From NCBI RefSeq assembly GCF_900109375.1, contig NZ_FOAB01000005.1, positions 62,001-126,000 on the forward strand: a DNA stretch of 64,000 bases, given 5' to 3'. The position numbers were made by a program, and so were the translations under genes. The DNA is from Aquimarina amphilecti (GTDB lineage: Bacteria; Bacteroidota; Bacteroidia; Flavobacteriales; Flavobacteriaceae). The notes beneath the pieces are model-generated. The model ran no database searches and was not told where the DNA came from. It saw only the letters and a list, made by a program, of their open reading frames with translations. Below are positions 1 to 64,000 of this stretch, one piece after another (the stretch's first letter is position 1; each line of letters opens with the position of its first letter).

Positions 1-204
1 ATAGAAGGAGCTGCAAAAAATGAAATAGGTGTACAATTAATGTCTTCGAAAAATGGTATTGTAACCAAACTCTTCGAACATCTTAATTATAGTGTTTTAA
101 AATTGGATAGAGTTATTTTTGCCGGATTAACTAAAAAAGATCTTCCTAGAGGTCATTGGAGAATCCTTACAGAGCAAGAAGTTATTAATATGAAGATGAT
201 GTAA
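1..204 (+). CDS. C-terminal part of an RluB/RsuA-family rRNA pseudouridine synthase (5' end outside window)
   Basis: The open frame runs in from base 1 and stops with TAA at 202-204, leaving 67 residues. The motif KLDRVIFAGL followed by LTKKDLPRGHWRILTEQEV matches the C-terminal end of the RsuA/RluB/RluE/RluF group (in RluB-like proteins: 'RLKRV.iG.L...L..GeWR.Lt..E'). These enzymes isomerise a single uridine in 16S or 23S rRNA. The catalytic Asp lies upstream and cannot be seen, so the rRNA target cannot be assigned. The next gene starts 29 bases downstream on the same strand. Confidence 0.75.
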   Translation: MEGAAKNEIGVQLMSSKNGIVTKLFEHLNYSVLKLDRVIFAGLTKKDLPRGHWRILTEQEVINMKMM

Positions 205-211
205 TTTTTTT

Positions 212-219
212 TATTTTTG
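212..219 (+). promoter_or_regulatory. Candidate Bacteroidota -7 element (TATTTTTG)
   Basis: TATTTTTG fits the TAnnTTTG -7 consensus and lies 14 bases before the ATG of the PP2C-like gene. No clear TTTG -33 box is seen at the usual distance, and the resulting 5' leader would be very short. Confidence 0.3.
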
Positions 220-233
220 CAGAGTATAAATTT

Positions 234-968
234 ATGAAGATATATTCTGCACTTAAAATAGGTAACTTTCACACAAATTATTGCGAAGATTTTTTAATAA
301 AGGAACAGGTTAGTTCAAATCGATTTATGATTGCTGTAATGGACGGTTGTACGATGGGGAAAGAATCTGTATTTGCATCAATTCTTATTGGAAAAATTCT
401 AAGAAATGTAGCTAAAGAGACATTTTACAGGGATTTCATAGAAACGGATTCTTTGGAATTGTTTCTATGCTTAAAAGAAATTCTTCAGAAACTTTTTCAT
501 CAACTTAAAGCCTCTAAAAATAATTTAGGATTAGAAATAGAAGAATTATTATCGACTTTAATTATAGGAATAGTTGATAAAAATAATTTGGATGGTGAGT
601 TTTTAGAGATTGGTGACGGTTTGATTTGTTTTGATAATGATGTTATAGAATACGAGCAAAATGATAAACCAGATTATTTAGGATATCATTTAAATGAAAA
701 TTTTAATTCTTGGTATTTATCACAAAAACAAAGATTATCAATAAGAAGTTTTAAAGATTTGTCAATTTGTACTGACGGTATTTTTTCTTTTAAAAATTTC
801 AAAAACAAAAAGATTCAACAAAAAGAAACTGAGATTATAAGGTTTTTGTTGAAGGATAAGACTGGAATTGAATATGATAACTTTCTTGAAAAGAAAATTC
901 AAGATTTAGAAATGATAAATGGTCAAGTTTTAACAGATGATCTTGCTATCATTAGAGTTGTTGTATAA
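234..968 (+). CDS. PP2C-like serine/threonine phosphatase domain protein
   Basis: This 244-residue protein has no signal peptide. The order of motifs matches the PP2C fold. A metal-binding Asp sits in AVMDGCTMGKES (PP2C 'v.DGhGG' position) and LLSTLIIGIVD matches the central strand motif. GDGLICF matches 'GDSr.y', SICTDGIFSF matches 'l.sDGl.d', and LTDDLAIIRVVV matches the final 'sDD.t.ivv'. Sequence around the motifs is divergent, so this is a Bacteroidota-type, single-domain PP2C. Its substrate is unknown. It is convergent with, and directly abuts, the alpha/beta hydrolase gene on the other strand. Confidence 0.7.
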   Translation: MKIYSALKIGNFHTNYCEDFLIKEQVSSNRFMIAVMDGCTMGKESVFASILIGKILRNVAKETFYRDFIETDSLELFLCLKEILQKLFHQLKASKNNLGLEIEELLSTLIIGIVDKNNLDGEFLEIGDGLICFDNDVIEYEQNDKPDYLGYHLNENFNSWYLSQKQRLSIRSFKDLSICTDGIFSFKNFKNKKIQQKETEIIRFLLKDKTGIEYDNFLEKKIQDLEMINGQVLTDDLAIIRVVV

Positions 969-1796
969 TTAATACCTATCTAATAGTTCTTTTAATTCAT
1001 CATAATATTGTTTAGAAAGATAGATACCGTTATGACCAGCTCCTTTAATTAGTGTAAGTTCAATTTTATTAGGATATAATTTCTTTAATCGTTTAGAATG
1101 TTCTTCTGGTTTAATTAGAAAATCTTTAGAACCGTGAAAAACACGAATTGGACAATCGACTTCTCCTAAGAACTTATATGATGGAATTTCATAGTTAATT
1201 AAAGCCTTTGGAACGGGTGCTATATTAGCTATAAATTCATTCCAAGCGTAATATGGAGCTTCTAAAATAAGAAGTTTAGGGTTGTTATTTGCTGCAGTAT
1301 ATGAAGCAAAACCTGTACCTATTGAATACCCTAATACAATAATATCTTTTTCATCATAACGAGTAAGTGCATAATCATATATTTTTTGGGCATCATTATA
1401 GAGTTCAGATTCTTCTTCATAGAAACTGTCGCTTTTGCCATACCCTCTATAGTCTACAAATAGAACATCAAATTTATTCTCTGTATATAAATAAGCTCGC
1501 TCTCCCCATTCATGAATAGCTCCTGCATTCCCATGGAAATATACTATTAGTCCTTTGCTAATAGAATCAGTTTTAAATAACAATGCATTTAAATTTATAT
1601 CATCTTCTACAGCTATATTAACTTCTTCAAATGGTTGATCAAAAGAATAGGAATAGTTTTTATCTAATATTTTAGGGTTAAAAAAGAAACGCTCTTGTTT
1701 GATATATAAAAAAATATATCCACAAAGAATCAATATAATAATGAATGATATGAACCGTAATAACCTTCGCCCTATTTTTCTAAAATTAATTTTCAA
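969..1796 (-). CDS. Membrane-anchored alpha/beta hydrolase (Bem46/YfhR-like)
   Basis: A 275-residue serine hydrolase with one N-terminal membrane anchor (about residues 12-32). It has the oxyanion-region motif YFHGNAGAIHEWGER, the nucleophile elbow GYSIGTG with Ser158, a likely acid in GSKDFLIKPE and His255 in GAGHNGI. This is the layout of Bem46/YfhR-type hydrolases, whose substrates are mostly unknown. It is the last gene of the six-gene minus-strand glycan operon and overlaps its upstream neighbour by 11 bases, so the two are probably translationally coupled. Its role may be deacylation or editing of a surface product, but that is inference. Confidence 0.75.
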   Translation of the reverse strand: MKINFRKIGRRLLRFISFIIILILCGYIFLYIKQERFFFNPKILDKNYSYSFDQPFEEVNIAVEDDINLNALLFKTDSISKGLIVYFHGNAGAIHEWGERAYLYTENKFDVLFVDYRGYGKSDSFYEEESELYNDAQKIYDYALTRYDEKDIIVLGYSIGTGFASYTAANNNPKLLILEAPYYAWNEFIANIAPVPKALINYEIPSYKFLGEVDCPIRVFHGSKDFLIKPEEHSKRLKKLYPNKIELTLIKGAGHNGIYLSKQYYDELKELLDRY

Positions 1797-2229
1797 GATA
1801 TTGTTGTGTTTTTTTTAGTACAAAAAGAGTTGTTGTCGATTCTATAAAAAGTGCAAAACCTTCTTCTTTTTTATTAAAAAGTTTAATAGTATTTGCTCCT
1901 AATAATTCTAATATTTTATCATTCAATGAAGAATTAAAATTTATAAAAAAAGTATCATCATAATGATGTTCAATTTCAAAGTCTCCTCCATCTATTTTTT
2001 TTGAACCTTTAAATAAAGTGAATTGATTTTCTGCAATTTCGATTTTATAATCACAATCTAATATACTTGGATTAGATTCACAAAAATGTTTATCAGTTCT
2101 ATATTTACATAGGTCCCAATTACTTTGTAATGATTTGATAATAGTTGTGGTTTCTTGAGAAAATGAAAAACCACTAATAAGTATTGATATAAGTAGGAAG
2201 TATAGTTTGTTATGTAGTTCAGAACTCAA
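1786..2229 (-). CDS. Small secreted protein of unknown function
   Basis: This 147-residue protein begins with an apparent signal peptide (YFLLISILISGFSFSQ, cleavage probably before QETT). The mature part contains three cysteines near the N-terminus (LCKYRTDKHFCES...DC) and short alternating strands, as in small lipocalin-like or stress-protein folds. I do not recognise a family. The start overlaps the stop of the upstream mannosyltransferase gene by 4 bases, and the 3' end overlaps the hydrolase gene by 11, so it belongs to the same operon. Confidence 0.6.
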   Translation of the reverse strand: MSSELHNKLYFLLISILISGFSFSQETTTIIKSLQSNWDLCKYRTDKHFCESNPSILDCDYKIEIAENQFTLFKGSKKIDGGDFEIEHHYDDTFFINFNSSLNDKILELLGANTIKLFNKKEEGFALFIESTTTLFVLKKTQQYLEN

Positions 2230-3605
2230 TTATAGAAAGATTTTAATGAAACTTTTGAGGTGTTTTTTAACACTTCAAAAATAAAAATACCAAATACAAT
2301 ACTATATTCTAGAGCAACAAACCATAAATTTTCTTTAAAATCAGGATGTACATATGCCGTGTAACTAAATATTATAAGAATTGACCACCAAATTGGGAAC
2401 TTATAATTAGTGAACATACAAAGTGCTAAAGGAACTGCTATATACCACGGATGAACTGTGGTCGACAGAAAATAGTAACTACAAATACCAATGACCATAA
2501 CTGTAATTAATTCTGTTGTATTTTTATTTTTTCTAAAGAAGGTGAGTAGCAATAGGATTCCAATAACAATTAGGGGTAATATCTTTCCCACGGTGCCAAT
2601 TATATTCCAACCAATGGTTTGATAGCCGATCCAGCGTATGATATAATAAATACTAGCGTTAAACTCGAAATTCTGAAACCAAAGTCCAATAGTTTTACTA
2701 AAATTAGCGATAAATTCTGAAGACAGAAAAGGTGTGAAAAGAAGTACAGTAGTCGCAATAACTATACTATAAAAACCAACCAATTTTAAAAAACGATAGG
2801 TAAGTTTTGATTTATCAAATCCTAGTATAAATTTTTGAAAAAATAATGGTAAAAATAATAGAGGAATTAATTTTACTGATACAGAAAATGCCAGAGCAAG
2901 TGCTGACCAGTACCAATATCCTTTTTGTAATAAATATAAAGACCAAATGATAAAGAATATCATAACAGCTTCAAAGTGTAGGTTTCCAGTGAGCTCTATA
3001 ATAATAAAAGGGTTCAGGATATACCAAAAGATTCTGTGTTCAGGTATATGAAGCATTTGCAATAATTTTCTTCCAAAGAAAAAAGTGCCGATATCAGCTA
3101 GGATAATTAGTAATCTCAGAACAATTACAGCGCCTAAAATATTTTTTCCAGCAAAAAAACCTGCGATTGCATAGCAAAGTTGACTTAATGGAGGGTAATT
3201 CGTATAATGACTTCCATTAAGAGTGCCCATTCCGTTATATAGTTCTTGTGCTTGTGCAATAGGAGCATTTCCTTGAGTAATCCAAGTTTCTGGTAAAGAT
3301 AGATACGGGTTAAAACCTTCTAATAGCATTCTGCCATCCCAAATAAACCTATAAAAATCTTGAGAGAGATTGGGTATTGCAAAAAGGAATAATATTCTAA
3401 AAACTAAAGCCATACCTGCTAATAGTTTAATATTATTAGCATTGATTTTAATTATTCTATGAGATAGAAAAAATAAACCAATCCATAGACCAAACATTTT
3501 TATGAAATCTTCACGCTCTAATTGATAGGCAAAACTCCAATAAAATAAAACGCAAACCAGAGTAAAGATTATGGAAAATTTATTGTATTTCCATAACCTA
3601 ATCAT
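2226..3605 (-). CDS. Polytopic GT-C type mannosyltransferase-like protein
   Basis: This 459-residue protein has about 11-12 hydrophobic segments. The first large loop carries YRFIWDGRMLLEGFNPYL, typical of bacterial GT-C enzymes that use polyprenyl-phosphate sugars (ArnT/PMT/PIG-M-like), with the acidic pair in 'DFYRFIWDGR' as probable catalytic or metal site. Such proteins move a sugar from a lipid carrier to an acceptor on the outer face of the inner membrane. The adjacent DPM1-like enzyme could supply the polyprenyl-phosphate mannose. It overlaps both neighbours by 1-4 bases. The donor and acceptor are not determinable here. Confidence 0.65.
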   Translation of the reverse strand: MIRLWKYNKFSIIFTLVCVLFYWSFAYQLEREDFIKMFGLWIGLFFLSHRIIKINANNIKLLAGMALVFRILFLFAIPNLSQDFYRFIWDGRMLLEGFNPYLSLPETWITQGNAPIAQAQELYNGMGTLNGSHYTNYPPLSQLCYAIAGFFAGKNILGAVIVLRLLIILADIGTFFFGRKLLQMLHIPEHRIFWYILNPFIIIELTGNLHFEAVMIFFIIWSLYLLQKGYWYWSALALAFSVSVKLIPLLFLPLFFQKFILGFDKSKLTYRFLKLVGFYSIVIATTVLLFTPFLSSEFIANFSKTIGLWFQNFEFNASIYYIIRWIGYQTIGWNIIGTVGKILPLIVIGILLLLTFFRKNKNTTELITVMVIGICSYYFLSTTVHPWYIAVPLALCMFTNYKFPIWWSILIIFSYTAYVHPDFKENLWFVALEYSIVFGIFIFEVLKNTSKVSLKSFYN

Positions 3606-5077
3606 TACAGTTTAGAAGTAACTGACTTAAAGAAAACAAATCCAAACCCCAGGAAAAGCATAATATGAAATAAAAATAATCCAAAGTCTTGGAGTTTAAA
3701 AGCACTATATAGAGCGAATGCAAAATAGCACATAAGCAACGCCTCTACAATTGTATTTCCAGAGATGTTCTTATTAACGTATTTATTCCCTTTCCACGAA
3801 TCTTTAAGCGTGTTTATATTGAATTTTGGGGTTCTTACGAATTCACTTTTCTTTCCAAAATGACCTTCTAAGACTGCCATGGAATTATGTACAGAGAATC
3901 CCATCGCTATCGAGAAGAAGGTAAAAAACATTTTTATATATTCTATAAAATTCCAAAATCCGCCACTATGAATTTTCTTAAAGGTATGCCAGTAGCAGAA
4001 GAAAAATATCACTGTACTTAATGCGAAAAATGCAATCACGTTAAAGTACCAACTAAACATAGGGTTACTATTTTTAATGTACATTACAGGAACACTTAAT
4101 ACGGCAACTAGTAATACCAATAAAAACATACTACTATTGAGTAAATGAAAGAAGCTATGAAATTTAGTTTTAAATGGAACAGTTTTATCTTTAAGCATTT
4201 TCCAGTACAGTTTCTGGAAATTTTCTGCAGCACCTTTATTCCATCTAAATTGCTGCGAACGAGCGGCACTAATAACAACTGGTAACTCGGCAGGAGTTTC
4301 TACTTCTTCTAGGTATTTAAATTTCCATTTTTTTAATTGTGCCCGATAACTTAAGTCTAAATCTTCTGTTAATGTATCGCCTTGCCAGTTTCCCGCATCT
4401 TCGATACATTTTTTTCTCCATACACCTGCAGTTCCATTAAAATTAATAAAGTGATCTTTGTAATTACGACCTACTTGTTCCATCGTAAAATGAAAATCCA
4501 AAGCAAAAGCCTGAATTTTAGTCAACATAGAATAATCTCTATTAATATGTCCCCAACGTGTTTGTACTACACCTATATTTTCTTTTTTGAAATAAGGAAT
4601 TGTTTGAAGTAACCATTTTTCACCAGGTAAAAAATCAGCGTCGAAAATAGCTATAAATTCACCTTTAGCAATTTTCAACCCTTCTTTTAGAGCTCCTGCT
4701 TTAAATCCAGTTCTGTCTTCACGACAGATATGCTGAATATCTAAACCTGTTTTTTGTAGTTCCTTTATATGAGTAGCAGTGGTTTGTACAGATTCATCTG
4801 TAGAATCATCTAATACCTGTATTTCTAACTTATCTTTTGGATACTCTAATAGAGCAATGTTATCCAGTAATCGCTCCATTACATATAGTTCATTATAAAC
4901 AGGTAATTGAATCGTTACATAGGGAGTTTCTTCTTCTTTAGAAAGATCAAAAGTAGGAGATTTATCATCCAGTTTGCGCGATTTAAGATAGTTGAAAAGT
5001 AAATTCAACTGTGCCAAACTGTACAAGAAAATTATTAATAACGCTAATGTATAAATAACAATGATAGCAATATCCAT
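3605..5077 (-). CDS. Membrane GT2 glycosyltransferase, cellulose-synthase-like
   Basis: This 490-residue processive-type GT2 has one N-terminal membrane helix, then a catalytic domain, then about four C-terminal membrane helices. The motifs are PVYNELYVMERLL, the first Asp in QVLDDSTDES, the DxD-type DADFLP, the base region TLTEDLDLSYRA and QQFRWNKGA (QxxRW). This is the full D,D,D,QxxRW set of cellulose- and mannan-synthase-like enzymes. It polymerises or transfers sugars at the inner membrane. The product is not cellulose-specific by any visible feature, and no BcsB or PilZ partner is present. It overlaps both flanking genes by one base. Confidence 0.8.
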   Translation of the reverse strand: MDIAIIVIYTLALLIIFLYSLAQLNLLFNYLKSRKLDDKSPTFDLSKEEETPYVTIQLPVYNELYVMERLLDNIALLEYPKDKLEIQVLDDSTDESVQTTATHIKELQKTGLDIQHICREDRTGFKAGALKEGLKIAKGEFIAIFDADFLPGEKWLLQTIPYFKKENIGVVQTRWGHINRDYSMLTKIQAFALDFHFTMEQVGRNYKDHFINFNGTAGVWRKKCIEDAGNWQGDTLTEDLDLSYRAQLKKWKFKYLEEVETPAELPVVISAARSQQFRWNKGAAENFQKLYWKMLKDKTVPFKTKFHSFFHLLNSSMFLLVLLVAVLSVPVMYIKNSNPMFSWYFNVIAFFALSTVIFFFCYWHTFKKIHSGGFWNFIEYIKMFFTFFSIAMGFSVHNSMAVLEGHFGKKSEFVRTPKFNINTLKDSWKGNKYVNKNISGNTIVEALLMCYFAFALYSAFKLQDFGLFLFHIMLFLGFGFVFFKSVTSKL

Positions 5078-5769
5078 TACGCAAAGCTATATTTAAAAAT
5101 CCAACTTAAAATCTTAACGCCTGCAAAGATAGCACCTTTTATGGTTCCTGAAACTTTTGAGACACCTATTCTCTTTTTGTATCGAACTGGAACTTCTATA
5201 TAGGTAAAACGTCTTTTTATTGCTTTTAGTTGCATTTCTACAGTCCACCCATAGGTTTTATCCTCCATATTCAATTCTAGAAGCTTATTATATTTGATTG
5301 CTCTAAAAGGTCCAAGATCTGTGAATTTTGCCCCAAAAAATAATCTCATTAAACTTGTAGCAAGCCAATTACCGAAAATTTGAGGGATTGTCATAGATCC
5401 CGATTCTCTTAATTTTTTATCTCTAGCACCTATTACCATATCAATATCATCCTTTATTATAGGTGCAACTATTTTTGTCAATTCTTCTGGATAATCACTA
5501 AAATCACCATCCAAAAAAACTATAATTTCAGGAGTTGGTGTTTGCGAAGCTACATAATCAAGCCCTTTTAAACATGCAAATCCATACCCCATTCTTTCTT
5601 CCCTCAGTACCATAGCACCTGCTTGTCTTGCTATTTCTTCTGTATTATCAGTAGAGTTATTATTAACCACAATGATCTCAGAAACTATATCAGGAATTTC
5701 ATTAATTACGTGACCAATAGAGTCTTGCTCATTAAAAGCAGGTATGATTACTTTGATTATGGGATTCAT
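5077..5769 (-). CDS. GT2 glycosyltransferase, DPM1-like (polyprenyl-phosphate sugar synthase)
   Basis: This 230-residue soluble GT2 has VIIPAFNEQDSIGHVI at the N-terminus, VVNNNSTDNTEEIA, the metal-binding FLDGDFSDYPEEL and FTDLGPFRAIKY, characteristic of dolichol/undecaprenyl-phosphate mannose or glucose synthases. It lacks the C-terminal membrane helices of the DPM1-GtrA type. It probably makes the lipid-linked sugar used by the polytopic GT-C protein encoded in the same operon. Spacing to the upstream MORN gene is zero, and it overlaps the next gene by one base. Confidence 0.75.
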   Translation of the reverse strand: MNPIIKVIIPAFNEQDSIGHVINEIPDIVSEIIVVNNNSTDNTEEIARQAGAMVLREERMGYGFACLKGLDYVASQTPTPEIIVFLDGDFSDYPEELTKIVAPIIKDDIDMVIGARDKKLRESGSMTIPQIFGNWLATSLMRLFFGAKFTDLGPFRAIKYNKLLELNMEDKTYGWTVEMQLKAIKRRFTYIEVPVRYKKRIGVSKVSGTIKGAIFAGVKILSWIFKYSFA

Positions 5770-6267
5770 TTATAGAGAAGCGTTGGGATTGTCTTTTTTA
5801 AAGCTAAAAACATCTGTCCATTCTCCGGTTTTCTGATCATCAACGTATTTTTCTGCTTTAAAAAGCTTATCATTTTTATATAAAAGGCAGTAGCCGTTTT
5901 TTTGATTATTTCGATATTGATACTTTCTAGTAACTCGGTTTTTCTTATTACTCGTGGCAATATCGTAAATAATCCACCATTTTTCTGCTTTATCGTTTAT
6001 AAAATGCCCTTCTTTAGTTAGTTTATTGTTCGAGGAGTAGAAATACCAATATCCTTGTTTTTTATTATTCCAAAAATGGCCTTGTTCAGAAATATTGCCA
6101 TTAGGATAATAGGAATACCAGTAATCTATTTTTTGATCTGCCATTTTCCAACCTTCGGCTTTGATGGATCCATCACTATAGTATTCTTTATGATATTCTT
6201 TTTCCACAGAAGTATGGAAAGAAAAGAACAAAAAGGATATAACAATATAGAACGAGTATTTCATCAT
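5770..6267 (-). CDS. Secreted MORN-repeat variant protein (YwqK-like)
   Basis: A 165-residue protein with an N-terminal signal peptide (YIVISFLFFSFHTSV) followed by three or four repeats of about 23 residues of the type 'YY.dGsik.eG...n.k..gyWy.Yy.nG.l'. Examples are YYSDGSIKAEGW, YYPNGNISEQGHF and FYSSNNKLTKEGHF. These are MORN_2 repeats, often labelled 'YwqK antitoxin', but no toxin gene is present. It is the first gene of the glycan operon, directly followed by the DPM1-like gene without a gap. Its function is unknown; a periplasmic or outer-membrane scaffold is an inference. Confidence 0.65.
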   Translation of the reverse strand: MMKYSFYIVISFLFFSFHTSVEKEYHKEYYSDGSIKAEGWKMADQKIDYWYSYYPNGNISEQGHFWNNKKQGYWYFYSSNNKLTKEGHFINDKAEKWWIIYDIATSNKKNRVTRKYQYRNNQKNGYCLLYKNDKLFKAEKYVDDQKTGEWTDVFSFKKDNPNASL

Positions 6268-6397
6268 TTTAAGCTTTGGTTATCTGCTTAGACGAAAACT
6301 ATTTGATATACCTACAAAATATTTTGAAATTCGAAACGAATAGATTTTAACTAGACATATAAAACCTGCTTTTTTTGAATTTTTTAATCATTAAAAC

Positions 6398-6432
6398 GCT
6401 TTTTATCGATTATTTTGGTGTATTTGTCGATA
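6398..6432 (+). repeat. Upstream copy of a duplicated regulatory segment
   Basis: GCTTTTTATCGATT at the left and TGTCGATA at the right (6425-6432) recur in the same order at 6911-6953, upstream of the intact kinase gene. The left string lies 97 bases before the ATG of the broken kinase copy here and 94 bases before the ATG of the intact gene there. The duplication therefore appears to include the promoter region. Confidence 0.6.
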
Positions 6433-6494
6433 TTTAAGAAAAAATGCTTTTATTTTATTTTTCTTTTTTATTAGAAAAAAATATTATCGCATCT

Positions 6495-6714
6495 ATGAAA
6501 TTGAAGCTATTGACATTTGATAGTACCTGGAAGTATGATAGCGTGTTAGCACCTTTTTTTGTGTGTGATACTTCCTGCTACTGCACTTCATGGATATGTT
6601 GAATATTTTAATACTGGATTTAGCTTATGTTTTTATAGAGATATTGCTAATATTATTGTTCTTACTTTAGGGTTACTAATATTGAAATTCGATACAATAC
6701 GAAAAAGGAGTTAA
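6495..6714 (+). pseudogene. Frameshifted, truncated duplicate of the 5' end of the downstream sensor kinase
   Basis: ATG at 6495 opens a short frame (MKLKLLTFDSTWKYDSVLAPFF) that needs a one-base shift near the T/GT run at 6554-6567. It then continues as ILPATALHGYVEYFNTGFSL...VLTLGLLILK up to TAA at 6712. The pieces align with residues of the intact kinase beginning at 7005: 'FDKVLFTVMFIALPG', 'LDGLVEFNEAGLSAYFNR' and 'VTLGLIL', ending 'IRKRS' against 'IRKSK'. Only the first two membrane segments remain, and no kinase domain follows. This is a decayed partial gene duplication. A functional short membrane peptide is possible but less likely. Confidence 0.65.
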
Positions 6715-6910
6715 TTGTAATGTCTTTATATACAATTACTTGTTTTCCTACATTTTTTAAAAAAATCAGAAGTCAATAATATTTTTGATTGTATCTATAA
6801 ACAATATATAATACTTGTTGTAAAACTAATAAATGGAAAAAACAGGTGATTGTTTAAAATGAATTTTATAATTTTTTTCTTACTTTTTGTAAAAAAACTA
6901 AACAAAACAT
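6715..6910. other. AT-rich spacer between kinase remnant and intact kinase
   Basis: I see no coding frame of note here. The stretch is T- and A-rich, and the second copy of the duplicated regulatory segment begins immediately after it. Confidence 0.5.
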
Positions 6911-6953
6911 GCTTTTTATCGATTTTTTTGTTAACTTTAACGATATGTCGATA
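6911..6953 (+). repeat. Downstream copy of the duplicated regulatory segment, before the intact kinase
   Basis: GCTTTTTATCGATT starts at 6911 and TGTCGATA lies at 6946-6953. Compared with the copy at 6398 it holds about seven extra bases, including GTTAACTTTAAC, a short inverted repeat. It probably contains the kinase promoter, although no exact TAnnTTTG box is visible. Confidence 0.5.
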
Positions 6954-7004
6954 ATGATATTTTTTGGCATAAGTTTTAACGGGGCTAAATAAATCGATGT
7001 TAAT

Positions 7005-8282
7005 ATGAGTAGTACATCTAAAAAATTACCCGGATTCTTTCAGTTTGATAAGGTTTTGTTTACCGTAATGTTTATTGCATTACCAGGTATAATACTTGAT
7101 GGTTTAGTTGAGTTTAACGAAGCTGGATTAAGCGCTTATTTTAATAGAGCTGTTATTACTTTTTCTATCGTAACTCTTGGTTTGATATTGCAGAGAAGCG
7201 GTTTTATTAGAAAATCCAAATTACTTACACTTTCTGTGTATACTATTGTTTTAGGAATGATGTCGACAATATTTTTTGGAGTAAAAGATCCAAACTTTAT
7301 GTTTGAATCATTTTTCTTAAAAGTGGAAGTGATTGTATCTCTTTTATTTTTTGCCGTAGGAATGTTGGTGCATTTTAGGCACATCATTTTTTTATTAACG
7401 ATTAATTTTCTTTTCATAACATTATGTATGTTTTACTATCCTAATTTTCCGTTAGAGAAGTTTGCGTTTTATTTTGTTATTGTCAGTGGTGGTGGTCTTA
7501 TGGCTTACTTTTGTCAGCGTTTGCTTGTACAGTTGTCAAGAAAAGTAAAGGAAGCAAATAGATTAATAAGCATTAAGAATGAAGAACTGAAAGAAATGAA
7601 TCAATCTAAAGATGATTTGTTTAGAATTATTGGTCATGATCTAAGAACTCCATTCTATCAACTTAGGTCATTAATTGATATGGTTGATGAAGTAGAGAAT
7701 GACGAAGAAAGAGATGAGATACGAAACATGATAAGACAAGCTGCTGATAAAGGTAATAATTTGTTAGAGGACTTATTAGAGTGGGGAAATATCTACAAAA
7801 AACAATCGCAAGTTTTATTAGAAACAAAAGAAATTTCTGTTATTGTAGACAAAGTATTTGCATTCTCTGATTTAAAGACAAAAAACAAAGAGATTAGTCT
7901 TATAAACAATTTACCTAAAGATCTAAAAGTAACTATAAATCCAGCTATGATGGAAACCGTAATGAGGAATTTGATAGCGAATGCGATTAAATTTTCGCAT
8001 CGTGGATCAGATATCATTGTGAAGTCAGAAAAAATTGGAGGGCAAGTAAGAATAGCTATAGAAGATAAAGGAATTGGAATGTGTGATGATAGTCTTTATA
8101 ACCTTTTCGGAAAGGAAAGAAATAATTCTACTATAGGAACAGAAAATGAAAGAGGAACAGGATTTGGTTTAAGTATAGCTAAAAAATTGGTAGAAAAACA
8201 AAATGGTGTTTTAGAAATAGAAAGCGAATACAATAAAGGAACAACGATTAATTTATATTTTCCTAATACGATGAGTGCCTAA
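7005..8282 (+). CDS. Membrane sensor histidine kinase
   Basis: This 425-residue protein has an N-terminal domain with about six hydrophobic segments (residues 15-170), a coiled linker (about 175-205), a HisKA domain with phospho-acceptor His211 in GHDLRTPFYQL, and a HATPase_c domain. The ATPase domain shows the N box NLIANAIKFSH, G1 box DKGIGM and G2 box GTGFGLSIAKKL. It is an orphan: no response-regulator gene is adjacent. It autophosphorylates His211 and would pass the phosphate to an unlinked regulator. The sensing domain looks like a 6TM unit without a large periplasmic domain. A decayed copy of its 5' end lies just upstream. Confidence 0.88.
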   Translation: MSSTSKKLPGFFQFDKVLFTVMFIALPGIILDGLVEFNEAGLSAYFNRAVITFSIVTLGLILQRSGFIRKSKLLTLSVYTIVLGMMSTIFFGVKDPNFMFESFFLKVEVIVSLLFFAVGMLVHFRHIIFLLTINFLFITLCMFYYPNFPLEKFAFYFVIVSGGGLMAYFCQRLLVQLSRKVKEANRLISIKNEELKEMNQSKDDLFRIIGHDLRTPFYQLRSLIDMVDEVENDEERDEIRNMIRQAADKGNNLLEDLLEWGNIYKKQSQVLLETKEISVIVDKVFAFSDLKTKNKEISLINNLPKDLKVTINPAMMETVMRNLIANAIKFSHRGSDIIVKSEKIGGQVRIAIEDKGIGMCDDSLYNLFGKERNNSTIGTENERGTGFGLSIAKKLVEKQNGVLEIESEYNKGTTINLYFPNTMSA

Positions 8283-8310
8283 TTTACGAACTAAACTTTT
8301 GTAAATAAAA

Positions 8311-8340
8311 AAACAGCCTACAATAGGCTGTTTTTTTTAT
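8311..8340. terminator. Bidirectional intrinsic terminator
   Basis: The 10-bp perfect stem AAACAGCCTA / TAGGCTGTTT with a 3-base loop is followed by a T run on the plus strand and preceded by an A run. It sits between the convergent kinase and polyferredoxin genes and can serve both. Confidence 0.85.
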
Positions 8341-8359
8341 GATATTGATGTTTTATAAT

Positions 8360-9997
8360 TTATTTATTATTCACATAATCCATAAGATCGACATCATTCC
8401 CCAATAAGATCTCATTAGAATTGATTCTTCCTTCTAAGTTATCATTCTCTAGTTTTAATACACCTCTTGGGCATACAGCAGAACAAATACCACAACCTAC
8501 ACAACTAGATCTTACAATATTCTCTCCTTTTTGAGCATAAGATCGAACATCGATTCCCATTTCGCAATAAGTTGAGCAATTACCACAGGAAATACACTGA
8601 CCTCCATTAGTTGTAATTCTAAATTTTGAAAATAATCGTTGTTGGATTCCTAATATTCCTGCCATTGGGCATCCCATACGACACCAAACTCTGTTTCCTA
8701 GGATAGGATAAAACCCAGTACCAATAACACCAGAAAAAATAGATCCAATACCGAAACCATAAAAAGCTCGTAAGGCACTATCCGCAGCATAACTTTTATT
8801 ATTTAAACCAAATGAAAAGTATTTTGCTTGAATTTGTATTTGACTTAAGTCTATGAAGCTGATTAAAACAAGAAATGCAATAGTAAAAATGAAAAAACCG
8901 CTTGCTCCAGCAACCGCACTTTTGTTAAGTTGATTTCTTTTGTAATACAAAATACCTGCAAAAAGTAAAGTTAAAAATACTCCTACACTTATTAAAAATG
9001 CATTCTTTGTAAACCAGTATTTAGTGGAGTCATATCCTAAAAAGGTAGAAATTGTAGCTACAGTCATAATAACCGAAAACACCAATACAGTATGGATCAT
9101 CCATCTTTCTAATTTCCATGCTTTGACACTCTTATCAGACAATTGACGAAAGGAATCTCCTGCAGTTTCTGCAAGTCCTCCACAACCACAAACCCATGAA
9201 CAGTACCATCTTTTACCGTATTTATAAGTTAACCAAGGAGAGATTACAAATATCATTAATACGGCTAAGATTAAAAAGAATAAACCGATAGTTTGCGCAT
9301 TAATAAATTGATCTACTCTCCACTGCTCAAACGCATAATAGTTAAGAGGCCACATGTTTTTTAGATCATTGTATGGTAATGAAAAAGTATCGGAGTTTAA
9401 ACGCGCCATTAATTCCGGAATTACGAAAGCAAATGCGGTTTGAAAAAATATAACGCTCACTGTACGTAATTGTTCATAACGATTATGTTTATACTTCATG
9501 ATAAACTTTATTCCAAATCCTATGATAGCTATAGTGTACAATGTTCCATAAACAAACCATTGGCTGGCTTGTTCGTTTTTAAAAGCATAACTCAACGGAT
9601 CAAACAAAGCAATTAAACCTGTATTAGTTCCATCTGCTCCTTGCCCTAATCCTAGTAAATCAGCAAAAAAGTACAAAATAACATAGAACCCAGTAAGTGC
9701 TATTCCGGCAATCCAAGCAAGGACTCCTCTTGATGACATGGAATTAAACCAAACTGCATCATTTTTAATACCTTCTAATTTCTTGTCATACGCGCCTTTA
9801 GAAAATATAATAATACCTGCTGTTATGGCTGATAAAGATAAGGTAAGCCAGATAGCTTTATTAGGTAAATTTAGATTAAAGGTAGCTAGTAATAATATTA
9901 ATAAACCAGTCATTCCAATTAGGACACCGATTTTTTGTTTCGTATTTAGGCTTTTAGGAGGTTGTCCCGTTAGTGCCATATTTCTTTCTACTGCCAT
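8360..9997 (-). CDS. Polytopic membrane 4Fe-4S protein (NosR/NapH/CcoG-like)
   Basis: This 545-residue protein has about nine membrane segments. Two cysteine motifs in membrane-proximal loops, WYCSWVCGCGG and WCRMGCPMAG, match the paired CxxxCP-type motifs of NapH/NosR. Two ferredoxin-type [4Fe-4S] motifs follow near the C-terminus: CISCGNCSTYCEMG from Cys468, and CVGCGICSAVCPRG. Such proteins carry electrons across or along the inner membrane. It is transcribed after the FAD-dependent reductase gene (3-base gap), suggesting the reductase passes NAD(P)H electrons to it. The final acceptor is not encoded nearby. Confidence 0.8.
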   Translation of the reverse strand: MAVERNMALTGQPPKSLNTKQKIGVLIGMTGLLILLLATFNLNLPNKAIWLTLSLSAITAGIIIFSKGAYDKKLEGIKNDAVWFNSMSSRGVLAWIAGIALTGFYVILYFFADLLGLGQGADGTNTGLIALFDPLSYAFKNEQASQWFVYGTLYTIAIIGFGIKFIMKYKHNRYEQLRTVSVIFFQTAFAFVIPELMARLNSDTFSLPYNDLKNMWPLNYYAFEQWRVDQFINAQTIGLFFLILAVLMIFVISPWLTYKYGKRWYCSWVCGCGGLAETAGDSFRQLSDKSVKAWKLERWMIHTVLVFSVIMTVATISTFLGYDSTKYWFTKNAFLISVGVFLTLLFAGILYYKRNQLNKSAVAGASGFFIFTIAFLVLISFIDLSQIQIQAKYFSFGLNNKSYAADSALRAFYGFGIGSIFSGVIGTGFYPILGNRVWCRMGCPMAGILGIQQRLFSKFRITTNGGQCISCGNCSTYCEMGIDVRSYAQKGENIVRSSCVGCGICSAVCPRGVLKLENDNLEGRINSNEILLGNDVDLMDYVNNK

Positions 9998-10000
9998 TGT

Positions 10001-11302
10001 TTACGCGTTTATTGTTTGTTGCTTTTGGAAAGCATTTAAAATATCTTTTTCGAAATGTTTGAAGAACTCTGGATTAAAATTGGCTTCTATTAGATGCGCC
10101 ATAACGTAATCTACATCTCTTTTTTCTGTTAGCCATTTGTCAAATATTTCATGACGCATTCGAATCCCAAAAGTGTTTATTCCAAGGAATTCTCTAGTCT
10201 CTTTATGGTAAGAAACTGTAACACATTTTGTGTCATCTTGGTGTATCCAATGAAATTGTTCTTCATATTCTTTAGGTTTACCAAATACCCATCCATATGT
10301 TTGATACTCGATGTCTAAGAATTTGGCACTATTAAACCAATGTCCTGGTTTGTACTCTAATTTATTTCCACAAATTGTTTGCGCAACTGTTTCACCCATC
10401 ATTCTTCCTGTATACCATACAGCTTCTATTGGTCTTCTGTTTCCAATAGCTTCGTGTTGTTCTGCACAATCACCAATAGCATATATATTAGGAATATTTG
10501 TTTCTAAAAAACGATTTACTTTCACACCTCTTCCCAATTCAATTCCAGACTCCTTTAAGAAATCTATATTTGGAGATACACCAGCCGTTAGACCTACAAC
10601 ATTACAAGCTATTTCTTCTCCTGTTTCCTGAATGATTATTGACTTTACTTTTCCTTCTTCATCAGAAATGATTTCTTTTAGATTAGAGCCTAAACGAAGA
10701 TCAATATGATGATTCTTTATATGTCTATTAATCATTCCACTTTCTCCAGCAGGAAGAACACCATTCCAAAAACTATCTTCTCTTACCAAAAAAGTAACTG
10801 GTACGCCTCTAGAGTTAAGCATTTCTGCTAATTCTATTCCAATTAAACCACCACCAACAATAACAGCTCTTTTACAAGTCTTATTATTAGGGGCATATTT
10901 TTCTAGATTTTCAAGATCTTGTTTATGATACATTCCCATAACACCATTTAGATCCTGACCAGGCCATCCAAATTTATTTGGCTTAGAGCCTGTGGCAATT
11001 ATCAATTTGTCATATTGTAAACTTTCTCCTTCTTCAAAGATCAATTGATTCTTTTGGTGATCTATTTTCGAAACAAATCCTTTCTTTAATTCAATCCGAT
11101 TTTTTTCCCAGAACCAATTTTCATAAGGTTGCGTATGCTCGAATTTCATGTGTCCCATGTATATATACATTAGGGCGGTACGAGAAAAGAAATAATCTGT
11201 TTCAGCAGATACAAGGGTGATTTTTTTATCAGACATTTTCCGGATATGCCTTGCAGCAGTAACACCCGAAATTCCGTTGCCGATAATTACAATATGTTCC
11301 AT
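10001..11302 (-). CDS. FAD-dependent NAD(P)H oxidoreductase (NirB/rubredoxin-reductase-like)
   Basis: A 433-residue pyridine-nucleotide-disulfide-type reductase. An FAD-binding GxGxxG is seen in IVIIGNGISGVTAARHI at residues 4-20, ATGSKPNKFGWPG marks the central hinge, a second dinucleotide fold lies in AVIVGGGLIGIELAEML near residue 150, and the second FAD-contact motif is IYAIGDCAEQ. There is no redox-active CxxxxC pair, so it resembles NirB N-terminal or ferredoxin/rubredoxin reductases rather than lipoamide dehydrogenase. The C-terminal portion lacks the NirB siroheme domain. It lies 3 bases upstream of the polyferredoxin gene, forming a two-gene electron-transfer unit. Confidence 0.8.
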   Translation of the reverse strand: MEHIVIIGNGISGVTAARHIRKMSDKKITLVSAETDYFFSRTALMYIYMGHMKFEHTQPYENWFWEKNRIELKKGFVSKIDHQKNQLIFEEGESLQYDKLIIATGSKPNKFGWPGQDLNGVMGMYHKQDLENLEKYAPNNKTCKRAVIVGGGLIGIELAEMLNSRGVPVTFLVREDSFWNGVLPAGESGMINRHIKNHHIDLRLGSNLKEIISDEEGKVKSIIIQETGEEIACNVVGLTAGVSPNIDFLKESGIELGRGVKVNRFLETNIPNIYAIGDCAEQHEAIGNRRPIEAVWYTGRMMGETVAQTICGNKLEYKPGHWFNSAKFLDIEYQTYGWVFGKPKEYEEQFHWIHQDDTKCVTVSYHKETREFLGINTFGIRMRHEIFDKWLTEKRDVDYVMAHLIEANFNPEFFKHFEKDILNAFQKQQTINA

Positions 11303-11612
11303 AGAGGTGTGTGTTAGTTGATTTTCAATTTTAGTTCTTAAAATGAAGCTTCTGTGCGTAAGTCGTTTATAAATATAAGAACTTAACCAGTATTAATAAT
11401 TTAGAATTAATCTAAAAAGCTAGGTTTCTGTAAGTTTTAGTAAAGAATTCGAACAGTCATTTTCCTTATAAATGGATTGAAATTTCTTTTAAACAAATTG
11501 AAAATAATTTGTAAGTAGCATATCTATGCTTCGACTCAATGCCCATTACCAAGGTAAACTTAACTTGTATTCAAAACAACTTCATTATAAGAAGTTTTTA
11601 AAATTTAAACCC
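11303..11612. other. Divergent intergenic region without a recognised gene
   Basis: This region separates the minus-strand reductase operon from the DUF547 gene. A frame extends upstream from the DUF547 start to 11526, but the extra 29 residues would precede an obvious signal peptide, so I treat it as noncoding. I see no convincing -7/-33 pair. Confidence 0.5.
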
Positions 11613-12323
11613 ATGAAAAAGATAATTTTTATACTGACTTTGCTAATGGTTACTGCTGGTTTTTCACAAAGTGCGACAGAGTTTTTTACTAAATCTGATG
11701 CATTTTTTAAAAAGCACGTAGCGAATGGTAAAGTGGATTATAAAGCAATAAAAAGTAATCCTGATGAATTAAATGAACTATTAGATATGGCAGCTAGCCT
11801 AAGTGTTTCTAAGAGTGATTCTAAAACTTTTCAAGCATTTTATATTAATGGATATAATTTATCTGTTATTAAAGGAGTAATTAATAATTACCCAACAAAA
11901 TCACCACTTAATATCAAAGGTTTCTTTGATAAGATTAAATATACTTTAGCGGGTAAATCAACAACATTAAATGATTTGGAAAATAAGATTCTTAGAAAGA
12001 ATTTTCCAACCGAAGCACGTTTTCACTTTGCACTGGTTTGTGCTGGGTTAGGTTGCCCTCCAATAATTTCAGAAGCTTATACTCCTTCGCTTTTAGAAAA
12101 GCAATTGCAACGTCAAACAACAATAGCGCTAAACAATCCTAACTTTATTAAAGTAAAAGGGAAGAAAGTACAACTATCTCAGATTTTTGAGTGGTACAAA
12201 GGAGATTTTACTCAAAATGGTTCCGAAATCGATTATGTGAATCAATTTAGAAAAGAAAAAATTCCTGCCAACTCAAAAATATCTTATTACCCTTATAACT
12301 GGAAGTTAAACTCAGTTAAATAA
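11613..12323 (+). CDS. Secreted DUF547 protein
   Basis: The chosen start gives 236 residues with a signal peptide (MKKIIFILTLLMVTAGFSQ). The DUF547 core is visible: KVDYKAIK near the N-terminus, FYINGYNLSVIKGVI, the central LNDLENKILRKNFP, and HFALVCAGLGCPP with the conserved His and Cys pair. The C-terminal IFEWYKGDF also matches. DUF547 proteins are periplasmic or outer-membrane-side, possibly papain-like in fold, and of unknown activity. A paralogue at 26208-26921 sits beside an arsenosugar-type glycosyltransferase. An in-frame upstream ATG at 11526 exists but would bury the signal peptide. Confidence 0.8.
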   Translation: MKKIIFILTLLMVTAGFSQSATEFFTKSDAFFKKHVANGKVDYKAIKSNPDELNELLDMAASLSVSKSDSKTFQAFYINGYNLSVIKGVINNYPTKSPLNIKGFFDKIKYTLAGKSTTLNDLENKILRKNFPTEARFHFALVCAGLGCPPIISEAYTPSLLEKQLQRQTTIALNNPNFIKVKGKKVQLSQIFEWYKGDFTQNGSEIDYVNQFRKEKIPANSKISYYPYNWKLNSVK

Positions 12324-12389
12324 ATCATTAACGATAAGGAACATCTCCTTAAAACAAACCTATACTAATTTTAATAATTCATTTTAATC

Positions 12390-13325
12390 ATGAAATCAAC
12401 TAAAAATATAATAACTACACTTTTTCTATGCCTAACGATCACTTTTGGATTTGCTCAGGATGATGATGCTGATGTGTCAAATATTCAGGAGTTTACACCT
12501 TCGAAATTATTGAAAAAGGGTCAGTGGGATGTTAAATTTTTTAATAGTATTTATACACAAACAGAAAGAACTGACTCAAGATCAAAATCGGTTACGATAG
12601 ATAGACAAACGTTCTTTACAAATACTACAGAAATATTTACAGGGATTAGTGAAAATTCAAGAATAAATGTTGGAGCAGTTTTTCAGGTTAGATCGAATGC
12701 TTTAGGAGGTCAGGGAGCTTTAGATGTTTTTTCTTTTGAAGATAATGGAAATGATAGAAGATCTGGATTAACTACAATAGCTCCAGCTATTAGAGTACAA
12801 CCATTTAGAAGCATAGCTAATTTTTCTTTTACAACGTCTTTTATTATTCCAGTATTCGAAGACGCTCCTGATACGGTTAGTGATGATGTTTTTTCATTCT
12901 TAGATCAGCGAAGTTTTGCTTGGGAAACAAAGTTCTTTTTTGATCATACTTTTGGAGGTAATAAATGGCAGGTTTTTACAGAAGTAGATTTTAAATATAA
13001 TTTTGGAGAAAAATCAAGTGAAGCAGATGGATCACAGGAAAATGTAAGTGAACGTTTTGCTAATAACAGTTTGTTTTTGCCTTTGAGCGCTTTTTTAAGT
13101 TATTTTCCAACGTCTAAATCAACCGTTTTTGTAAATACTCAACAGGCTTTTCTCCTAGATTTAGGAAATGATTTTGCTCAGAACTCTACATCGTTAGGTT
13201 TTGGAGGAAAATATCAATTAACAGATATTCTAAATATAGAGGCATCTTTTGGAAAAATCGTAAGAGGAAATAATTTTCAAGGTTTGGGGCAAACATTTAG
13301 CTTGGGTTTAAGAGCAATATTTTAA
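12390..13325 (+). CDS. Outer-membrane beta-barrel protein of unknown function
   Basis: This 311-residue protein has a signal peptide ending at TFGFAQ and then many amphipathic strands with aromatic girdle residues. It ends in SLGLRAIF with a C-terminal Phe, the usual outer-membrane insertion signal. The early segment FTPSKLLKKGQWDVKFFNSIYTQT is common in flavobacterial barrel proteins. I cannot assign a transport substrate. It lies 66 bases after the DUF547 gene, and the GH113-like gene follows after 48 bases. Confidence 0.6.
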   Translation: MKSTKNIITTLFLCLTITFGFAQDDDADVSNIQEFTPSKLLKKGQWDVKFFNSIYTQTERTDSRSKSVTIDRQTFFTNTTEIFTGISENSRINVGAVFQVRSNALGGQGALDVFSFEDNGNDRRSGLTTIAPAIRVQPFRSIANFSFTTSFIIPVFEDAPDTVSDDVFSFLDQRSFAWETKFFFDHTFGGNKWQVFTEVDFKYNFGEKSSEADGSQENVSERFANNSLFLPLSAFLSYFPTSKSTVFVNTQQAFLLDLGNDFAQNSTSLGFGGKYQLTDILNIEASFGKIVRGNNFQGLGQTFSLGLRAIF

Positions 13326-13350
13326 GCACTATAAAATATAAATTGTATTT

Positions 13351-13398
13351 TCAGCAGTATAAAAAAGTGAAACATGAAAAACCTTTTTATACTGCTGA
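13351..13398 (+). promoter_or_regulatory. Large inverted repeat enclosing a start codon
   Basis: TCAGCAGTATAAAAAAG (13351-13367) can pair with CTTTTTATACTGCTGA (13383-13398), giving 16 pairs with one bulged A. The 15-base loop contains the ATG of the GH113-like gene (13374-13376), and the stem contains its ribosome-binding region. No T run follows, so a plain terminator is unlikely. A translational control hairpin is the best guess. Confidence 0.5.
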
Positions 13399-14372
13399 TC
13401 AGTTTAATTTTCTGTAGTTGTTCTGGACAACAACCTAAGATCAATGGGATTAGTTTTGTAGCCTCACCCAAAGAGATTAATGAGACCAATATCGATCCCG
13501 TTGTAAAAGTAAATGCGAATTGGGCAGCGGTAATGCCTTTTGGATTTGTGAAAAACTTAAAAGAACCAACAGTTGTTTTTAATACAGAAAGGCAATGGTG
13601 GGGTGAAAGGGAAGATGGAGCGGAGCGTACCATTGAGTTGCTAAATAAAAAAGGTATTAAAGTGATGCTGAAACCTCAAATCTGGGTTTGGCGAGGAGAA
13701 TTTACAGGGAACATTTCGATGGATTCTGAAGCAGATTGGAAAACATTAGAAAATTCTTATGAAGAATTTATAATGTTATATGCCAGATTAGGTCATAAAC
13801 TAAAAGTTCCAATATTATGCATTGGTACAGAATTACACACTTTTGTGCAGAAAAGGCCTAAGTATTGGAAACAATTAATAAAAAAAATTAGATCTGTATA
13901 TAGTGGAAAATTGACTTATGCTGAGAATTGGGATCAGTTTGCAAATGCTCCTTTTTGGGACCAAATGGATTATATTGGAGTTGATGCGTATTTTCCAGTT
14001 TCCCAAAGCAAAACACCGAGTGTAGATGAGATAAAGGAAGGATGGCAGATTCATAAAAATAAAATAATAACATTACAGAGAACAATCAAAAAACCTGTTT
14101 TATTTACTGAGTATGGTTATAGAAGTGTTCATTATACAGGAAAACAACCTTGGGATTCTAATAGAGTACAAGGAAATGTAAATTTCGAAGCTCAGAATAA
14201 TGCGTTAACAGCATTACATGAAGAATTCTGGAAAGAACCGTGGTTTGCAGGAGGGTTTCTTTGGAAATGGTATCATAATCATGATAAAGTAGGAGGAGAA
14301 GATAATAATAGATTTACGATACAAAATAAACCATCAGAAAAGTTAATACAAACGTTGTATAAAGATGACTAA
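13374..14372 (+). CDS. GH113-like glycoside hydrolase lipoprotein
   Basis: This 332-residue lipoprotein has the lipobox SLIFCSC at about residue 14. The (beta/alpha)8 fold features of GH113 (beta-mannanase clan A) are visible: WAAVMPFGF, KGIKVMLKPQIWVWRGEF, acid/base Glu153 in CIGTELHTF, DYIGVDAYFP, nucleophile Glu246 in LFTEYGYRS, and GGFLWKWY at the end. GH113 members cleave mannan-type beta-1,4 links, but many flavobacterial relatives are uncharacterised. The start codon sits in the loop of a strong inverted repeat. It overlaps the next lipoprotein gene by 8 bases. Confidence 0.75.
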   Translation: MKNLFILLISLIFCSCSGQQPKINGISFVASPKEINETNIDPVVKVNANWAAVMPFGFVKNLKEPTVVFNTERQWWGEREDGAERTIELLNKKGIKVMLKPQIWVWRGEFTGNISMDSEADWKTLENSYEEFIMLYARLGHKLKVPILCIGTELHTFVQKRPKYWKQLIKKIRSVYSGKLTYAENWDQFANAPFWDQMDYIGVDAYFPVSQSKTPSVDEIKEGWQIHKNKIITLQRTIKKPVLFTEYGYRSVHYTGKQPWDSNRVQGNVNFEAQNNALTALHEEFWKEPWFAGGFLWKWYHNHDKVGGEDNNRFTIQNKPSEKLIQTLYKDD

Positions 14373-15102
14373 AACTAGTTATATCATATGCTTACTATAT
14401 TGTGTACTATGTGGTTGCAATAATGATGAGAGTACGATATCACCGGATACATCACTTGCCTCATTGGTGTTTTCTAATGAAATTGAAATAGATAATGTAA
14501 TAGCTTGTGCTTCGGGATCTAAGTCCGATGAGAATACAATTATACCTTATCTGTATCCTAGACCGGAAGCTGAGGATATTAGATATTTTGAAACATCTGG
14601 AATTGAAGTTGATAAAAATAATTACCAAAACTATCAACAAGTAATGATAGAACCAACAGATGTTTTTAATGGATATTTAAAAAAAATTACAAGAATTACT
14701 ACAGAAGAAAAATGGGTAATCGTTACATTTTTTGAAAAAGGTAAGTTGCATTTGTCAAATCCGATAAGGTTAAAACATCGAACAAAACCTACAGAGTTCA
14801 TTGATGAAGTAATGATTGATATGAATCCAGAAGAGATGCCAATTTTTAGTTGGGAAGATGGTTTTTTTGATGATAATAAAATATATTTTCAAGTAATTTC
14901 CGATAGTAGTAATGAGTTTCTTTCTGGCACTTATACTTTCGAGAGACAGTTTCAATATTACAAAACTGACAATGTAGTTTTGAATATTACACAAGGAATA
15001 CCACCTCAATTAGATTCTACAAGTTTGTATAATTTTACGCTAATGGGAGTTAGTGAAGATAATTGGGTGAATCTATTCATCGAAAAGGAGTTTAATCCTT
15101 AA
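14365..15102 (+). CDS. Lipoprotein of unknown function
   Basis: This 245-residue protein begins with a lipoprotein signal (IICLLYCVLCGCNND). The rest is rich in beta-strand patterns, Ser/Thr and Asp, with no recognised motif. It overlaps the GH113-like gene by 8 bases, so the two are co-translated and may act together at the cell surface. Confidence 0.6.
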   Translation: MTKTSYIICLLYCVLCGCNNDESTISPDTSLASLVFSNEIEIDNVIACASGSKSDENTIIPYLYPRPEAEDIRYFETSGIEVDKNNYQNYQQVMIEPTDVFNGYLKKITRITTEEKWVIVTFFEKGKLHLSNPIRLKHRTKPTEFIDEVMIDMNPEEMPIFSWEDGFFDDNKIYFQVISDSSNEFLSGTYTFERQFQYYKTDNVVLNITQGIPPQLDSTSLYNFTLMGVSEDNWVNLFIEKEFNP

Positions 15103-15164
15103 TTTTATTTAGCTTTTTATGTAAGATTGTATTTTTTTTTTCGTCTACGAGATAAAAATATGTT

Positions 15165-16427
15165 ATGAAGAAAATCTTAACAGTATTGATTTTCTTTACT
15201 TGTTTCGTGGGCCTTTCTCAAGATGTCTTAGTGTCAGAATTACAAATTTTGGGACTTAAGAGGACAAAAGAATCTTTTATAAAAAAATTGGTAAAGGTAC
15301 AACCTGGATCAGTATATGACTCGTTACGTGTAGCAACTGATATAGAAAGACTAAAAAGGCTCCCCGGTATTGCGAATGCCGAGGTTGTGGTAGAAAAAAA
15401 ACAAAACTCTGATTATAGTATTATCTATACTATTGAAGAAAATTTCACCATTATTCCAGGACTTAATATAGCTACAGATAATAATGGTGAGTTCGCATAT
15501 AGAGTATCTCTTTTTGAATTTAATTTATTCGGAAGGAATCAAATATTAGGAGGATTTTATCAGCGAGATGTATTTGATTCTTATGGTGGTTATTGGGAGG
15601 CTCCCTATCTTTTTACAAATAAATTTGGTTTTGGTATTAATTATAAAAACTTAGTTTCTCAGGAACCTATTTTTCTTGAAAATAGTAACACTATAAATTA
15701 TAAATTCGATACTAGAGCTTTTGAAGTTAATTTATTATACGAATTCAATTTTCACCATAAAGCAGAAATTGGAGTCAACATTTCTAAAGAAGAATATAAT
15801 TTTATAGAGGGTGACCTACCTTCGGAAATTCCAACTCGTCTTTCAGCAAATAAAATTGCATACAGAGGAGAGTATGAATATAATGACATTGATATTGATT
15901 ATCAATATGTATCTGGGTTAAGAAGCCTTTTGGATGTTCGGTTTGTTACTGGTGGAGAAGGTCTTTTGGATGACTTTTTTATAGGTAGAAATGATTTCGA
16001 ATATTTCAAAAGAGTTGGAAAACTTGGGAATTGGGCGAATCGACTTCGATTGGCATACGCTTCTAATGATGATACACCTTTCGCACCGTTTGCAGTAGAT
16101 AATCAATTAAATATACGTGGAGCCGGAAATACAATCGATCGCGGTACTGCTGCGATAGTTTTAAATACTGAATATAGACATACATTGTATGAAAAAGGTT
16201 GGTTTGTGGTTCAGAGCAATGTTTTCATAGATTCTGGTACATGGAGAAATCCTGGAGGAGAACTTGTGGAATTAATTGATGGTAGTACATTAAGATTTTA
16301 TCCAGGATTAGGTATACGATTAATACATAAAAGAATTTTTAATGCAGTTTTTAGGTTAGATTATGGATACGGAATTGGAAATGATGCTACGAACGGAATT
16401 ACCTTTGGGATTGGGCAATATTTTTGA
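15165..16427 (+). CDS. Short Omp85-family protein: single POTRA plus beta-barrel (copy 1)
   Basis: This 420-residue protein has a signal peptide (FFTCFVGLSQ) and one POTRA domain (about residues 22-95: VSELQILGLKRTKESFIKKL...DIERLKRLPGIANAEV). A barrel follows, ending in FGIGQYF with a C-terminal Phe. The lid-loop-like RLIHKRIFNAVFRLDYGYG resembles the VRGF-region strands of BamA/TamA/D15 proteins, and LNIRGAGNTIDRG fits the conserved barrel loop. It is much shorter than BamA (five POTRA), so it is a minor Omp85 protein. A tandem paralogue follows after 58 bases. Confidence 0.75.
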   Translation: MKKILTVLIFFTCFVGLSQDVLVSELQILGLKRTKESFIKKLVKVQPGSVYDSLRVATDIERLKRLPGIANAEVVVEKKQNSDYSIIYTIEENFTIIPGLNIATDNNGEFAYRVSLFEFNLFGRNQILGGFYQRDVFDSYGGYWEAPYLFTNKFGFGINYKNLVSQEPIFLENSNTINYKFDTRAFEVNLLYEFNFHHKAEIGVNISKEEYNFIEGDLPSEIPTRLSANKIAYRGEYEYNDIDIDYQYVSGLRSLLDVRFVTGGEGLLDDFFIGRNDFEYFKRVGKLGNWANRLRLAYASNDDTPFAPFAVDNQLNIRGAGNTIDRGTAAIVLNTEYRHTLYEKGWFVVQSNVFIDSGTWRNPGGELVELIDGSTLRFYPGLGIRLIHKRIFNAVFRLDYGYGIGNDATNGITFGIGQYF

Positions 16428-16454
16428 TTTGCCCTGTAATATGGTGTACCTTTG
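16421..16454 (+). promoter_or_regulatory. Candidate promoter between the two Omp85-like genes
   Basis: TTTTTG at 16421-16426, a 20-base spacer, then TACCTTTG at 16447-16454 fit the Bacteroidota TTTG-N19-21-TAnnTTTG pattern. It would start transcription about 25 bases before the second copy, allowing it to be expressed separately. Confidence 0.5.
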
Positions 16455-16485
16455 TTATAAAATTGCTTCAAACATTTAGAATTAA

Positions 16486-17742
16486 ATGAGAAAAAGACTC
16501 ATTCTTGCCTTGTTAACCTTTTGTTTTTTGGGATATTCTCAGGAAAAATTGATTTCTGAAATAGTAATTCAAGGAAATAAAAAAACAAGAACATCTGCAA
16601 TTATAAAATTGAACTCTATTAGAGAAGGGGGAGTATTAGATTCTGTTAGGATAGAGGAGGATATTAAGCGATTAAAACGATTACCAAGTATTGCGCACGC
16701 ATATTACCAAGTTCATACAAAAGATAATGGCTATAAGGTTGTTTATGGGGTAGAGGAGAATTTTACTATCATCCCAAGTGCTAATGTATATACTACTAAT
16801 AATGATGAATTTGCTTTTAGGGTAGGTTTATATGAGTTTAATTTTTTGGGACAAAACATAGCTTTAGGAGGATTTTATCAGGATGATATCTATAGCTCTT
16901 TTGGGGTAAATATAAGAGCTCCATATTTGTTTAATAATAGATTAGGTTTGGCTTTTAATTACCAAAATCTTACAACACAAGAACCTGTTTTTTTGGATAA
17001 CGGAATAGCCGATTATAAATATAACAATACATCATATGAGATTTTAGGCTTGTATCAATTCAATTTTGAAAACCGAATGGAACTTGGTGTGAACTATTTT
17101 AATGAAGATTATGCCTATAGAAGCGGAGCTGTTGGACCTAATGTGCCATTAGATTTTGATGTAAATAAGTTGTTGTTTAAGCTAATTTATGAATATAATA
17201 ATCTTGATTATGATTTTCAGTATGTATCGGGGTTTAGGAGTATAGCTAATTTTCAATATGTAATTAGCACCGAGAATGTTCTACCAGATTTTTTAATTGG
17301 ATGGAATGATTTTATGTATTATCACCGAATAGGAAAAAAAGGGAATTGGGCATCTAGACTAAGAGTTGGATTAGCAACTAACGATGATTCTCCTTTTGCT
17401 CCCTTTGCTGTGGATAATAATTTAAATATTCGAGGAGTTGGTAATACGATTGATAGAGGAACTGGTGTAATAGTACTTAATACAGAATATAGGCATACCC
17501 TATATGATAAAGATTGGTTTGTGTTGCAAAGCAATGTTTTTGTTGATGGAGGTAGTTGGCGAAATCCAGGTGGGGATTTTGGGGATTTTGGTGATACTCA
17601 GAATTTTAGAGTTTATCCAGGTGTTGGATTAAGATTTATGCATAAACGTGTTTTTAATGCTATCTTTAGAATAGATTATGGTTATGGAATAACGGAGGAT
17701 TCTACCAATGGTTTTGTATTTGGGATAGGGCAATATTTTTAA
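16486..17742 (+). CDS. Short Omp85-family protein: single POTRA plus beta-barrel (copy 2)
   Basis: This 418-residue tandem paralogue of the preceding gene has a signal peptide ending at LGYSQ. Its POTRA domain (SEIVIQGNKKTRTSAIIKL...RLKRLPSIAHAYY) is followed by a barrel ending in FGIGQYF. Shared blocks include ENFTIIP, APFAVDN.LNIRG.GNTIDRG and LNTEYRHTLY, with divergence in loops such as the FGDFGDTQNF insertion near the end. Both copies look intact. The two may be specialised for different cargo or partners. An own promoter candidate lies just upstream. Confidence 0.75.
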   Translation: MRKRLILALLTFCFLGYSQEKLISEIVIQGNKKTRTSAIIKLNSIREGGVLDSVRIEEDIKRLKRLPSIAHAYYQVHTKDNGYKVVYGVEENFTIIPSANVYTTNNDEFAFRVGLYEFNFLGQNIALGGFYQDDIYSSFGVNIRAPYLFNNRLGLAFNYQNLTTQEPVFLDNGIADYKYNNTSYEILGLYQFNFENRMELGVNYFNEDYAYRSGAVGPNVPLDFDVNKLLFKLIYEYNNLDYDFQYVSGFRSIANFQYVISTENVLPDFLIGWNDFMYYHRIGKKGNWASRLRVGLATNDDSPFAPFAVDNNLNIRGVGNTIDRGTGVIVLNTEYRHTLYDKDWFVLQSNVFVDGGSWRNPGGDFGDFGDTQNFRVYPGVGLRFMHKRVFNAIFRIDYGYGITEDSTNGFVFGIGQYF

Positions 17743-17790
17743 TAATGATAAGATCATATTCTTTTTGTGTTAAAAACGAGTTAATTAATA

Positions 17791-17804
17791 ACCGAACGTT
17801 TGGT
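17791..17804. promoter_or_regulatory. TetR operator 1 (ACCGAACGTTTGGT)
   Basis: This near-palindrome has one mismatch from the perfect site at 18419-18434. It overlaps the -33 box (TTTG, 17799-17802) of the TetR gene promoter, so a bound repressor would block transcription of its own gene. Confidence 0.75.
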
Positions 17805-17829
17805 AAAAAACTTTATATCCTTACATTTG
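17799..17829 (+). promoter_or_regulatory. Promoter of the TetR gene
   Basis: TTTG at 17799-17802, 19 bases, then TACATTTG at 17822-17829 is a good match to the Bacteroidota consensus. The ATG at 17837 is only 8 bases downstream of the -7 box, so the mRNA would be leaderless or nearly so. Confidence 0.6.
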
Positions 17830-17836
17830 TGCTATT

Positions 17837-18397
17837 ATGAGACCAGTAAAAGTAGAAGACAAACAATTAATGGATGGCCTTAATAAGGTGTTTAGAGCTA
17901 AAGGCTATGAAGGAGCTAGTTTGAATGAATTAGCAGAAGGCGCTGGTTTAAAAAAAGCAAGTTTGTATCATAGATTTCCGGAAGGGAAAAAAGGAATTGG
18001 TCTTGCAGTCTTATCGTATTCTTCAGATTGGTTGCATAAGAATCTGTATGAATTATTAATAGATAAAAAATTAACAAAAGAGAAAAGGTTGGAAATGACA
18101 TTAACCAGAATCAAGGATTTATATGATGATGGGAAAGAAACCTGTGTACTTCGATCGCTATCAATGGAATCAGGAATGGGAATTTTTGGAGAGCAAATAA
18201 AGGGAGAAATGAATAGATGGATAAGAAATTTTACAGAATTTGGATTAGAATTCGGACTTAGTAAAGATCAATCAACGAGAATTGCAAAACAGGGTTTAAT
18301 AAGTATACAAGGAAGCCTTGTTGTGTCTAATGCAATGTCTGATAACAGCTTGTTTTTAGATACTTTAGAAGATATAAAGCTTAAGTATAAAGTATAA
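17837..18397 (+). CDS. TetR/AcrR-family transcriptional regulator
   Basis: This 186-residue protein has an N-terminal TetR helix-turn-helix: LNKVFRAKGYEGASLNELAEGAGLKKASLYHRFPEGKKGIG in parts, with the signature 'LYHRF'. The C-terminal ligand domain includes CVLRSLSMESG and is like the YxaF/LmrA-type TetR_C. The gene is flanked on both sides by matching CCGAACG palindromes. It therefore probably represses itself and the following DUF1348 and hydrolase genes until a ligand, perhaps a toxic electrophile, is bound. Confidence 0.85.
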   Translation: MRPVKVEDKQLMDGLNKVFRAKGYEGASLNELAEGAGLKKASLYHRFPEGKKGIGLAVLSYSSDWLHKNLYELLIDKKLTKEKRLEMTLTRIKDLYDDGKETCVLRSLSMESGMGIFGEQIKGEMNRWIRNFTEFGLEFGLSKDQSTRIAKQGLISIQGSLVVSNAMSDNSLFLDTLEDIKLKYKV

Positions 18398-18418
18398 TAT
18401 TTTTTTATACTAATAATT

Positions 18419-18434
18419 TACCGAACGTTCGGTA
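18419..18434. promoter_or_regulatory. TetR operator 2 (TACCGAACGTTCGGTA)
   Basis: A perfect 16-bp palindrome, 14 bases before the ATG of the DUF1348 gene and 21 bases after the TetR stop. It shares the core ACCGAACGTT with the site upstream of the TetR gene. Its position suggests separate repression of the downstream two genes. Confidence 0.8.
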
Positions 18435-18448
18435 ATAAAATTTAAATA

Positions 18449-18859
18449 ATGGAAAAAAAATTCCCCTTGCCACCTTTTTCAGAAGAAACGGCAAAGCAAA
18501 AGGTTCAGATGGCAGAAGATGCCTGGAACAGCAAAGATCCAATAGCTATATCAACGGCTTATAGTTTAGAAACCGAATGGCGTAATCGAAATCAATTCAT
18601 CAATGGACGAGAAGAAGTACAGGGATTTCTCAGAGATAAATGGAAAAAAGAACTCAATTATAAACTTAGAAAAGAATTATGGGCATATCAAGATAATAGG
18701 ATTGCAGTGCGATTTGAGTATGAATATCAAAATAAAAACAATCAATGGTACAGAGCATACGGTAATGAAAATTGGGAGTTTGATGAGAATGGTTTTATGG
18801 AAAAAAGATATGCCAGTATTAACGATTTAGAAATATCGGAGACAGAAAGAAAATTATAA
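18449..18859 (+). CDS. DUF1348 / nuclear transport factor 2-like small protein
   Basis: This 136-residue cytoplasmic protein has the compact cone-shaped NTF2/SnoaL-like layout typical of DUF1348: PPFSEETAKQKVQMAEDAWNS at the start in parts, YSLETEWRNRNQF, GREEVQGFLRDKWKKEL, RIAVRFEYEY, GNENWEFDENGFM and KRYASINDLEI. Members are frequently paired with TetR regulators and small-molecule detoxification genes. No catalytic residues are established. It is under the second TetR operator and is followed after 25 bases by the hydrolase gene. Confidence 0.8.
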   Translation: MEKKFPLPPFSEETAKQKVQMAEDAWNSKDPIAISTAYSLETEWRNRNQFINGREEVQGFLRDKWKKELNYKLRKELWAYQDNRIAVRFEYEYQNKNNQWYRAYGNENWEFDENGFMEKRYASINDLEISETERKL

Positions 18860-18884
18860 TCAAATTTTAAATACAGACATAAAA

Positions 18885-19859
18885 ATGAAAAATCAAACGA
18901 CAAAGCGTTTTATAGTATTACTTGTGATTACCCTTACCACAAGTGTCTTAGCGCATGGTTTACCCCTTAACAATGATTATGAAACTATTATAAAGAATAC
19001 GGTTAAATATAAAAAGATCAATATACAAGGAATAGATGTTGCCTATAGAGAGGCTGGTAACCCCAAAAATCCAGCGATTGTATTATTACATGGATTTCCT
19101 TCTTCGTCTCATCAATACCGAAAAGTATTGAACGAATTATCTGATGAGTTTTACTTGATTGCCCCAGATTATCCAGGTTTTGGGAATAGTGATTTTCCAA
19201 GTGCTACCTCTTATGAGTATACTTTTGATAATTTAGCTAAGACTATTGAGGTTTTCTTGGAAAAGTTAGAAATTAGGTCTTATGCATTAATGATTCAAGA
19301 CTATGGTGCTCCGATAGGACTAAGAATTGCAACTAAGCATCCAGAGAGAGTAACAGCTATTATAAATCAAAATGGAAATGCCTATAAAGAGGGTTTGGGA
19401 CCTGCCTGGAAGGATGTCAAAGCATTTTGGGCAAATAGATCTCCAGAAACTGAGAAGGCTTTGTTACCTGTATTTTCTATAGAAGGATTAAAATGGCAAT
19501 ATACGCACGGTACCAGAAATCCAGAAAATGTGAATCCAGATACTTGGCATTTGGATTACTTACGAATGTCAAGACCGAATGCCCATAAAGTGAATTTGGA
19601 TTTGTTTTATGATTATCAAAACAACATTAAGCGTTATCCAGAATGGCAAAAATACCTTAGAGATAACCAGCCTCCATTACTGATTGTTTGGGGTAAAAAT
19701 GATGCCTTCTTTCCCGAAAGTGGAGCAGAAGCCTTTAAAAAAGATGTGAAGAATATTGATTACAATATTTATAATACTGGGCATTTTGCATTGGAAGAAG
19801 AAGGTGAAGCTATTGTCCAAAAAATTAGAACTTTTCTAAAAAAAAATAACATCAGATAA
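18885..19859 (+). CDS. Secreted alpha/beta hydrolase, haloalkane dehalogenase / epoxide hydrolase-like
   Basis: This 324-residue protein has an N-terminal signal peptide (about residues 8-24, ending LAHG). HGFPSSSHQYRK forms the oxyanion region and DYPGFGNSDFP follows. The nucleophile is Asp139 in MIQDYGAPIG and the base is His300 in TGHFALEEEGE. An Asp nucleophile places it with haloalkane/haloacetate dehalogenases and epoxide hydrolases rather than esterases. It is the last gene of the TetR-controlled unit and is followed by a terminator. The substrate is unknown. Confidence 0.8.
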   Translation: MKNQTTKRFIVLLVITLTTSVLAHGLPLNNDYETIIKNTVKYKKINIQGIDVAYREAGNPKNPAIVLLHGFPSSSHQYRKVLNELSDEFYLIAPDYPGFGNSDFPSATSYEYTFDNLAKTIEVFLEKLEIRSYALMIQDYGAPIGLRIATKHPERVTAIINQNGNAYKEGLGPAWKDVKAFWANRSPETEKALLPVFSIEGLKWQYTHGTRNPENVNPDTWHLDYLRMSRPNAHKVNLDLFYDYQNNIKRYPEWQKYLRDNQPPLLIVWGKNDAFFPESGAEAFKKDVKNIDYNIYNTGHFALEEEGEAIVQKIRTFLKKNNIR

Positions 19860-19875
19860 TGCCAGTTAAATTAAA

Positions 19876-19906
19876 CAAGGACCTAGTATTATATAGTAGG
19901 TCCTTG
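19876..19906. terminator. Intrinsic terminator between convergent genes
   Basis: CAAGGACCTA pairs with TAGGTCCTTG across an 11-base loop. It lies between the hydrolase and the convergent leader-peptide gene, with an A-rich left side and T-rich right side. Confidence 0.7.
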
Positions 19907-19915
19907 ATTTATTTA

Positions 19916-20119
19916 TTATTCAAATATACCTGAAAGACACATATGCGTTTCTCTAGTTCCTAAACAACAACCATTAGATAAAGGGTATCCACCACAAGCT
20001 TGACATCTTTGAGCGTCAACAGGGTTAGGGCAAGCTCCAAGATTACCTCCATTTACCGACTGCTGTTGTGATTTACTAAGAGTTTGGGCGTCTTTCAAAT
20101 TTAAAATGTTCTTTAACAT
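19916..20119 (-). CDS. Cys-rich peptide with double-glycine leader (bacteriocin-like)
   Basis: This 67-residue peptide is read from ATG at 20119. The leader LNLKDAQTLSKSQQQSVNGG ends in Gly-Gly, like flavobacterial peptides exported by peptidase-containing ABC transporters. The mature part (about 42 residues) has six cysteines, in LGACPNP, RCQACGG, NGCC and HMC, suggesting disulfides. No transporter, modification enzyme or immunity gene is adjacent. A longer reading from 20155 is possible but adds 12 residues before the leader. Function could be bacteriocin or signal; neither is shown. Confidence 0.6.
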   Translation of the reverse strand: MLKNILNLKDAQTLSKSQQQSVNGGNLGACPNPVDAQRCQACGGYPLSNGCCLGTRETHMCLSGIFE

Positions 20120-20220
20120 AATTAAGGTTTTAAGAATAATATTTCCCCCAAACATTTAGAGACACTTGAGGTTTGTGTCTATGAAATTATTAACGCTAAT
20201 ATGGGGAATTTGTTGCTTTT

Positions 20221-20826
20221 TTACAATTTATTTATGATTTCAGAAATTGTTTGCTTTGACTGTTTAAATACTTCTTCGTTCATAGTGGTTCCTTCTAATG
20301 GCAAAAAAGTTACATCAGTTATCCCAATAAGACCTAAAACTGTTTGTAAATAGGGTTGAACAAAGTCTAAGGCTTTCATTTCATTTGAGTTATACACGGC
20401 TCCAGCTGAGGTTATGATATAAGCTTTTACATTTTTGACTGTACCATAAAACTGCCCTTGCTCATTTATCCCAAAAGTACTGTTAATTCTAACTATGTGG
20501 TCAATCCAAGCTTTTAAGGCAGATGGAATACTAAAGTTATACATAGGCGTACTTATAAGTAGGATATCTGTTTCTTTTAACTCTTCAATGAGTTCATCAG
20601 ATAATTTTGTAGCACTAATTAATTCGTCATTAAATTGTTCTTTAGAACTATAAAATCCTTCAATTGTTTTTTGATGTATATGAGGTATTGGAGTATTTAT
20701 GATGTCTCTAGTTACGATTGAACCTTTTGGATTATTTTTTTGCCAACGTTGCTGAAATTGATCTGCTATTTTTCGACTATCTGAATTGTTGATTCTAGAA
20801 CTGGAATCTATTCTTAGTAATTTCAT
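20221..20826 (-). CDS. azoR: FMN-dependent NADH-azoreductase / quinone reductase (AzoR-like)
   Basis: This 201-residue flavodoxin-fold protein begins MKLLRIDSSSRINNSDSRKIA, typical of AzoR, with the FMN-binding STPMYNFSIPSALKAWIDHI in the middle and ITSAGAVYN before the C-terminal third. It reduces quinones and azo compounds with NADH by two electrons. It is the second gene after the NAD-binding dehydrogenase gene (4-base gap), so the two form an operon for handling reactive carbonyl or quinone compounds. Confidence 0.85.
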   Translation of the reverse strand: MKLLRIDSSSRINNSDSRKIADQFQQRWQKNNPKGSIVTRDIINTPIPHIHQKTIEGFYSSKEQFNDELISATKLSDELIEELKETDILLISTPMYNFSIPSALKAWIDHIVRINSTFGINEQGQFYGTVKNVKAYIITSAGAVYNSNEMKALDFVQPYLQTVLGLIGITDVTFLPLEGTTMNEEVFKQSKQTISEIINKL

Positions 20827-20830
20827 AGTT

Positions 20831-21700
20831 TTATTTTTTAAGGTTTAAAAATTCATATACTGCTGTAAAATCTAGATTTCCATACCCATGCTGTTTTGCT
20901 TGTGCATAGATTTCCTTAGTAATTGTAAGATTAGGGACCGCTACATTTTGCTCATATGCGCAAATAGTGGATAGGTGTAGATCTTTTTGTATCCACTTTA
21001 AGGGGAAATTTGTTTCATAATTAGAGTTTTCAAGTTTTGAACGGATTGCTGACATTACGGGAGGAACAACGGGTGTGCTTAGTAGTACATTGAATAATGT
21101 TTCTTTTTCTAAACCCATAGCTTCACCCATCACTAATGCTTCCGAAAAAGCAACCATAGATTGTCCTAATAATTGATTAATTAGCATTTTCATAGCAGCA
21201 CCCATTCCTACTTTTCCTAAATGCAATGTCTTTTTTCCCATAATATCAAGTAAGAATTTAGTTTCAGTAACAGAAGCTGAATCGCCTCCTAACAAAAAAA
21301 GTAATTCACCGCTCTCAGCAGGAGCTTTCGTACCTGCTACTGGAGCGTCGAGATAACGAATTCTATGTTTTTTTGCGATTATATCCATCTCCTTGGTAAA
21401 TGATGGATTTACTGTGCTGCAATTAATCCAAATACTATTATCCTTAAGAGAAGAAAGAAAACCTTTGCTGCCAAGAGCAACTTCTTTTACAATTTCTGGA
21501 GTAGACAACATTGTGATTAAAACATCTACGTTTTGTGCAACTTCTTTAGGGTTTTCTGCCCATGTTGCTCCATTATCCAGTAGATGGTTTGCTTTTTCTT
21601 TGGTTCGGTTGTATACAATAAGTGAATGGCCGGCTTTTTGAAGATTAGAAGCCATTCTACTTCCCATTATACCTAATCCTATAAATCCTATTTTATTCAT
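20831..21700 (-). CDS. NAD(P)-dependent oxidoreductase, 3-hydroxyisobutyrate dehydrogenase family
   Basis: This 289-residue beta-hydroxyacid dehydrogenase has a dinucleotide fold FIGLGIMGSRMASNLQKAG at the N-terminus and NPKEVAQNVDVLITML. The substrate-binding motif is DAPVAGTKAPAESGEL, and GKVGMGAAMKMLINQLL holds the catalytic Lys. Members include 3-hydroxyisobutyrate, tartronate semialdehyde and glyoxylate/succinic-semialdehyde reductases; the exact substrate is not evident. Its start codon lies inside a 10-bp inverted repeat. AzoR follows after 4 bases. Confidence 0.8.
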   Translation of the reverse strand: MNKIGFIGLGIMGSRMASNLQKAGHSLIVYNRTKEKANHLLDNGATWAENPKEVAQNVDVLITMLSTPEIVKEVALGSKGFLSSLKDNSIWINCSTVNPSFTKEMDIIAKKHRIRYLDAPVAGTKAPAESGELLFLLGGDSASVTETKFLLDIMGKKTLHLGKVGMGAAMKMLINQLLGQSMVAFSEALVMGEAMGLEKETLFNVLLSTPVVPPVMSAIRSKLENSNYETNFPLKWIQKDLHLSTICAYEQNVAVPNLTITKEIYAQAKQHGYGNLDFTAVYEFLNLKK

Positions 21701-21729
21701 TTGTATATGTTTTAATTCTTATACAAATG
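21698..21729 (-). promoter_or_regulatory. Inverted repeat covering the start codon of the dehydrogenase gene
   Basis: CATTTGTATA (21698-21707) and TATACAAATG (21720-21729) are perfect 10-base arms with a 12-base spacer. In the minus-strand mRNA the right-hand arm ends with the AUG. It could be an operator for a dimeric regulator or an mRNA hairpin hiding the start codon. Confidence 0.5.
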
Positions 21730-21792
21730 TCACAGAAAGTGAAAAAAATAAGTTTTCGAAAAAACTAAAAGTTGTGTTTTTCGATCAAAAAC

Positions 21793-22668
21793 TTAGATCA
21801 TAATGTCTTTTCGGTATTTAATTTGAAATTGCTTAGGAGAAATATTGAATTTTTTTTGAAATGTCTTAATGAAATGTGGGGTGTTTTCGTATCCAACTTG
21901 TCGTGCGATACTTGTAACAGAATCGTTAGTGTCTTTTAATAAAAAAGAAGCTTTTTCTAACCGTCTTTCGATCAGCCACTTTTTAGGAGAAATACCAAAT
22001 TTAGATTTAAAATCTCTTCTAAATGTGGAGATACTTCTTCCAGTAAGATAAGAGTAATCTTCAACGTCCAGTGGTTTGTCAAAGTTATTATTCATAAAAG
22101 TCCGAATGTTTTTTTTAGCTCTTTTTTTTAATTGAAAAAGCTTTGACAGAAATTCACTCCCTTGTTTCGAAATACTGATCAGATGCAGTAATTCTAGTAG
22201 TTTTGGTCTTGTGAATTGATGCTGATTTTTACCTCTGTAAAGGGTAAGAAGAGTATCTGTAAAAAGTCGCAGATTTTGATCATACTCTAGTACTAAATTT
22301 GTTGAGGTATCTTCCTTTGTAAACACTTCGAAATTATTCAAAAATTCATCTGTGATTTCTTCATCAAAAAAGAATACGACTGCTTCAAAGGTTCCATTTT
22401 TAGGAATAATATCTGATATCATATATAGCCCTCTTGGTAAAAGAATGATTTGATTTTTTTGAACTATGGTTAAATCACCTTCTGAGGTTTCGACTTGTAA
22501 TCCACCATTTAATACTAAGGTTAATGCATGGGAAGCTAAATAGCGTTCATTCTGAAGATCTGCTTGTTTCACACTTTTTAGGATTACACAAGAAATGCCA
22601 TCAACTAGTACTTTTTCTATATTTGGATGTTGGTAAAATACCTGAGGAACTACTTTCATAACAAACAA
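21793..22668 (-). CDS. AraC-family transcriptional regulator
   Basis: This 291-residue protein has an N-terminal cupin-like ligand domain (about 20-140, with ASHALTLVLNGGLQVET and NQIILLPRGLYMIS) and a C-terminal AraC double HTH. The latter shows DVEDYSYLTGRSISTFRRDFK and SIARQVGYENTPHFIKTFQKKF, with the signature FNISPKQFQIKYR. It lies 92 bases upstream of the dehydrogenase-azoR pair on the same strand and probably activates it. A second ATG four codons in is an equally plausible start. Confidence 0.85.
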   Translation of the reverse strand: MFVMKVVPQVFYQHPNIEKVLVDGISCVILKSVKQADLQNERYLASHALTLVLNGGLQVETSEGDLTIVQKNQIILLPRGLYMISDIIPKNGTFEAVVFFFDEEITDEFLNNFEVFTKEDTSTNLVLEYDQNLRLFTDTLLTLYRGKNQHQFTRPKLLELLHLISISKQGSEFLSKLFQLKKRAKKNIRTFMNNNFDKPLDVEDYSYLTGRSISTFRRDFKSKFGISPKKWLIERRLEKASFLLKDTNDSVTSIARQVGYENTPHFIKTFQKKFNISPKQFQIKYRKDIMI

Positions 22669-22735
22669 AAATCAAAAGAATGAATAATATTAAATAAGAG
22701 TATTTAATAAAAGTAATGATTTTCGGTCAAAAATG

Positions 22736-23308
22736 TTATGGAGTAAATATTAAAGTACCTTCTAATATAAATTCATCAACAATTGCATTTTCTTTCATAC
22801 GTTTAAAAATACTAGGCGAATTATGATTAACTCCATATTTAGTTCTGTCAATTGTATGATTAAATGTAATAGTAATTCCAGAGTCATTGTGTTCTATGTT
22901 AACAGGAATACGTTCTAGGTTTGTTTTTCCTTTAATAGTCAGTTTACCTTGTAGAATAGTTTTATGATTTTCAATCTTTGTAGTTTTTTCTAGAGTAAAT
23001 ATAGCTTTTGAATATTTTTTAACCTCAAAAAAATCTTCGTTTTTAAGATGGCTTTTGAGATCATTGTTTTCATGATCTAAACTTTTCATGTCAATGGCAA
23101 TATTCATAGCGGATATTACTGTATCACTTATAATCATGGCACCTTTTTTTGCGTCAATCGTGCCTTTTAGAGAATAAGAATTAAATGCAGCTTTACCTGT
23201 CCAGAAAAATGTCGATTTTTTTGTATCTAATTCGAAACTCTGGCCGTTTATACTTTGTAATCCTAATAGTAGAAAAAATACTATAGATATAATTTTTAGT
23301 GTTCTCAT
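22736..23308 (-). CDS. YceI-family periplasmic lipid-binding protein
   Basis: This 190-residue protein has a signal peptide ending INGQ. The YceI fold shows as FELDTKKSTFFWTGKAAF, SLKGTIDAKKG, MKSLDHENNDLKSHLKNEDFF, KYSKAIFTLEK, KLTIKGKTNLERIPV and the final FTP. YceI proteins bind isoprenoid-type lipids in a lipocalin-like barrel. It lies one base downstream of a small secreted-protein gene, forming a three-gene group with the next two genes upstream. Confidence 0.85.
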   Translation of the reverse strand: MRTLKIISIVFFLLLGLQSINGQSFELDTKKSTFFWTGKAAFNSYSLKGTIDAKKGAMIISDTVISAMNIAIDMKSLDHENNDLKSHLKNEDFFEVKKYSKAIFTLEKTTKIENHKTILQGKLTIKGKTNLERIPVNIEHNDSGITITFNHTIDRTKYGVNHNSPSIFKRMKENAIVDEFILEGTLIFTP

Positions 23309-23309
23309 T

Positions 23310-23798
23310 TTAATTCAGAAGTTTATTGGTTGTTTCTATTTTTTCATATCCACATACGGTTTCCCCATCCTCAGAAATGCCTATAAAGTACCACATAGCC
23401 CATCCGCCAAAGAGAGAACTATCTGTTCGCCAGTTTTTTGTCCAAGTATATGGTTGAGACTGTTTCATAAGTTCTTTTTTAGTGCCAAAGTTTTTATTTA
23501 ATTCTTTTAATGGATATGATTTTCTTAGGTTCCAGGTGTTATTATAAAATAGATAAGCTCCATATTCTATGATTTTAATCTCACTTTCCTTACACAGAAT
23601 CGCTGTGTTGTGTTTCCAGTAATATCCATTATCAATCTTAATTGCATCAATATTTTTTGGAAAGTTATTTACTTCAATTGCCTTACGAAGTGTTTTTAAC
23701 TTATCAGGTAATTCTTCATTTATGGGAGTTCCATATTGTATTTGAGCGGTCAATGAATTTAAGGTAGATGCTATTAATAGTACAATTATTATTCTCAT
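23310..23798 (-). CDS. Secreted protein of unknown function
   Basis: I chose the ATG at 23798 (162 residues) because it begins a clean signal peptide (MRIIIVLLIASTLNSLTAQ); an upstream ATG at 23825 would add nine polar residues. The mature protein is rich in Trp and Tyr (WKHNTAILC, YTWTKNWRTDSSLFGGWAMWYF). No family is recognised. It sits one base before the YceI gene and just after another small secreted-protein gene. Confidence 0.6.
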   Translation of the reverse strand: MRIIIVLLIASTLNSLTAQIQYGTPINEELPDKLKTLRKAIEVNNFPKNIDAIKIDNGYYWKHNTAILCKESEIKIIEYGAYLFYNNTWNLRKSYPLKELNKNFGTKKELMKQSQPYTWTKNWRTDSSLFGGWAMWYFIGISEDGETVCGYEKIETTNKLLN

Positions 23799-23805
23799 AG
23801 CGTTA

Positions 23806-24207
23806 TTATTTAGTTTTTTCTGCAATCCAAACTGCTAAAAAGCCTCTATCCACAGCATGAGTAGAACCGTATAATTTTCCGTTTTTATAGTAAAAGCTTG
23901 TGTTATAACTTCCGCTATTGTCACCAGATATCAGAGAAACATAAACAACATCTAATTGTGTATTAATTCTTCCTTCTTGTATTTTAACTCCTTCTCGATA
24001 AAATGTACCGTGTACAGTTTTGGAGTTGATTTTATCAATACGCATCATAGCAAAATTAGAGTCTGTTTTATCCTGAGGACTCATATCTAATTTCCATTCA
24101 CCTATTAATAATTGTAAGTCGGTATTATTTTCTTGAGAAAAGGTGGAGAAAGTAGTGATGAAAAGAACGAGTAGGCTTATTTTTTTAAAAATTGCAAAAT
24201 GTTTCAT
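23806..24207 (-). CDS. Small secreted beta-rich protein of unknown function
   Basis: Read from ATG at 24207 this gives 133 residues with a signal peptide (LLVLFITTFSTFSQ). The mature part, LLIGEWKLDMSPQ...GTFYREG...GRINTQLDVVYVSL...TSFYYKNGKLYGSTH, looks like a lipocalin/calycin-type barrel with GEW near the start. The frame extends upstream to 24312, but that would put 35 polar residues before the signal. It precedes two secreted-protein genes on the same strand. Confidence 0.6.
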   Translation of the reverse strand: MKHFAIFKKISLLVLFITTFSTFSQENNTDLQLLIGEWKLDMSPQDKTDSNFAMMRIDKINSKTVHGTFYREGVKIQEGRINTQLDVVYVSLISGDNSGSYNTSFYYKNGKLYGSTHAVDRGFLAVWIAEKTK

Positions 24208-24329
24208 TTTTATGATTTTAGAATTTGTATGAGACAAATATTGACCAAATGCAGAAAAAAATCGTTTCAATTTGCTAAATGAGACGGATTTTAGGTAAAA
24301 ACAAGGTTTCAATTTTTTAATTGAAACTT

Positions 24330-25445
24330 TTAAGACTTTGTTTTTAGCGCGCTAGGAGGTTTTCCTGTAATTTTTTTAACGGTTCTGTTAAATGAAGCTT
24401 TAGAATTAAAACCAGCATCATAGGCTAAAGCCAGAAGTGTAAGGTTATCATTTTTAGGATTGTCAAGTAATCTCTTTACTTCTTTAAAACGAAGTTCGTT
24501 TATATAATCAGTAAACTTTTTCTGGTAGATTGTATTTAAGCATTTAGTGACTAAATACGGTTTTACGGAAAGTTGTTTTGATAATGAAGCTAGGGTAAGC
24601 TCTGGATTTTTGAAGAGCTGTTCCTCTTTCATTTTAGTTTCTAAGGTTTTACGGATATTTTGTAGCTGCTCTTTCTCTTTGTCAGAAATGATTGCAATTT
24701 GTTTGAACGCACTTTCTTTTCTTCGAGCAAAACCCTCTAAACCTAACCAATAGGTAATAATTGCCATCCCTATAAATACAGGGTGTCCGTAGAAAAAATT
24801 ACTTGCAAAATTGAAGAAGAAAAAATCGATTAATATCCCAACTACATAAATGATAGAAAATATTTTCATTACTAAAACAACTCTTTTTATCCAGTCGAGT
24901 TTTTCTTCAAGAATTTTATATCCTTCTACTTGTATTGTATTACTAAGTATTTTTTCAGCTTTAATACTATAAAAAACAATTAGTGCTCCAGAAACAATAA
25001 ACATAGTAGGGTAATGCATCCATACTACATATCCCCAATACCCTAACCAAGAGAGGCTCTCCCGAGTACCATCCCAGTAAAAGTTTTGCGCTTTAATAAA
25101 AAAGCTCCAAGTAAATTCTATTAGTACAGGAAGGAAGTGAATCCAATCTTTTCTTAAAAATTTGAACTTGGGATTAACGTAACTTTTTATAAAAAAATAG
25201 ATAAGCGTTCCATATATCCAATTGTATTCTAATAGTATATGATACCAAAAATCATATCGTCCCAGCCCAAAAATATTTAAGGTCTCTACGATTAGGCGAT
25301 AAGAGAAAAAGAATAATATAGTGGCAAGAAATCGATTAGCCAAGTAGTGTACTCCATGTTTTTGCCATAAAATAATACCAAAAATGATTCCTTGTATGGC
25401 ACCAATACATAATAATATAACCAAAAGTATCTCTAACGTTTCCAC
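24330..25445 (-). CDS. AraC-type regulator with seven-helix membrane domain
   Basis: This 371-residue protein has about seven hydrophobic segments (residues 5-240) like the 7TM or 8TM receptor units of Bacteroidota. It then has a linker (KEKEQLQNIRKTLETKM) and a C-terminal AraC HTH, with PELTLASLSKQLSVKPYLVTKCLN, ALAYDAGFNSKASFNRTVKKITG and the terminal PPSAL. The membrane-bound regulator would sense an extracellular or membrane signal. It is transcribed toward the secreted-protein/YceI genes and may control them. Confidence 0.8.
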   Translation of the reverse strand: METLEILLVILLCIGAIQGIIFGIILWQKHGVHYLANRFLATILFFFSYRLIVETLNIFGLGRYDFWYHILLEYNWIYGTLIYFFIKSYVNPKFKFLRKDWIHFLPVLIEFTWSFFIKAQNFYWDGTRESLSWLGYWGYVVWMHYPTMFIVSGALIVFYSIKAEKILSNTIQVEGYKILEEKLDWIKRVVLVMKIFSIIYVVGILIDFFFFNFASNFFYGHPVFIGMAIITYWLGLEGFARRKESAFKQIAIISDKEKEQLQNIRKTLETKMKEEQLFKNPELTLASLSKQLSVKPYLVTKCLNTIYQKKFTDYINELRFKEVKRLLDNPKNDNLTLLALAYDAGFNSKASFNRTVKKITGKPPSALKTKS

Positions 25446-25469
25446 TGGATTAAAGATAAAGAAGAAGAT

Positions 25470-26180
25470 TTAAGAAACAACTTTTTCCTTATAATATCGA
25501 TACAAATCTTCTGATGAAGCTCCTAGCCATCTTCTCATATGAATATTTAGAAAGTGATATTGTAATCGCCAAACACCTACTTCTCTATAGCGTCTTGCAG
25601 AAGTAATAACATATTTAGGGATGATAACAAATTTATCAATAGCAAAAAGGCGGTCTACTAAATCGTTATCTTCATAAACGATATAAGCTTCATCATATCC
25701 ATCTATTTCTCTAAATAATGAAGCTGTAATGAATTGACTTTGATCTCCTCCACGACAGCGCTTACTTTCGAATTGAGTGAGCCAACCTAAGAATCGAAGC
25801 CACCAATGTTTAGAATCAAATTTCATTCTAAAACAACCGGCTTCATTGCCTCCATGAATTTGTTGGATAATATCCCTATCATAGCCATCAGGAGGAAAAG
25901 AATCTGCGTGTAGGAAATAAAGTATTTCTCCAGAAGCTGCAGCAGCTCCTGTATTCATTTGTTTAGCACGGCCTTTCTCTGAAGATACTAATTTAATAGG
26001 TGTTTTTTGTGTATTTGCGGAATCTGTAACAGCTTTTTGAGATTCATCCACGCTTCCTCCGTCAACTACTATAATTTCTTTAATGAAATTTGGAGAGGAA
26101 TAAGTTTGTGTCAAATGGGAAAGCAGCTTACGAATTGTAGCTGCTTCATTTAGAATAGGAATTATTATAGATATTTTCAA
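25470..26180 (-). CDS. Arsenosugar-type GT2 glycosyltransferase (TIGR04283-like, 'transferase 2')
   Basis: This 236-residue family-2 glycosyltransferase has SIIIPILNEAATIRKLLSHL, the nucleotide-binding VVDGGSVDES, GRAKQMNTGAAAASG, the metal-binding YFLHADSFPP, KRCRGGDQSQFI and YEDNDLVDRL. This combination matches the rSAM/selenodomain-associated 'transferase 2' family, usually found with ArsS/ArsM. It probably adds the aglycone or a further sugar in arsenosugar synthesis, but its exact step is not established. A DUF547 gene precedes it. Confidence 0.8.
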   Translation of the reverse strand: MKISIIIPILNEAATIRKLLSHLTQTYSSPNFIKEIIVVDGGSVDESQKAVTDSANTQKTPIKLVSSEKGRAKQMNTGAAAASGEILYFLHADSFPPDGYDRDIIQQIHGGNEAGCFRMKFDSKHWWLRFLGWLTQFESKRCRGGDQSQFITASLFREIDGYDEAYIVYEDNDLVDRLFAIDKFVIIPKYVITSARRYREVGVWRLQYHFLNIHMRRWLGASSEDLYRYYKEKVVS

Positions 26181-26207
26181 AAGGGAACTATTATTTCGAA
26201 TATAAAA

Positions 26208-26921
26208 TTACTCATTTAAACTCCAATCGTATTTTTTATATCCTTTCTTTTTTTGTTTGTCAATCTTAACTGTAGAATATTTATTTATAAAAGCTTTTGC
26301 ATCTTCGCCATCAACTTTGAAATCTTTTTTAAACCAGCTAAAGATTTTAGATACTTCTACTACTTCTTCAGTGATCGTATTTCTTTTAGGATCATTAATA
26401 AAATTCTTGGTCAAGGTTTCTAATGCATTATCTACATTGCTTGCGGTAAAAGCTCTGTTCCAAACTATTGGACAAGAAAAGGAAGCACAATTAATAGCAA
26501 AGTGAATTCTAGGATCTCCTAGTTTTCTTAGAATCTTGTGCTCTAATTCGTTTAGGCTATGTAAAACGCCATTAATTTTAAAAAACTGTCTTCCCCAAGG
26601 GTCTTTAATGTCTTTTATACTTTTTAGAGGATAATTATCAATAATTAGTTTAATGGTATAGGCATTATAAGCATTAATCCAATATGCTAGAGTCTCTTCT
26701 TTACTCCAAGATGCAGTAGGAGGATTATCAGAAAGATAGGTGAAATATTGGTACAACTGGGAACTATCTCTCATAAATCCTTTATAGTCAACTTTGCCAT
26801 CTTCAGAAACATTTATAAGTAAAATTTGATCCCAAATGGCATGATCAAGTTTTTGCTGCGCTTTTGTTTGAAAAGAGATAAATGTTATCAATACTAATAC
26901 AATGATTTTTGGGGTCTTCAT
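26208..26921 (-). CDS. Secreted DUF547 protein (paralogue)
   Basis: This 237-residue protein has a signal peptide (IIVLVLITFISFQTKAQ) and the DUF547 core. The core includes KVDYKGFM, YWINAYNAYTIKLIIDNYPL, LNELEHKILRKLGDPRIHFAINCASFSCP with the conserved His and Cys, and IFSWFKKDF near the C-terminus. It is a clear paralogue of the protein at 11613-12323. DUF547 genes recur next to TIGR04283-like transferases, and here the spacing to that gene is 27 bases. Its biochemical role is unknown. Confidence 0.82.
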   Translation of the reverse strand: MKTPKIIVLVLITFISFQTKAQQKLDHAIWDQILLINVSEDGKVDYKGFMRDSSQLYQYFTYLSDNPPTASWSKEETLAYWINAYNAYTIKLIIDNYPLKSIKDIKDPWGRQFFKINGVLHSLNELEHKILRKLGDPRIHFAINCASFSCPIVWNRAFTASNVDNALETLTKNFINDPKRNTITEEVVEVSKIFSWFKKDFKVDGEDAKAFINKYSTVKIDKQKKKGYKKYDWSLNE

Positions 26922-27108
26922 TTTTTGTAATCTTTTAATATATCCAAATGTATTCGTTCTTACAAATGGTTAAAATGTGTTCGACTTTTAGTTATTTTTT
27001 TTGTTTTTTAAATAACGAACGCTTTATTAAATATTCGTTAAATACATTGTCTTAGTCCAAAGTTTATGCCACTCCTTACAAATATAGTTATAGCTAAAAT
27101 TTTTTGAC

Positions 27109-27140
27109 TTTGCAGGTTAATTTCTGATTCCGTATTATTG
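27109..27140 (+). promoter_or_regulatory. Candidate promoter of the OYE-like gene
   Basis: TTTG (27109-27112), 20 bases, then TATTATTG (27133-27140, one mismatch to TAnnTTTG) stands 18 bases before the ATG. Confidence 0.4.
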
Positions 27141-27158
27141 TAATCGAACTATTTATAT

Positions 27159-28379
27159 ATGATTAGTACAGATTTTAAACTTCCTTGTGGAGTGATATTG
27201 AGCAACAGATTGGTGAAATCTGCTATGACAGAGCGTATTAGTAATAGTAAGTTTGAACCTACCGAAGGGCATGAACGTTTATACAGAGATTGGTCTAACA
27301 CTGGAGTAGGTTTATTAATTACAGGTAATGTTGTTATAGATCGGAAACATCTGGAATCAGCCGGAAATGTATGTTTTGATGATGAAAAAATGCTTCCTAA
27401 GTTAAAATCGTGGGCACAGGAAGCTAAAAGATATGGGAATCATATATGGGTGCAGATTTCTCATTCCGGAAGGCAGACGAATAGATTCGGTACGAATACG
27501 CCTTTAGCACCTTCGGAAGTACAATTAAAAAAGTTAGGGCTTTTTGGTAAACCCAGAGCAATGACTGAGAAAGATATATTAAATGTGATCGAACGTTTTG
27601 TAAAAGCTGCTATAATTTCTAAAGATGCTGGTTTTACAGGAATTCAAATTCATTCTGCACATGGATACTTATTAAGTCAATTTTTGTCACCTCATACAAA
27701 TCTCAGAACTGATAGTTGGGGAGGACATATCGAAAACCGAAGTCGTTTATTATTAACTATAATAAAGGAGGTACGAAAAGCTGTAGGAGTGGATTTTCCA
27801 ATTTCGGTAAAACTAAATTCTGCGGATTTTCAGAGAGGAGGATTTACTGAAGAAGAATCGTTGGAGGTAATTAAGATGTTGGATAGAGAAAAAATTGATT
27901 TACTTGAAATATCTGGAGGGACTTATGAGAAGTTAGCTTTTTTTACCATGAATGAAGAGGGTTCTGGGCTTAAAGAAAGTACAAGACAAAGGGAAGCTTA
28001 TTTCATTGATTTTGCTAAAAAAATTCGAGCTATTAGTAACCTTCCTTTAATGATTACAGGAGGCTTTAGATCATATGATTTTTGTAATGAAGTTTTGATC
28101 AATAAAGAGGTGGATTTAATTGGTATGGCAAGACCCTTTATTACTAATAGAGAGGATATTCCAAAGTTTTTAAAAGGGCAATTACCATATCTTAAGAATC
28201 TAGTTTTGCGAACTGGTCTAAAACAATTTGAAGATGCAGCAGAAGGAGGTTTTTATGCTAGGCAGATTATAAGATTTTCTAAAGGTAAAAGTTTGAAAAC
28301 TAATATGAATCCTTTATGGTGCTCTATGTTTTTGATACTATATGAGTTCAAAAAAGCGATGATAAAGAAATTGTTTTAA
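27159..28379 (+). CDS. NADH:flavin oxidoreductase, Old Yellow Enzyme family
   Basis: This 406-residue TIM-barrel flavoprotein has LSNRLVKSAMTERIS at strand 1, IWVQISHSGRQTNR with the active-site His region, GIQIHSAHGYLLSQFLSP with the paired catalytic residues, and DSWGGHIENRSRLLLTII. FMN-phosphate binding is at MITGGFRS and DLIGMARPF. It lacks the C-terminal [4Fe-4S]/FAD half of dienoyl-CoA reductases. It reduces activated alkenes using NAD(P)H. It is divergent from the DUF547 gene and convergent with the arsenosugar operon, with a shared terminator. Confidence 0.85.
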   Translation: MISTDFKLPCGVILSNRLVKSAMTERISNSKFEPTEGHERLYRDWSNTGVGLLITGNVVIDRKHLESAGNVCFDDEKMLPKLKSWAQEAKRYGNHIWVQISHSGRQTNRFGTNTPLAPSEVQLKKLGLFGKPRAMTEKDILNVIERFVKAAIISKDAGFTGIQIHSAHGYLLSQFLSPHTNLRTDSWGGHIENRSRLLLTIIKEVRKAVGVDFPISVKLNSADFQRGGFTEEESLEVIKMLDREKIDLLEISGGTYEKLAFFTMNEEGSGLKESTRQREAYFIDFAKKIRAISNLPLMITGGFRSYDFCNEVLINKEVDLIGMARPFITNREDIPKFLKGQLPYLKNLVLRTGLKQFEDAAEGGFYARQIIRFSKGKSLKTNMNPLWCSMFLILYEFKKAMIKKLF

Positions 28380-28384
28380 AAAAA

Positions 28385-28414
28385 ATATCCCTAAAACAAT
28401 GGTTTTAGGGATAT
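28385..28414. terminator. Bidirectional intrinsic terminator
   Basis: A 13-bp perfect stem, ATATCCCTAAAAC / GTTTTAGGGATAT, with a 4-base loop is flanked by A-rich and T-rich sides. It separates the OYE gene from the convergent arsenosugar operon. Confidence 0.85.
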
Positions 28415-28434
28415 AAATTTCTTCTCTTATTGAT

Positions 28435-29403
28435 TTAACAACATCCGCCACCATCATAGTGATATGTAGATTCACTTATATAAATATCTTCTCTTCCTAG
28501 ATCGGCAAGAGCACCAGCAGTTTTATCACAAATTGCTAATGGTTGATTTTTTAGTAGAACATGTCCCTTTTTATCATCAAAATAATCATCATCACCAAAA
28601 TAAATAGCTGCTTTTCCAGTAAAAATGCAAGGTCCATCTTCTGGCATTGGATCTTTAATGGCAGCTACTTCAATAGATTCTATATAGATTAATTCATCTG
28701 TTTCGTAATTCTTTGGATCTAGAATACGATAAGGTTTACGAGCTCTAATTTCTATAGTTCCAAAACCAACATCGGTTAATGCCTTTACATATTCTGCTAT
28801 CGGTAAACTTCCACTAAGACATAATGCTCTCAATCGTTCATCGTTTCTAAGTGTTTCATTCATTGGTTGCTCGCAGGTAGGATCACTCATCACCAATCTA
28901 CCATGAGGCTTTAATACACGATGCATCTCCTCAATGGCTTTTTTTAGATCTTCTGCCTTAAAAATATTGAATAAACAATTTTGCGCAGCTACATCAATGC
29001 TATTATCTTCTACCGGAAGATTTAGTGCATCACCGAATCTTAGATCTACAAAATCACTGTTAAACCATTCGTTTTGCTCTTCAGCCTCTTTGAAGTTTTT
29101 ATGAGAAGCATCTAACATTTCTTGTACGACATCAATGCCTATCACACCACTTTTTTGGCGCGAGAAATATGAGAACTGCAGTAATTCCATTCCTCCACCA
29201 ACTCCTACATATAGAATTTTTGGATTGTTGGTTAAATCACGTGCGTTTACAGTACTCCCGCAACCATAATTCATTTCCTGCATAATTTTTGGAATCTTTA
29301 ACCCAGGTAATTCCCAAATAGGATTTGTAGTACAACATAAACCTACGTCAGGTGTTAATGCTGCTTCTTTATATACATCATGTGTAGTTTCTAAATAGCT
29401 CAT
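28435..29403 (-). CDS. arsM: Arsenosugar biosynthesis arsenite methyltransferase ArsM
   Basis: This 322-residue SAM-dependent methyltransferase has the SAM motif ILYVGVGGGMELLQFSY, then VIGIDVVQEML and DLRFGDALNLPVEDNSIDVAAQNC. Cysteines suited to arsenic binding sit at Cys23-Cys24 (VGLCC), Cys48 (YGCGST), in SDPTCEQP, CLSGS, and a C-terminal GGGCC. This matches the ArsM subtype found with ArsS rather than stand-alone ArsM. It converts As(III) to methyl and dimethyl arsenic, the substrate for the radical SAM step. It is the last gene of the minus-strand operon, 50 bases after PNP. Confidence 0.85.
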   Translation of the reverse strand: MSYLETTHDVYKEAALTPDVGLCCTTNPIWELPGLKIPKIMQEMNYGCGSTVNARDLTNNPKILYVGVGGGMELLQFSYFSRQKSGVIGIDVVQEMLDASHKNFKEAEEQNEWFNSDFVDLRFGDALNLPVEDNSIDVAAQNCLFNIFKAEDLKKAIEEMHRVLKPHGRLVMSDPTCEQPMNETLRNDERLRALCLSGSLPIAEYVKALTDVGFGTIEIRARKPYRILDPKNYETDELIYIESIEVAAIKDPMPEDGPCIFTGKAAIYFGDDDYFDDKKGHVLLKNQPLAICDKTAGALADLGREDIYISESTYHYDGGGCC

Positions 29404-29453
29404 ATCTTTTTTTGTTTTCTTATTTTGAAGAGGAATTATTTATTTTATGATAA

Positions 29454-30266
29454 TTAAAGTTGCTTTATCAATTCTTTGAACAAAAGAATCATTTCTGGCT
29501 CCGCTTTTCCGGCCATTGCTATGATTTCATCAATATTAACAGGTTGTAAATTATCTGGATCACATTCATCAGTAAGGACAGATACTGCAGCAACGGGTAG
29601 GTTAAGATGATTAGCAACTATAATTTCAGGAACAGTACTCATTCCTACTGCATCAGCACCGATTATTTTTAAATAACGATATTCTGCACGAGTTTCTAAT
29701 TGAGGTCCTACTACGGATGCATATACCCCTTTATGAAGATTAATGTTGTTTTCTTTAGCAATAGATTCTAATTTCTCATTAATTTTAGGATCATAGGGAG
29801 CACTCATGTCAGTAAAACGAGTTCCTAGTTGTTCCACACCTTTAAACGCTAAAGGAGAACCTCCCTGAAGATTTATATGATCATCGATTAACATTAATTC
29901 TCCTTTTTTGAAATTTAAATTAATGGCTCCGGATGCATTAGAAACTAGTAGTGTTTTGATTCCTAATTGCTTCATTACTCGCACTGGATATGTCACATCT
30001 TGTAGAGAATATCCTTCATATAAATGAAAACGCCCCTGCATTACTACGACATTTTTGCCTTCCAGTTTTCCGTAAATTAGTTTTCCTTTATGGAATTCTA
30101 CTGTAGCTGTTGGGAAATTCGGAATATGATTATAGCTTACTTCTTTTAGAATTTCTATTTCATCTAATAGTTGGCCTAGTCCTGTTCCTAGTATAATACC
30201 TATTTCTGGATTTTCAAAACCTTTTTCTTGTAGGTATTCTGTAGTCTCTTTGATGTATTTAGTCAT
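29454..30266 (-). CDS. Purine nucleoside phosphorylase (trimeric PNP family)
   Basis: This 270-residue protein has IGIILGTGLGQLLDEI, the phosphate-binding VVMQGRFHLYEGYSLQDVT, LLVSNASGAIN, GPQLETRAEYR, GADAVGMSTVPEI and the base-contact LTDECDPDNLQP. It cleaves purine (deoxy)ribonucleosides with phosphate. Its 8-base overlap with the transferase gene, inside an arsenosugar operon, suggests it removes adenine from the ArsS product (a 5'-dimethylarsenyl-5'-deoxyadenosine), leaving arsenoribose 1-phosphate. A housekeeping purine-salvage role is also possible. Confidence 0.82.
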   Translation of the reverse strand: MTKYIKETTEYLQEKGFENPEIGIILGTGLGQLLDEIEILKEVSYNHIPNFPTATVEFHKGKLIYGKLEGKNVVVMQGRFHLYEGYSLQDVTYPVRVMKQLGIKTLLVSNASGAINLNFKKGELMLIDDHINLQGGSPLAFKGVEQLGTRFTDMSAPYDPKINEKLESIAKENNINLHKGVYASVVGPQLETRAEYRYLKIIGADAVGMSTVPEIIVANHLNLPVAAVSVLTDECDPDNLQPVNIDEIIAMAGKAEPEMILLFKELIKQL

Positions 30267-30876
30267 TTTGATAGCTTAATAAATGTTGAAAAACGGAGAT
30301 GTCTTTAATGTCTTCATAATAATCTACATCATTTCGTTCTTCTAATAATTTGATGTTAGTTTGTTGTATATCGTTTAATGTATCTTTTAATACTGTATTT
30401 GTTCCCCATGATTTGTTTTGAAAAACTTTTGAGTTCAAAGACTTCAATCCGAATAAGTAATAACCACCATCTTCGGCGGGGCCAATTACATAATCGTGAT
30501 TTTTCAATGCTTTAAAAGCATTTTCAATATCCAGTTGGTTGAGGTCATACATGTCACTTCCTATTACAATTATGTTGGTATATCCTGCATTAAAACCATT
30601 TCGGAAAGCACTACACATTCTAGCACCAAGATCTTCTCCTTGTTGCAGTCTTTTATTATATGTAGTCGGGTTCCAAATGTCATTTTCGCCAACTTTTGTA
30701 GAATAATATACTTCTTTTGTAACCGAAAGACTTTTGGTAATAGTTACAGTGTGATCCAACAATAGTTGATACACTTCTAGAGCAGCTTGATCTCCTATAG
30801 TAGCTGCTAATCGAGTTTTGCACTTACCCAGTTCTGGGTTTCTAGTAAAGATCATTAATAGGTTCTTTTCTATCAC
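30259..30876 (-). CDS. Arsenosugar-associated transferase 1 (TIGR04282 / DUF2064-like), copy A
   Basis: This 205-residue CofC/nucleotidyltransferase-like protein begins NLLMIFTRNPELGKCKTRLA, the family hallmark (P-x-G-x-x-K-T-R). It then has GEDLGARMCSAF, IIVIGSDMYDL, VIGPAEDGGYYLFGL and KSWGTNTVLKDTL. Such proteins are co-encoded with rSAM/selenodomain proteins and could activate the arsenoribose phosphate as a nucleotide sugar, although no reaction is proven. It overlaps the rhodanese gene by 4 bases and PNP by 8, indicating translational coupling. Confidence 0.8.
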   Translation of the reverse strand: MIEKNLLMIFTRNPELGKCKTRLAATIGDQAALEVYQLLLDHTVTITKSLSVTKEVYYSTKVGENDIWNPTTYNKRLQQGEDLGARMCSAFRNGFNAGYTNIIVIGSDMYDLNQLDIENAFKALKNHDYVIGPAEDGGYYLFGLKSLNSKVFQNKSWGTNTVLKDTLNDIQQTNIKLLEERNDVDYYEDIKDISVFQHLLSYQND

Positions 30877-31373
30877 TTTTTATATACTTTTTTTCCTTTG
30901 TGTAACCATTCCCCCCATTGTTTGGAAAATGCGTGTACTTTATTTGTTTCTTCTCCTTTAGTATTGATTACTTTATGGTTCTCATTTTTCCATTCAAAAA
31001 TTCCTCCGTATAAATTAGATATATCATTATAACCAGCTTTCTTTAATTTTTCTGAAATGTCTTCTGATCGTATTCCTAAACTACAGTAAACAACAATTTT
31101 AGATTCTTTAGAAATGCTTTGATCTGATATAACATCGATATCAAAGTGATGATATCCTACATGTATGGCGCCTTCTAAGTGACTTGTTTCATACTCAACA
31201 ATTTCTCTAGCATCTAGTAAAATAACTTTATCATATATAGTACTTAGCTCCTTTACGGATATGTATGGTATACTTTCATTATTATACTTATCAAGCAATT
31301 CTTTTAATGAATCTTGACTTACAACCAAAAACGGTGATGTAATAAAAATGAATGCTAAAATTGTTGTTTTCAT
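30873..31373 (-). CDS. Secreted single-domain rhodanese
   Basis: The ATG at 31373 gives 166 residues with a signal peptide (ILAFIFITSPFLVVSQ); an upstream ATG at 31409 would add 12 residues before it. The rhodanese domain contains VILLDAREIVEYETSHLEGAIHV in parts, and the active-site loop VVYCSLGIRSEDIS with the catalytic Cys. NLYGGIFEWK closes the domain. Such proteins transfer sulfur. In this operon it might supply thiol sulfur for thio-arsenicals or reduce arsenic species in the periplasm, but that is speculation. It overlaps the next gene by 4 bases. Confidence 0.8.
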   Translation of the reverse strand: MKTTILAFIFITSPFLVVSQDSLKELLDKYNNESIPYISVKELSTIYDKVILLDAREIVEYETSHLEGAIHVGYHHFDIDVISDQSISKESKIVVYCSLGIRSEDISEKLKKAGYNDISNLYGGIFEWKNENHKVINTKGEETNKVHAFSKQWGEWLHKGKKVYKK

Positions 31374-31516
31374 GTAATCTTTACTATCGATCGTAGCGCT
31401 ATACTGCAATATTGAATATGGATTTGTTTGAAGAAAGTAATAACCTAGACTTTGCTAAGGGTTTATTTAACTTTCCTATAAATAGAAGGCTATAGTAAAA
31501 TTGAAAATTATTAAAC

Positions 31517-32197
31517 TTAAGCCATATAAAAGGGAGATCCTTTATTGTAAAAAGACGATAGTAGATAAGTGTCTTTTAATAGTTTGTTAAGGTTAAATAT
31601 TTCTTTTTCAGTATTTATAATCTGATAGATTATAGTTTTAAGAGTTGTAGAGAACTTAGAACTGAGTCTAGATACAATTTTTAAATCTTCAAGGGAATCA
31701 ATATCATGTAAAACCTCTAGTCGAGCCACTTCAATTTTTGAAGTGTTAATCATTACCGATATGCTCTTAGCTAGTTTCTTTGATTGCCATGGGAGTTCTA
31801 AAAAAGTATTTAAATTAAATTGAGATTTATGTAATCCCATTAGATAAAATCCTCCATCAGAAGATGGTCCTATAACAAATTTTTCATTTTCAAGTTGTAT
31901 AGCACTATCTAATAAATGATTTTTATTTAGGTGAGGAGTATCATTTCCTATTGTAATTACATTTTCATACCCTAGATCGTAAGTATCTTGAATTGCATTT
32001 ACAAATCGTTCACCAAAGTTTTTTCCATTTTGATTTTTTTCTGTGAATACAAAAAAGGGAAGTCCCGAACTCTTTACAACCTTAATTGTTTTTTTTGTAA
32101 GTTCAGTAAATAACTTTTCACCTCCAATAATAGGCTTGTTAAGAAGCTCTTCTTTAGAAGAGTTCGCGAAAACTAATATGGCGGTTCTTTTATTCAT
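31517..32197 (-). CDS. TIGR04282/DUF2064-like transferase, divergent copy B
   Basis: A 226-residue paralogue of the 205-residue transferase. It keeps GKNFGERFVNAIQDTYDLGYENVITIGNDTPHL in parts, FVIGPSSDGGFYLMGL and LHDIDSLEDL, but the N-terminal P-x-G-x-x-K-T-R loop is lost (it reads FANSSKEELLNKPI). It also has an extra C-terminal tail of about 40 residues. Loss of the nucleotide-binding loop suggests a changed or regulatory role. It lies 4 bases after the arsS gene. Confidence 0.7.
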   Translation of the reverse strand: MNKRTAILVFANSSKEELLNKPIIGGEKLFTELTKKTIKVVKSSGLPFFVFTEKNQNGKNFGERFVNAIQDTYDLGYENVITIGNDTPHLNKNHLLDSAIQLENEKFVIGPSSDGGFYLMGLHKSQFNLNTFLELPWQSKKLAKSISVMINTSKIEVARLEVLHDIDSLEDLKIVSRLSSKFSTTLKTIIYQIINTEKEIFNLNKLLKDTYLLSSFYNKGSPFYMA

Positions 32198-32201
32198 TTT
32201 T

Positions 32202-33257
32202 TTATGCTACCGTTCCCTGACAGCTACTTCCAGCTCCAGCAGTACAACCGTAACAGTGCTGAGAGATAATAATATTTCTATTTTGGAGTAACTCTTCATT
32301 ATACTCGCTAATATGTTTTACTTTACTGGCTACTTTAAGATCAAGCATCTGATTAAAATCACAATCGTATAACCATCCATCCCAACTAATAGAAATAGTA
32401 TTAGTACACATTACATTTTCTACTGCTGATGGATTATAAGCTTCTACTAATGCGTACATATAATCTTCATAATTTTCAGAAGCAATTAGGTAATCCAGAA
32501 ATCTACTGATTGGTAAATTAGTAATTGCAAACAAATTATGAAAGTGAATTCCAAAATCTTCTATCAAAGCTTTTTTAAACTCTTTTTCCATAGAGGCTTG
32601 ATCTCCTGGTAAAAAAGCTCCAGAAGGATTATAAACTAAATCTAGTCTAAGATCACTGTCTGGCATGCCATAACCTCTTTCATTCAGTTCTTGTAAGGCT
32701 TTTATTGATTTATCAAAAACTCCATCTCCCCGTTGTTTATCTGTTTTACCTCTAGTCCAATGTGGCATTGAAGAAACCACGTGTACATTATGTTTTTTGA
32801 AGAAATCAGGCAGATCGTAATATTTTTTATTTGCTCTTATAATAGTCAAATTACTTCGTACAATAAAATCTTTAATTCCTGCTTTACTAGCTTCTTCTAC
32901 AAACCATCTAAAATTGGGATTCATTTCAGGAGCTCCACCTGTAAGATCCAGTGTATGTGCTCCCGTTTTCCTTATGACTTCTAAACATTGTAGCATAGTT
33001 TCTTTTGTCATAATTTCTTTACGATCAGGACCTGCATCTACATGACAATGCTCACAAACTTGATTGCACATATATCCCACATTGATTTGTAAGACTTCTA
33101 ATTTATTAGGTCGTAGTGGGTTATGTCCTATTTCTGCGATTTTATCTGCAAATTTCGGCAATTCTCCATTCGCGAAAATCCCGTTATTCAGAATCTCTAA
33201 TTGTCTATGAGAATCTGCTAGTTCGTTATTTCTATTTTTAAGCGACTTAGTAGCCAT
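32202..33257 (-). CDS. arsS: Arsenosugar biosynthesis radical SAM protein ArsS
   Basis: This 351-residue radical SAM enzyme has the [4Fe-4S] motif at Cys64, Cys68 and Cys71 (CNQVCEHC), LDLTGGAPEMNPNFRWFVE for SAM binding, and the C-terminal Cys-rich region CDFNQMLDL plus HCYGCTAGAGSSCQG. It matches the 'radical SAM/Cys-rich' family, shown in cyanobacteria to be needed for arsenosugar synthesis. It joins the 5'-deoxyadenosyl radical from SAM to dimethylarsenic. It is the second gene of its operon, after the AhpD-like gene. Confidence 0.88.
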   Translation of the reverse strand: MATKSLKNRNNELADSHRQLEILNNGIFANGELPKFADKIAEIGHNPLRPNKLEVLQINVGYMCNQVCEHCHVDAGPDRKEIMTKETMLQCLEVIRKTGAHTLDLTGGAPEMNPNFRWFVEEASKAGIKDFIVRSNLTIIRANKKYYDLPDFFKKHNVHVVSSMPHWTRGKTDKQRGDGVFDKSIKALQELNERGYGMPDSDLRLDLVYNPSGAFLPGDQASMEKEFKKALIEDFGIHFHNLFAITNLPISRFLDYLIASENYEDYMYALVEAYNPSAVENVMCTNTISISWDGWLYDCDFNQMLDLKVASKVKHISEYNEELLQNRNIIISQHCYGCTAGAGSSCQGTVA

Positions 33258-33321
33258 ATATTATTTTTAATCATTGATTTTATCAAAGTTATTAAGGTTA
33301 CTATAATTTGTAGTAATCATA

Positions 33322-33657
33322 TTACATTGATAATTTTTCATATTTATTCATCATTTGCACACCGTGTACTAAAGTTGCACCACTTTCTATTGCTGCTCCT
33401 GCATGCACCGCTTCCATCATTTCTTCTTTTGTAATACCTTTCTGAAGTCCATCTTTTGTGTATGCATCAATACAGTACGGGCACTTTACTACATGGGATA
33501 CAGCAAGGGCTATAAGAGACTTTTCTCGCGCGGATAAAGCACCTTCTTCAAAAACTTTTCCGTAATAATCAAAGAATTTTGTTCCTAGCTCTTCACTCCA
33601 TTCCGTTATTTTTCCAAATTTTCTAAGATCCGCAGGATCGTAATATGTTTTAGACAT
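33322..33657 (-). CDS. Arsenosugar-associated AhpD-like / carboxymuconolactone decarboxylase family protein
   Basis: This 111-residue alpha-helical protein has ALSAREKSLIALAVSHVVKCPYCIDAYTKDG with the CxxC redox pair (Cys-Pro-Tyr-Cys), and the conserved 'EEMMEAVHAGAAI'. This is the AhpD/CMD fold. A small subfamily of such 'peroxidase-like' proteins is consistently paired with ArsS. It may protect the radical enzyme or act as a thiol reductant. It is the first gene of the operon, with a promoter candidate about 70 bases upstream. Confidence 0.8.
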   Translation of the reverse strand: MSKTYYDPADLRKFGKITEWSEELGTKFFDYYGKVFEEGALSAREKSLIALAVSHVVKCPYCIDAYTKDGLQKGITKEEMMEAVHAGAAIESGATLVHGVQMMNKYEKLSM

Positions 33658-34315
33658 GTGTTGTCAATTTTAAGTTAGAAGCATTTATTGTTAGTCGTAC
33701 TACAAAGATCAAAGCTTACAATAAATCCAAATTTATTTAATAAAGACTAAAGTCAACATTATGAAGATAAAATAAAAGTTAATGTTAAATAATTATGTGT
33801 TTTTATTATAAAAATATTAGTTGTCAACTAATAAAAATATATGATTTAGAAAATAAGTGACGTTTTATTTTATTTTTAATTTTAGATATTTTTAGTTTCA
33901 CTTGTTAAGATAATAGTATACTTTTTTGTTTCGCAAAAAGCTCATGATTATTGTTATAAACGATAAAGTGCATAGAGATAATATATTTATTTAATCTATA
34001 TTAATTTTCATTTTATCGATCTTAGTTATTTATATTATTTTAACACTTTTTGGGTATAAATATCTGATTTTCAGTTATTTTTTTGAATATTTTGGATTTT
34101 AAAATAAACTATATTCCTTACATGTACATAGAATGTTAAGATTAATGAATTGGTTTAAATTAGGATGTATTGTTGTAGCTTTATCAATATTAATGACAAA
34201 AAATCTAAAATATTTATTTACTCTGTTGAGTGGGTTTAAGTAGATATTTATTAAGAAGATTTGAAAGATAGATTTGTAAATACATTTATTGTTTAAAAAT
34301 TAAAAGGTAAGACTA
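33658..34315. other. Long AT-rich divergent regulatory region
   Basis: This separates the arsenosugar operon from the GH3 genes. It contains the minus-strand promoter candidate (33728-33756), an ATCGAT core at 34015-34020, and the string ATTGTTTAAAAATTAAAA at 34288-34305, which recurs before the GH13 gene. A 36-codon frame from 34133 to 34243 could encode a hydrophobic peptide but has no supporting signal. Confidence 0.5.
33728..33756 (-). promoter_or_regulatory. Candidate promoter of the arsenosugar operon
   Basis: On the minus strand TTG (33756-33754), 18 bases, then TAAATTTG (33735-33728) fit the Bacteroidota -33/-7 pattern. The first gene starts about 70 bases further on. I see no ArsR-type operator. 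Confidence 0.4.
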
Positions 34316-36625
34316 GTGAAGGATTATAAAAAATATAACTTAAGGGGTGTAAGTTTAGTTATAGCGGGGCTTTTTTTATTTATACCAAAATATAGTTTCT
34401 CTCAAAACAAAGAGAGTAAAGAATCTTCTAACATAGAAAAGAAAGTAGATTCTTTAATAGCTATTATGACACTAAAAGAGAAAATTGGCCAACTGGTTTT
34501 GTATAATGGTAGTTGGGATGTAACTGGCCCACCTTCTGATGTAGGAAATAAAGAGAAATACGAAAAATTAAGAAACGGTGAAGTTGGAGCCATGCTTAAT
34601 GCTACCTCTGTTGCAGGAACTAAAGAATTGCAGAAAACGGTTATTGAGAATTCACGGTTAAAAATTCCATTACTATTTGGATATGATGTAATTCACGGTT
34701 TTAAAACTATTTTTCCAATTCCTCTTGGAGAAAGTGCAAGTTGGGATCTAGAGGCAATTACTAAATCTTCATCTATAGCCGCAAAAGAAGCGACGGCATC
34801 AGGTATAAACTGGGCATTTGGACCAATGATGGATATTTCTAGAGATGCTCGTTGGGGTAGGGTTATGGAAGGAGCTGGAGAAGATCCTTTTTTAGCTTCA
34901 AAAATAGCTGTTGCACGAATTGAAGGTTTTCAAGGAGATGATTTGTCTAAAAATAATACGCTGGCTGCTTGTGCTAAGCATTTTGCTGCATATGGTTTTG
35001 CAGAAGGAGGAAGGGATTATAATACTGTGAGTATAGGTGAGTATGAGTTGCATAATACAGTGTTGCCTCCATTTAAAGCCGCAGTGGATGCAGGTGTAGC
35101 TTCCATGATGAGTTCGTTTAATGAGATTGATGGAATACCGGCGACAGGACATAAAGGACTGCAAAGAGATATTCTTAAAAATACTTGGGATTGGGATGGA
35201 TTTATAGTTTCAGATTGGGCTTCTATTTCGGAGATGATATTTCATGGATATGCAAAAGATAAGACACATGCAGCAGAGTTAGCTATAAAAGCTGGTAACG
35301 ACATGGATATGGAGGGTAGAGCTTATGAAGCAGGTTTAGAACAATTAGTAAAGGAAGGAAAACTTGATGAAAAATTAATTGAGGAAGCGGCTAAAAGGAT
35401 ACTTAGAGTTAAATTTAAATTAGGACTTTTTGCTGATCCATTTAAATATTGTGATGAGGATCGTGAGAAAAATGATATCTATACTAAGGAACATCTAGAA
35501 GTAGCAAGGGATGTGGCAAGAAAGTCTATTGTTCTGCTTAAGAATGATAAGAATGTGCTTCCGCTTAAGAAGAATATAAAAAGCCTTGCTGTAATCGGAC
35601 CATTAGCAGACGATAAAGATACTCCAATTGGAAGTTGGAGGGGTATGGCAACACCAAATTCAGCTGTTTCTCTTTTAGAAGGAATCAAAGCAACTGTAGA
35701 TAAAACTACTAAAATTTCATATGCAAAAGGTGTTGAGCTTGGTGTAGGTGAACGAAGTTTTGTGCGTGACTTAAAGGTAAATAGAGATGATTTTAAGGGT
35801 ATAGAAGAAGCGGTAAATATAGCAAAAAACGCAGAAGTTGTTGTTTTGGCTATTGGAGAAGAAGCTTTTCAGTCAGGAGAGGCCAGAAGTCAGGTAGATA
35901 TAGAATTAACAAAGCCTCAACAAAAGTTGTTCGAAGAGATCTATGCTGTAAATAAAAATATTGTAGTTGTTCTTATGAATGGCCGTCCTATGGCAATATC
36001 TAATGTTGCAGAGAAAGCGCCATCTGTAGTAGAGACGTGGCATTTGGGTTCGACATCAGGTAGCGCGATTGCAGATGTGCTATTTGGAGATTATAATCCT
36101 TCAGGTAAATTACCAGTTTCTTTTCCAAGACATGTTGGTCAACTACCATTGTATTATAATGTAAAGAATACAGGAAGACCAATAAATGCGGATGGAATGG
36201 TGTTTTGGTCCCATTATACTGATGAAAAACATGATGCCTTGTTTCCTTTTGGACATGGATTAAGCTACACTAATTTTAAGTATAAAGATTTTAAAATAAA
36301 TGCCCCGTCATTTACGTCTGGAGGAAATCTATCAGTCTCAGTAACGGTTACCAATACCGGTAAAAGAAAAGGAAAAGAAGTTGTACAATTATATATCAGA
36401 GACTTATTTGGAAGTTTAACACGTCCTGTGAAAGAACTTAAAGACTTTAAATTAATTAAACTAGAGCCTAATGAAAGTAAAACAGTGACTTTTAAGATTG
36501 ATGAAAAGACCATTCAGTTTTATACCGCTAATAAGAAGTGGGAAGCAGAGGATGGTGACTTTAAAGTGTTCGTAGGAGGTAGTTCAAAAACAGATTTGGA
36601 AATTGATTTTTCTTTTAAAAAATAA
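34316..36625 (+). CDS. Secreted GH3 beta-glucosidase (BglX-like)
   Basis: This 769-residue protein starts with GTG; the next Met would remove the signal peptide (SLVIAGLFLFIPKYSFSQ). The order is a GH3 N-terminal barrel, GH3 C-terminal sandwich and a fibronectin-III-like domain. The nucleophile is Asp300 in FIVSDWASISEM. Binding motifs are GYDVIHGFKTIFP, GPMMDISRDARWGRVMEGAGEDP in parts, KHFAAYGF and GRP in LMNGRPMAIS. It would release glucose or similar sugars from beta-linked oligosaccharides in the periplasm. The stop codon is followed at once by the ATG of a second GH3 gene. Confidence 0.88.
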   Translation: MKDYKKYNLRGVSLVIAGLFLFIPKYSFSQNKESKESSNIEKKVDSLIAIMTLKEKIGQLVLYNGSWDVTGPPSDVGNKEKYEKLRNGEVGAMLNATSVAGTKELQKTVIENSRLKIPLLFGYDVIHGFKTIFPIPLGESASWDLEAITKSSSIAAKEATASGINWAFGPMMDISRDARWGRVMEGAGEDPFLASKIAVARIEGFQGDDLSKNNTLAACAKHFAAYGFAEGGRDYNTVSIGEYELHNTVLPPFKAAVDAGVASMMSSFNEIDGIPATGHKGLQRDILKNTWDWDGFIVSDWASISEMIFHGYAKDKTHAAELAIKAGNDMDMEGRAYEAGLEQLVKEGKLDEKLIEEAAKRILRVKFKLGLFADPFKYCDEDREKNDIYTKEHLEVARDVARKSIVLLKNDKNVLPLKKNIKSLAVIGPLADDKDTPIGSWRGMATPNSAVSLLEGIKATVDKTTKISYAKGVELGVGERSFVRDLKVNRDDFKGIEEAVNIAKNAEVVVLAIGEEAFQSGEARSQVDIELTKPQQKLFEEIYAVNKNIVVVLMNGRPMAISNVAEKAPSVVETWHLGSTSGSAIADVLFGDYNPSGKLPVSFPRHVGQLPLYYNVKNTGRPINADGMVFWSHYTDEKHDALFPFGHGLSYTNFKYKDFKINAPSFTSGGNLSVSVTVTNTGKRKGKEVVQLYIRDLFGSLTRPVKELKDFKLIKLEPNESKTVTFKIDEKTIQFYTANKKWEAEDGDFKVFVGGSSKTDLEIDFSFKK

Positions 36626-38944
36626 ATGATGCAAAAATTATATATAATATTACTAGTCTTAATTGTAATAAGTTGTGACTCTAAAGAGAGCGTAGAAAAT
36701 AAAAAGTCGATTTCAGAAAAACCTTCAATGAATACAGAATTAGATGATAAAGTAGCCGCCCTTCTTTCGGAAATGACTCTTGAAGAAAAAGTTGGTCAAA
36801 TGACTCAGATTACGCTTGATGTTGTTACAAAAGGTGATAATCAGTTTAGTTCGGCACAACCGTATCAGTTAGATTCTGCATTAGTTCATAAGGCAATTCA
36901 TACTTATAAAGTAGGATCCATACTTAATACTCCAGGAGTTCCTTTGTCAAGACAAGATTGGTATAAGACCATTAAAATATTTCAGGATGAAGCAGCTAAA
37001 ACTCCAAGACAGATTCCGATAATTTATGGAATAGATGCTATTCACGGAGTTAACTATACAATTGGTGCAACATTATTTCCGCAGCAAATAGGATTGGCCG
37101 CGACTTTTAATAAAGAGTTAGTTAAGGAAGTAGCTGAAATTTCGGCTTATGAAACTAGAGCGTCATCAATTCCTTGGAATTTCTCGCCTGTATTAGGTTT
37201 GGGAAGAAATCCATTATGGCCTCGATTATGGGAAACATTTGGAGAAGATGTGTATTTAGGTAAAACAATGGGAGTAGCTATGGTAGAAGGTTATCAAGGG
37301 AATCTTGGTGATCCAAATACAGTAGCCTCTTGTATGAAACATTACTTAGGTTATAGTGTTCCTCTTTCTGGAAAAGATCGTACACCAGCGTGGATACCCG
37401 AAAGAGAATTAAGACAATATTTTTTACCAGCATTTAGAGAAGCAGTAGATGCAGGATCTGTAACTTTAATGATCAATTCTGGAGAAATAAACGGAGTTCC
37501 TGTGCACGCTAGTAAATTCTTACTCACAGATGTGTTAAGAAATGAACTTGGTTTTGATGGTATTGCGGTTACGGATTGGGCGGATATCAATTATCTGCAT
37601 ACAAGACATAAAGTTGCGGAGACAATTAAAGACGCGATTAGAATGTCTGTAAATGCAGGGATAGATATGAGTATGGTGCCACATGATTTTGAATTCATTG
37701 AATTACTTGTGGAGTTAGTGAAAGAAGGAAGTGTTTCTGAAGAAAGAATCAATAGTGCTGTATCGAGAATATTAAAGGTTAAGATGCAATTAGATTTGTT
37801 TGAAAATCCAGTAACAAGGTCTGAGGATTATCCAGATTTTGGTTCTGGCAAGTTTGCTCAGGTCAGTAAGAATGCGGCTTTAGAATCTTTTACATTGTTA
37901 AAAAATAAGAATAACATTTTGCCCTTAGAAAAAGGAACCAAAATATTAGTAACTGGTCCAACTGCAAATACAATGAGATCTCTTAACGGCGGATGGTCTT
38001 ATAATTGGCAGGGTAGTGAAGCTGATAATTATGCAAAGGATAAAAACACGATTGCTGAAGCTTTTGTGAATTTAGGTAATGTTTTCGTGGAGGGAGTTTC
38101 TTTTAAAAAGAGTGGTATTGATAGCAACACTTCGCAAGAAATTTTATTTGAAGATAAAAATAATATCAGTGCTGCAATGAAGGCTGCTAAAAATAGTGAT
38201 GTCATTTTGTTATGTTTAGGTGAAAATTCATATACGGAAACACCAGGGAATATTAATTCTATTATGATGCCTAAGGATCAAATTAAATTGGCTAAAGCAT
38301 TGTCTAAAACAGGAAAAAAAATAATACTGGTTTTATTAGAAGGAAGGCCTATTATTTTTAATGAAATAGAACCATTGGTTGATGCTGTTTTTATGGGGTA
38401 TCTTCCTGGTAATCATGGGGCAGATGCTTTGTCAGATTTGTTATTTGGAATAGAAAGCCCATCTGGTAGATTGCCAATTAATTATCCAAAACACCCGCAT
38501 GCGTTTGTAAACTATAATCATAAGCATTCTGATAATATTGCAGTGCCAAATTATTATGAATCTGATTATGATCAGCAATACGAATTTGGTGATGGATTAT
38601 CATATACTAGTTTTGAATATAGTAATTTATCATTGAGTTCTTCTGAAATGAAACAAGACGGATCTATTACTGTTTCTGTAAAGGTTACCAACACTGGAAA
38701 CAGAAAAGGAAAGGAGGCCGTATTATTGTTCGTTAGTGATCTATATGCTAGTATTACTCCGGAAGTTCGTGCGTTAAAAGGATATGAGAAAATAACATTA
38801 AATGAAGGAGAGTTTAAGGAAGTTTCTTTTACAATAACCAAAGACGAATTATCTTTTGTAAATGAGAGTTTAGAAACAATTGCTGAGTCAGGGGAATTTG
38901 AAATTAGGATCGGAGATTTAAAGAAAAAATTTGAGCTTAAATAA
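36626..38944 (+). CDS. GH3 glycoside hydrolase lipoprotein
   Basis: This 772-residue protein has a lipobox (LVLIVISCDS, Cys at about residue 16). It has the same three-domain order as the preceding GH3, but the binding regions differ: GIDAIHGVNYTIGATLFPQ, SPVLGLGRNPLWPRLWETFGED in parts, MKHYLGYS. The nucleophile is Asp317 in AVTDWADINYLH, and the Fn3-like domain ends near residue 770. The extended pocket loops suggest a different oligosaccharide, such as a beta-1,3- or beta-1,6-glucan fragment. It is joined without a gap to the upstream gene. Confidence 0.88.
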   Translation: MMQKLYIILLVLIVISCDSKESVENKKSISEKPSMNTELDDKVAALLSEMTLEEKVGQMTQITLDVVTKGDNQFSSAQPYQLDSALVHKAIHTYKVGSILNTPGVPLSRQDWYKTIKIFQDEAAKTPRQIPIIYGIDAIHGVNYTIGATLFPQQIGLAATFNKELVKEVAEISAYETRASSIPWNFSPVLGLGRNPLWPRLWETFGEDVYLGKTMGVAMVEGYQGNLGDPNTVASCMKHYLGYSVPLSGKDRTPAWIPERELRQYFLPAFREAVDAGSVTLMINSGEINGVPVHASKFLLTDVLRNELGFDGIAVTDWADINYLHTRHKVAETIKDAIRMSVNAGIDMSMVPHDFEFIELLVELVKEGSVSEERINSAVSRILKVKMQLDLFENPVTRSEDYPDFGSGKFAQVSKNAALESFTLLKNKNNILPLEKGTKILVTGPTANTMRSLNGGWSYNWQGSEADNYAKDKNTIAEAFVNLGNVFVEGVSFKKSGIDSNTSQEILFEDKNNISAAMKAAKNSDVILLCLGENSYTETPGNINSIMMPKDQIKLAKALSKTGKKIILVLLEGRPIIFNEIEPLVDAVFMGYLPGNHGADALSDLLFGIESPSGRLPINYPKHPHAFVNYNHKHSDNIAVPNYYESDYDQQYEFGDGLSYTSFEYSNLSLSSSEMKQDGSITVSVKVTNTGNRKGKEAVLLFVSDLYASITPEVRALKGYEKITLNEGEFKEVSFTITKDELSFVNESLETIAESGEFEIRIGDLKKKFELK

Positions 38945-39045
38945 TTATCAAGATTTAATATTTGCATTTAGTTTAAAATGGATATTGATAGCTTATTAAT
39001 GTTTTACAAATCGATAGTTTGTATAATGTGTTAAGATTTTAATGG

Positions 39046-39053
39046 TATATTTG
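39046..39053 (+). promoter_or_regulatory. Candidate -7 element TATATTTG for the Y_Y_Y regulator gene
   Basis: TATATTTG fits TAnnTTTG and lies 29 bases before the ATG. A TACAAA-N7-TTTGTA inverted repeat (39005-39023), centred on ATCGAT/AG, stands upstream where a -33 box would be and may be an operator. Confidence 0.4.
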
Positions 39054-39082
39054 ATAAGCCTACTGATGTAAAAACTTGTCCA

Positions 39083-41869
39083 ATGTATCGTCTTCTTATT
39101 ATATTTTGCTTTTTATTTGTTTCGGTTTTCTCCCAATCGATAAGTGACAAAACACTTCCTAAAATAACACACTATGACACTAAGAATATGGGTTTTAATG
39201 CTCAATCTTGGGATGTTAAACAGGATGAGAATGGTTTAGTTTATATTGCTAATGGCAACGAGGTTTTGGTGTTTGATGGAACTGATTGGACGTCAGTAGC
39301 AACTAATCCAGAAATGGTAAATAGAAGTTTATTTGTTAAGAATAAAGATACTATTTATTTTGGGGCAGATGGACATCATGGAATGTTAATAAAGAATGGT
39401 TATGAAAACTATAAAATACAACCTTTAAGAAACAATAAAAAAGATGTTGCTGCGGACATTGAAGAGTACTGGAGAACACATTTTATCAATAAAGAAATTG
39501 TTTTTCAAACCTTTCGGAATTTATATGTTAATCAAGGTAATATAATTACAAAAATTCCTGCTCCTTATCGTTTCAAATGGAGTTATAATATAGATGATCA
39601 GATATATGTTAATGATCTTAAATATGGTGTTTTTCGGTTAGAAGAAACGAACTTAATACCTGTTATAAGCGATCCTGATATAAATGAGAATATTATCGGT
39701 GTTACAAAGGTTAATCAAGATCTGATTATTATAACCGATACAAAAGGACTTTTTAAGGTTAAAGGAGACCGCTTAATTCCGATTGATTTTACTTCCTCTG
39801 ATGATGTTCAAAAAGCTCAGATTTTTTCTTTTCTAAAGCTTAGAGATAATAGAATAGCGATTGGTACAGTTTCTAATGGTTTGTATTTATTGGATCTGTC
39901 CTCTGGAGAAACTCATAATATTAATAAGCGAAATGGATTACAAAACAATACAATTCTTTCAATTTATCAAGATTATGAAGATAACCTTTGGTTGGCTTTA
40001 GATTATGGAGTGGATTATGTAGAGTTAAATTCACCACTTACTTACTACTACGATTATTATGGAGAACTTGGGACTACTTATGCAGTAGTAAATGAGATGG
40101 ATTTATCTTATCTAGGAACAAATCAAGGATTGTATGTGGGTAGTGAGTTAAATTCAAATGCTAATAATGAATTAGAATTATTACTTAATGGTCAGGTTTG
40201 GAATATAGAAAAGGTAGATAATAAAATATATGTAGGTCATGATAAAGGTGCTTATTCCTTGGAGGGAAAGGTTCTGACAAGAATGGGAGAAGATTTAGGT
40301 GCATGGAATTTTAGAAAATATGAAGTTCCGGGCAAAGAAGAAGTGTTGATATCTGGGAACTATAATGGTATTTCTTTATATCAAAAGATAGATGGAGAAT
40401 GGGAAGGTTATAAATTAGCTGGATTCGAAAAATCTGGGCGTTACCTAGAAATAGATGAGAATAATAATATTTGGGTGGCATTAGGAAGTAATGGTGTCTT
40501 TAAGTTTGATTTGGATTATAAGAATAAACAATTAAAAAAACTTGCTTTTTATCCAGTAGAGGATTTTGACGGAAATAGAATCTCTCTTTCAAAAGTAGGA
40601 AAGGAGATCGTAATTACATCAAATTTTCATTCGTATGTTTATTCAGATGATAAAGATATTTTTAATAAGTCTGAGATGGGTATTGATCGTGGAAATGCTC
40701 CTCGTATTTATAAAATCGGAGATGAGACTTGGTATGTTGATAATGATAAGGTTGTTGTGGAAGATAAGCAAGGCTTAACCGTACTACATGAATTAGAAGA
40801 TCAATTAGTTCCAGATGTGGTTAACGTTTTTCCTTTAAATAGTGATCATAAAGTTATTCCGGTTTTTAATGGCTTTGCCATGTATTCTAAAAACAAAAAA
40901 ACGATTAAAGAAGGTATTAAAAGTGATATTTTGATAAGAAACTTTGTTTCTGTTAATAGTGGTAAATCATATGATTCTGGTGATAACATAGCATTTTCTG
41001 ACAATGACCTTAAAATTAATTATGCGTTACCTATTTATGGTCAGGAAATTGAATATCAAACTCGTTTAAATGATAATGAATGGAGTGAGAATACTACAGC
41101 TACCGAAAAAACATTGTTTAATCTTAAAGAGGGAGATTATACATTTAAAATAAGAGCAAAGTATAACGGAGATTATAGAGAAAGTAATTTTAATTTCACC
41201 ATCAACCCCCCTATTTATAGAACTAACTGGGCGTATTTATTATATCTCTTATTGTTTTTGTTGTTGGTTATTTCAGTAATTGGAATTAATCGATATAAGA
41301 TGAAAAAACAAGAAAGAATTTTGTTAGAGGAAAAAGCTAGAAAACTTAAAAAACAAGAAGAAGAACACAAAGCGCAGAAATTAGAACAAGAGCATAAGAT
41401 TATTGAACTAAATAATTCTAAGCTACAAGATGAGATAAAAGCTAAGAGTAGGGAATTAACTCAAATTGCATATGTTAACCTTAATAAAAATAAGATCTTA
41501 AAGAAAATAAAGGATAAAATTGTAAAAGTACAGGATGCTTCTGATCAGAAGCTACCCACCAATAGTTATAACGAATTAGTTAGGTTAGTAGATTATTATA
41601 TCACTGATAAAGAAAGTAAGCTGTTTGAAATCAATTTTGATAAATCTCATCAAGAATTTTACGAAAAACTTTCGAAAAATTATCCCAACCTTACTTCCAA
41701 AGATTTAAGGTTATGTGCATACCTAAAAATGAACCTTTCTTCAAAAGAAATCGCACCTCTATTAGGAATTAGTTCACAAAGTGTCGATGTAAGCAGGCAT
41801 AGATTAAGAAAAAAGCTTAATTTAGGCTCCAAAGATAATTTGACTAATATCCTTATAAGTCTTAAGTAA
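39083..41869 (+). CDS. Propeller/Y_Y_Y membrane regulator with LuxR-type HTH
   Basis: This 928-residue protein has a signal peptide (FCFLFVSVFSQ), then propeller repeats such as IYQDYEDNLWLALDYGVDYVE in parts. A Y_Y_Y domain follows (about residues 650-705, GDYTFKIRAKYNG), then one membrane helix (WAYLLYLLLFLLLVISVIGI), a long coiled coil, and a C-terminal LuxR-type HTH (LTSKDLRLCAYLKMNL...SSKEIAPLLGISSQSVDVSRHRLRKKL in parts). It senses a sugar in the periplasm and binds DNA directly, without kinase or receiver domains. Neighbouring GH3, LacI and GH65 genes suggest it controls this sugar locus. Confidence 0.82.
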   Translation: MYRLLIIFCFLFVSVFSQSISDKTLPKITHYDTKNMGFNAQSWDVKQDENGLVYIANGNEVLVFDGTDWTSVATNPEMVNRSLFVKNKDTIYFGADGHHGMLIKNGYENYKIQPLRNNKKDVAADIEEYWRTHFINKEIVFQTFRNLYVNQGNIITKIPAPYRFKWSYNIDDQIYVNDLKYGVFRLEETNLIPVISDPDINENIIGVTKVNQDLIIITDTKGLFKVKGDRLIPIDFTSSDDVQKAQIFSFLKLRDNRIAIGTVSNGLYLLDLSSGETHNINKRNGLQNNTILSIYQDYEDNLWLALDYGVDYVELNSPLTYYYDYYGELGTTYAVVNEMDLSYLGTNQGLYVGSELNSNANNELELLLNGQVWNIEKVDNKIYVGHDKGAYSLEGKVLTRMGEDLGAWNFRKYEVPGKEEVLISGNYNGISLYQKIDGEWEGYKLAGFEKSGRYLEIDENNNIWVALGSNGVFKFDLDYKNKQLKKLAFYPVEDFDGNRISLSKVGKEIVITSNFHSYVYSDDKDIFNKSEMGIDRGNAPRIYKIGDETWYVDNDKVVVEDKQGLTVLHELEDQLVPDVVNVFPLNSDHKVIPVFNGFAMYSKNKKTIKEGIKSDILIRNFVSVNSGKSYDSGDNIAFSDNDLKINYALPIYGQEIEYQTRLNDNEWSENTTATEKTLFNLKEGDYTFKIRAKYNGDYRESNFNFTINPPIYRTNWAYLLYLLLFLLLVISVIGINRYKMKKQERILLEEKARKLKKQEEEHKAQKLEQEHKIIELNNSKLQDEIKAKSRELTQIAYVNLNKNKILKKIKDKIVKVQDASDQKLPTNSYNELVRLVDYYITDKESKLFEINFDKSHQEFYEKLSKNYPNLTSKDLRLCAYLKMNLSSKEIAPLLGISSQSVDVSRHRLRKKLNLGSKDNLTNILISLK

Positions 41870-41890
41870 GGATTTCTAATCGCTAAGGTC

Positions 41891-42907
41891 ATGAGAAAAA
41901 AGGTTACCCTAAAACAGCTTGCAAAAGAATTGAATTTGTCTATTTCTACAGTTTCTAAATCATTAAAAAATGATTCAGAAATAAGTCAGAAAACTATTAA
42001 TAGAGTTCATGAGTTAGCTAATTTCTATAATTATAAACCAAATGCTCTAGCGGTAAGCTTGAAGAGTAATAAAACGAATACGATTGGAGTTTTGTTGCCA
42101 GAGATACTGAATCATTTTTATGCTAAAGTATTATATGGTATCGAGCAAGAAGCGTCTAAAAACGGATATAAAATAGTTACCTGTATAACAAATGAGTCTT
42201 ATGAAAAAGAGGTGGAGTATGTGGAGATGCTTAACTATAGTAGTGTTGATGGATTTATCTTAGCATTAAGTAAAGAGACACAAATGCTTAATAAATTAGA
42301 TCACTTAAAAGAGTTAAAAAGGGATAACGTGCCATTAATTATGTTTGATCGCGTAAGCAACGAAGTAGAGTGTGATAAAGTAATAGTTGATGATAAGAAT
42401 GCTTCAAAAACAGCGATTCAACATTTAATAAAAACAGGATGTAAAAATATAGCTGTTATATCAACTATTTTCGACCTTAGTGTGGGTAGGTTAAGATTAG
42501 AAGGAGCTCGTGAAGAAGTTTCCGCTAATGAAGGGGTAACATTAATAGAATTACCAGTAAAAAACATTGAAACTGAAGAAGGAGAAATAGAATCTTTTAT
42601 TAAAAATAATAAAATAGATGCAGTACTTGGATTGGATGAGACTGCGGCGGCTGTAGCAATAAATATGTCCAATAAATTGGGATATAAGATACCTGAAAAA
42701 ATCTCTGTAATTGGTTTTACAGATGGTATATTGTCCAAACATTCATATCCTAAATTAACTACAGTTTCTCAACACGCTCAGGATTTAGGTGCGAAGGCAG
42801 CGCAAATGTTATTAGATAGATTGTCTAATACATCATCAGAAAATAATTATAAAACGAATACTGAGGTTATAAATACTTCATTAATATTAAGAGATTCTAC
42901 CAATTAA
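41891..42907 (+). CDS. LacI-family transcriptional regulator (copy 1)
   Basis: This 338-residue protein has an N-terminal LacI HTH (TLKQLAKELNLSISTVSKSL) with the hinge NYKPNALAVSLKS, followed by a periplasmic-binding-like sugar domain (NTIGVLLPEILNHFYAKVL, LIMFDRVSNEV, VIGFTDGILSKHSYPKLTTV). It lies 21 bases after the Y_Y_Y regulator and is convergent with GH65, with only 2 bases between. It probably responds to a sugar from this locus. Its operator is not clear, though ATCGAT-centred sites nearby are candidates. Confidence 0.85.
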   Translation: MRKKVTLKQLAKELNLSISTVSKSLKNDSEISQKTINRVHELANFYNYKPNALAVSLKSNKTNTIGVLLPEILNHFYAKVLYGIEQEASKNGYKIVTCITNESYEKEVEYVEMLNYSSVDGFILALSKETQMLNKLDHLKELKRDNVPLIMFDRVSNEVECDKVIVDDKNASKTAIQHLIKTGCKNIAVISTIFDLSVGRLRLEGAREEVSANEGVTLIELPVKNIETEEGEIESFIKNNKIDAVLGLDETAAAVAINMSNKLGYKIPEKISVIGFTDGILSKHSYPKLTTVSQHAQDLGAKAAQMLLDRLSNTSSENNYKTNTEVINTSLILRDSTN

Positions 42908-42909
42908 TA

Positions 42910-44961
42910 TTACTCGATTACGAATGTTTTCTTCTCTGGGCCTACTCCAGTAATCGTTAGTTTTTTCCAAGCTGATGGTAGTATTGGTTTTTTTTGAATA
43001 ATTCCATCATCTGTAAGATGCAAGCCTCCGAATCCAAAAATTACAGTTTGTAACATTCCTCCAGCTCCGGTAGCAAAATATGGATTATTACTTGTAGCTG
43101 CTTCAGCTAATGCTCCAAAAGGAGGTCTTTTGTTTGGTTCATAGCTTCTTTTAAATAATCTGAATGCATTTTCAGCATCTCCTAATCTAGCATAAATAAC
43201 AGCAAAAACACTTTGTGCCATAGCTGGACCTTCTTCTGCAAGTTTTGGCTCATAATAAGATAGATCTTTAAGAATTGTTTTTTGATCAGAAATAATATCG
43301 AGGGGGTAAGCTAGTAAATTTACATCCGCTTGTTTGATTTTATCTCCGTTGTATTTACTATGCTCTTTGGTTGTCCCATCATCAAATTTATGAATGATTA
43401 TTTTTTCAGCAACTTCTTCCCATTTGTTATCTGGTATAAGTCCAATTTCTCTTGCGGCAAGAGAAGCGTATTTTAGACAGGTTATAGCCGATCCATTGGT
43501 AAAGGCATTATCATCAATATTCGAAGCGAATTCATTAGCTCCTACTACGTTTTTAATTGAGAAAGATCCATCATTGTTTTTTGTAGCACGACTGACCCAA
43601 TAATTAGCTACTTCTTTTAATAAGGGGTATCCTCGTTCTTTAAGCCATTTTTTGTCTTTAGTAACCCTAAAATAATTCCAGAAGGCAATACCTACATCTG
43701 CGGTAATGTGGTGTTCAAAAGTTCCTGTTAATGCCCAAGGAGGGGTTGCTTCTTCTCCAGTGTCATCACTTTCCCAGGGAAACATTGCTCCTTTATATCC
43801 AAAATTAATCGCCTTTCTTTTTGCTACATCCAATCTATCGGATCTGTAGTTTACCAGAGAGCGAGCAATATCCTGATTTAATACTAATAATGGTGGATAC
43901 ATCCATAATTCGGTATCCCAGAAAATATGACCATTATACCCTTGTGAACTTAATCCCATTGGAGCAATACTAAGATTAGAATCACCTCTGGAGAATGCAT
44001 AAAGATGATATAATGCCAATCTTACGTCTAACTGGGATTGTAGATCTCCGTCTATTATAATATCCCCTTTCCATAGGTCTTTCCATAAACCTTTGTGCTG
44101 ATCTAATAGATCTTTTTGAGGAGTGAGTAGATTGAAGATCACAAAACGTTCGCTTTCATTTTGGGGGTCAAAAAAATCCTGGGTTGAACATTGAGCTGCA
44201 GTCCAAGCAAAATTATACTGTTCTCCTTTAGTGATTTTTTTTTCAAAAGATAATCGATTATCGTATTCCGAGATTTTAGTATGAGTCAGTTCAGGTCGTT
44301 GATCTTCTTTACCAGAATTGATGTTATGCCATATAAAAGTAGCAGAAGTTCCGACTGTATGTTTGCCTAATTTACTTTTGGCAACTGTTTGTAGAATTGG
44401 CATTGTTGTTTCTGCATCTTTTAAAGTTCTAAAAGTGCTTAATGGAGTTTGATACTCTTTTGGCGTATTTATTTTGCCTACTACCTTAATATCGATATTT
44501 TTTAAGGCTTTTATTTCGAAATCAATATACCCGGAGTAAGGGACATTTCTAAGGGCGTATATGGTATATGATACTTCTGCAATAGAATTGTAATTAAACG
44601 AAGTTGTGAAGCTCGCTTCTTTCATATTAAGTGTTTGTTTCCAATCACTAATATTATCGTTGTTCAATTTGGTGTTATTTATATATAGATCAAGGTTTCC
44701 GAAGTTCATTCCTGAAAGTATTCTGCTAACTCCAAGGGGAGATTCTTTGTCATAAACATTGTTGAGAATAATCTTATCTATCTCTAATATATTAGAAGAA
44801 GGTAGGATTCCAATTCTCCCATTAGCAGTAACTATACCTGTGTAATTTTTATTGCTATTGGTGGTTAAAGTCCACCCTTCCTCTTGTGCATTGGAAAGGG
44901 TAGTTATAGAAAGGAGTAGTAAAATTAAAACAAAAGTATTTCCAGAACTCTTAAATGACAT
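42910..44961 (-). CDS. Secreted GH65 glycoside hydrolase
   Basis: This 683-residue protein has a signal peptide (FVLILLLLSITTLSNAQ). It has an N-terminal beta-sandwich domain and an (alpha/alpha)6 catalytic domain with FWDTELWMYPPLLVLN, GYKGAMFPWESDDTGEE and general acid Glu477 in GANEFASNIDDNAF. Most GH65 members are cytoplasmic phosphorylases of maltose, trehalose or kojibiose. A periplasmic form with no free phosphate source fits a hydrolase instead, like the kojibiose hydrolase known from Flavobacterium johnsoniae. A LacI-type site lies about 100 bases before its start. Confidence 0.85.
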   Translation of the reverse strand: MSFKSSGNTFVLILLLLSITTLSNAQEEGWTLTTNSNKNYTGIVTANGRIGILPSSNILEIDKIILNNVYDKESPLGVSRILSGMNFGNLDLYINNTKLNNDNISDWKQTLNMKEASFTTSFNYNSIAEVSYTIYALRNVPYSGYIDFEIKALKNIDIKVVGKINTPKEYQTPLSTFRTLKDAETTMPILQTVAKSKLGKHTVGTSATFIWHNINSGKEDQRPELTHTKISEYDNRLSFEKKITKGEQYNFAWTAAQCSTQDFFDPQNESERFVIFNLLTPQKDLLDQHKGLWKDLWKGDIIIDGDLQSQLDVRLALYHLYAFSRGDSNLSIAPMGLSSQGYNGHIFWDTELWMYPPLLVLNQDIARSLVNYRSDRLDVAKRKAINFGYKGAMFPWESDDTGEEATPPWALTGTFEHHITADVGIAFWNYFRVTKDKKWLKERGYPLLKEVANYWVSRATKNNDGSFSIKNVVGANEFASNIDDNAFTNGSAITCLKYASLAAREIGLIPDNKWEEVAEKIIIHKFDDGTTKEHSKYNGDKIKQADVNLLAYPLDIISDQKTILKDLSYYEPKLAEEGPAMAQSVFAVIYARLGDAENAFRLFKRSYEPNKRPPFGALAEAATSNNPYFATGAGGMLQTVIFGFGGLHLTDDGIIQKKPILPSAWKKLTITGVGPEKKTFVIE

Positions 44962-45066
44962 AATAAGATGATTTTTGTGAAGTGAATTGTAGATGTCTAA
45001 TAATAAATAGATTAATCAATTTACTAAACAAAATTTGAAAATTGAAATCAGATGCTGAGATATAAA

Positions 45067-45084
45067 AATACAAACGGTTGTATT
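45067..45084. promoter_or_regulatory. LacI operator candidate upstream of GH65
   Basis: AATACAAACGGTTGTATT is an 18-base palindrome with one mismatch. Its core ATACAAACG/TTGTAT matches the perfect site at 46240-46263 before the second LacI gene. It is about 106 bases upstream of the GH65 start. Confidence 0.7.
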
Positions 45085-45155
45085 GTTATATCTTTTGAGA
45101 AATACAAGATTTGCTTGAAATTCAATAACATTTTTGAGGTTTATTATACCCGTTT

Positions 45156-46187
45156 TTAAGTGCTTTCTCGTTCGGTTAATTTAGTTTCTAACTTAATTAT
45201 CGTTTTTATATGATCAATATCTTCTGATTCATTGAGTTGCTTAATTAGGAGCTCTGCCGCTTTTTGTCCCATTTCAAAACTAGGTTGTGAAACACAAGTT
45301 AAAGTAGGAACAAATATTTCTCCGGGTCCTAAGTCTCCAAAACCTATTACAGCAACTTCATCAGGGATTTTTTTGCCAATCTTTAGTAATGTTTTCATTG
45401 TTAAGAGTCCATAATTGTCTGTGCAAGCAAAAACTGCATCTGGAGAAATATTTAGGCCTCTAAAAAAGTTAAGAATTTCTTTATCCTCAAATTCTCGATC
45501 TAATGAGTTACAATGCAAAACTAATTCATCATATAAAGGAATGTTGTGATGTGCTAAAGCTGAAATGTATCCTTTATATCTGTCTTGGAACACTTTTTTT
45601 TGTTTGATACCACCAATAAAGGCTATTTTTTTGTTTCCTTTTTTTATAAGGAACTCTACAGCTTCAAAAGAAGCTTTTTCGTCATTAATTATAACGTGAT
45701 CTGCACCTGAAACTTCCTCTCTAATATTGTCAAATAATACTATTGGCATTCCTTTATTGATAAGGTCGTTTAAATGTGCTACATTTTCTGTTTCATGAGT
45801 TGGTGATAGAATAATTCCATCTACTAGTCCTTTTTCGAATGAAATTAAGTTTTCTTTTTCAAATTTGTAAGAGTTTCTAGAAGAGCTAATGAGTATCTTG
45901 TAGTTGTGATTTCTAGCATACTGATCAATTCCTCTGCATACTTCTATAAAGAAGGGTTCATCATATCGCGGAATTAAAACACCTATAATATTGGTTTTAC
46001 CAGAACTAAGGCTTTTAGCAATTTGGTTTGGCATATATCCCATAACCTTTGCCATCTTAAAAACTTTTTCTTGTGTGCTCTTCTTCACTCTTGGGTTTTC
46101 ATCCAAAGCGCGTGATACAGTTGCAATAGAAATGTTTAGCCTTCTTGCGATATCTTCAAGTTTTACTCTTCTTTTTTTAAAACCCAT
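45156..46187 (-). CDS. LacI-family transcriptional regulator (copy 2)
   Basis: This 343-residue protein has an HTH (KLEDIARRLNISIATVSRAL), the hinge GYMPNQIAKSLSSG, and a sugar-binding domain (NIIGVLIPRYDEPFFIEVC, IVLFDNIREEV, VAVIGFGDLGPGEIF). It is followed 194 bases later by GH65 on the same strand. A perfect 24-bp palindrome lies 53 bases before its start and a similar site lies before GH65. It therefore probably represses both genes in the absence of an inducing alpha-linked disaccharide. Confidence 0.85.
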   Translation of the reverse strand: MGFKKRRVKLEDIARRLNISIATVSRALDENPRVKKSTQEKVFKMAKVMGYMPNQIAKSLSSGKTNIIGVLIPRYDEPFFIEVCRGIDQYARNHNYKILISSSRNSYKFEKENLISFEKGLVDGIILSPTHETENVAHLNDLINKGMPIVLFDNIREEVSGADHVIINDEKASFEAVEFLIKKGNKKIAFIGGIKQKKVFQDRYKGYISALAHHNIPLYDELVLHCNSLDREFEDKEILNFFRGLNISPDAVFACTDNYGLLTMKTLLKIGKKIPDEVAVIGFGDLGPGEIFVPTLTCVSQPSFEMGQKAAELLIKQLNESEDIDHIKTIIKLETKLTEREST

Positions 46188-46239
46188 TAAAATTAGTATT
46201 AAAAAATTATCAATAAATCTCTAATTTGACTAAAAAAAC

Positions 46240-46263
46240 AATAATACAAACGTTTGTATTATT
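46240..46263. promoter_or_regulatory. Perfect 24-bp LacI operator (AATAATACAAAC / GTTTGTATTATT)
   Basis: The site is a perfect palindrome with the central CpG typical of LacI operators (AAACGTTT). It lies 53 bases before the start of the minus-strand LacI gene and shares its core with 45067-45084. Confidence 0.8.
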
Positions 46264-46888
46264 TTTAATAGAAGATTTACTTCCCTTGGGTGTTATTTGT
46301 TATGTAACTTGTAATAACATTAAGCTTACAAATAATAGATATGTTCATTATCTATGAAATATTAAGGTTATGTGAAACTTTTCCCCAAAGTAAAATGTTT
46401 AAACTTTTACGTTCAAAACACTTATGCTAATTTATAATAAATAATATTAAGGTATACGTTTTTTAAGAAATTGAAATGTAGTTTGATAAGAAGATTAAGG
46501 ATCGTTTTCTTAAGAATGTATAGAAAAATGTTAAGTATATGTCTATATAAAATCTATACTTAATCGATTACTTTCTTTATTTTTTGTTTTTGTGTGAAGA
46601 TTATTTTCTTTATGTAATTAATTAATAATCAAATTATTATAAAAAAATAAACCCTAGTTTTTATTGATTGTATAGGTAATGTAAAGATTTAGATGTTTGA
46701 AATTCTATACGAATATTGTTGTAGTTTTGGTAATCAAATGGTTTAATAAATATGAATACCTAGGTATTTTAACTGTTTTTTTATTGAATCGATGAATACG
46801 CTGTATTTTTAGCGATTTTCGGAATATGAATATCTAAATCCTTTAATAAGTAAGAGTAAAGATTGTTTAAAAATTAAAAAAATATTAA
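46264..46888. other. Long AT-rich intergenic region before the GH13 gene
   Basis: I see no gene here. It has two ATCGAT cores (46563-46568 within TAATCGATTA, and 46788-46793) and the string ATTGTTTAAAAATTAAAA at 46862-46879, identical to 34288-34305. The length suggests a complex control region. Confidence 0.5.
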
Positions 46889-48562
46889 GTGAAGCTTACT
46901 TGGTTTAGAAAAGGAACTATTTATCAAATATACCCTCGCAGTTTTAATGATAGTAATAATGATGGTATTGGGGACCTTAGGGGAATAATAGAAAAATTAG
47001 ATTATATAAAAAGTTTGCATATAGACATCATTTGGTTGAGCCCTATTTTTAGTTCACCTAATGATGATAATGGATATGATATAAGTGATTATTGTTCGAT
47101 CATGCCTGAATTTGGTACAATGGAGGATTTTGACGAATTGTTAAAAGAAACTCATAGTAGAGGTATGAGGCTAATATTAGATCTTGTAGCAAATCATTGT
47201 TCTGACGAACATATATGGTTTGAGGAAGCAAAAAAATCCAAGGATAATCCTTACAGGGATTACTTTCATTGGAGAAAACCTGGTTCAGATGGAAATGTTC
47301 CAAATAATTGGAAATCGTTTTTTGGGGGAAGTGCTTGGGAATATGATGAAGCTTCAGGAGAATATTATTTGCATCTTTTTACTAAAAAACAACCAGATCT
47401 TAATTGGGAAAACCCAAAAGTTCGAGAAGAGATTTATAATGCGATGCGATTTTGGTTGGATAAAGGAGTAGATGGTTTTAGGATGGATGTTATTCCTTTA
47501 ATCTCAAAAGCAATTGGATATCCTGATGCTCCAGATGTAGGGTTTAGAAAAATTATTGAAGATGTATATGCTAATGGCCCTACTGTACACGAGTATCTTA
47601 AAGAGATGAATGAAGAAGTGATTAGTAAGTATGATGCATTTTCTTTGGCAGAAGGGGTAGGTATAAATGAGAGTAATGCGGGGCTTTATATCAATGAGGA
47701 TAGGAAGGAATTAGATATGTTATATCATTTTGACATACTGGAGTGTACAATTGTGAATGGGAAATTTGAAGAAGTTTCTCCATTTAACCTAGTTGAAATG
47801 AAGAAGATCTTTAAAAATTGGAGAGATGCAGTACATCGAACTGGTTGGATAGCTAATGCAATGGGGAATCATGATTTTGCTCGAATGGTATCTAGATTTG
47901 GAGATGATAAAAAATATCATTCAGAGTCAGCAAAAATGCTTGTAACAATGTTGTCCACTCAGAATGGGACATTGAATATATATCAGGGAGATGAAATTGG
48001 GATGACTAATATTACTTTAAATGAAATTGATGAAGTTAGAGATATACAGTCTTTAAACTTTTATGAAGAAAATCAGTTGACGAAAAGATATTCAGAAGAC
48101 TTGGCGCTTAAAATGATCAATAAAGAAGGACGTGATAATGCAAGAACCCCAGTTCAATGGAATGATGAGATAAATGGTGGGTTTTCATTAAATCAACCAT
48201 GGCTAAAATCTAATCCTAATAGCACAGAAATAAATGTTAAAAACCAAGATGAAGATTCCTCTTCAATACTAAATTTTTATAGAGATTTATTGAAAATAAG
48301 GAAGAGGTATGATGTTTTTGTATTTGGTGATTTTGAGGAAATAGAATTCGATAATCCCAATGTATATATCTACAAAAAGAAGTTAGGTAAAGAAGAAATT
48401 ATGGTGCTGCTAAATTTTAGTAGCTCTGAAGAAACGTGTTGTCATAAGAATGGTATTAGAAAGGAATCAAAGGTTCTGGTAAATAATTATGAATATGTGG
48501 GGATAGAGGATGACAGAGTTCTTTTAAAACCTTATCAAGGTTTAATACTGGATTTGAAATGA
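46889..48562 (+). CDS. Cytoplasmic GH13 alpha-glucosidase (oligo-1,6-glucosidase type)
   Basis: This 557-residue protein starts with GTG, needed to include the first barrel strand (WFRKGTIYQIYPRSF). There is no signal peptide. The GH13 motifs are LVANHCSDEH, nucleophile Asp200 in GFRMDVIPL, acid Glu255 in SLAEGVG, and Asp329 in NHD. QPDLNWENPKV is characteristic of alpha-glucosidase and oligo-1,6-glucosidase. It would split alpha-linked disaccharides taken into the cell. The GTG start and upstream motif match those of the first GH3 gene. Confidence 0.85.
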   Translation: MKLTWFRKGTIYQIYPRSFNDSNNDGIGDLRGIIEKLDYIKSLHIDIIWLSPIFSSPNDDNGYDISDYCSIMPEFGTMEDFDELLKETHSRGMRLILDLVANHCSDEHIWFEEAKKSKDNPYRDYFHWRKPGSDGNVPNNWKSFFGGSAWEYDEASGEYYLHLFTKKQPDLNWENPKVREEIYNAMRFWLDKGVDGFRMDVIPLISKAIGYPDAPDVGFRKIIEDVYANGPTVHEYLKEMNEEVISKYDAFSLAEGVGINESNAGLYINEDRKELDMLYHFDILECTIVNGKFEEVSPFNLVEMKKIFKNWRDAVHRTGWIANAMGNHDFARMVSRFGDDKKYHSESAKMLVTMLSTQNGTLNIYQGDEIGMTNITLNEIDEVRDIQSLNFYEENQLTKRYSEDLALKMINKEGRDNARTPVQWNDEINGGFSLNQPWLKSNPNSTEINVKNQDEDSSSILNFYRDLLKIRKRYDVFVFGDFEEIEFDNPNVYIYKKKLGKEEIMVLLNFSSSEETCCHKNGIRKESKVLVNNYEYVGIEDDRVLLKPYQGLILDLK

Positions 48563-48620
48563 AATTAACATAACAAATATGAATCGAGTAGAAAGTGAAA
48601 TTAGTTTTTGTTTGTTAGCG

Positions 48621-48647
48621 AAGGAGTTTTTCTGATAGAAACTCCTT
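48621..48647 (+). terminator. Likely terminator after GH13
   Basis: AAGGAGTTT pairs with AAACTCCTT around a 9-base loop, 58 bases after the GH13 stop. The following T run is weak (TTATAAG). It would separate GH13 from susC. Confidence 0.5.
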
Positions 48648-48845
48648 TATAAGAGGTAACATAGGGGCATCTTAAAATTGTAACTTTTGTTTTCAAATGT
48701 TTATTTGTGGTTGCTATTATGTCAATTGTTCTAGTATGACTAGGATGCCCATGTTACTTAATTTTTTAAGAAAAGCTCACATTTTTAATGATAAAAGTAG
48801 TAATAATTAACAACTAAATATTTAAATTTAATCAAACTCTAAATT

Positions 48846-51800
48846 ATGAAAAGTATGATACTTAAAAAACTCATGTTTCTTTTAGTATTTATCTCGGGGA
48901 ATATGATGTTTGCACAAATCACAGTTACAGGGGTGACTTCTGATGCAAACGGTCCCATACCTGGGGTAAACGTCCTCGTAAGAGGTACTACCAATGGAGC
49001 GATTTCTGATTTCGATGGAAACTTTACTTTAAACAATGTAGCAGAAGATGCTACGTTGATTTTTAGTTATGTTGGATTCCAGACGAAAGCGGTGTCAGTT
49101 GGTGGTAAAACTGTTATCAATGTTACGATGACAGAAGACGCCGCAGAATTAGAAGCGGTAGTTGTAATCGGATACGGGACGCAATCTATTAAAGACGCTA
49201 CGGGTGCAGTAGCAGTGGTAACCTCTGAAGATTTTAATCAAGGTTCCATTGTTTCTCCAGAACAACTTATTCAGGGTAAAACTGCAGGGGTACAGATTAC
49301 TCAAGCAAGTGGTGAGCCTGGAGCAGGTGTTGCTTTAAGAATAAGAGGGACAACTTCAGTTCGATCTAATAATAATCCTTTGTTTGTAGTAGATGGAGTT
49401 CCGTTAGCAGGAGATGATACTGCAGCAGGAGGAAGTGATTTAGGGTTAGGAACAAGTTCTGCTAGAAACCCTTTGAACTTTATTAATCCTAATGATATAG
49501 AGAGTGTGAGTATCCTTAAAGATGCATCTGCTACTGCGATTTATGGATCAAGAGGAGCTAATGGTGTTGTTATCATTACTACTAAAGCTGGTAGAGGAGC
49601 GCCAAAAGGAGTTTTTGAATATTCTTCATCATTAAGTATTTCGAAACCTGCAGAAGAATTTGATTTATTAAACAGAGAACAGTATTTAGCTGCTATAGAT
49701 CAATTTGGAGGAAATGTTTCTGCTCAGGATTTTGGTGCAAATACAGATTGGCAAGATGAAATAACTAGACAGTCGGAATCTATAAACCATAGTTTATCAT
49801 ATTCTCATAATTACCAAAACGGGAATGTAAGAGCTTCTTTTGGTTATGGAAAACAATTTGGAGTAGTAAAGAAAAGTTCTTTAGAGAGAATTACAGGAAG
49901 AATTAACGCCACACATAGATTCTTTAACAATAAACTGAAGTTAAATTTACAAGGTACTTTATCAAGAGTAAATGATGAGGCCCCACCAATTACTAATAAT
50001 GCTGGTTTTCAAGGAGATTTATTAGGCGCTGCATATTCTGCAAACCCGACTTGGCCAGCACAAACAGGTTTTGTACCAGGTGGTTCAAATATTAATCCTT
50101 TAGCATTACTTAATTTTAGTCAGAATGAAACTAAAACAAATAGATATTTAGTTAATTTTTCTGCCGAGTATGCAATTACACCTGAGTTAAGTGCTAAGGT
50201 AAATTTAGGATATGATAATTCTGAATCAACAGCTATAAATGTATTATCTGGTAAAATAACTGGTTTTAATAATGGAGCACCTGGAAATGGAAGAGGTACT
50301 CTTAATGATATTGATGTAGAAAATAGACTTTTAGAAGTTACTTTGAATTATGAAAAAGAGTTTGGAAATTCTAAATTATCAGCGTTAGCAGGATTTTCTT
50401 ATCAGGATTTTGGAAGAGAAGGTAGAACCGTACAAGGTTTTGGATTTGGAACTACGGATTTAGATCAAATGGGGCGAAGTTTAGAGGCTTCAGCTAATTT
50501 AATAGAAAGTTCAATTGAAGGATCTTATCAGCAATATGGTGTTGCTCCAAATGGATCTTTCGTAAATAGGTTATTTCCTGACATAGTGCAAGGAGAGGTT
50601 TTAAATGCACCATCAACACCAGTTACTTCTGTATTAGGAGATACATTTGATTTTACAGATGAGCTACAGTCATATTTTGTTAGAGGTATTTATACAATTG
50701 CTGATAAGTATATTTTAACTGCTACAGTAAGAGCTGATGGTTCTTCAAGATTTGGACCTAATAATAGATATGGATATTTTCCTTCTGGTGCTTTTGCTTG
50801 GAAGTTAGATCAAGAAGATTTTATTGGAGAATCTTTTTCTACTTTAAAATTAAGAGTTGGATATGGTATTACGGGTAATCAAGATGGACTTGGATTTGGT
50901 AATTTTACTATTAGACGTAGATTTAGTGCAGGAGGAATAGCTCAAGATGGGGTAATTAACGCTCCAGGAACAAGTCAAGTATCTTTTGTTAACGATGATT
51001 TGAAATGGGAAGAAACAAGTCAAGCAAATGTTGGGATTGATTTTGGATTCTTTGGAGATCGTTTAACAGGTACATTAGATTTTTATCATAAAGACACTAA
51101 GGATTTATTGTTGAGTGCTGCGAATGCTCAACCTACTCCACAACCATTTAGTTTTACTAATATTGATGGTAATGTGATTAATCAAGGGGTTGAATTTGCA
51201 ATTAATTACGATATAATTCAACAAGATGAATTGAACTGGAATTTTGGTTTTAATATTGCATATAACAAAAATGAGCTTCAGAATTTTGATGGGCAAATCC
51301 AATCAGGTCAGATTAGTGGACAAGGTTTAACAGGAGCTTTTGCACAATTGTTAGCAGAGGATCAACCATTATTCTCATACTATTTAAGAGAATTTGCAGG
51401 ATTTGATGCAAATGGTCAATCGATTTATCCTAATGGGGATGTTCAAGAGTTTGTAGGTAAGAGTGCCTTACCAGACATTAATGTTGGTATATCAACTAGT
51501 TTTGAATATAAGAATTGGGATGCTTCAGTGTTTTTTGCTGGTCAATATGGACATTACATTTATAACAACACGGCTAATGCATTCTTTACAGCAGGTAGTA
51601 TAAATGGAGGTAGAAACGTTACTACTGATGTTTTAACAAATGGAGAATCTGCTTCTAACGCCCCTGATGTATCAACAAGATTCTTAGAAAAAGGAGATTT
51701 CTTAAGATTACAGTCGGCATCAATCGGATATAATTGGCCATTATCAGGAGAAGGAGTTTTTAAAAGCCTTAGACTTTTTGCTAATGGACAGAACCTTTTT

Positions 51801-51938
51801 GTTATTACAGATTATAGCGGTTTAGATCCAGAAGTAAATGTAAGTGCGCCACTAAATGGTATACCTACAGCAGGTATTGATTATACAGCCTTTCCAAGAC
51901 CGAGAACCTATACATTTGGTATTAATGCAACGTTTTAA
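48846..51938 (+). CDS. SusC/RagA-family TonB-dependent outer-membrane transporter
   Basis: This 1030-residue protein has a signal peptide (LMFLLVFISGNMMFAQ), then a carboxypeptidase-like regulatory domain (TGVTSDANGPIPGVNVLVRG in parts, SYVGFQTKAV). The TonB box region VVVIGYGTQSIKDATGA is followed by a plug with NPLFVVDGVPL and DASATAIYGSRGANGVVIITTK in parts, then a 22-strand barrel ending TFGINATF. It imports oligosaccharides or other large ligands together with the SusD protein encoded 12 bases downstream. The first Met is taken as start; a second Met at codon 4 is possible. Confidence 0.93.
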   Translation: MKSMILKKLMFLLVFISGNMMFAQITVTGVTSDANGPIPGVNVLVRGTTNGAISDFDGNFTLNNVAEDATLIFSYVGFQTKAVSVGGKTVINVTMTEDAAELEAVVVIGYGTQSIKDATGAVAVVTSEDFNQGSIVSPEQLIQGKTAGVQITQASGEPGAGVALRIRGTTSVRSNNNPLFVVDGVPLAGDDTAAGGSDLGLGTSSARNPLNFINPNDIESVSILKDASATAIYGSRGANGVVIITTKAGRGAPKGVFEYSSSLSISKPAEEFDLLNREQYLAAIDQFGGNVSAQDFGANTDWQDEITRQSESINHSLSYSHNYQNGNVRASFGYGKQFGVVKKSSLERITGRINATHRFFNNKLKLNLQGTLSRVNDEAPPITNNAGFQGDLLGAAYSANPTWPAQTGFVPGGSNINPLALLNFSQNETKTNRYLVNFSAEYAITPELSAKVNLGYDNSESTAINVLSGKITGFNNGAPGNGRGTLNDIDVENRLLEVTLNYEKEFGNSKLSALAGFSYQDFGREGRTVQGFGFGTTDLDQMGRSLEASANLIESSIEGSYQQYGVAPNGSFVNRLFPDIVQGEVLNAPSTPVTSVLGDTFDFTDELQSYFVRGIYTIADKYILTATVRADGSSRFGPNNRYGYFPSGAFAWKLDQEDFIGESFSTLKLRVGYGITGNQDGLGFGNFTIRRRFSAGGIAQDGVINAPGTSQVSFVNDDLKWEETSQANVGIDFGFFGDRLTGTLDFYHKDTKDLLLSAANAQPTPQPFSFTNIDGNVINQGVEFAINYDIIQQDELNWNFGFNIAYNKNELQNFDGQIQSGQISGQGLTGAFAQLLAEDQPLFSYYLREFAGFDANGQSIYPNGDVQEFVGKSALPDINVGISTSFEYKNWDASVFFAGQYGHYIYNNTANAFFTAGSINGGRNVTTDVLTNGESASNAPDVSTRFLEKGDFLRLQSASIGYNWPLSGEGVFKSLRLFANGQNLFVITDYSGLDPEVNVSAPLNGIPTAGIDYTAFPRPRTYTFGINATF

Positions 51939-51950
51939 AAAATTAAGATT

Positions 51951-53489
51951 ATGAAAGAAAAGAAATTTAAATTTGGATTATCGGCATTAATGTCGATAAT
52001 GCTATTGGTCTCCTGTACAGACTTGGAGATAGAACCTACGGATTCGGTAATTGAGAACTTAACTGGAGAGTTTTCTGGTGTAGGAGATGTAGATGCAGCC
52101 GTTACCAATGTATATAATGCATTAAATGGTCAGATCGGAAATCAAGCTGACTTATATGCTTTAAACGAAGTTACATCAGATGAGTTATTAGTGCCAACTA
52201 GAGGTACTGACTGGGGTGATAACGGATTATGGAGAAATCTTCATGAACATACTTGGAGTGCAATTCACCCTTTTGTATTAAACAACTGGAATAATCTGAA
52301 TACGAATATATTTAATACCACAGAAATTATTGATCCAAGGAGTGGTGCAGATGCTTCACAATTAGCGCAGGCTAAGTTTTTGAGAGCTTTTAGTATGTTT
52401 TGGATAATGGATATGTATGGTCAAGTTCCTTTTAGAGAACCAGACGAAGGTCCAGAAATTGACCCTAGAGTATTTACAAGAGCTGAAGCTTTAGATTTTG
52501 TAGTTACGGATTTAAACGAAGCAATTCCTGATTTACCAGTAGTTGGCCCTAGTGCTTCTACGAACAGAGCTTCTAGAGCTGCAGGAAATTATTTGTTAGC
52601 TAAAGTACTTTTAAATAAGCATATTTATAATGGATCAGGAACACCTGATGCTGCAGACATGACTGCTGTTGTAAGTGCTGTAGATGCTATTACGGGAGAT
52701 GGTTTTGGTTTGGTAGCAGGTTATTTCGATATTTTTAAGGAAGATGTAGATAATGAAACAATTTGGTTTGCAGAAACTGGTGTAGGAAATAGAATATGGA
52801 ATGGGTTACACTATAACCAAAATGCACCAGGAAATGACGGTGGAGGATGGAATGGTTGGTCTACTTTAGCAGAGTTTTATGATCTATTTGAAGGAGACCC
52901 TAATACTAATGTTCCAGGTAGTGGGCAGGAAGAAAGAAGAGGATTTGTTCCTACTGATGGATCTAACTTAGGTATAGGATTTGGTTTCTTGGTAGGTCAA
53001 CAATACGATGAAACTGGTACGCCATTAACAGATCGACCAGGACAACCTTTAATCTTTACTAGAGATTTTCCAGGTTTATTAGGGAATGATGAAAGAACGG
53101 GAATTCGTACGATAAAATATCACCCAGAAAATGGAGCGTTTACAAATCATGAAATTGTATTCAGATATGCTGATGCACATTTAATGAAGGCGGAAGCTAT
53201 TTTCAGAGGCGGTGCTTCTGGAGACGATGCGTTAATGTTGATTAATGAATTAAGAACAATTAGAAATACTTCTGCTGCTTTAGCTTCTGTAACAGAACAA
53301 GATATTCTTGATGAAAGAGGAAGAGAGCTATATAAAGAATTCTGGAGACGTAATGACCAAATTCGTTTTGGTAAGTTTGCAGAAACTTGGGGGCTAAAAA
53401 GTAATACTGAAGACTTTAGAGTTTTATTTCCAATTCCTTCAGGGGCACTTATTTCTAATCCTAATTTATCACAAAACCCTGGTTACTAA
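51951..53489 (+). CDS. SusD/RagB-family surface glycan-binding lipoprotein
   Basis: This 512-residue lipoprotein has the lipobox SIMLLVSCTD. SusD motifs include ANVYNALNGQIGNQADLYALNEV in parts, AQAKFLRAFSMFWIMDMYGQVPF in parts, AGNYLLAKVLLNK for the TPR-like helices, and EIVFRYADAHLMKAEAIF with ELYKEFWRRNDQIRFGKF near the end. It forms the lid of the SusC transporter. A strong hairpin follows the stop codon. Confidence 0.93.
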   Translation: MKEKKFKFGLSALMSIMLLVSCTDLEIEPTDSVIENLTGEFSGVGDVDAAVTNVYNALNGQIGNQADLYALNEVTSDELLVPTRGTDWGDNGLWRNLHEHTWSAIHPFVLNNWNNLNTNIFNTTEIIDPRSGADASQLAQAKFLRAFSMFWIMDMYGQVPFREPDEGPEIDPRVFTRAEALDFVVTDLNEAIPDLPVVGPSASTNRASRAAGNYLLAKVLLNKHIYNGSGTPDAADMTAVVSAVDAITGDGFGLVAGYFDIFKEDVDNETIWFAETGVGNRIWNGLHYNQNAPGNDGGGWNGWSTLAEFYDLFEGDPNTNVPGSGQEERRGFVPTDGSNLGIGFGFLVGQQYDETGTPLTDRPGQPLIFTRDFPGLLGNDERTGIRTIKYHPENGAFTNHEIVFRYADAHLMKAEAIFRGGASGDDALMLINELRTIRNTSAALASVTEQDILDERGRELYKEFWRRNDQIRFGKFAETWGLKSNTEDFRVLFPIPSGALISNPNLSQNPGY

Positions 53490-53515
53490 CATATTAAATT
53501 GCTAAGATTTGTTAG

Positions 53516-53548
53516 AGTAGAGCCCTTCAAAAATTGAAGGGCTCTACT
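53516..53548 (+). terminator. Strong hairpin after susD (terminator/attenuator)
   Basis: A 15-bp stem (GTAGAGCCCTTCAA with TTGAAGGGCTCTAC plus one A-T pair) and a 3-base loop. No long T run follows, and the next gene starts 31 bases later. Partial read-through or RNA-end protection would keep susCD transcript levels above those of the downstream genes. Confidence 0.7.
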
Positions 53549-53578
53549 AATTAATATATTTAAATTTAGACATTACAA

Positions 53579-56500
53579 TTGGCCAATTATTTTAGAAATA
53601 TTAGTTGTAGTTTACTGTTAGTAGTTGTTATAATCTCTTGCAAAAAAGATAAGGAGTTATATTTTTTTGAGTTATTGTCCGAAAAAGAAACAGGGATTTC
53701 TTTTAGAAATGATTTAAGAGATACTCCCGAACTTAATATACTTACATATCTCTATTATTATAATGGTGCAGGTATAGCAATTAGTGACTTTAATAATGAT
53801 GGTTGGGAAGATGTATTTTTTGTGTCTAACCAAAATGAAAATCAATTATACCTTAATCAAAAGAATTTTCAATTTAAGGAGGTTACTTCTGATCTTTTAA
53901 AAGATAATAATGGATGGTCTACAGGCGTAATAGCGGTGGATATAAATAATGACGGATTACAGGATATATATGTTTGTAAAGTTGGAGATTATAAAAATAT
54001 AAAAGGTAGAAATAAATTGTTTGTCAATCAAGGTTTAGACAATGATGGTATCCCAATTTTTAAAGAACAAGCTTCACTTTATAATCTTGATATATCTAGT
54101 TTTTCTACTCAGTCTGTCTTTTTTGATTATGATTTAGATGGAGATTTAGATATGTATTTGTTAAATCATTCTGTGTATCCTAATCGGAGCTACGGAAGAG
54201 GTTCGAAACGAAATCAGGTTGATTCTCTTTCAGGAGATAAATTGTACAGAAATGATAATGGAAAATATTACGATGTTTCTGTAGCGTCAGGAATTTTTCA
54301 AGGAGGTATAGGATATGGATTAGGAATAACCGTAGAAGACATCAATAATGATCGTTATCCCGATATTTATATAGGTAATGATTTTTTTGAAAATGACTAT
54401 TTATATATTAATCAAAAGAATGGAACGTTTAAAGAGGTGATTACTTCAAATTCTTCTAAAATTCAGCATACATCACACTATTCTATGGGTACTGATATTG
54501 CTGATATTAATAATGATGGATGGTCCGATATTTTATCTTTAGACATGTTGCCTGAGGATCTTAGTACTTATAAATCATCTGGAACTGAATACGGTTTTAC
54601 AATTTATAACCAATACCTTAAGAATGGATACCAACCACAATACATGCAAAATGGTTTACAGTTAAATCGAAGAGGTGAAAACTTTAGTGAAATTGCATTT
54701 TTCTCAGGAATTGCAGCTACAGAATGGAGCTGGGCACCATTAATTGCTGATTATGATAATGATGGATTAAAAGATGTCTTTATTTCTAACGGAATTAAAG
54801 GGGCTACTAATGATATGGATTTTATTAGTTTTATTGCCAACGATAATATTCAAAAACGTATCGATGAAGGTATGACTAAAGAAGATTTGGCTTTGATTGA
54901 TGAATTACCTAATAAGAAAACTAGTAATTATTTCTATCGTAATAAAGGTGATTTAACTTTTGAGAATGTGTCTAATCAATGGTCTAAGAACTTGCCATCT
55001 TACAGTAACGGAGCTGTCTATGCGGATTTAGATAATGATGGAGACTTAGATATTGTTACTAATAATATTGATGAAAATGCTTTTGTTTACGAAAACCGGG
55101 CAGATACTTTAATGAATCATAATTATATAAGATTAAAATTAAAAGGAGTAGGGCAAAACTTAAAAGCTATTGGAGCGAAAGCTACTGTTTTTACAAGAAA
55201 TGGCTTGCAAACTTCTAGTGTTAATCCAGTTAGAGGGTATTTGTCATCTGTTGGTTCAACATTACATTTTGGTTTAGGAGACAATCAAAAAATCGATTCC
55301 ATTCAAGTTGCTTGGCCAAATGGAGATAACTCAATTTATAAAAATGTAAAAATAAACACTATAACCTCTTTAATTCAGGATAGTACGAATGTTTTATCTA
55401 GGACTTTTAAAAAGAATTCACTCGTTGTACAAAAAAAATCTCAAAATATAATATTTAAACATCAAGATTACGAAACTAAAGATTTTAGTGTAGAACCTCT
55501 GGCACCATATGCTGTATCTAATGAAGGACCTCATGTATCCGTTTTAGATATAAACAAGGACGGATTAGATGATATTTTTATTCCAGGCGGAAGATTTAAA
55601 TCAGGAACATTTTTTTCACAAAAAATATCAGGAGAATTTGAAAAAATAGAGCAATCTGATTTGAAGTTTTATAAAAAATTCGAAGATATTGATCAGCATT
55701 TTTTTGATGTAGATTCGGATGGTGATTTAGATTTAATTACTGTTTATGGAGGTAATGAAAGTTATACAGGGTATGAATCAAGTCCTATTTTATTTATAAA
55801 TAATATGGGTAAATTTAAAGCAATGCCTGATGCTTTCCCTAACATAAAAATGAATGCTTCAGTGGTAATTACTTCCGATATAGATGGTGATAATGATGAA
55901 GATGTTTTTATCGGTAATAATAGTATATCCGGAGCCTACGGAAAATCCCCAAAAAATTATCTGTTCCGTAATGATGGGGATGGAAATTTTACAGAAGTTA
56001 CTTTAGATATGGCGCCTGATTTATATACTGTCGGACAAGTATATGATGCACAATTTGTTGATGCTAATAGTGATGGTTATGAGGACCTAATAGTAGCAGG
56101 ACATTATATGCCAATTACCATTTTTTTAAATGACAGAAAAGGTAATTTTATCAAAAAGGATATCCCTTCTCTAGAAAAAACAAATGGTTTGTGGAATTGT
56201 ATATCAATCCAAGACATGGATAGAGATGGGGACTTAGACATTGTTGCAGGAAATTGGGGATTGAATAGCAGATTAAAAGCTTCTAAAGAAGAACCAATTC
56301 AATTATATTTAAGTGATTTTGATGATAATGGAAAAGTAGATCCAATAGTAACCTATTTTTATCAAGGTAGAGAAACACCAATAGCTACTAAGGATGAATT
56401 AACGAAACAAATACCTGGACTTAATAAAAAGTTTTTGTCTTATAAAGCTTTTTCTGAAGCTGATTTTAATGATTATTTCCTAAAAGAAAAAATAGATCAG

Positions 56501-56890
56501 GCAGAAAAAAAACAGGTCTATATGCTTGAGACAACATTTTTCGAAAATAAAGGAGATCTAGATTTTATGGCACACAGTTTATCTTGGGAGACACAAATTT
56601 CATCAGTCCATGATGTGTTAGTTCATGATGTAAATGCTGATGGATATCATGATATAATTCTTGGAGGAAATACCTATGAAATCAGTACTCAATTAGGTAG
56701 ATTAGATGGATCCTATGGAACCATACTTTTTAATAATAAAGATGGCGACTTTGTGAGTTCTAAAAATTCTGAATTGAAGGTGGATGGAGCAGTTAGATCT
56801 ATTAAAGCTATAAAGATAAAAGAGGAAGAATATTTATTATTTGGAGTTAATAATGATAGTATCCAGTTAGTCAAAAAGATAAAAGAGTAA
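53579..56890 (+). CDS. FG-GAP/VCBS repeat lipoprotein with ASPIC/UnbV domain (copy 1)
   Basis: This 1103-residue protein starts with TTG, the only start that keeps the lipobox (LLLVVVIISCKK, Cys21). There are many calcium-type FG-GAP blades (DFNNDGWEDVFF, DINNDGLQDIYV, DLDGDLDMYLLN and so on). An ASPIC/UnbV domain (about 505-600: IRLKLKGVGQNLKAIGAK in parts, RGYLSSVGSTLHFGLG, SIQVAWPNG) follows, then a second blade set and a C-terminal module. It is outer-surface anchored. The function is probably ligand binding or adhesion. The gene lies downstream of the susD hairpin. Confidence 0.85.
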   Translation: MANYFRNISCSLLLVVVIISCKKDKELYFFELLSEKETGISFRNDLRDTPELNILTYLYYYNGAGIAISDFNNDGWEDVFFVSNQNENQLYLNQKNFQFKEVTSDLLKDNNGWSTGVIAVDINNDGLQDIYVCKVGDYKNIKGRNKLFVNQGLDNDGIPIFKEQASLYNLDISSFSTQSVFFDYDLDGDLDMYLLNHSVYPNRSYGRGSKRNQVDSLSGDKLYRNDNGKYYDVSVASGIFQGGIGYGLGITVEDINNDRYPDIYIGNDFFENDYLYINQKNGTFKEVITSNSSKIQHTSHYSMGTDIADINNDGWSDILSLDMLPEDLSTYKSSGTEYGFTIYNQYLKNGYQPQYMQNGLQLNRRGENFSEIAFFSGIAATEWSWAPLIADYDNDGLKDVFISNGIKGATNDMDFISFIANDNIQKRIDEGMTKEDLALIDELPNKKTSNYFYRNKGDLTFENVSNQWSKNLPSYSNGAVYADLDNDGDLDIVTNNIDENAFVYENRADTLMNHNYIRLKLKGVGQNLKAIGAKATVFTRNGLQTSSVNPVRGYLSSVGSTLHFGLGDNQKIDSIQVAWPNGDNSIYKNVKINTITSLIQDSTNVLSRTFKKNSLVVQKKSQNIIFKHQDYETKDFSVEPLAPYAVSNEGPHVSVLDINKDGLDDIFIPGGRFKSGTFFSQKISGEFEKIEQSDLKFYKKFEDIDQHFFDVDSDGDLDLITVYGGNESYTGYESSPILFINNMGKFKAMPDAFPNIKMNASVVITSDIDGDNDEDVFIGNNSISGAYGKSPKNYLFRNDGDGNFTEVTLDMAPDLYTVGQVYDAQFVDANSDGYEDLIVAGHYMPITIFLNDRKGNFIKKDIPSLEKTNGLWNCISIQDMDRDGDLDIVAGNWGLNSRLKASKEEPIQLYLSDFDDNGKVDPIVTYFYQGRETPIATKDELTKQIPGLNKKFLSYKAFSEADFNDYFLKEKIDQAEKKQVYMLETTFFENKGDLDFMAHSLSWETQISSVHDVLVHDVNADGYHDIILGGNTYEISTQLGRLDGSYGTILFNNKDGDFVSSKNSELKVDGAVRSIKAIKIKEEEYLLFGVNNDSIQLVKKIKE

Positions 56891-56891
56891 C

Positions 56892-59800
56892 ATGAATAAA
56901 TTTTTATACAGGAGTTTTATAATTCTTATCCTTTCATCTTGTGCAAAGGAAAAGGCAGAACAGATAAAGTCAGAACAAGAAGATACTTTGTTTACTAAGC
57001 TTACTCCCGAAGAGACAAAAATTGATTTTGTAAATCAGGTCGATAACGAAAAAGACTTCAATATTTTTACATATAGAAATTTTTATAACGGAGGAGGAGT
57101 AGCGATTGGAGATATAAATAATGATGGTCTACCAGATGTATATCTAACTGCTAATAGAAAAGAGAATAAATTATATCTTAATAAAGGAGATTTTACATTT
57201 GAAGATATTTCTAAAATTTCCAACACAACAGGAAACAATTCTTGGTCAACAGGAGTTGTTATGGTAGATGTCAATGCGGATGGATTATTAGATATTTATG
57301 TGTGTAATGCCGGTAATGTAGAAGGGGATAACCAAAAAAATGAGCTCTTCATTAATAATGGTCCTTCGGAAAACTCCGGTACGATAACGTTTACAGAAAA
57401 GGCAGAGGAATACAATCTTGCAGATAGCGGATTTACAACACATGCAGCTTTTTTTGATTATGATCAAGATGGCGATCTGGATGTTTATATTCTAAACAAT
57501 AGCTTTATCCCAGTAAGTAGTTTAAGTTATGTTAACAAGCGTAACCTAAGAGCAAAAGATTGGGATATTCCGGAAATCTTAAAAGGAGGGGGAGATAAAT
57601 TACTTAGAAATGATGAAGGAATATTTACAGATGTTAGTGAAACTGCGGGGATATTCGGAAGTTTGATCGGTTTTGGATTAGGTGTTACTATTGGAGATGT
57701 AAATAAAGATTTGCTTCCAGATATTTATGTTTCAAATGATTTTTATGAAAGAGATTACTTGTATATAAATAAGGGTGATGGAACCTTTAGTGAAGAAATA
57801 AAAGATTGGGTAAAACATCTTAGTATTTCATCCATGGGAGCTGATATGGCGGATATTAATAATGATGGATATCCAGAGATTTTTGTAACAGATATGCTTC
57901 CAGAAGAAGATCAACGATTAAAAGAGACTAGTTCTTTCGAAAGTTATGATGTGTTTAAGTTAAAGAAGAGCAGAGATTTCTATAATCAATATATGCAGAA
58001 TTCCTTACAGCTTAATAACGGTGATAATACATTCTCTGAAATAGCTTTTTATAGTGGGGTTGCCAAAACGGATTGGAGTTGGGGAGCTTTACTGTTTGAT
58101 ATGGATAATGATGGTTATCGCGATATATATGTTAGTAATGGAATATATCACGATCTTACAGATCAGGATTTTATGAACTTCTTTGCGAATGACATCATCC
58201 AGAAGATGACATTAACAGGCAAAAAAGAAGAGGTAGATTCTATTATTAATAAAATGCCATCTACCCCAATACCAAATTATTCTTTTAAAAATAATGGAGA
58301 TCTTAGTTTTTCGGATACCACAAAAAAATGGGGTTTTGAAGAGCCAACCTTTTCTAATGGATCTGCTTATGGAGATCTTGATAATGATGGTGATTTAGAT
58401 TTGGTAGTTAATAATTTTAATATGCCTGTTTCTATTTACCAGAATAATAGCGAAAAAGAGAATAATAACTATGTGAAAATTAAGGTTACCGGTGATGATA
58501 AGAATACATATGGGATAGGAAGTGTAATAGAGTTGTACATCAATGATGAAACCATGAGGCAAGAATTGATTCCTACTCGAGGTTTTCAGTCATCTATTGA
58601 TTATGTAATGACTATTGGGGTCGGTAAGAATGATAAGATAGATTCGCTACGAGTTATTTATCCAGATGGGAAATCACAATTATTAAGTGATATAAAGTTA
58701 AATGGTATGATCACGGTAAATCATAAAGACGCGAATCAGAATTATCAATATATTTCACAAAAAAAACCAGTGTATTTTGAAGAGATAACACAGAATCTTG
58801 AAAAACATAAAGAAGATTCCTATGTAGATTTTGATTATGAAGGGTTAATTTATAAAATGCAATCTCGTGAAGGTCCTGCATTAGCTATAGGAGATATTAA
58901 TAATGATGGGAACGATGATGTTTTTATAGGAGGTGCCTATGGTCAAAAAGGAAAATTATATACTCAGAATACTTCTGGAAAATTAAAGGTCACCTCTTTC
59001 GAAACTGAAGATTTTTTTGAAGATGTAACTGCTGTTTTTGAAGATGTTGATGGGGATAAAGATTTAGATTTAGTAATAGGATCTGGAGGAAACTTTAAAG
59101 GAGCTAGAGCGGGTGTAAGAAGTTACATCAATGATGGAAAAGGTAATTTTTCGAGAGGACGAATTATAAAACCAACTAACACCAATATTTCTGTTATAGC
59201 CACTTATGATTATGATCAGGATGGAGATGTTGATATTTTTGCAGGAAGTCATAGTATTATTGGAACATATGGAGTTTCGCCGGAAAGCTTTTTTCTAGAA
59301 AACGATGGCAATGGTAATTTTAAAGATGTTACTGCTAGTAAAGCTATTGATGCTAAAACGATAGGGATGATTACTGATGCTACCTGGAATGATATAAATG
59401 CAGATGGTAAAAAGGATCTTATTGTCGTAGGAGAATGGATGTCACCTAAGATTTTTATTAATGATGGGAAGTCTTTAAATATAATTGAAACAAATTTAGA
59501 TGAGATTTCTGGATGGTTTAATACAGTAGAAGCAACAGATTTGGATAATGATGGAGATCTGGATTTAGTTCTTGGTAATAGAGGTTTGAATTCTATATAT
59601 CAGTGTAGTCAGGAAACTCCTTCTAAAATGTATATCAATGATTTTGACAATAATGGAACTGTAGAGCAGATAATTACACAAACAATAAATGGTAAAGATG
59701 TTCCGATACATTTAAAGAAGGAAATTACAGCACAGATAAATATTTTGAAGAAACAAAACCTTAAATTTTCTGAATATGCTACCAAATCCATTGATGAGTT

Positions 59801-60218
59801 ATTCTCTAAGGAAATTTTAGATAACACAACTATCAAAACGGTAAATAACTTTGCAAGTATGGTTGTTTATAATAATGGAGATAATACGTTTAACATTCAA
59901 GAGCTTCCAAAAGAAACTCAGTTGTCCTGTATCTGTGATGTAGAAACAGAAGACGTAAACAAAGATGGAAATATAGATCTTATAGTTGGAGGGAACAATT
60001 ATAATTTTAAGCCACAGTTTTCTCGATTAGATGCCAGTCGAGGGAATGTTTTATTAGGAGATGGGAAAGGAAATTTTAAAAATCAAAAATCTTCTGGGTT
60101 TTTAGTCGAAGATGAAGTTAGAGCTATGCGTTGGTTAGAAAATAAATCAGGTGAGAAATATTTACTTGTAGGTATTAATAATCAAGTGCCCAAAATTTTT
60201 AAGATGAATACTAAATAA
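56892..60218 (+). CDS. FG-GAP/VCBS repeat lipoprotein with ASPIC/UnbV domain (copy 2)
   Basis: This 1108-residue protein has a lipobox (FIILILSSCAKE). It has the same domain order as its neighbours, with blades such as DINNDGLPDVYLT and DYDQDGDLDVYILN, and an ASPIC/UnbV domain (VKIKVTGDDKNTYGIGS, GFQSSIDYVMTIGVG, DSLRVIYPDG). It is the most divergent of the three: it replaces the MYLLNH motif region with a longer DVYILNNSFIPVSS segment and has NFNMPVSIYQN before the ASPIC domain. It is one base from the preceding gene, so all three are co-transcribed. Confidence 0.85.
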   Translation: MNKFLYRSFIILILSSCAKEKAEQIKSEQEDTLFTKLTPEETKIDFVNQVDNEKDFNIFTYRNFYNGGGVAIGDINNDGLPDVYLTANRKENKLYLNKGDFTFEDISKISNTTGNNSWSTGVVMVDVNADGLLDIYVCNAGNVEGDNQKNELFINNGPSENSGTITFTEKAEEYNLADSGFTTHAAFFDYDQDGDLDVYILNNSFIPVSSLSYVNKRNLRAKDWDIPEILKGGGDKLLRNDEGIFTDVSETAGIFGSLIGFGLGVTIGDVNKDLLPDIYVSNDFYERDYLYINKGDGTFSEEIKDWVKHLSISSMGADMADINNDGYPEIFVTDMLPEEDQRLKETSSFESYDVFKLKKSRDFYNQYMQNSLQLNNGDNTFSEIAFYSGVAKTDWSWGALLFDMDNDGYRDIYVSNGIYHDLTDQDFMNFFANDIIQKMTLTGKKEEVDSIINKMPSTPIPNYSFKNNGDLSFSDTTKKWGFEEPTFSNGSAYGDLDNDGDLDLVVNNFNMPVSIYQNNSEKENNNYVKIKVTGDDKNTYGIGSVIELYINDETMRQELIPTRGFQSSIDYVMTIGVGKNDKIDSLRVIYPDGKSQLLSDIKLNGMITVNHKDANQNYQYISQKKPVYFEEITQNLEKHKEDSYVDFDYEGLIYKMQSREGPALAIGDINNDGNDDVFIGGAYGQKGKLYTQNTSGKLKVTSFETEDFFEDVTAVFEDVDGDKDLDLVIGSGGNFKGARAGVRSYINDGKGNFSRGRIIKPTNTNISVIATYDYDQDGDVDIFAGSHSIIGTYGVSPESFFLENDGNGNFKDVTASKAIDAKTIGMITDATWNDINADGKKDLIVVGEWMSPKIFINDGKSLNIIETNLDEISGWFNTVEATDLDNDGDLDLVLGNRGLNSIYQCSQETPSKMYINDFDNNGTVEQIITQTINGKDVPIHLKKEITAQINILKKQNLKFSEYATKSIDELFSKEILDNTTIKTVNNFASMVVYNNGDNTFNIQELPKETQLSCICDVETEDVNKDGNIDLIVGGNNYNFKPQFSRLDASRGNVLLGDGKGNFKNQKSSGFLVEDEVRAMRWLENKSGEKYLLVGINNQVPKIFKMNTK

Positions 60219-60243
60219 TATCCAAAGAATAGAATTCATACGA

Positions 60244-63200
60244 ATGATTAAAGATAGTATCATATTAACCTTTGGGCTGTTATTTTTAGTAGGGTGTCAA
60301 AAGCAAGAAACTAATCAAGGAGAATTATTTGATAAAATTACTTCAGAGATAACTAATGTTTCTTTTCAGAATACCTTAAACCCTACAGAAGAGCTAAATA
60401 TCCTAGACTATCTGTATTACTATAATGGTGCAGGTGTAGCGGTTGGGGATATCAATAAGGATGATTTAGCAGACGTGTTTTTTACCTCTAATCAGGGAGA
60501 AAACAAACTCTATCTCAATAAAGGAAATTTTCAATTCGAAGATATAACGGTTAAAGCAGGAGTAAAAGGAAATTCTGATTGGAATACAGGAACCGTGATG
60601 GCTGATGTTAATGGAGATGGGTATCTTGATATTTATGTTTGTGCGGTAGTAGGGCTTCAAGGACTAAAAGGAAAAAACGAATTATTCATTAATAATGGTG
60701 ATAATACATTTACCGAAAAAGCTTCAGACTATAAATTAGATTTTCAAAACTATAGCACGTCAGCTTCTTTTTTTGATTATGATAATGATGGAGATTTAGA
60801 TATGTATTTGTTAAATCACGCAACGCATACTCAAAATTCTTTTGGTAGAGCATCTCTTAGAGAAAAAAGAAGTGTTGAAAGCGGTGATAAATTATTACGT
60901 AATGATGGGGGATTTTTTACAGATGTAAGTGTAGAAGCTAGAATTTATGGTGGAGGAAATGGATACGGTCTCGGAATAGCAACCGCAGATTTTAATAATG
61001 ATGGATATACAGATATTTATGTAAGTAATGATTTTCATGAAGATGATTACTATTATATCAACAATACAGATGGTACTTTTCGTGAATCATTAAAACAACA
61101 CTTTGGACATACTAGCCGTTTTTCCATGGGTAATGATGTATCAGATATTAACCATGATGGTTATGTGGATATTATAACATTGGATATGACACCAGAAGAT
61201 GAAGTTGTTCTCAAAGCTTCTGCAGGAGATGAAACAGTTGATATGTTACAAATGCGAATCAATCGATTAGGGTATCACTATCAATATGCTCGCAACATGC
61301 TTCAGGTTAATCAAGGAGATTATTTTTCGGAAACAGCGTTGTTAAGTGGAGTGGCAGCTACAGATTGGAGCTGGTCAGCATTGTTTGCAGATTATGATCA
61401 AGATGGAGAACAAGATATATTTATATCTAATGGAATCCCTAAACGTCCAAATGACTTAGACTATATTAAATATATCTCTAATGAGAAAATTCAAGAAAAG
61501 CTGAATAGCTCAAAATTAGTAGATAACGAGGCATTAGATATTATGCCTTCTGGAGAAGTGCAGAATTGTATTTTTAAAGGAAATAAAGAGATTAATTTTA
61601 CAAATAAATCTTCAAGCTGGCTTCCAATAGAAAGTACTGCCTCTACAGGAAGTGCATATGGGGATTTTGATAATGATGGAGATCTAGATATTGTAACCAA
61701 TAATATCAATGCAGCCCCTTCTTTTTATAAGAACAAAACGAATGATAAAAAACGCTTTTTAAAACTAAAGTTTGATTTTAAAGACAAAAATAAACTAGGA
61801 ATTGGAACTAAGGTGATCTCTTATCATAATGGAATTGCTCAGTATAAACAATTGTTTACTTCCAAAGGTTTTCAGTCTTCTTCTGAGCCAATAATTCATT
61901 TTGGTTATGATACTATCACGGAAATAGACTCTCTGAAAATTATATGGCCCGACAATACCGTGCAGGTGGCAGAAAATATAGCTACAAATCAAAGTTTGAC
62001 GATCAAGTTATTGCACAAAAGAAATGCTATTGATTATGAAAAGTTATTTCCCAAAAACAAAAGTTGGTTTAAAAAAATAGATTCTATTTCAGGATTACAA
62101 TATGTTCATAATGAGAATAATTATACAGATTTTAATCGGCAAAAGTTAATTCCGTATAAAATTTCGGACCGAGGACCTGCGACAGCAATTGGAGATCTTA
62201 ACAATGATGGAAAAGAGGATGTTTTTTTTGGAAGTTCTAAGCACCAGGCATCTAAACTGTTTTTTCAAACAGATACTGGTTTTGAGCAACAAGAATTATC
62301 AATTTTAGATACTGATAAAAAGAAAGAAGATGTAGCAGCTATTATTGAAGACTTTAATAATGATTCTATAAAAGATTTACTAATTACTTCTTCTGGAGGA
62401 GAGTTTTATGGTACATCTAAGGAATTAGTGGATAGATTATACACAAACTCATTAGATGGATTAGTAAAAAGCAATTTTCCAGAATTATATAATCATGAAT
62501 CCGTAATAAAAGTGAATGATGTAGATAATGATGGTGATTTAGATATTTTTATTGGAGGGTATGTCGTTTCTAATGATTTTGGAAAAACTCCAGATTCTTA
62601 CTTATTGATTAATAATGAAGGTAGTTTTAGTATAAAGGAGAATAGAACACTGCAAAAAATTGGAATGGTTACAGATGCAATTTGGAGTGATTTTGATAAT
62701 GATGGGATAAAAGATTTGATTGTTATTGGAGAATGGATGTCTCCACATTTTTTTAAAAATAAAGATGGAGAGTTAATAGAAGTCACTAATGAATTTTTAT
62801 CAGAGAAATTGAATGGTCTTTGGCAGTCTATTGTAGATTTTGATATCGATAATGACGGAGATATTGATTACTTACTAGGTAATTTTGGTTTAAATTCTAA
62901 GTTTTCGGCGTCGTCAGATTTTCCTCTTAGGATGTACTACGCTGATTTTGATAATAACAATAAAACGGAAACAATTGTTGCAGTAGCTAAAAATGGGAAG
63001 TACTACAGCACGTTAGGATTAGATGAGTTATCTAGTCAGCTTAATTTTTTAAAGAAAAAGTTTACGACCTATACTAGTTTTGCAGGAAAAACCATTGAAG
63101 AGATATTTGACAGAGATGCATTAGAAAATGCAAAATTATTAGAGGTACATGAACTAGCTTCAGGATATTTAAAAAATGATAAAGGAACATTTTCCTTTGT

Positions 63201-63507
63201 TCCTTTTGATAATTCACTTCAATTGGCTCCTATAATGACTATGTTAAAGTATGATTTCGATAAGAATTCAAAAGAAGAGGTTTTGATAGCTGGAAATTAT
63301 TTTGGAGTAATTCCTTATCATGGCAGGTTTGATGGTTTTTCTGGAGCTTTGATACAGCAAAACAATGCTGTGATTGAGGCTAGAGAACTAGGAATTAACC
63401 TAAGTCAGAAATCGGTTAGAGGGTTAAATATTATTAATTTTGTAAATAAGGATTATTTACTAATCACATTAAACAATGGAAAAGCAGAGATTTATAAGAT
63501 ACTTTGA
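60244..63507 (+). CDS. FG-GAP/VCBS repeat lipoprotein with ASPIC/UnbV domain (copy 3)
   Basis: This 1087-residue protein has a lipobox (LTFGLLFLVGCQKQ). The blades (DINKDDLADVFFTSN, DYDNDGDLDMYLLNH, DFNNDGYTDIYVSND) and ASPIC/UnbV domain (LKLKFDFKDKNKLGIGTKVI in parts, GFQSSSEPIIHFGY) are closest to copy 1, including the GDLDMYLLNH segment and SGDKLLRND. The C-terminal module MYYADFDNNNKTETIV...LDELSSQLNFLKKKF is common to all three. It overlaps the haloperoxidase-like gene by 32 bases. Confidence 0.85.
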   Translation: MIKDSIILTFGLLFLVGCQKQETNQGELFDKITSEITNVSFQNTLNPTEELNILDYLYYYNGAGVAVGDINKDDLADVFFTSNQGENKLYLNKGNFQFEDITVKAGVKGNSDWNTGTVMADVNGDGYLDIYVCAVVGLQGLKGKNELFINNGDNTFTEKASDYKLDFQNYSTSASFFDYDNDGDLDMYLLNHATHTQNSFGRASLREKRSVESGDKLLRNDGGFFTDVSVEARIYGGGNGYGLGIATADFNNDGYTDIYVSNDFHEDDYYYINNTDGTFRESLKQHFGHTSRFSMGNDVSDINHDGYVDIITLDMTPEDEVVLKASAGDETVDMLQMRINRLGYHYQYARNMLQVNQGDYFSETALLSGVAATDWSWSALFADYDQDGEQDIFISNGIPKRPNDLDYIKYISNEKIQEKLNSSKLVDNEALDIMPSGEVQNCIFKGNKEINFTNKSSSWLPIESTASTGSAYGDFDNDGDLDIVTNNINAAPSFYKNKTNDKKRFLKLKFDFKDKNKLGIGTKVISYHNGIAQYKQLFTSKGFQSSSEPIIHFGYDTITEIDSLKIIWPDNTVQVAENIATNQSLTIKLLHKRNAIDYEKLFPKNKSWFKKIDSISGLQYVHNENNYTDFNRQKLIPYKISDRGPATAIGDLNNDGKEDVFFGSSKHQASKLFFQTDTGFEQQELSILDTDKKKEDVAAIIEDFNNDSIKDLLITSSGGEFYGTSKELVDRLYTNSLDGLVKSNFPELYNHESVIKVNDVDNDGDLDIFIGGYVVSNDFGKTPDSYLLINNEGSFSIKENRTLQKIGMVTDAIWSDFDNDGIKDLIVIGEWMSPHFFKNKDGELIEVTNEFLSEKLNGLWQSIVDFDIDNDGDIDYLLGNFGLNSKFSASSDFPLRMYYADFDNNNKTETIVAVAKNGKYYSTLGLDELSSQLNFLKKKFTTYTSFAGKTIEEIFDRDALENAKLLEVHELASGYLKNDKGTFSFVPFDNSLQLAPIMTMLKYDFDKNSKEEVLIAGNYFGVIPYHGRFDGFSGALIQQNNAVIEARELGINLSQKSVRGLNIINFVNKDYLLITLNNGKAEIYKIL

Positions 63508-64000
63508 TAAAGTAATAAAACATAACTTATTTATAAGAAGTAAAAGCTTGTTTTTGCTTGCTTTATTAGTATTTGCTTTAAATGCTTGTCAAAAAGAAGA
63601 AAAGAAAATTGAGATCACCTCAGAAGATTATCATAGCGCTGTAGATAAAATTACAGAAGTAATGGTGCATGATATTTTCTCTCCTCCTGTTGCTAGTCGG
63701 ATTTATAATTATTCGAATATTGCCGCTTATGAAATAATAAGACAAGAAGAAGGATATAGAACCTTGTCTAATCAATTGCATAGTTTAAAAGCGGTTCCTG
63801 AAGCAGATACAACAAAGAATATAAATCATAGACTCTCTGCTTTAGTAGCATATTTAGAAGTAGGAAAATCATTGCTTTTTTCAGAAGATCGAGTAGAGCA
63901 ATATAGGGATAGTTTGTATGATTCTTGGAAATTACAAAATGAAAAAGTATTTAATGATTCTAAAATATACGGATTAGCTGTAGCCGAGCATGTAAAAAAA
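63476..64000 (+). CDS. Vanadium-haloperoxidase-like PAP2-superfamily lipoprotein (3' end outside window)
   Basis: The ATG at 63476 lies inside the preceding gene. The first 175 residues show a lipobox (LVFALNACQKE) and the N-terminal helical part typical of flavobacterial vanadium-dependent haloperoxidase-like proteins: VMVHDIFSPPVASRIYNYSN in parts, then NIAAYEII and RLSALVAYLEVGKSLLF. The vanadate/phosphate-binding motifs lie in the C-terminal half beyond the window, so halide oxidation versus phosphatase activity cannot be judged. Its co-transcription with susCD and the FG-GAP lipoproteins suggests a surface or periplasmic role. Confidence 0.65.
   Translation, partial: MEKQRFIRYFDKVIKHNLFIRSKSLFLLALLVFALNACQKEEKKIEITSEDYHSAVDKITEVMVHDIFSPPVASRIYNYSNIAAYEIIRQEEGYRTLSNQLHSLKAVPEADTTKNINHRLSALVAYLEVGKSLLFSEDRVEQYRDSLYDSWKLQNEKVFNDSKIYGLAVAEHVKK

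Follow-up and report, generated by a model that had tools for sequence, protein, structure and literature searches.

The arsM-arsS region of Aquimarina amphilecti, located in the analysed window (a DNA stretch of 64,000 nucleotides), appears on balance to be an arsenosugar biosynthesis cluster that includes a PNP, a nucleotidyltransferase and a GT2 step. In the proposed pathway ArsM would methylate arsenite to dimethylarsenic (step 1) and ArsS would put the 5'-deoxyadenosyl group of SAM on dimethylarsenic (step 2), after which PNP would swap adenine for phosphate to yield 5-deoxy-5-dimethylarsino-alpha-ribose-1-phosphate (step 3), a CofC/FbiD-like TIGR04282 protein would form a nucleoside-diphospho-arsenoribose (step 4) and the inverting GT2 enzyme TIGR04283 would move the arsenoribose onto glycerol, glycerophosphate or a lipid, giving a beta-ribofuranoside (step 5). 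The beta-ribofuranoside is the known anomer of arsenosugars. Review passages describe the chemistry of steps 1 and 2 as established by others, and these steps are predicted for this locus from family membership, while steps 3 to 5 we infer. The gene company suggests what the middle of the pathway could look like: phosphorolytic adenine removal, nucleotide activation and attachment to a carrier. Somewhat short of even confidence, and therefore tentative, is the more specific idea of an arsenic-bearing nucleotide sugar route, in which PNP (in Bacteroidota) or MTA phosphorylase (MTAP, in Proteobacteria) would provide arsenoribose-1-phosphate and TIGR04282 would convert it to NDP-arsenoribose, the donor for TIGR04283.

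Profile searches placed seven genes in one minus-strand array between positions 28435 and 33657, in agreement with the gene names and positions of the initial annotation: an AhpD/carboxymuconolactone-decarboxylase-like gene (arsenosugar-associated peroxidase-like, the first gene of the operon; 33322-33657; TIGR04169 198.7 bits, cut-off 120; CxxC present as CPYC), arsS (radical SAM arsenic adenosyltransferase; 32202-33257; TIGR04167 437.8 bits, cut-off 300), DUF2064b (31517-32197; TIGR04282 102.5 bits, under the cut-off of 134), a rhodanese-like gene (30873-31409; NF045521 202.1 bits, cut-off 145), the TIGR04282 gene (proposed arsenoribose-1-phosphate nucleotidyltransferase; 30259-30876; 219.4 bits, cut-off 134), a trimeric-type PNP gene (29454-30266; PRK08202 347.2 bits, cut-off 218; TIGR01700 297.7 bits, cut-off 293.35) and arsM (arsenosugar-type arsenite methyltransferase; 28435-29403; NF038099 575.8 bits, cut-off 400). 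ArsM, ArsS, the AhpD-like protein and TIGR04282 all exceed curated cut-offs, which bears out the naming of ArsM and ArsS and the placement of the radical SAM protein inside the ArsS family. Of the two TIGR04282-like transferases that had been named, the one at 30259-30876 stands, but the one at 31517-32197 is degenerate. Overlaps of 4 to 8 bases had been claimed for several junctions; these sizes are right (4 bases for rhodanese/TIGR04282 and 8 for TIGR04282/PNP), but only two of the six junctions overlap, and the others are gaps of 4 (ArsS/DUF2064b), 64 (AhpD/ArsS), 50 (PNP/ArsM) and 107 bases (DUF2064b/rhodanese; 143 if counted from the likelier rhodanese ATG).

The description of this interval as a complete operon could not be maintained, with the second TIGR04282-like gene degenerate and with two further minus-strand genes outside the interval, past a gene on the opposite strand: a DUF547 gene (26208-26921; PF04784 93.9 bits), which recurs in ArsS clusters, and the gene for TIGR04283 (GT2-type glycosyltransferase, proposed arsenoribose transferase; 25470-26180; 230 bits, cut-off 182). 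There are probably two transcription units, AhpD-ArsS-DUF2064b-rhodanese-TIGR04282-PNP-ArsM and then DUF547-TIGR04283. Directly 3' of arsM lies an intrinsic-terminator-like hairpin (28385-28414, minus strand; 13 pairs, 4 of them G-C, and a T tail) that, to judge from its sequence, is probably the end of the operon transcript; it is a pattern match, and the pattern occurs at 9 sites in 24000-34400 against 4.1 expected. The array is not a chance arrangement, because the identical gene order recurs in flavobacterial relatives.

ArsS carries the CxxxCxxC motif as CNQVCEHC and is the cysteine form, its reading frame being free of in-frame UGA. In all 80 flavobacterial loci examined by tblastn the AhpD-like gene directly precedes ArsS; these 80 are the top matches among at least 586 relatives and hence close kin. 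DUF2064b matches positions 71-189 of the TIGR04282 profile and is no full-length member; it has no N-terminal PELGKxKTRL loop, though the DGG motif and the C-terminal DID motif are retained, and NKGSP with a few further residues closes the protein. It has a paralogue in the genome (C9:430129-430491). The rhodanese has a catalytic-type cysteine in CSLGIR and, judged by eye, a putative signal peptide when read from an inner ATG at 31373. For DUF547 (AF2 model, pLDDT 91.1) there was no match of the model to solved structures at E<=0.001 and none of the sequence to the PDB at E<=0.1. AhpD, rhodanese, DUF547 and DUF2064b are possibly accessories in redox or thiolation. The idea that phages spread ArsS was dropped, as no match was obtained at E<=1e-20 across 50,697 phage records.

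The cluster product might be another adenosyl-derived organoarsenical or an arsenolipid and not a glycerol arsenosugar, a reading that we regard as unlikely but worth keeping in mind. Genes for a fatty-acid-hydroxylase-like protein (FAH) and for the phosphate transporter PiT are found in 19 and 7, respectively, of these 80 flavobacterial loci and point to a lipid, and a sterol desaturase is annotated near ArsS on plasmids of Acinetobacter and Thiodictyon. However, the cluster in the window is without such genes, and a lipid product would need the identical sugar intermediates anyway.

TIGR04282 goes with ArsS: in a draw of 198 genomes of the class it was present in all 32 with ArsS versus 14 of the 166 without. 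Among these 14, of which 13 are over the cut-off, the surroundings were covered for 13 (G050 was left out) and a single PNP pairing was seen, in G062, as DUF547-rhodanese-TIGR04282-PNP without ArsS. The protein encoded at 30259-30876 is a full-length family member, spanning profile positions 1-189 of 189, and its AF2 model (pLDDT 94.9) has CofC/FbiD nucleotidyltransferases as the closest solved structures outside its own family. This model comparison makes a nucleotidyltransferase more likely than a glycosyltransferase, contrary to the NCBI label. GT-A glycosyltransferases have the nucleotidyltransferase fold too, and IspD/TarI structures score barely above the best glycosyltransferase against the model. 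We considered that TIGR04282 is a glycosyltransferase, as its name states, that uses arsenoribose-1-phosphate or another donor directly, or else that it activates a phosphoglycerate-like aglycone, like its CofC relatives. Against the glycosyltransferase reading, which together with its aglycone variant we think rather improbable, stand the structural neighbours, the NCBIfam side match to the CofC equivalog TIGR03552 (34.3 bits, below the cut-off of 105, hence no member), a weak alignment (E 0.12) of the C-terminal DxD region with CofC MM2497 and the fact that the tightest partner of TIGR04282 is a phosphorylase, in line with a sugar phosphate substrate. TIGR04283 passed the strict search in just 13 of the 32 ArsS-containing genomes, perhaps an undercount, since scoring was limited to 14 first-look candidates in each genome.

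TIGR04282 is also paired with PNP. Among the 80 flavobacterial loci, joint presence or absence could be judged on the 62 that reach 20.5 kb: both genes are present in 48, and in the genomes of the remaining 14 they adjoin each other elsewhere, PNP lying beside TIGR04282 and then ArsM, TIGR04283 or DUF547 in all 14. Both genes are present in 60 loci, and in one of these (L106) 8.4 kb separates the two; one locus (L170) duplicates another (L123). The choice of ORFs was length-greedy and misses genes, for instance ArsS in L138 and TIGR04282 in L287 (G188), both of which the search had found. The class-level survey counts against the proposal, with PNP in the ArsS locus of 10 of the 32 genomes; such neighbour counts are lower bounds because of missed ORFs and short contigs (G031, G072). 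In 12 ArsS-containing genomes TIGR04282 lies away from ArsS, and with all surroundings inspected PNP adjoins it in one (G108) and does not in the other 11.

These data bear on the view that PNP is a housekeeping purine/MTA phosphorylase, whose place in the operon reflects supply or salvage needs, and that the arsenosugar route proceeds without phosphorolysis. The gene at 29454-30266 is the sole trimeric PNP match in the A. amphilecti genome and may also do housekeeping; its product belongs to the trimeric PNPs by TIGR01700 and PRK08202 and falls outside the MTAP model TIGR01694 (102.2 bits, cut-off 274.85). In favour of the housekeeping view, no MTA nucleosidase exceeded the cut-off in this genome (27.4 versus 73.8 bits), and 21 of the 32 ArsS-containing genomes of the class are without linkage in the stretches covered. 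The constancy of the pairing in the 14 split flavobacterial loci argues against a mere housekeeping role, as does the fact that MTAP takes the place of PNP in three of the four proteobacterial plasmid clusters read (the Acinetobacter and Cupriavidus proteins pass TIGR01694 with 314.8 and 276.3 bits). Columns 200, 243 and 257 (human PNP numbering) point both ways. Cluster PNPs keep the PNP-type Glu and have Leu200 and Ile/Leu/Val257. Five genomes have one linked copy and one unlinked copy, and in four of them residue 257 is hydrophobic in the linked one and His in the other. A hydrophobic 257 is also found in 25 of 65 PNPs of genomes without ArsS, and D243 and an open 5' pocket are common in such Bacteroidota; we therefore rejected the pocket as ArsS-specific and regard it as permissive. 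N243D was likewise rejected as diagnostic of adenosine use, D243 being present in 8 of 8 unlinked PNPs and 95 of 99 class-level rows (drawn from part of the 198 genomes, with the second PNP of G140 left out). Three of 60 flavobacterial PNPs, gapped at the tested columns, were left out of the counts, and the PNP tree was a quick one with 11 of the 60. Taken together, a housekeeping-only PNP seems improbable, and the initial proposal of PNP as a functional pathway member is upheld by the conserved pair and the MTAP substitution. It is highly improbable that PNP serves arsenolysis-coupled arsenate reduction and not adenine removal: passages of PMC12608789 report that PNP plus a dithiol reduces arsenate in vitro, but this leaves the MTAP replacement and the TIGR04282 pairing unexplained.

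According to the abstract of PMC6656958, the organic arsenic of seaweeds is mostly arsenosugars and arsenolipids. In the open-licence PMC literature we found no account of the conversion of the adenosyl-arsenical to a glycoside and no description of an arsenic-bearing class of nucleotide sugar, and the literature matches listed held nothing on flavobacterial arsenosugars. If the proposal is true, such a class exists and an arsenic pathway has taken in a salvage-type phosphorylase on at least two occasions. The gene company yields named enzymes in ordered, assayable steps and questions the TIGR04282 label. Many flavobacteria carry arsenosugar genes, which extends these beyond photosynthetic organisms.

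Comparison with other loci, as had been suggested initially, gave recurrence of the gene order in flavobacterial relatives. A single cyanobacterial locus was inspected, and it showed no phosphorylase over a distance of 9 kb. Like the cyanobacterial pathway, for which passages of PMC12159101 refer to Cheng et al. 2021 on ArsS, the window has ArsM and a radical SAM ArsS; the ArsS of the Pseudanabaena plasmid, with ArsM close by, is 48.1% identical. Unlike that pathway, the window adds PNP, TIGR04282, rhodanese, AhpD, DUF547 and TIGR04283. Neither PNP nor MTAP was seen within 8-9 kb of ArsS on the Pseudanabaena, Hymenobacter and Thiodictyon plasmids, which is weak evidence because the PLSDB gene table is incomplete; for Burkholderia the reading covered one plasmid record out of 47. 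CofC/FbiD and 3-phosphoglycerate guanylyltransferase (2i5e, 6bwg/6bwh, 7p97) share 15-17% identity with TIGR04282, whose TIGR03552 score is far under the cut-off. All five members of the NCBIfam arsenosugar biosynthesis set (TIGR04167, NF038099, TIGR04169, TIGR04282 and TIGR04283) are over their cut-offs here, and none of the matched PNP/MTAP models carries that label. Within the trimeric PNP/MTAP group the window protein scores above the PNP-family cut-off, and MTAP fills the same slot in the three proteobacterial clusters.

The seven minus-strand genes at 28435-33657 encode, in order, an AhpD-like protein with a CxxC motif, ArsS, DUF2064b (a second, degenerate TIGR04282-like protein, 31517-32197), an apparently exported rhodanese, TIGR04282, a purine nucleoside phosphorylase (PNP) and ArsM. 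ArsS, ArsM, AhpD, the rhodanese and one TIGR04282 protein all exceeded the cut-off of curated NCBIfam models, and the PNP passed that of TIGR01700 narrowly and that of PRK08202 widely. The initial annotation described a complete operon with overlaps of 4-8 bases at several junctions; the sizes were recovered (4 and 8 bases), at two of six junctions, and 'complete' was overstated. A hairpin with a T tail (a pattern match only) lies directly 3' of ArsM, and beyond it the cluster is split by a plus-strand old-yellow-enzyme gene (27159-28379), for which a tblastn scan at 35% coverage gave no match in 80 flavobacterial loci. DUF547 and then TIGR04283, both part of the set in relatives, follow on the minus strand. 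Among the matches listed, the nearest ArsS relatives were from Aquimarina-type Flavobacteriaceae (94-95% identity). Upstream of AhpD, a plus-strand tandem gene pair (34316-38944) was by eye GH3 beta-glucosidase-like.

DUF2064b matched TIGR04282 in its C-terminal part only (102.5 bits, cut-off 134) and has no N-terminal PELGKxKTRL loop, which points to a probably inactive copy. A paralogue elsewhere in the genome (G000:C9:430129-430491, in stretch L240) also lacks this loop, and both share a C-terminal NKGSP motif with their relatives; judged from these features, the two are perhaps a non-catalytic partner. The 1044-aa protein beside the paralogue had no NCBIfam match at E<=1e-5.

The same company of genes was found in 80 named ArsS loci (the best 80 of at least 586 relatives, with genus labels nearly all Flavobacteriaceae). 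With gaps and losses, the recurrent order was AhpD-ArsS-(DUF2064b)-(SusC-SusD-symporter-phosphoesterase)-rhodanese-TIGR04282-PNP-ArsM, followed by (fatty acid hydroxylase or phosphate transporter)-DUF547-TIGR04283. By ORF clustering, TIGR04282 was present in 62/80 loci, PNP in 60, rhodanese in 53, ArsM in 48, DUF547 in 40 and TIGR04283 in 32. TIGR04282 and PNP behaved as a pair: both were present in 48 of the 62 loci longer than 20.5 kb and neither in the other 14, and all 14 genomes without the pair at ArsS (Maribacter, Muricauda, Arenibacter and kin) had TIGR04282 at another site, in each case adjoined by PNP and next by ArsM (8), TIGR04283 (3) or DUF547 (3). Spacing in the 60 loci with both was -30 to 100 bases in 43 and below 0.9 kb in 59, with overlap in 31, a number that may be too high because starts were set at the first possible codon.

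Genes of the block encoding SusC, SusD, a sodium symporter and a metallophosphoesterase occurred in 15/80 loci (SusD in 14), as a rule 3' of DUF2064b inside the operon or directly upstream of AhpD (e.g. L064:11862-18771 and L039:2762-9110, two fetched stretches), and not at 31410-31516 in the window; the block suggests uptake of some substrate tied to the pathway. In many relatives TIGR04283 is followed by an FAD oxidoreductase and a GH113-like lipoprotein; here members of these families lie at 10004-14365, ~11-15 kb away with a DUF547 paralogue between the two, a sign of rearrangement.

Among 198 genomes drawn across the class, 32 had ArsS over the cut-off. TIGR04282 (E<=1e-30) was found in all 32 and in 14/166 ArsS-negative genomes (13 of the 14 over the cut-off), arsenosugar-type ArsM (E<=1e-80) in 17/32 versus 0/166, and TIGR04283 (E<=1e-50, with scoring of no more than 14 candidates in each genome) in 13/32 versus 0/166, Fisher values for these co-occurrences taking no account of shared ancestry. 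TIGR04282 lay within 5 kb of ArsS in 20/32. PNP was inside the ArsS locus in 10/32 genomes, from seven families, and genome G108 carries DUF547-TIGR04282-PNP at a site apart from ArsS; the fetched stretches of the remaining 21 had no PNP linkage, so that this linkage is the rule in the flavobacterial set and a minority elsewhere. A DUF547-rhodanese-TIGR04282-PNP cluster was also seen in genome G062, where ArsS was not over the cut-off (G062:C32:23700-34300, stretch L280).

A scan of 72,556 plasmid records for ArsS (E<=1e-20) gave 52 with a match, 47 from Burkholderia, and no phage record had one. Among the six plasmid neighbourhoods read, that of Acinetobacter portensis holds ArsS, DUF547, TIGR04283, TIGR04282, a methyltransferase, a phosphate transporter and then an opposite-strand MTA phosphorylase (MTAP); in the unannotated Cupriavidus sp. 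KK10 record, with ORFs called here, TIGR04282 is directly followed by MTAP; and Burkholderia glumae has TIGR04282-TIGR04283-MTAP close to ArsS and DUF547. The first two proteins passed the MTAP cut-off of 274.85 (314.8 and 276.3), and the third is identified by record annotation. No phosphorylase was found within 8-9 kb in the Pseudanabaena, Hymenobacter and Thiodictyon loci. Since PNP in one phylum and MTAP in another both accompany TIGR04282, phosphorolysis of a 5'-modified adenosine is indicated as a pathway step, and this exchange is its strongest support.

The residues of the linked PNPs (in an ArsS locus or beside TIGR04282) were read in human PNP numbering. Classic PNPs contact the 5'-OH through His257, and MTAP has hydrophobic residues at that site. 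In linked PNPs Glu201 is retained, and positions 200, 243 and 257 are Leu, Asp and Ile/Leu/Val, a pattern present in 11/11 class-level copies (that of G108 and ten from ArsS loci, the window's among them) and in 57/57 alignable flavobacterial copies; at position 257 alone, read by pattern, all 14 second-locus copies agreed. A hydrophobic 257 also occurred in 25/65 PNPs of ArsS-negative genomes and in 9/22 unlinked PNPs of ArsS-positive genomes, and this state is permissive, not diagnostic. In five genomes for which both a linked and an unlinked PNP were retrieved, the unlinked copy has His257 in four (G074, G083, G111 and G108) and Leu in G085. In a quick tree of 109 PNPs, one group of 24 (support 82) contained every one of the 21 ArsS-linked copies, including 11 selected from the 60 flavobacterial PNPs, as well as the G108 copy beside TIGR04282 and two from ArsS-negative genomes. 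The window genome had no second trimeric PNP and no MTA nucleosidase over the cut-off, and the cluster PNP may therefore also serve salvage.

In the proposed pathway, ArsM would make dimethylarsenic, to which ArsS would add the adenosyl group; PMC12159101 states that a radical SAM enzyme adenosylates arsenic. PNP would then convert the beta-nucleoside to the alpha-1-phosphate with inversion, TIGR04282 would form an NDP-sugar with alpha kept, and an inverting GT2 enzyme would yield the beta-ribofuranoside, the anomer that the title of PMC6656958 gives for its arsenosugar. PNP as the third step, proposed in the initial annotation, is well supported by gene company; the nucleotide-sugar step, added here, is plausible.

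Of the arsenic exporters Acr3 and ArsB, the window genome had no Acr3 over the cut-off and no ArsB; the sole Acr3-like match (G000:C9:398180-399037, stretch L255) scored a weak 45.5 bits and is broken by two stops in frame. Arsenosugar formation may be of greater weight in this strain's arsenic handling.

Searches of the open-licence PMC literature found no paper that assigns a phosphorylase or a nucleotidyltransferase to arsenosugar formation; subscription papers are mostly absent from this literature, and the novelty of these roles is therefore provisional. The locus itself is a real, conserved arsenosugar cluster of an already known kind, and Group I ArsMs common to cyanobacteria and Bacteroidetes have been published (PMC5552862).
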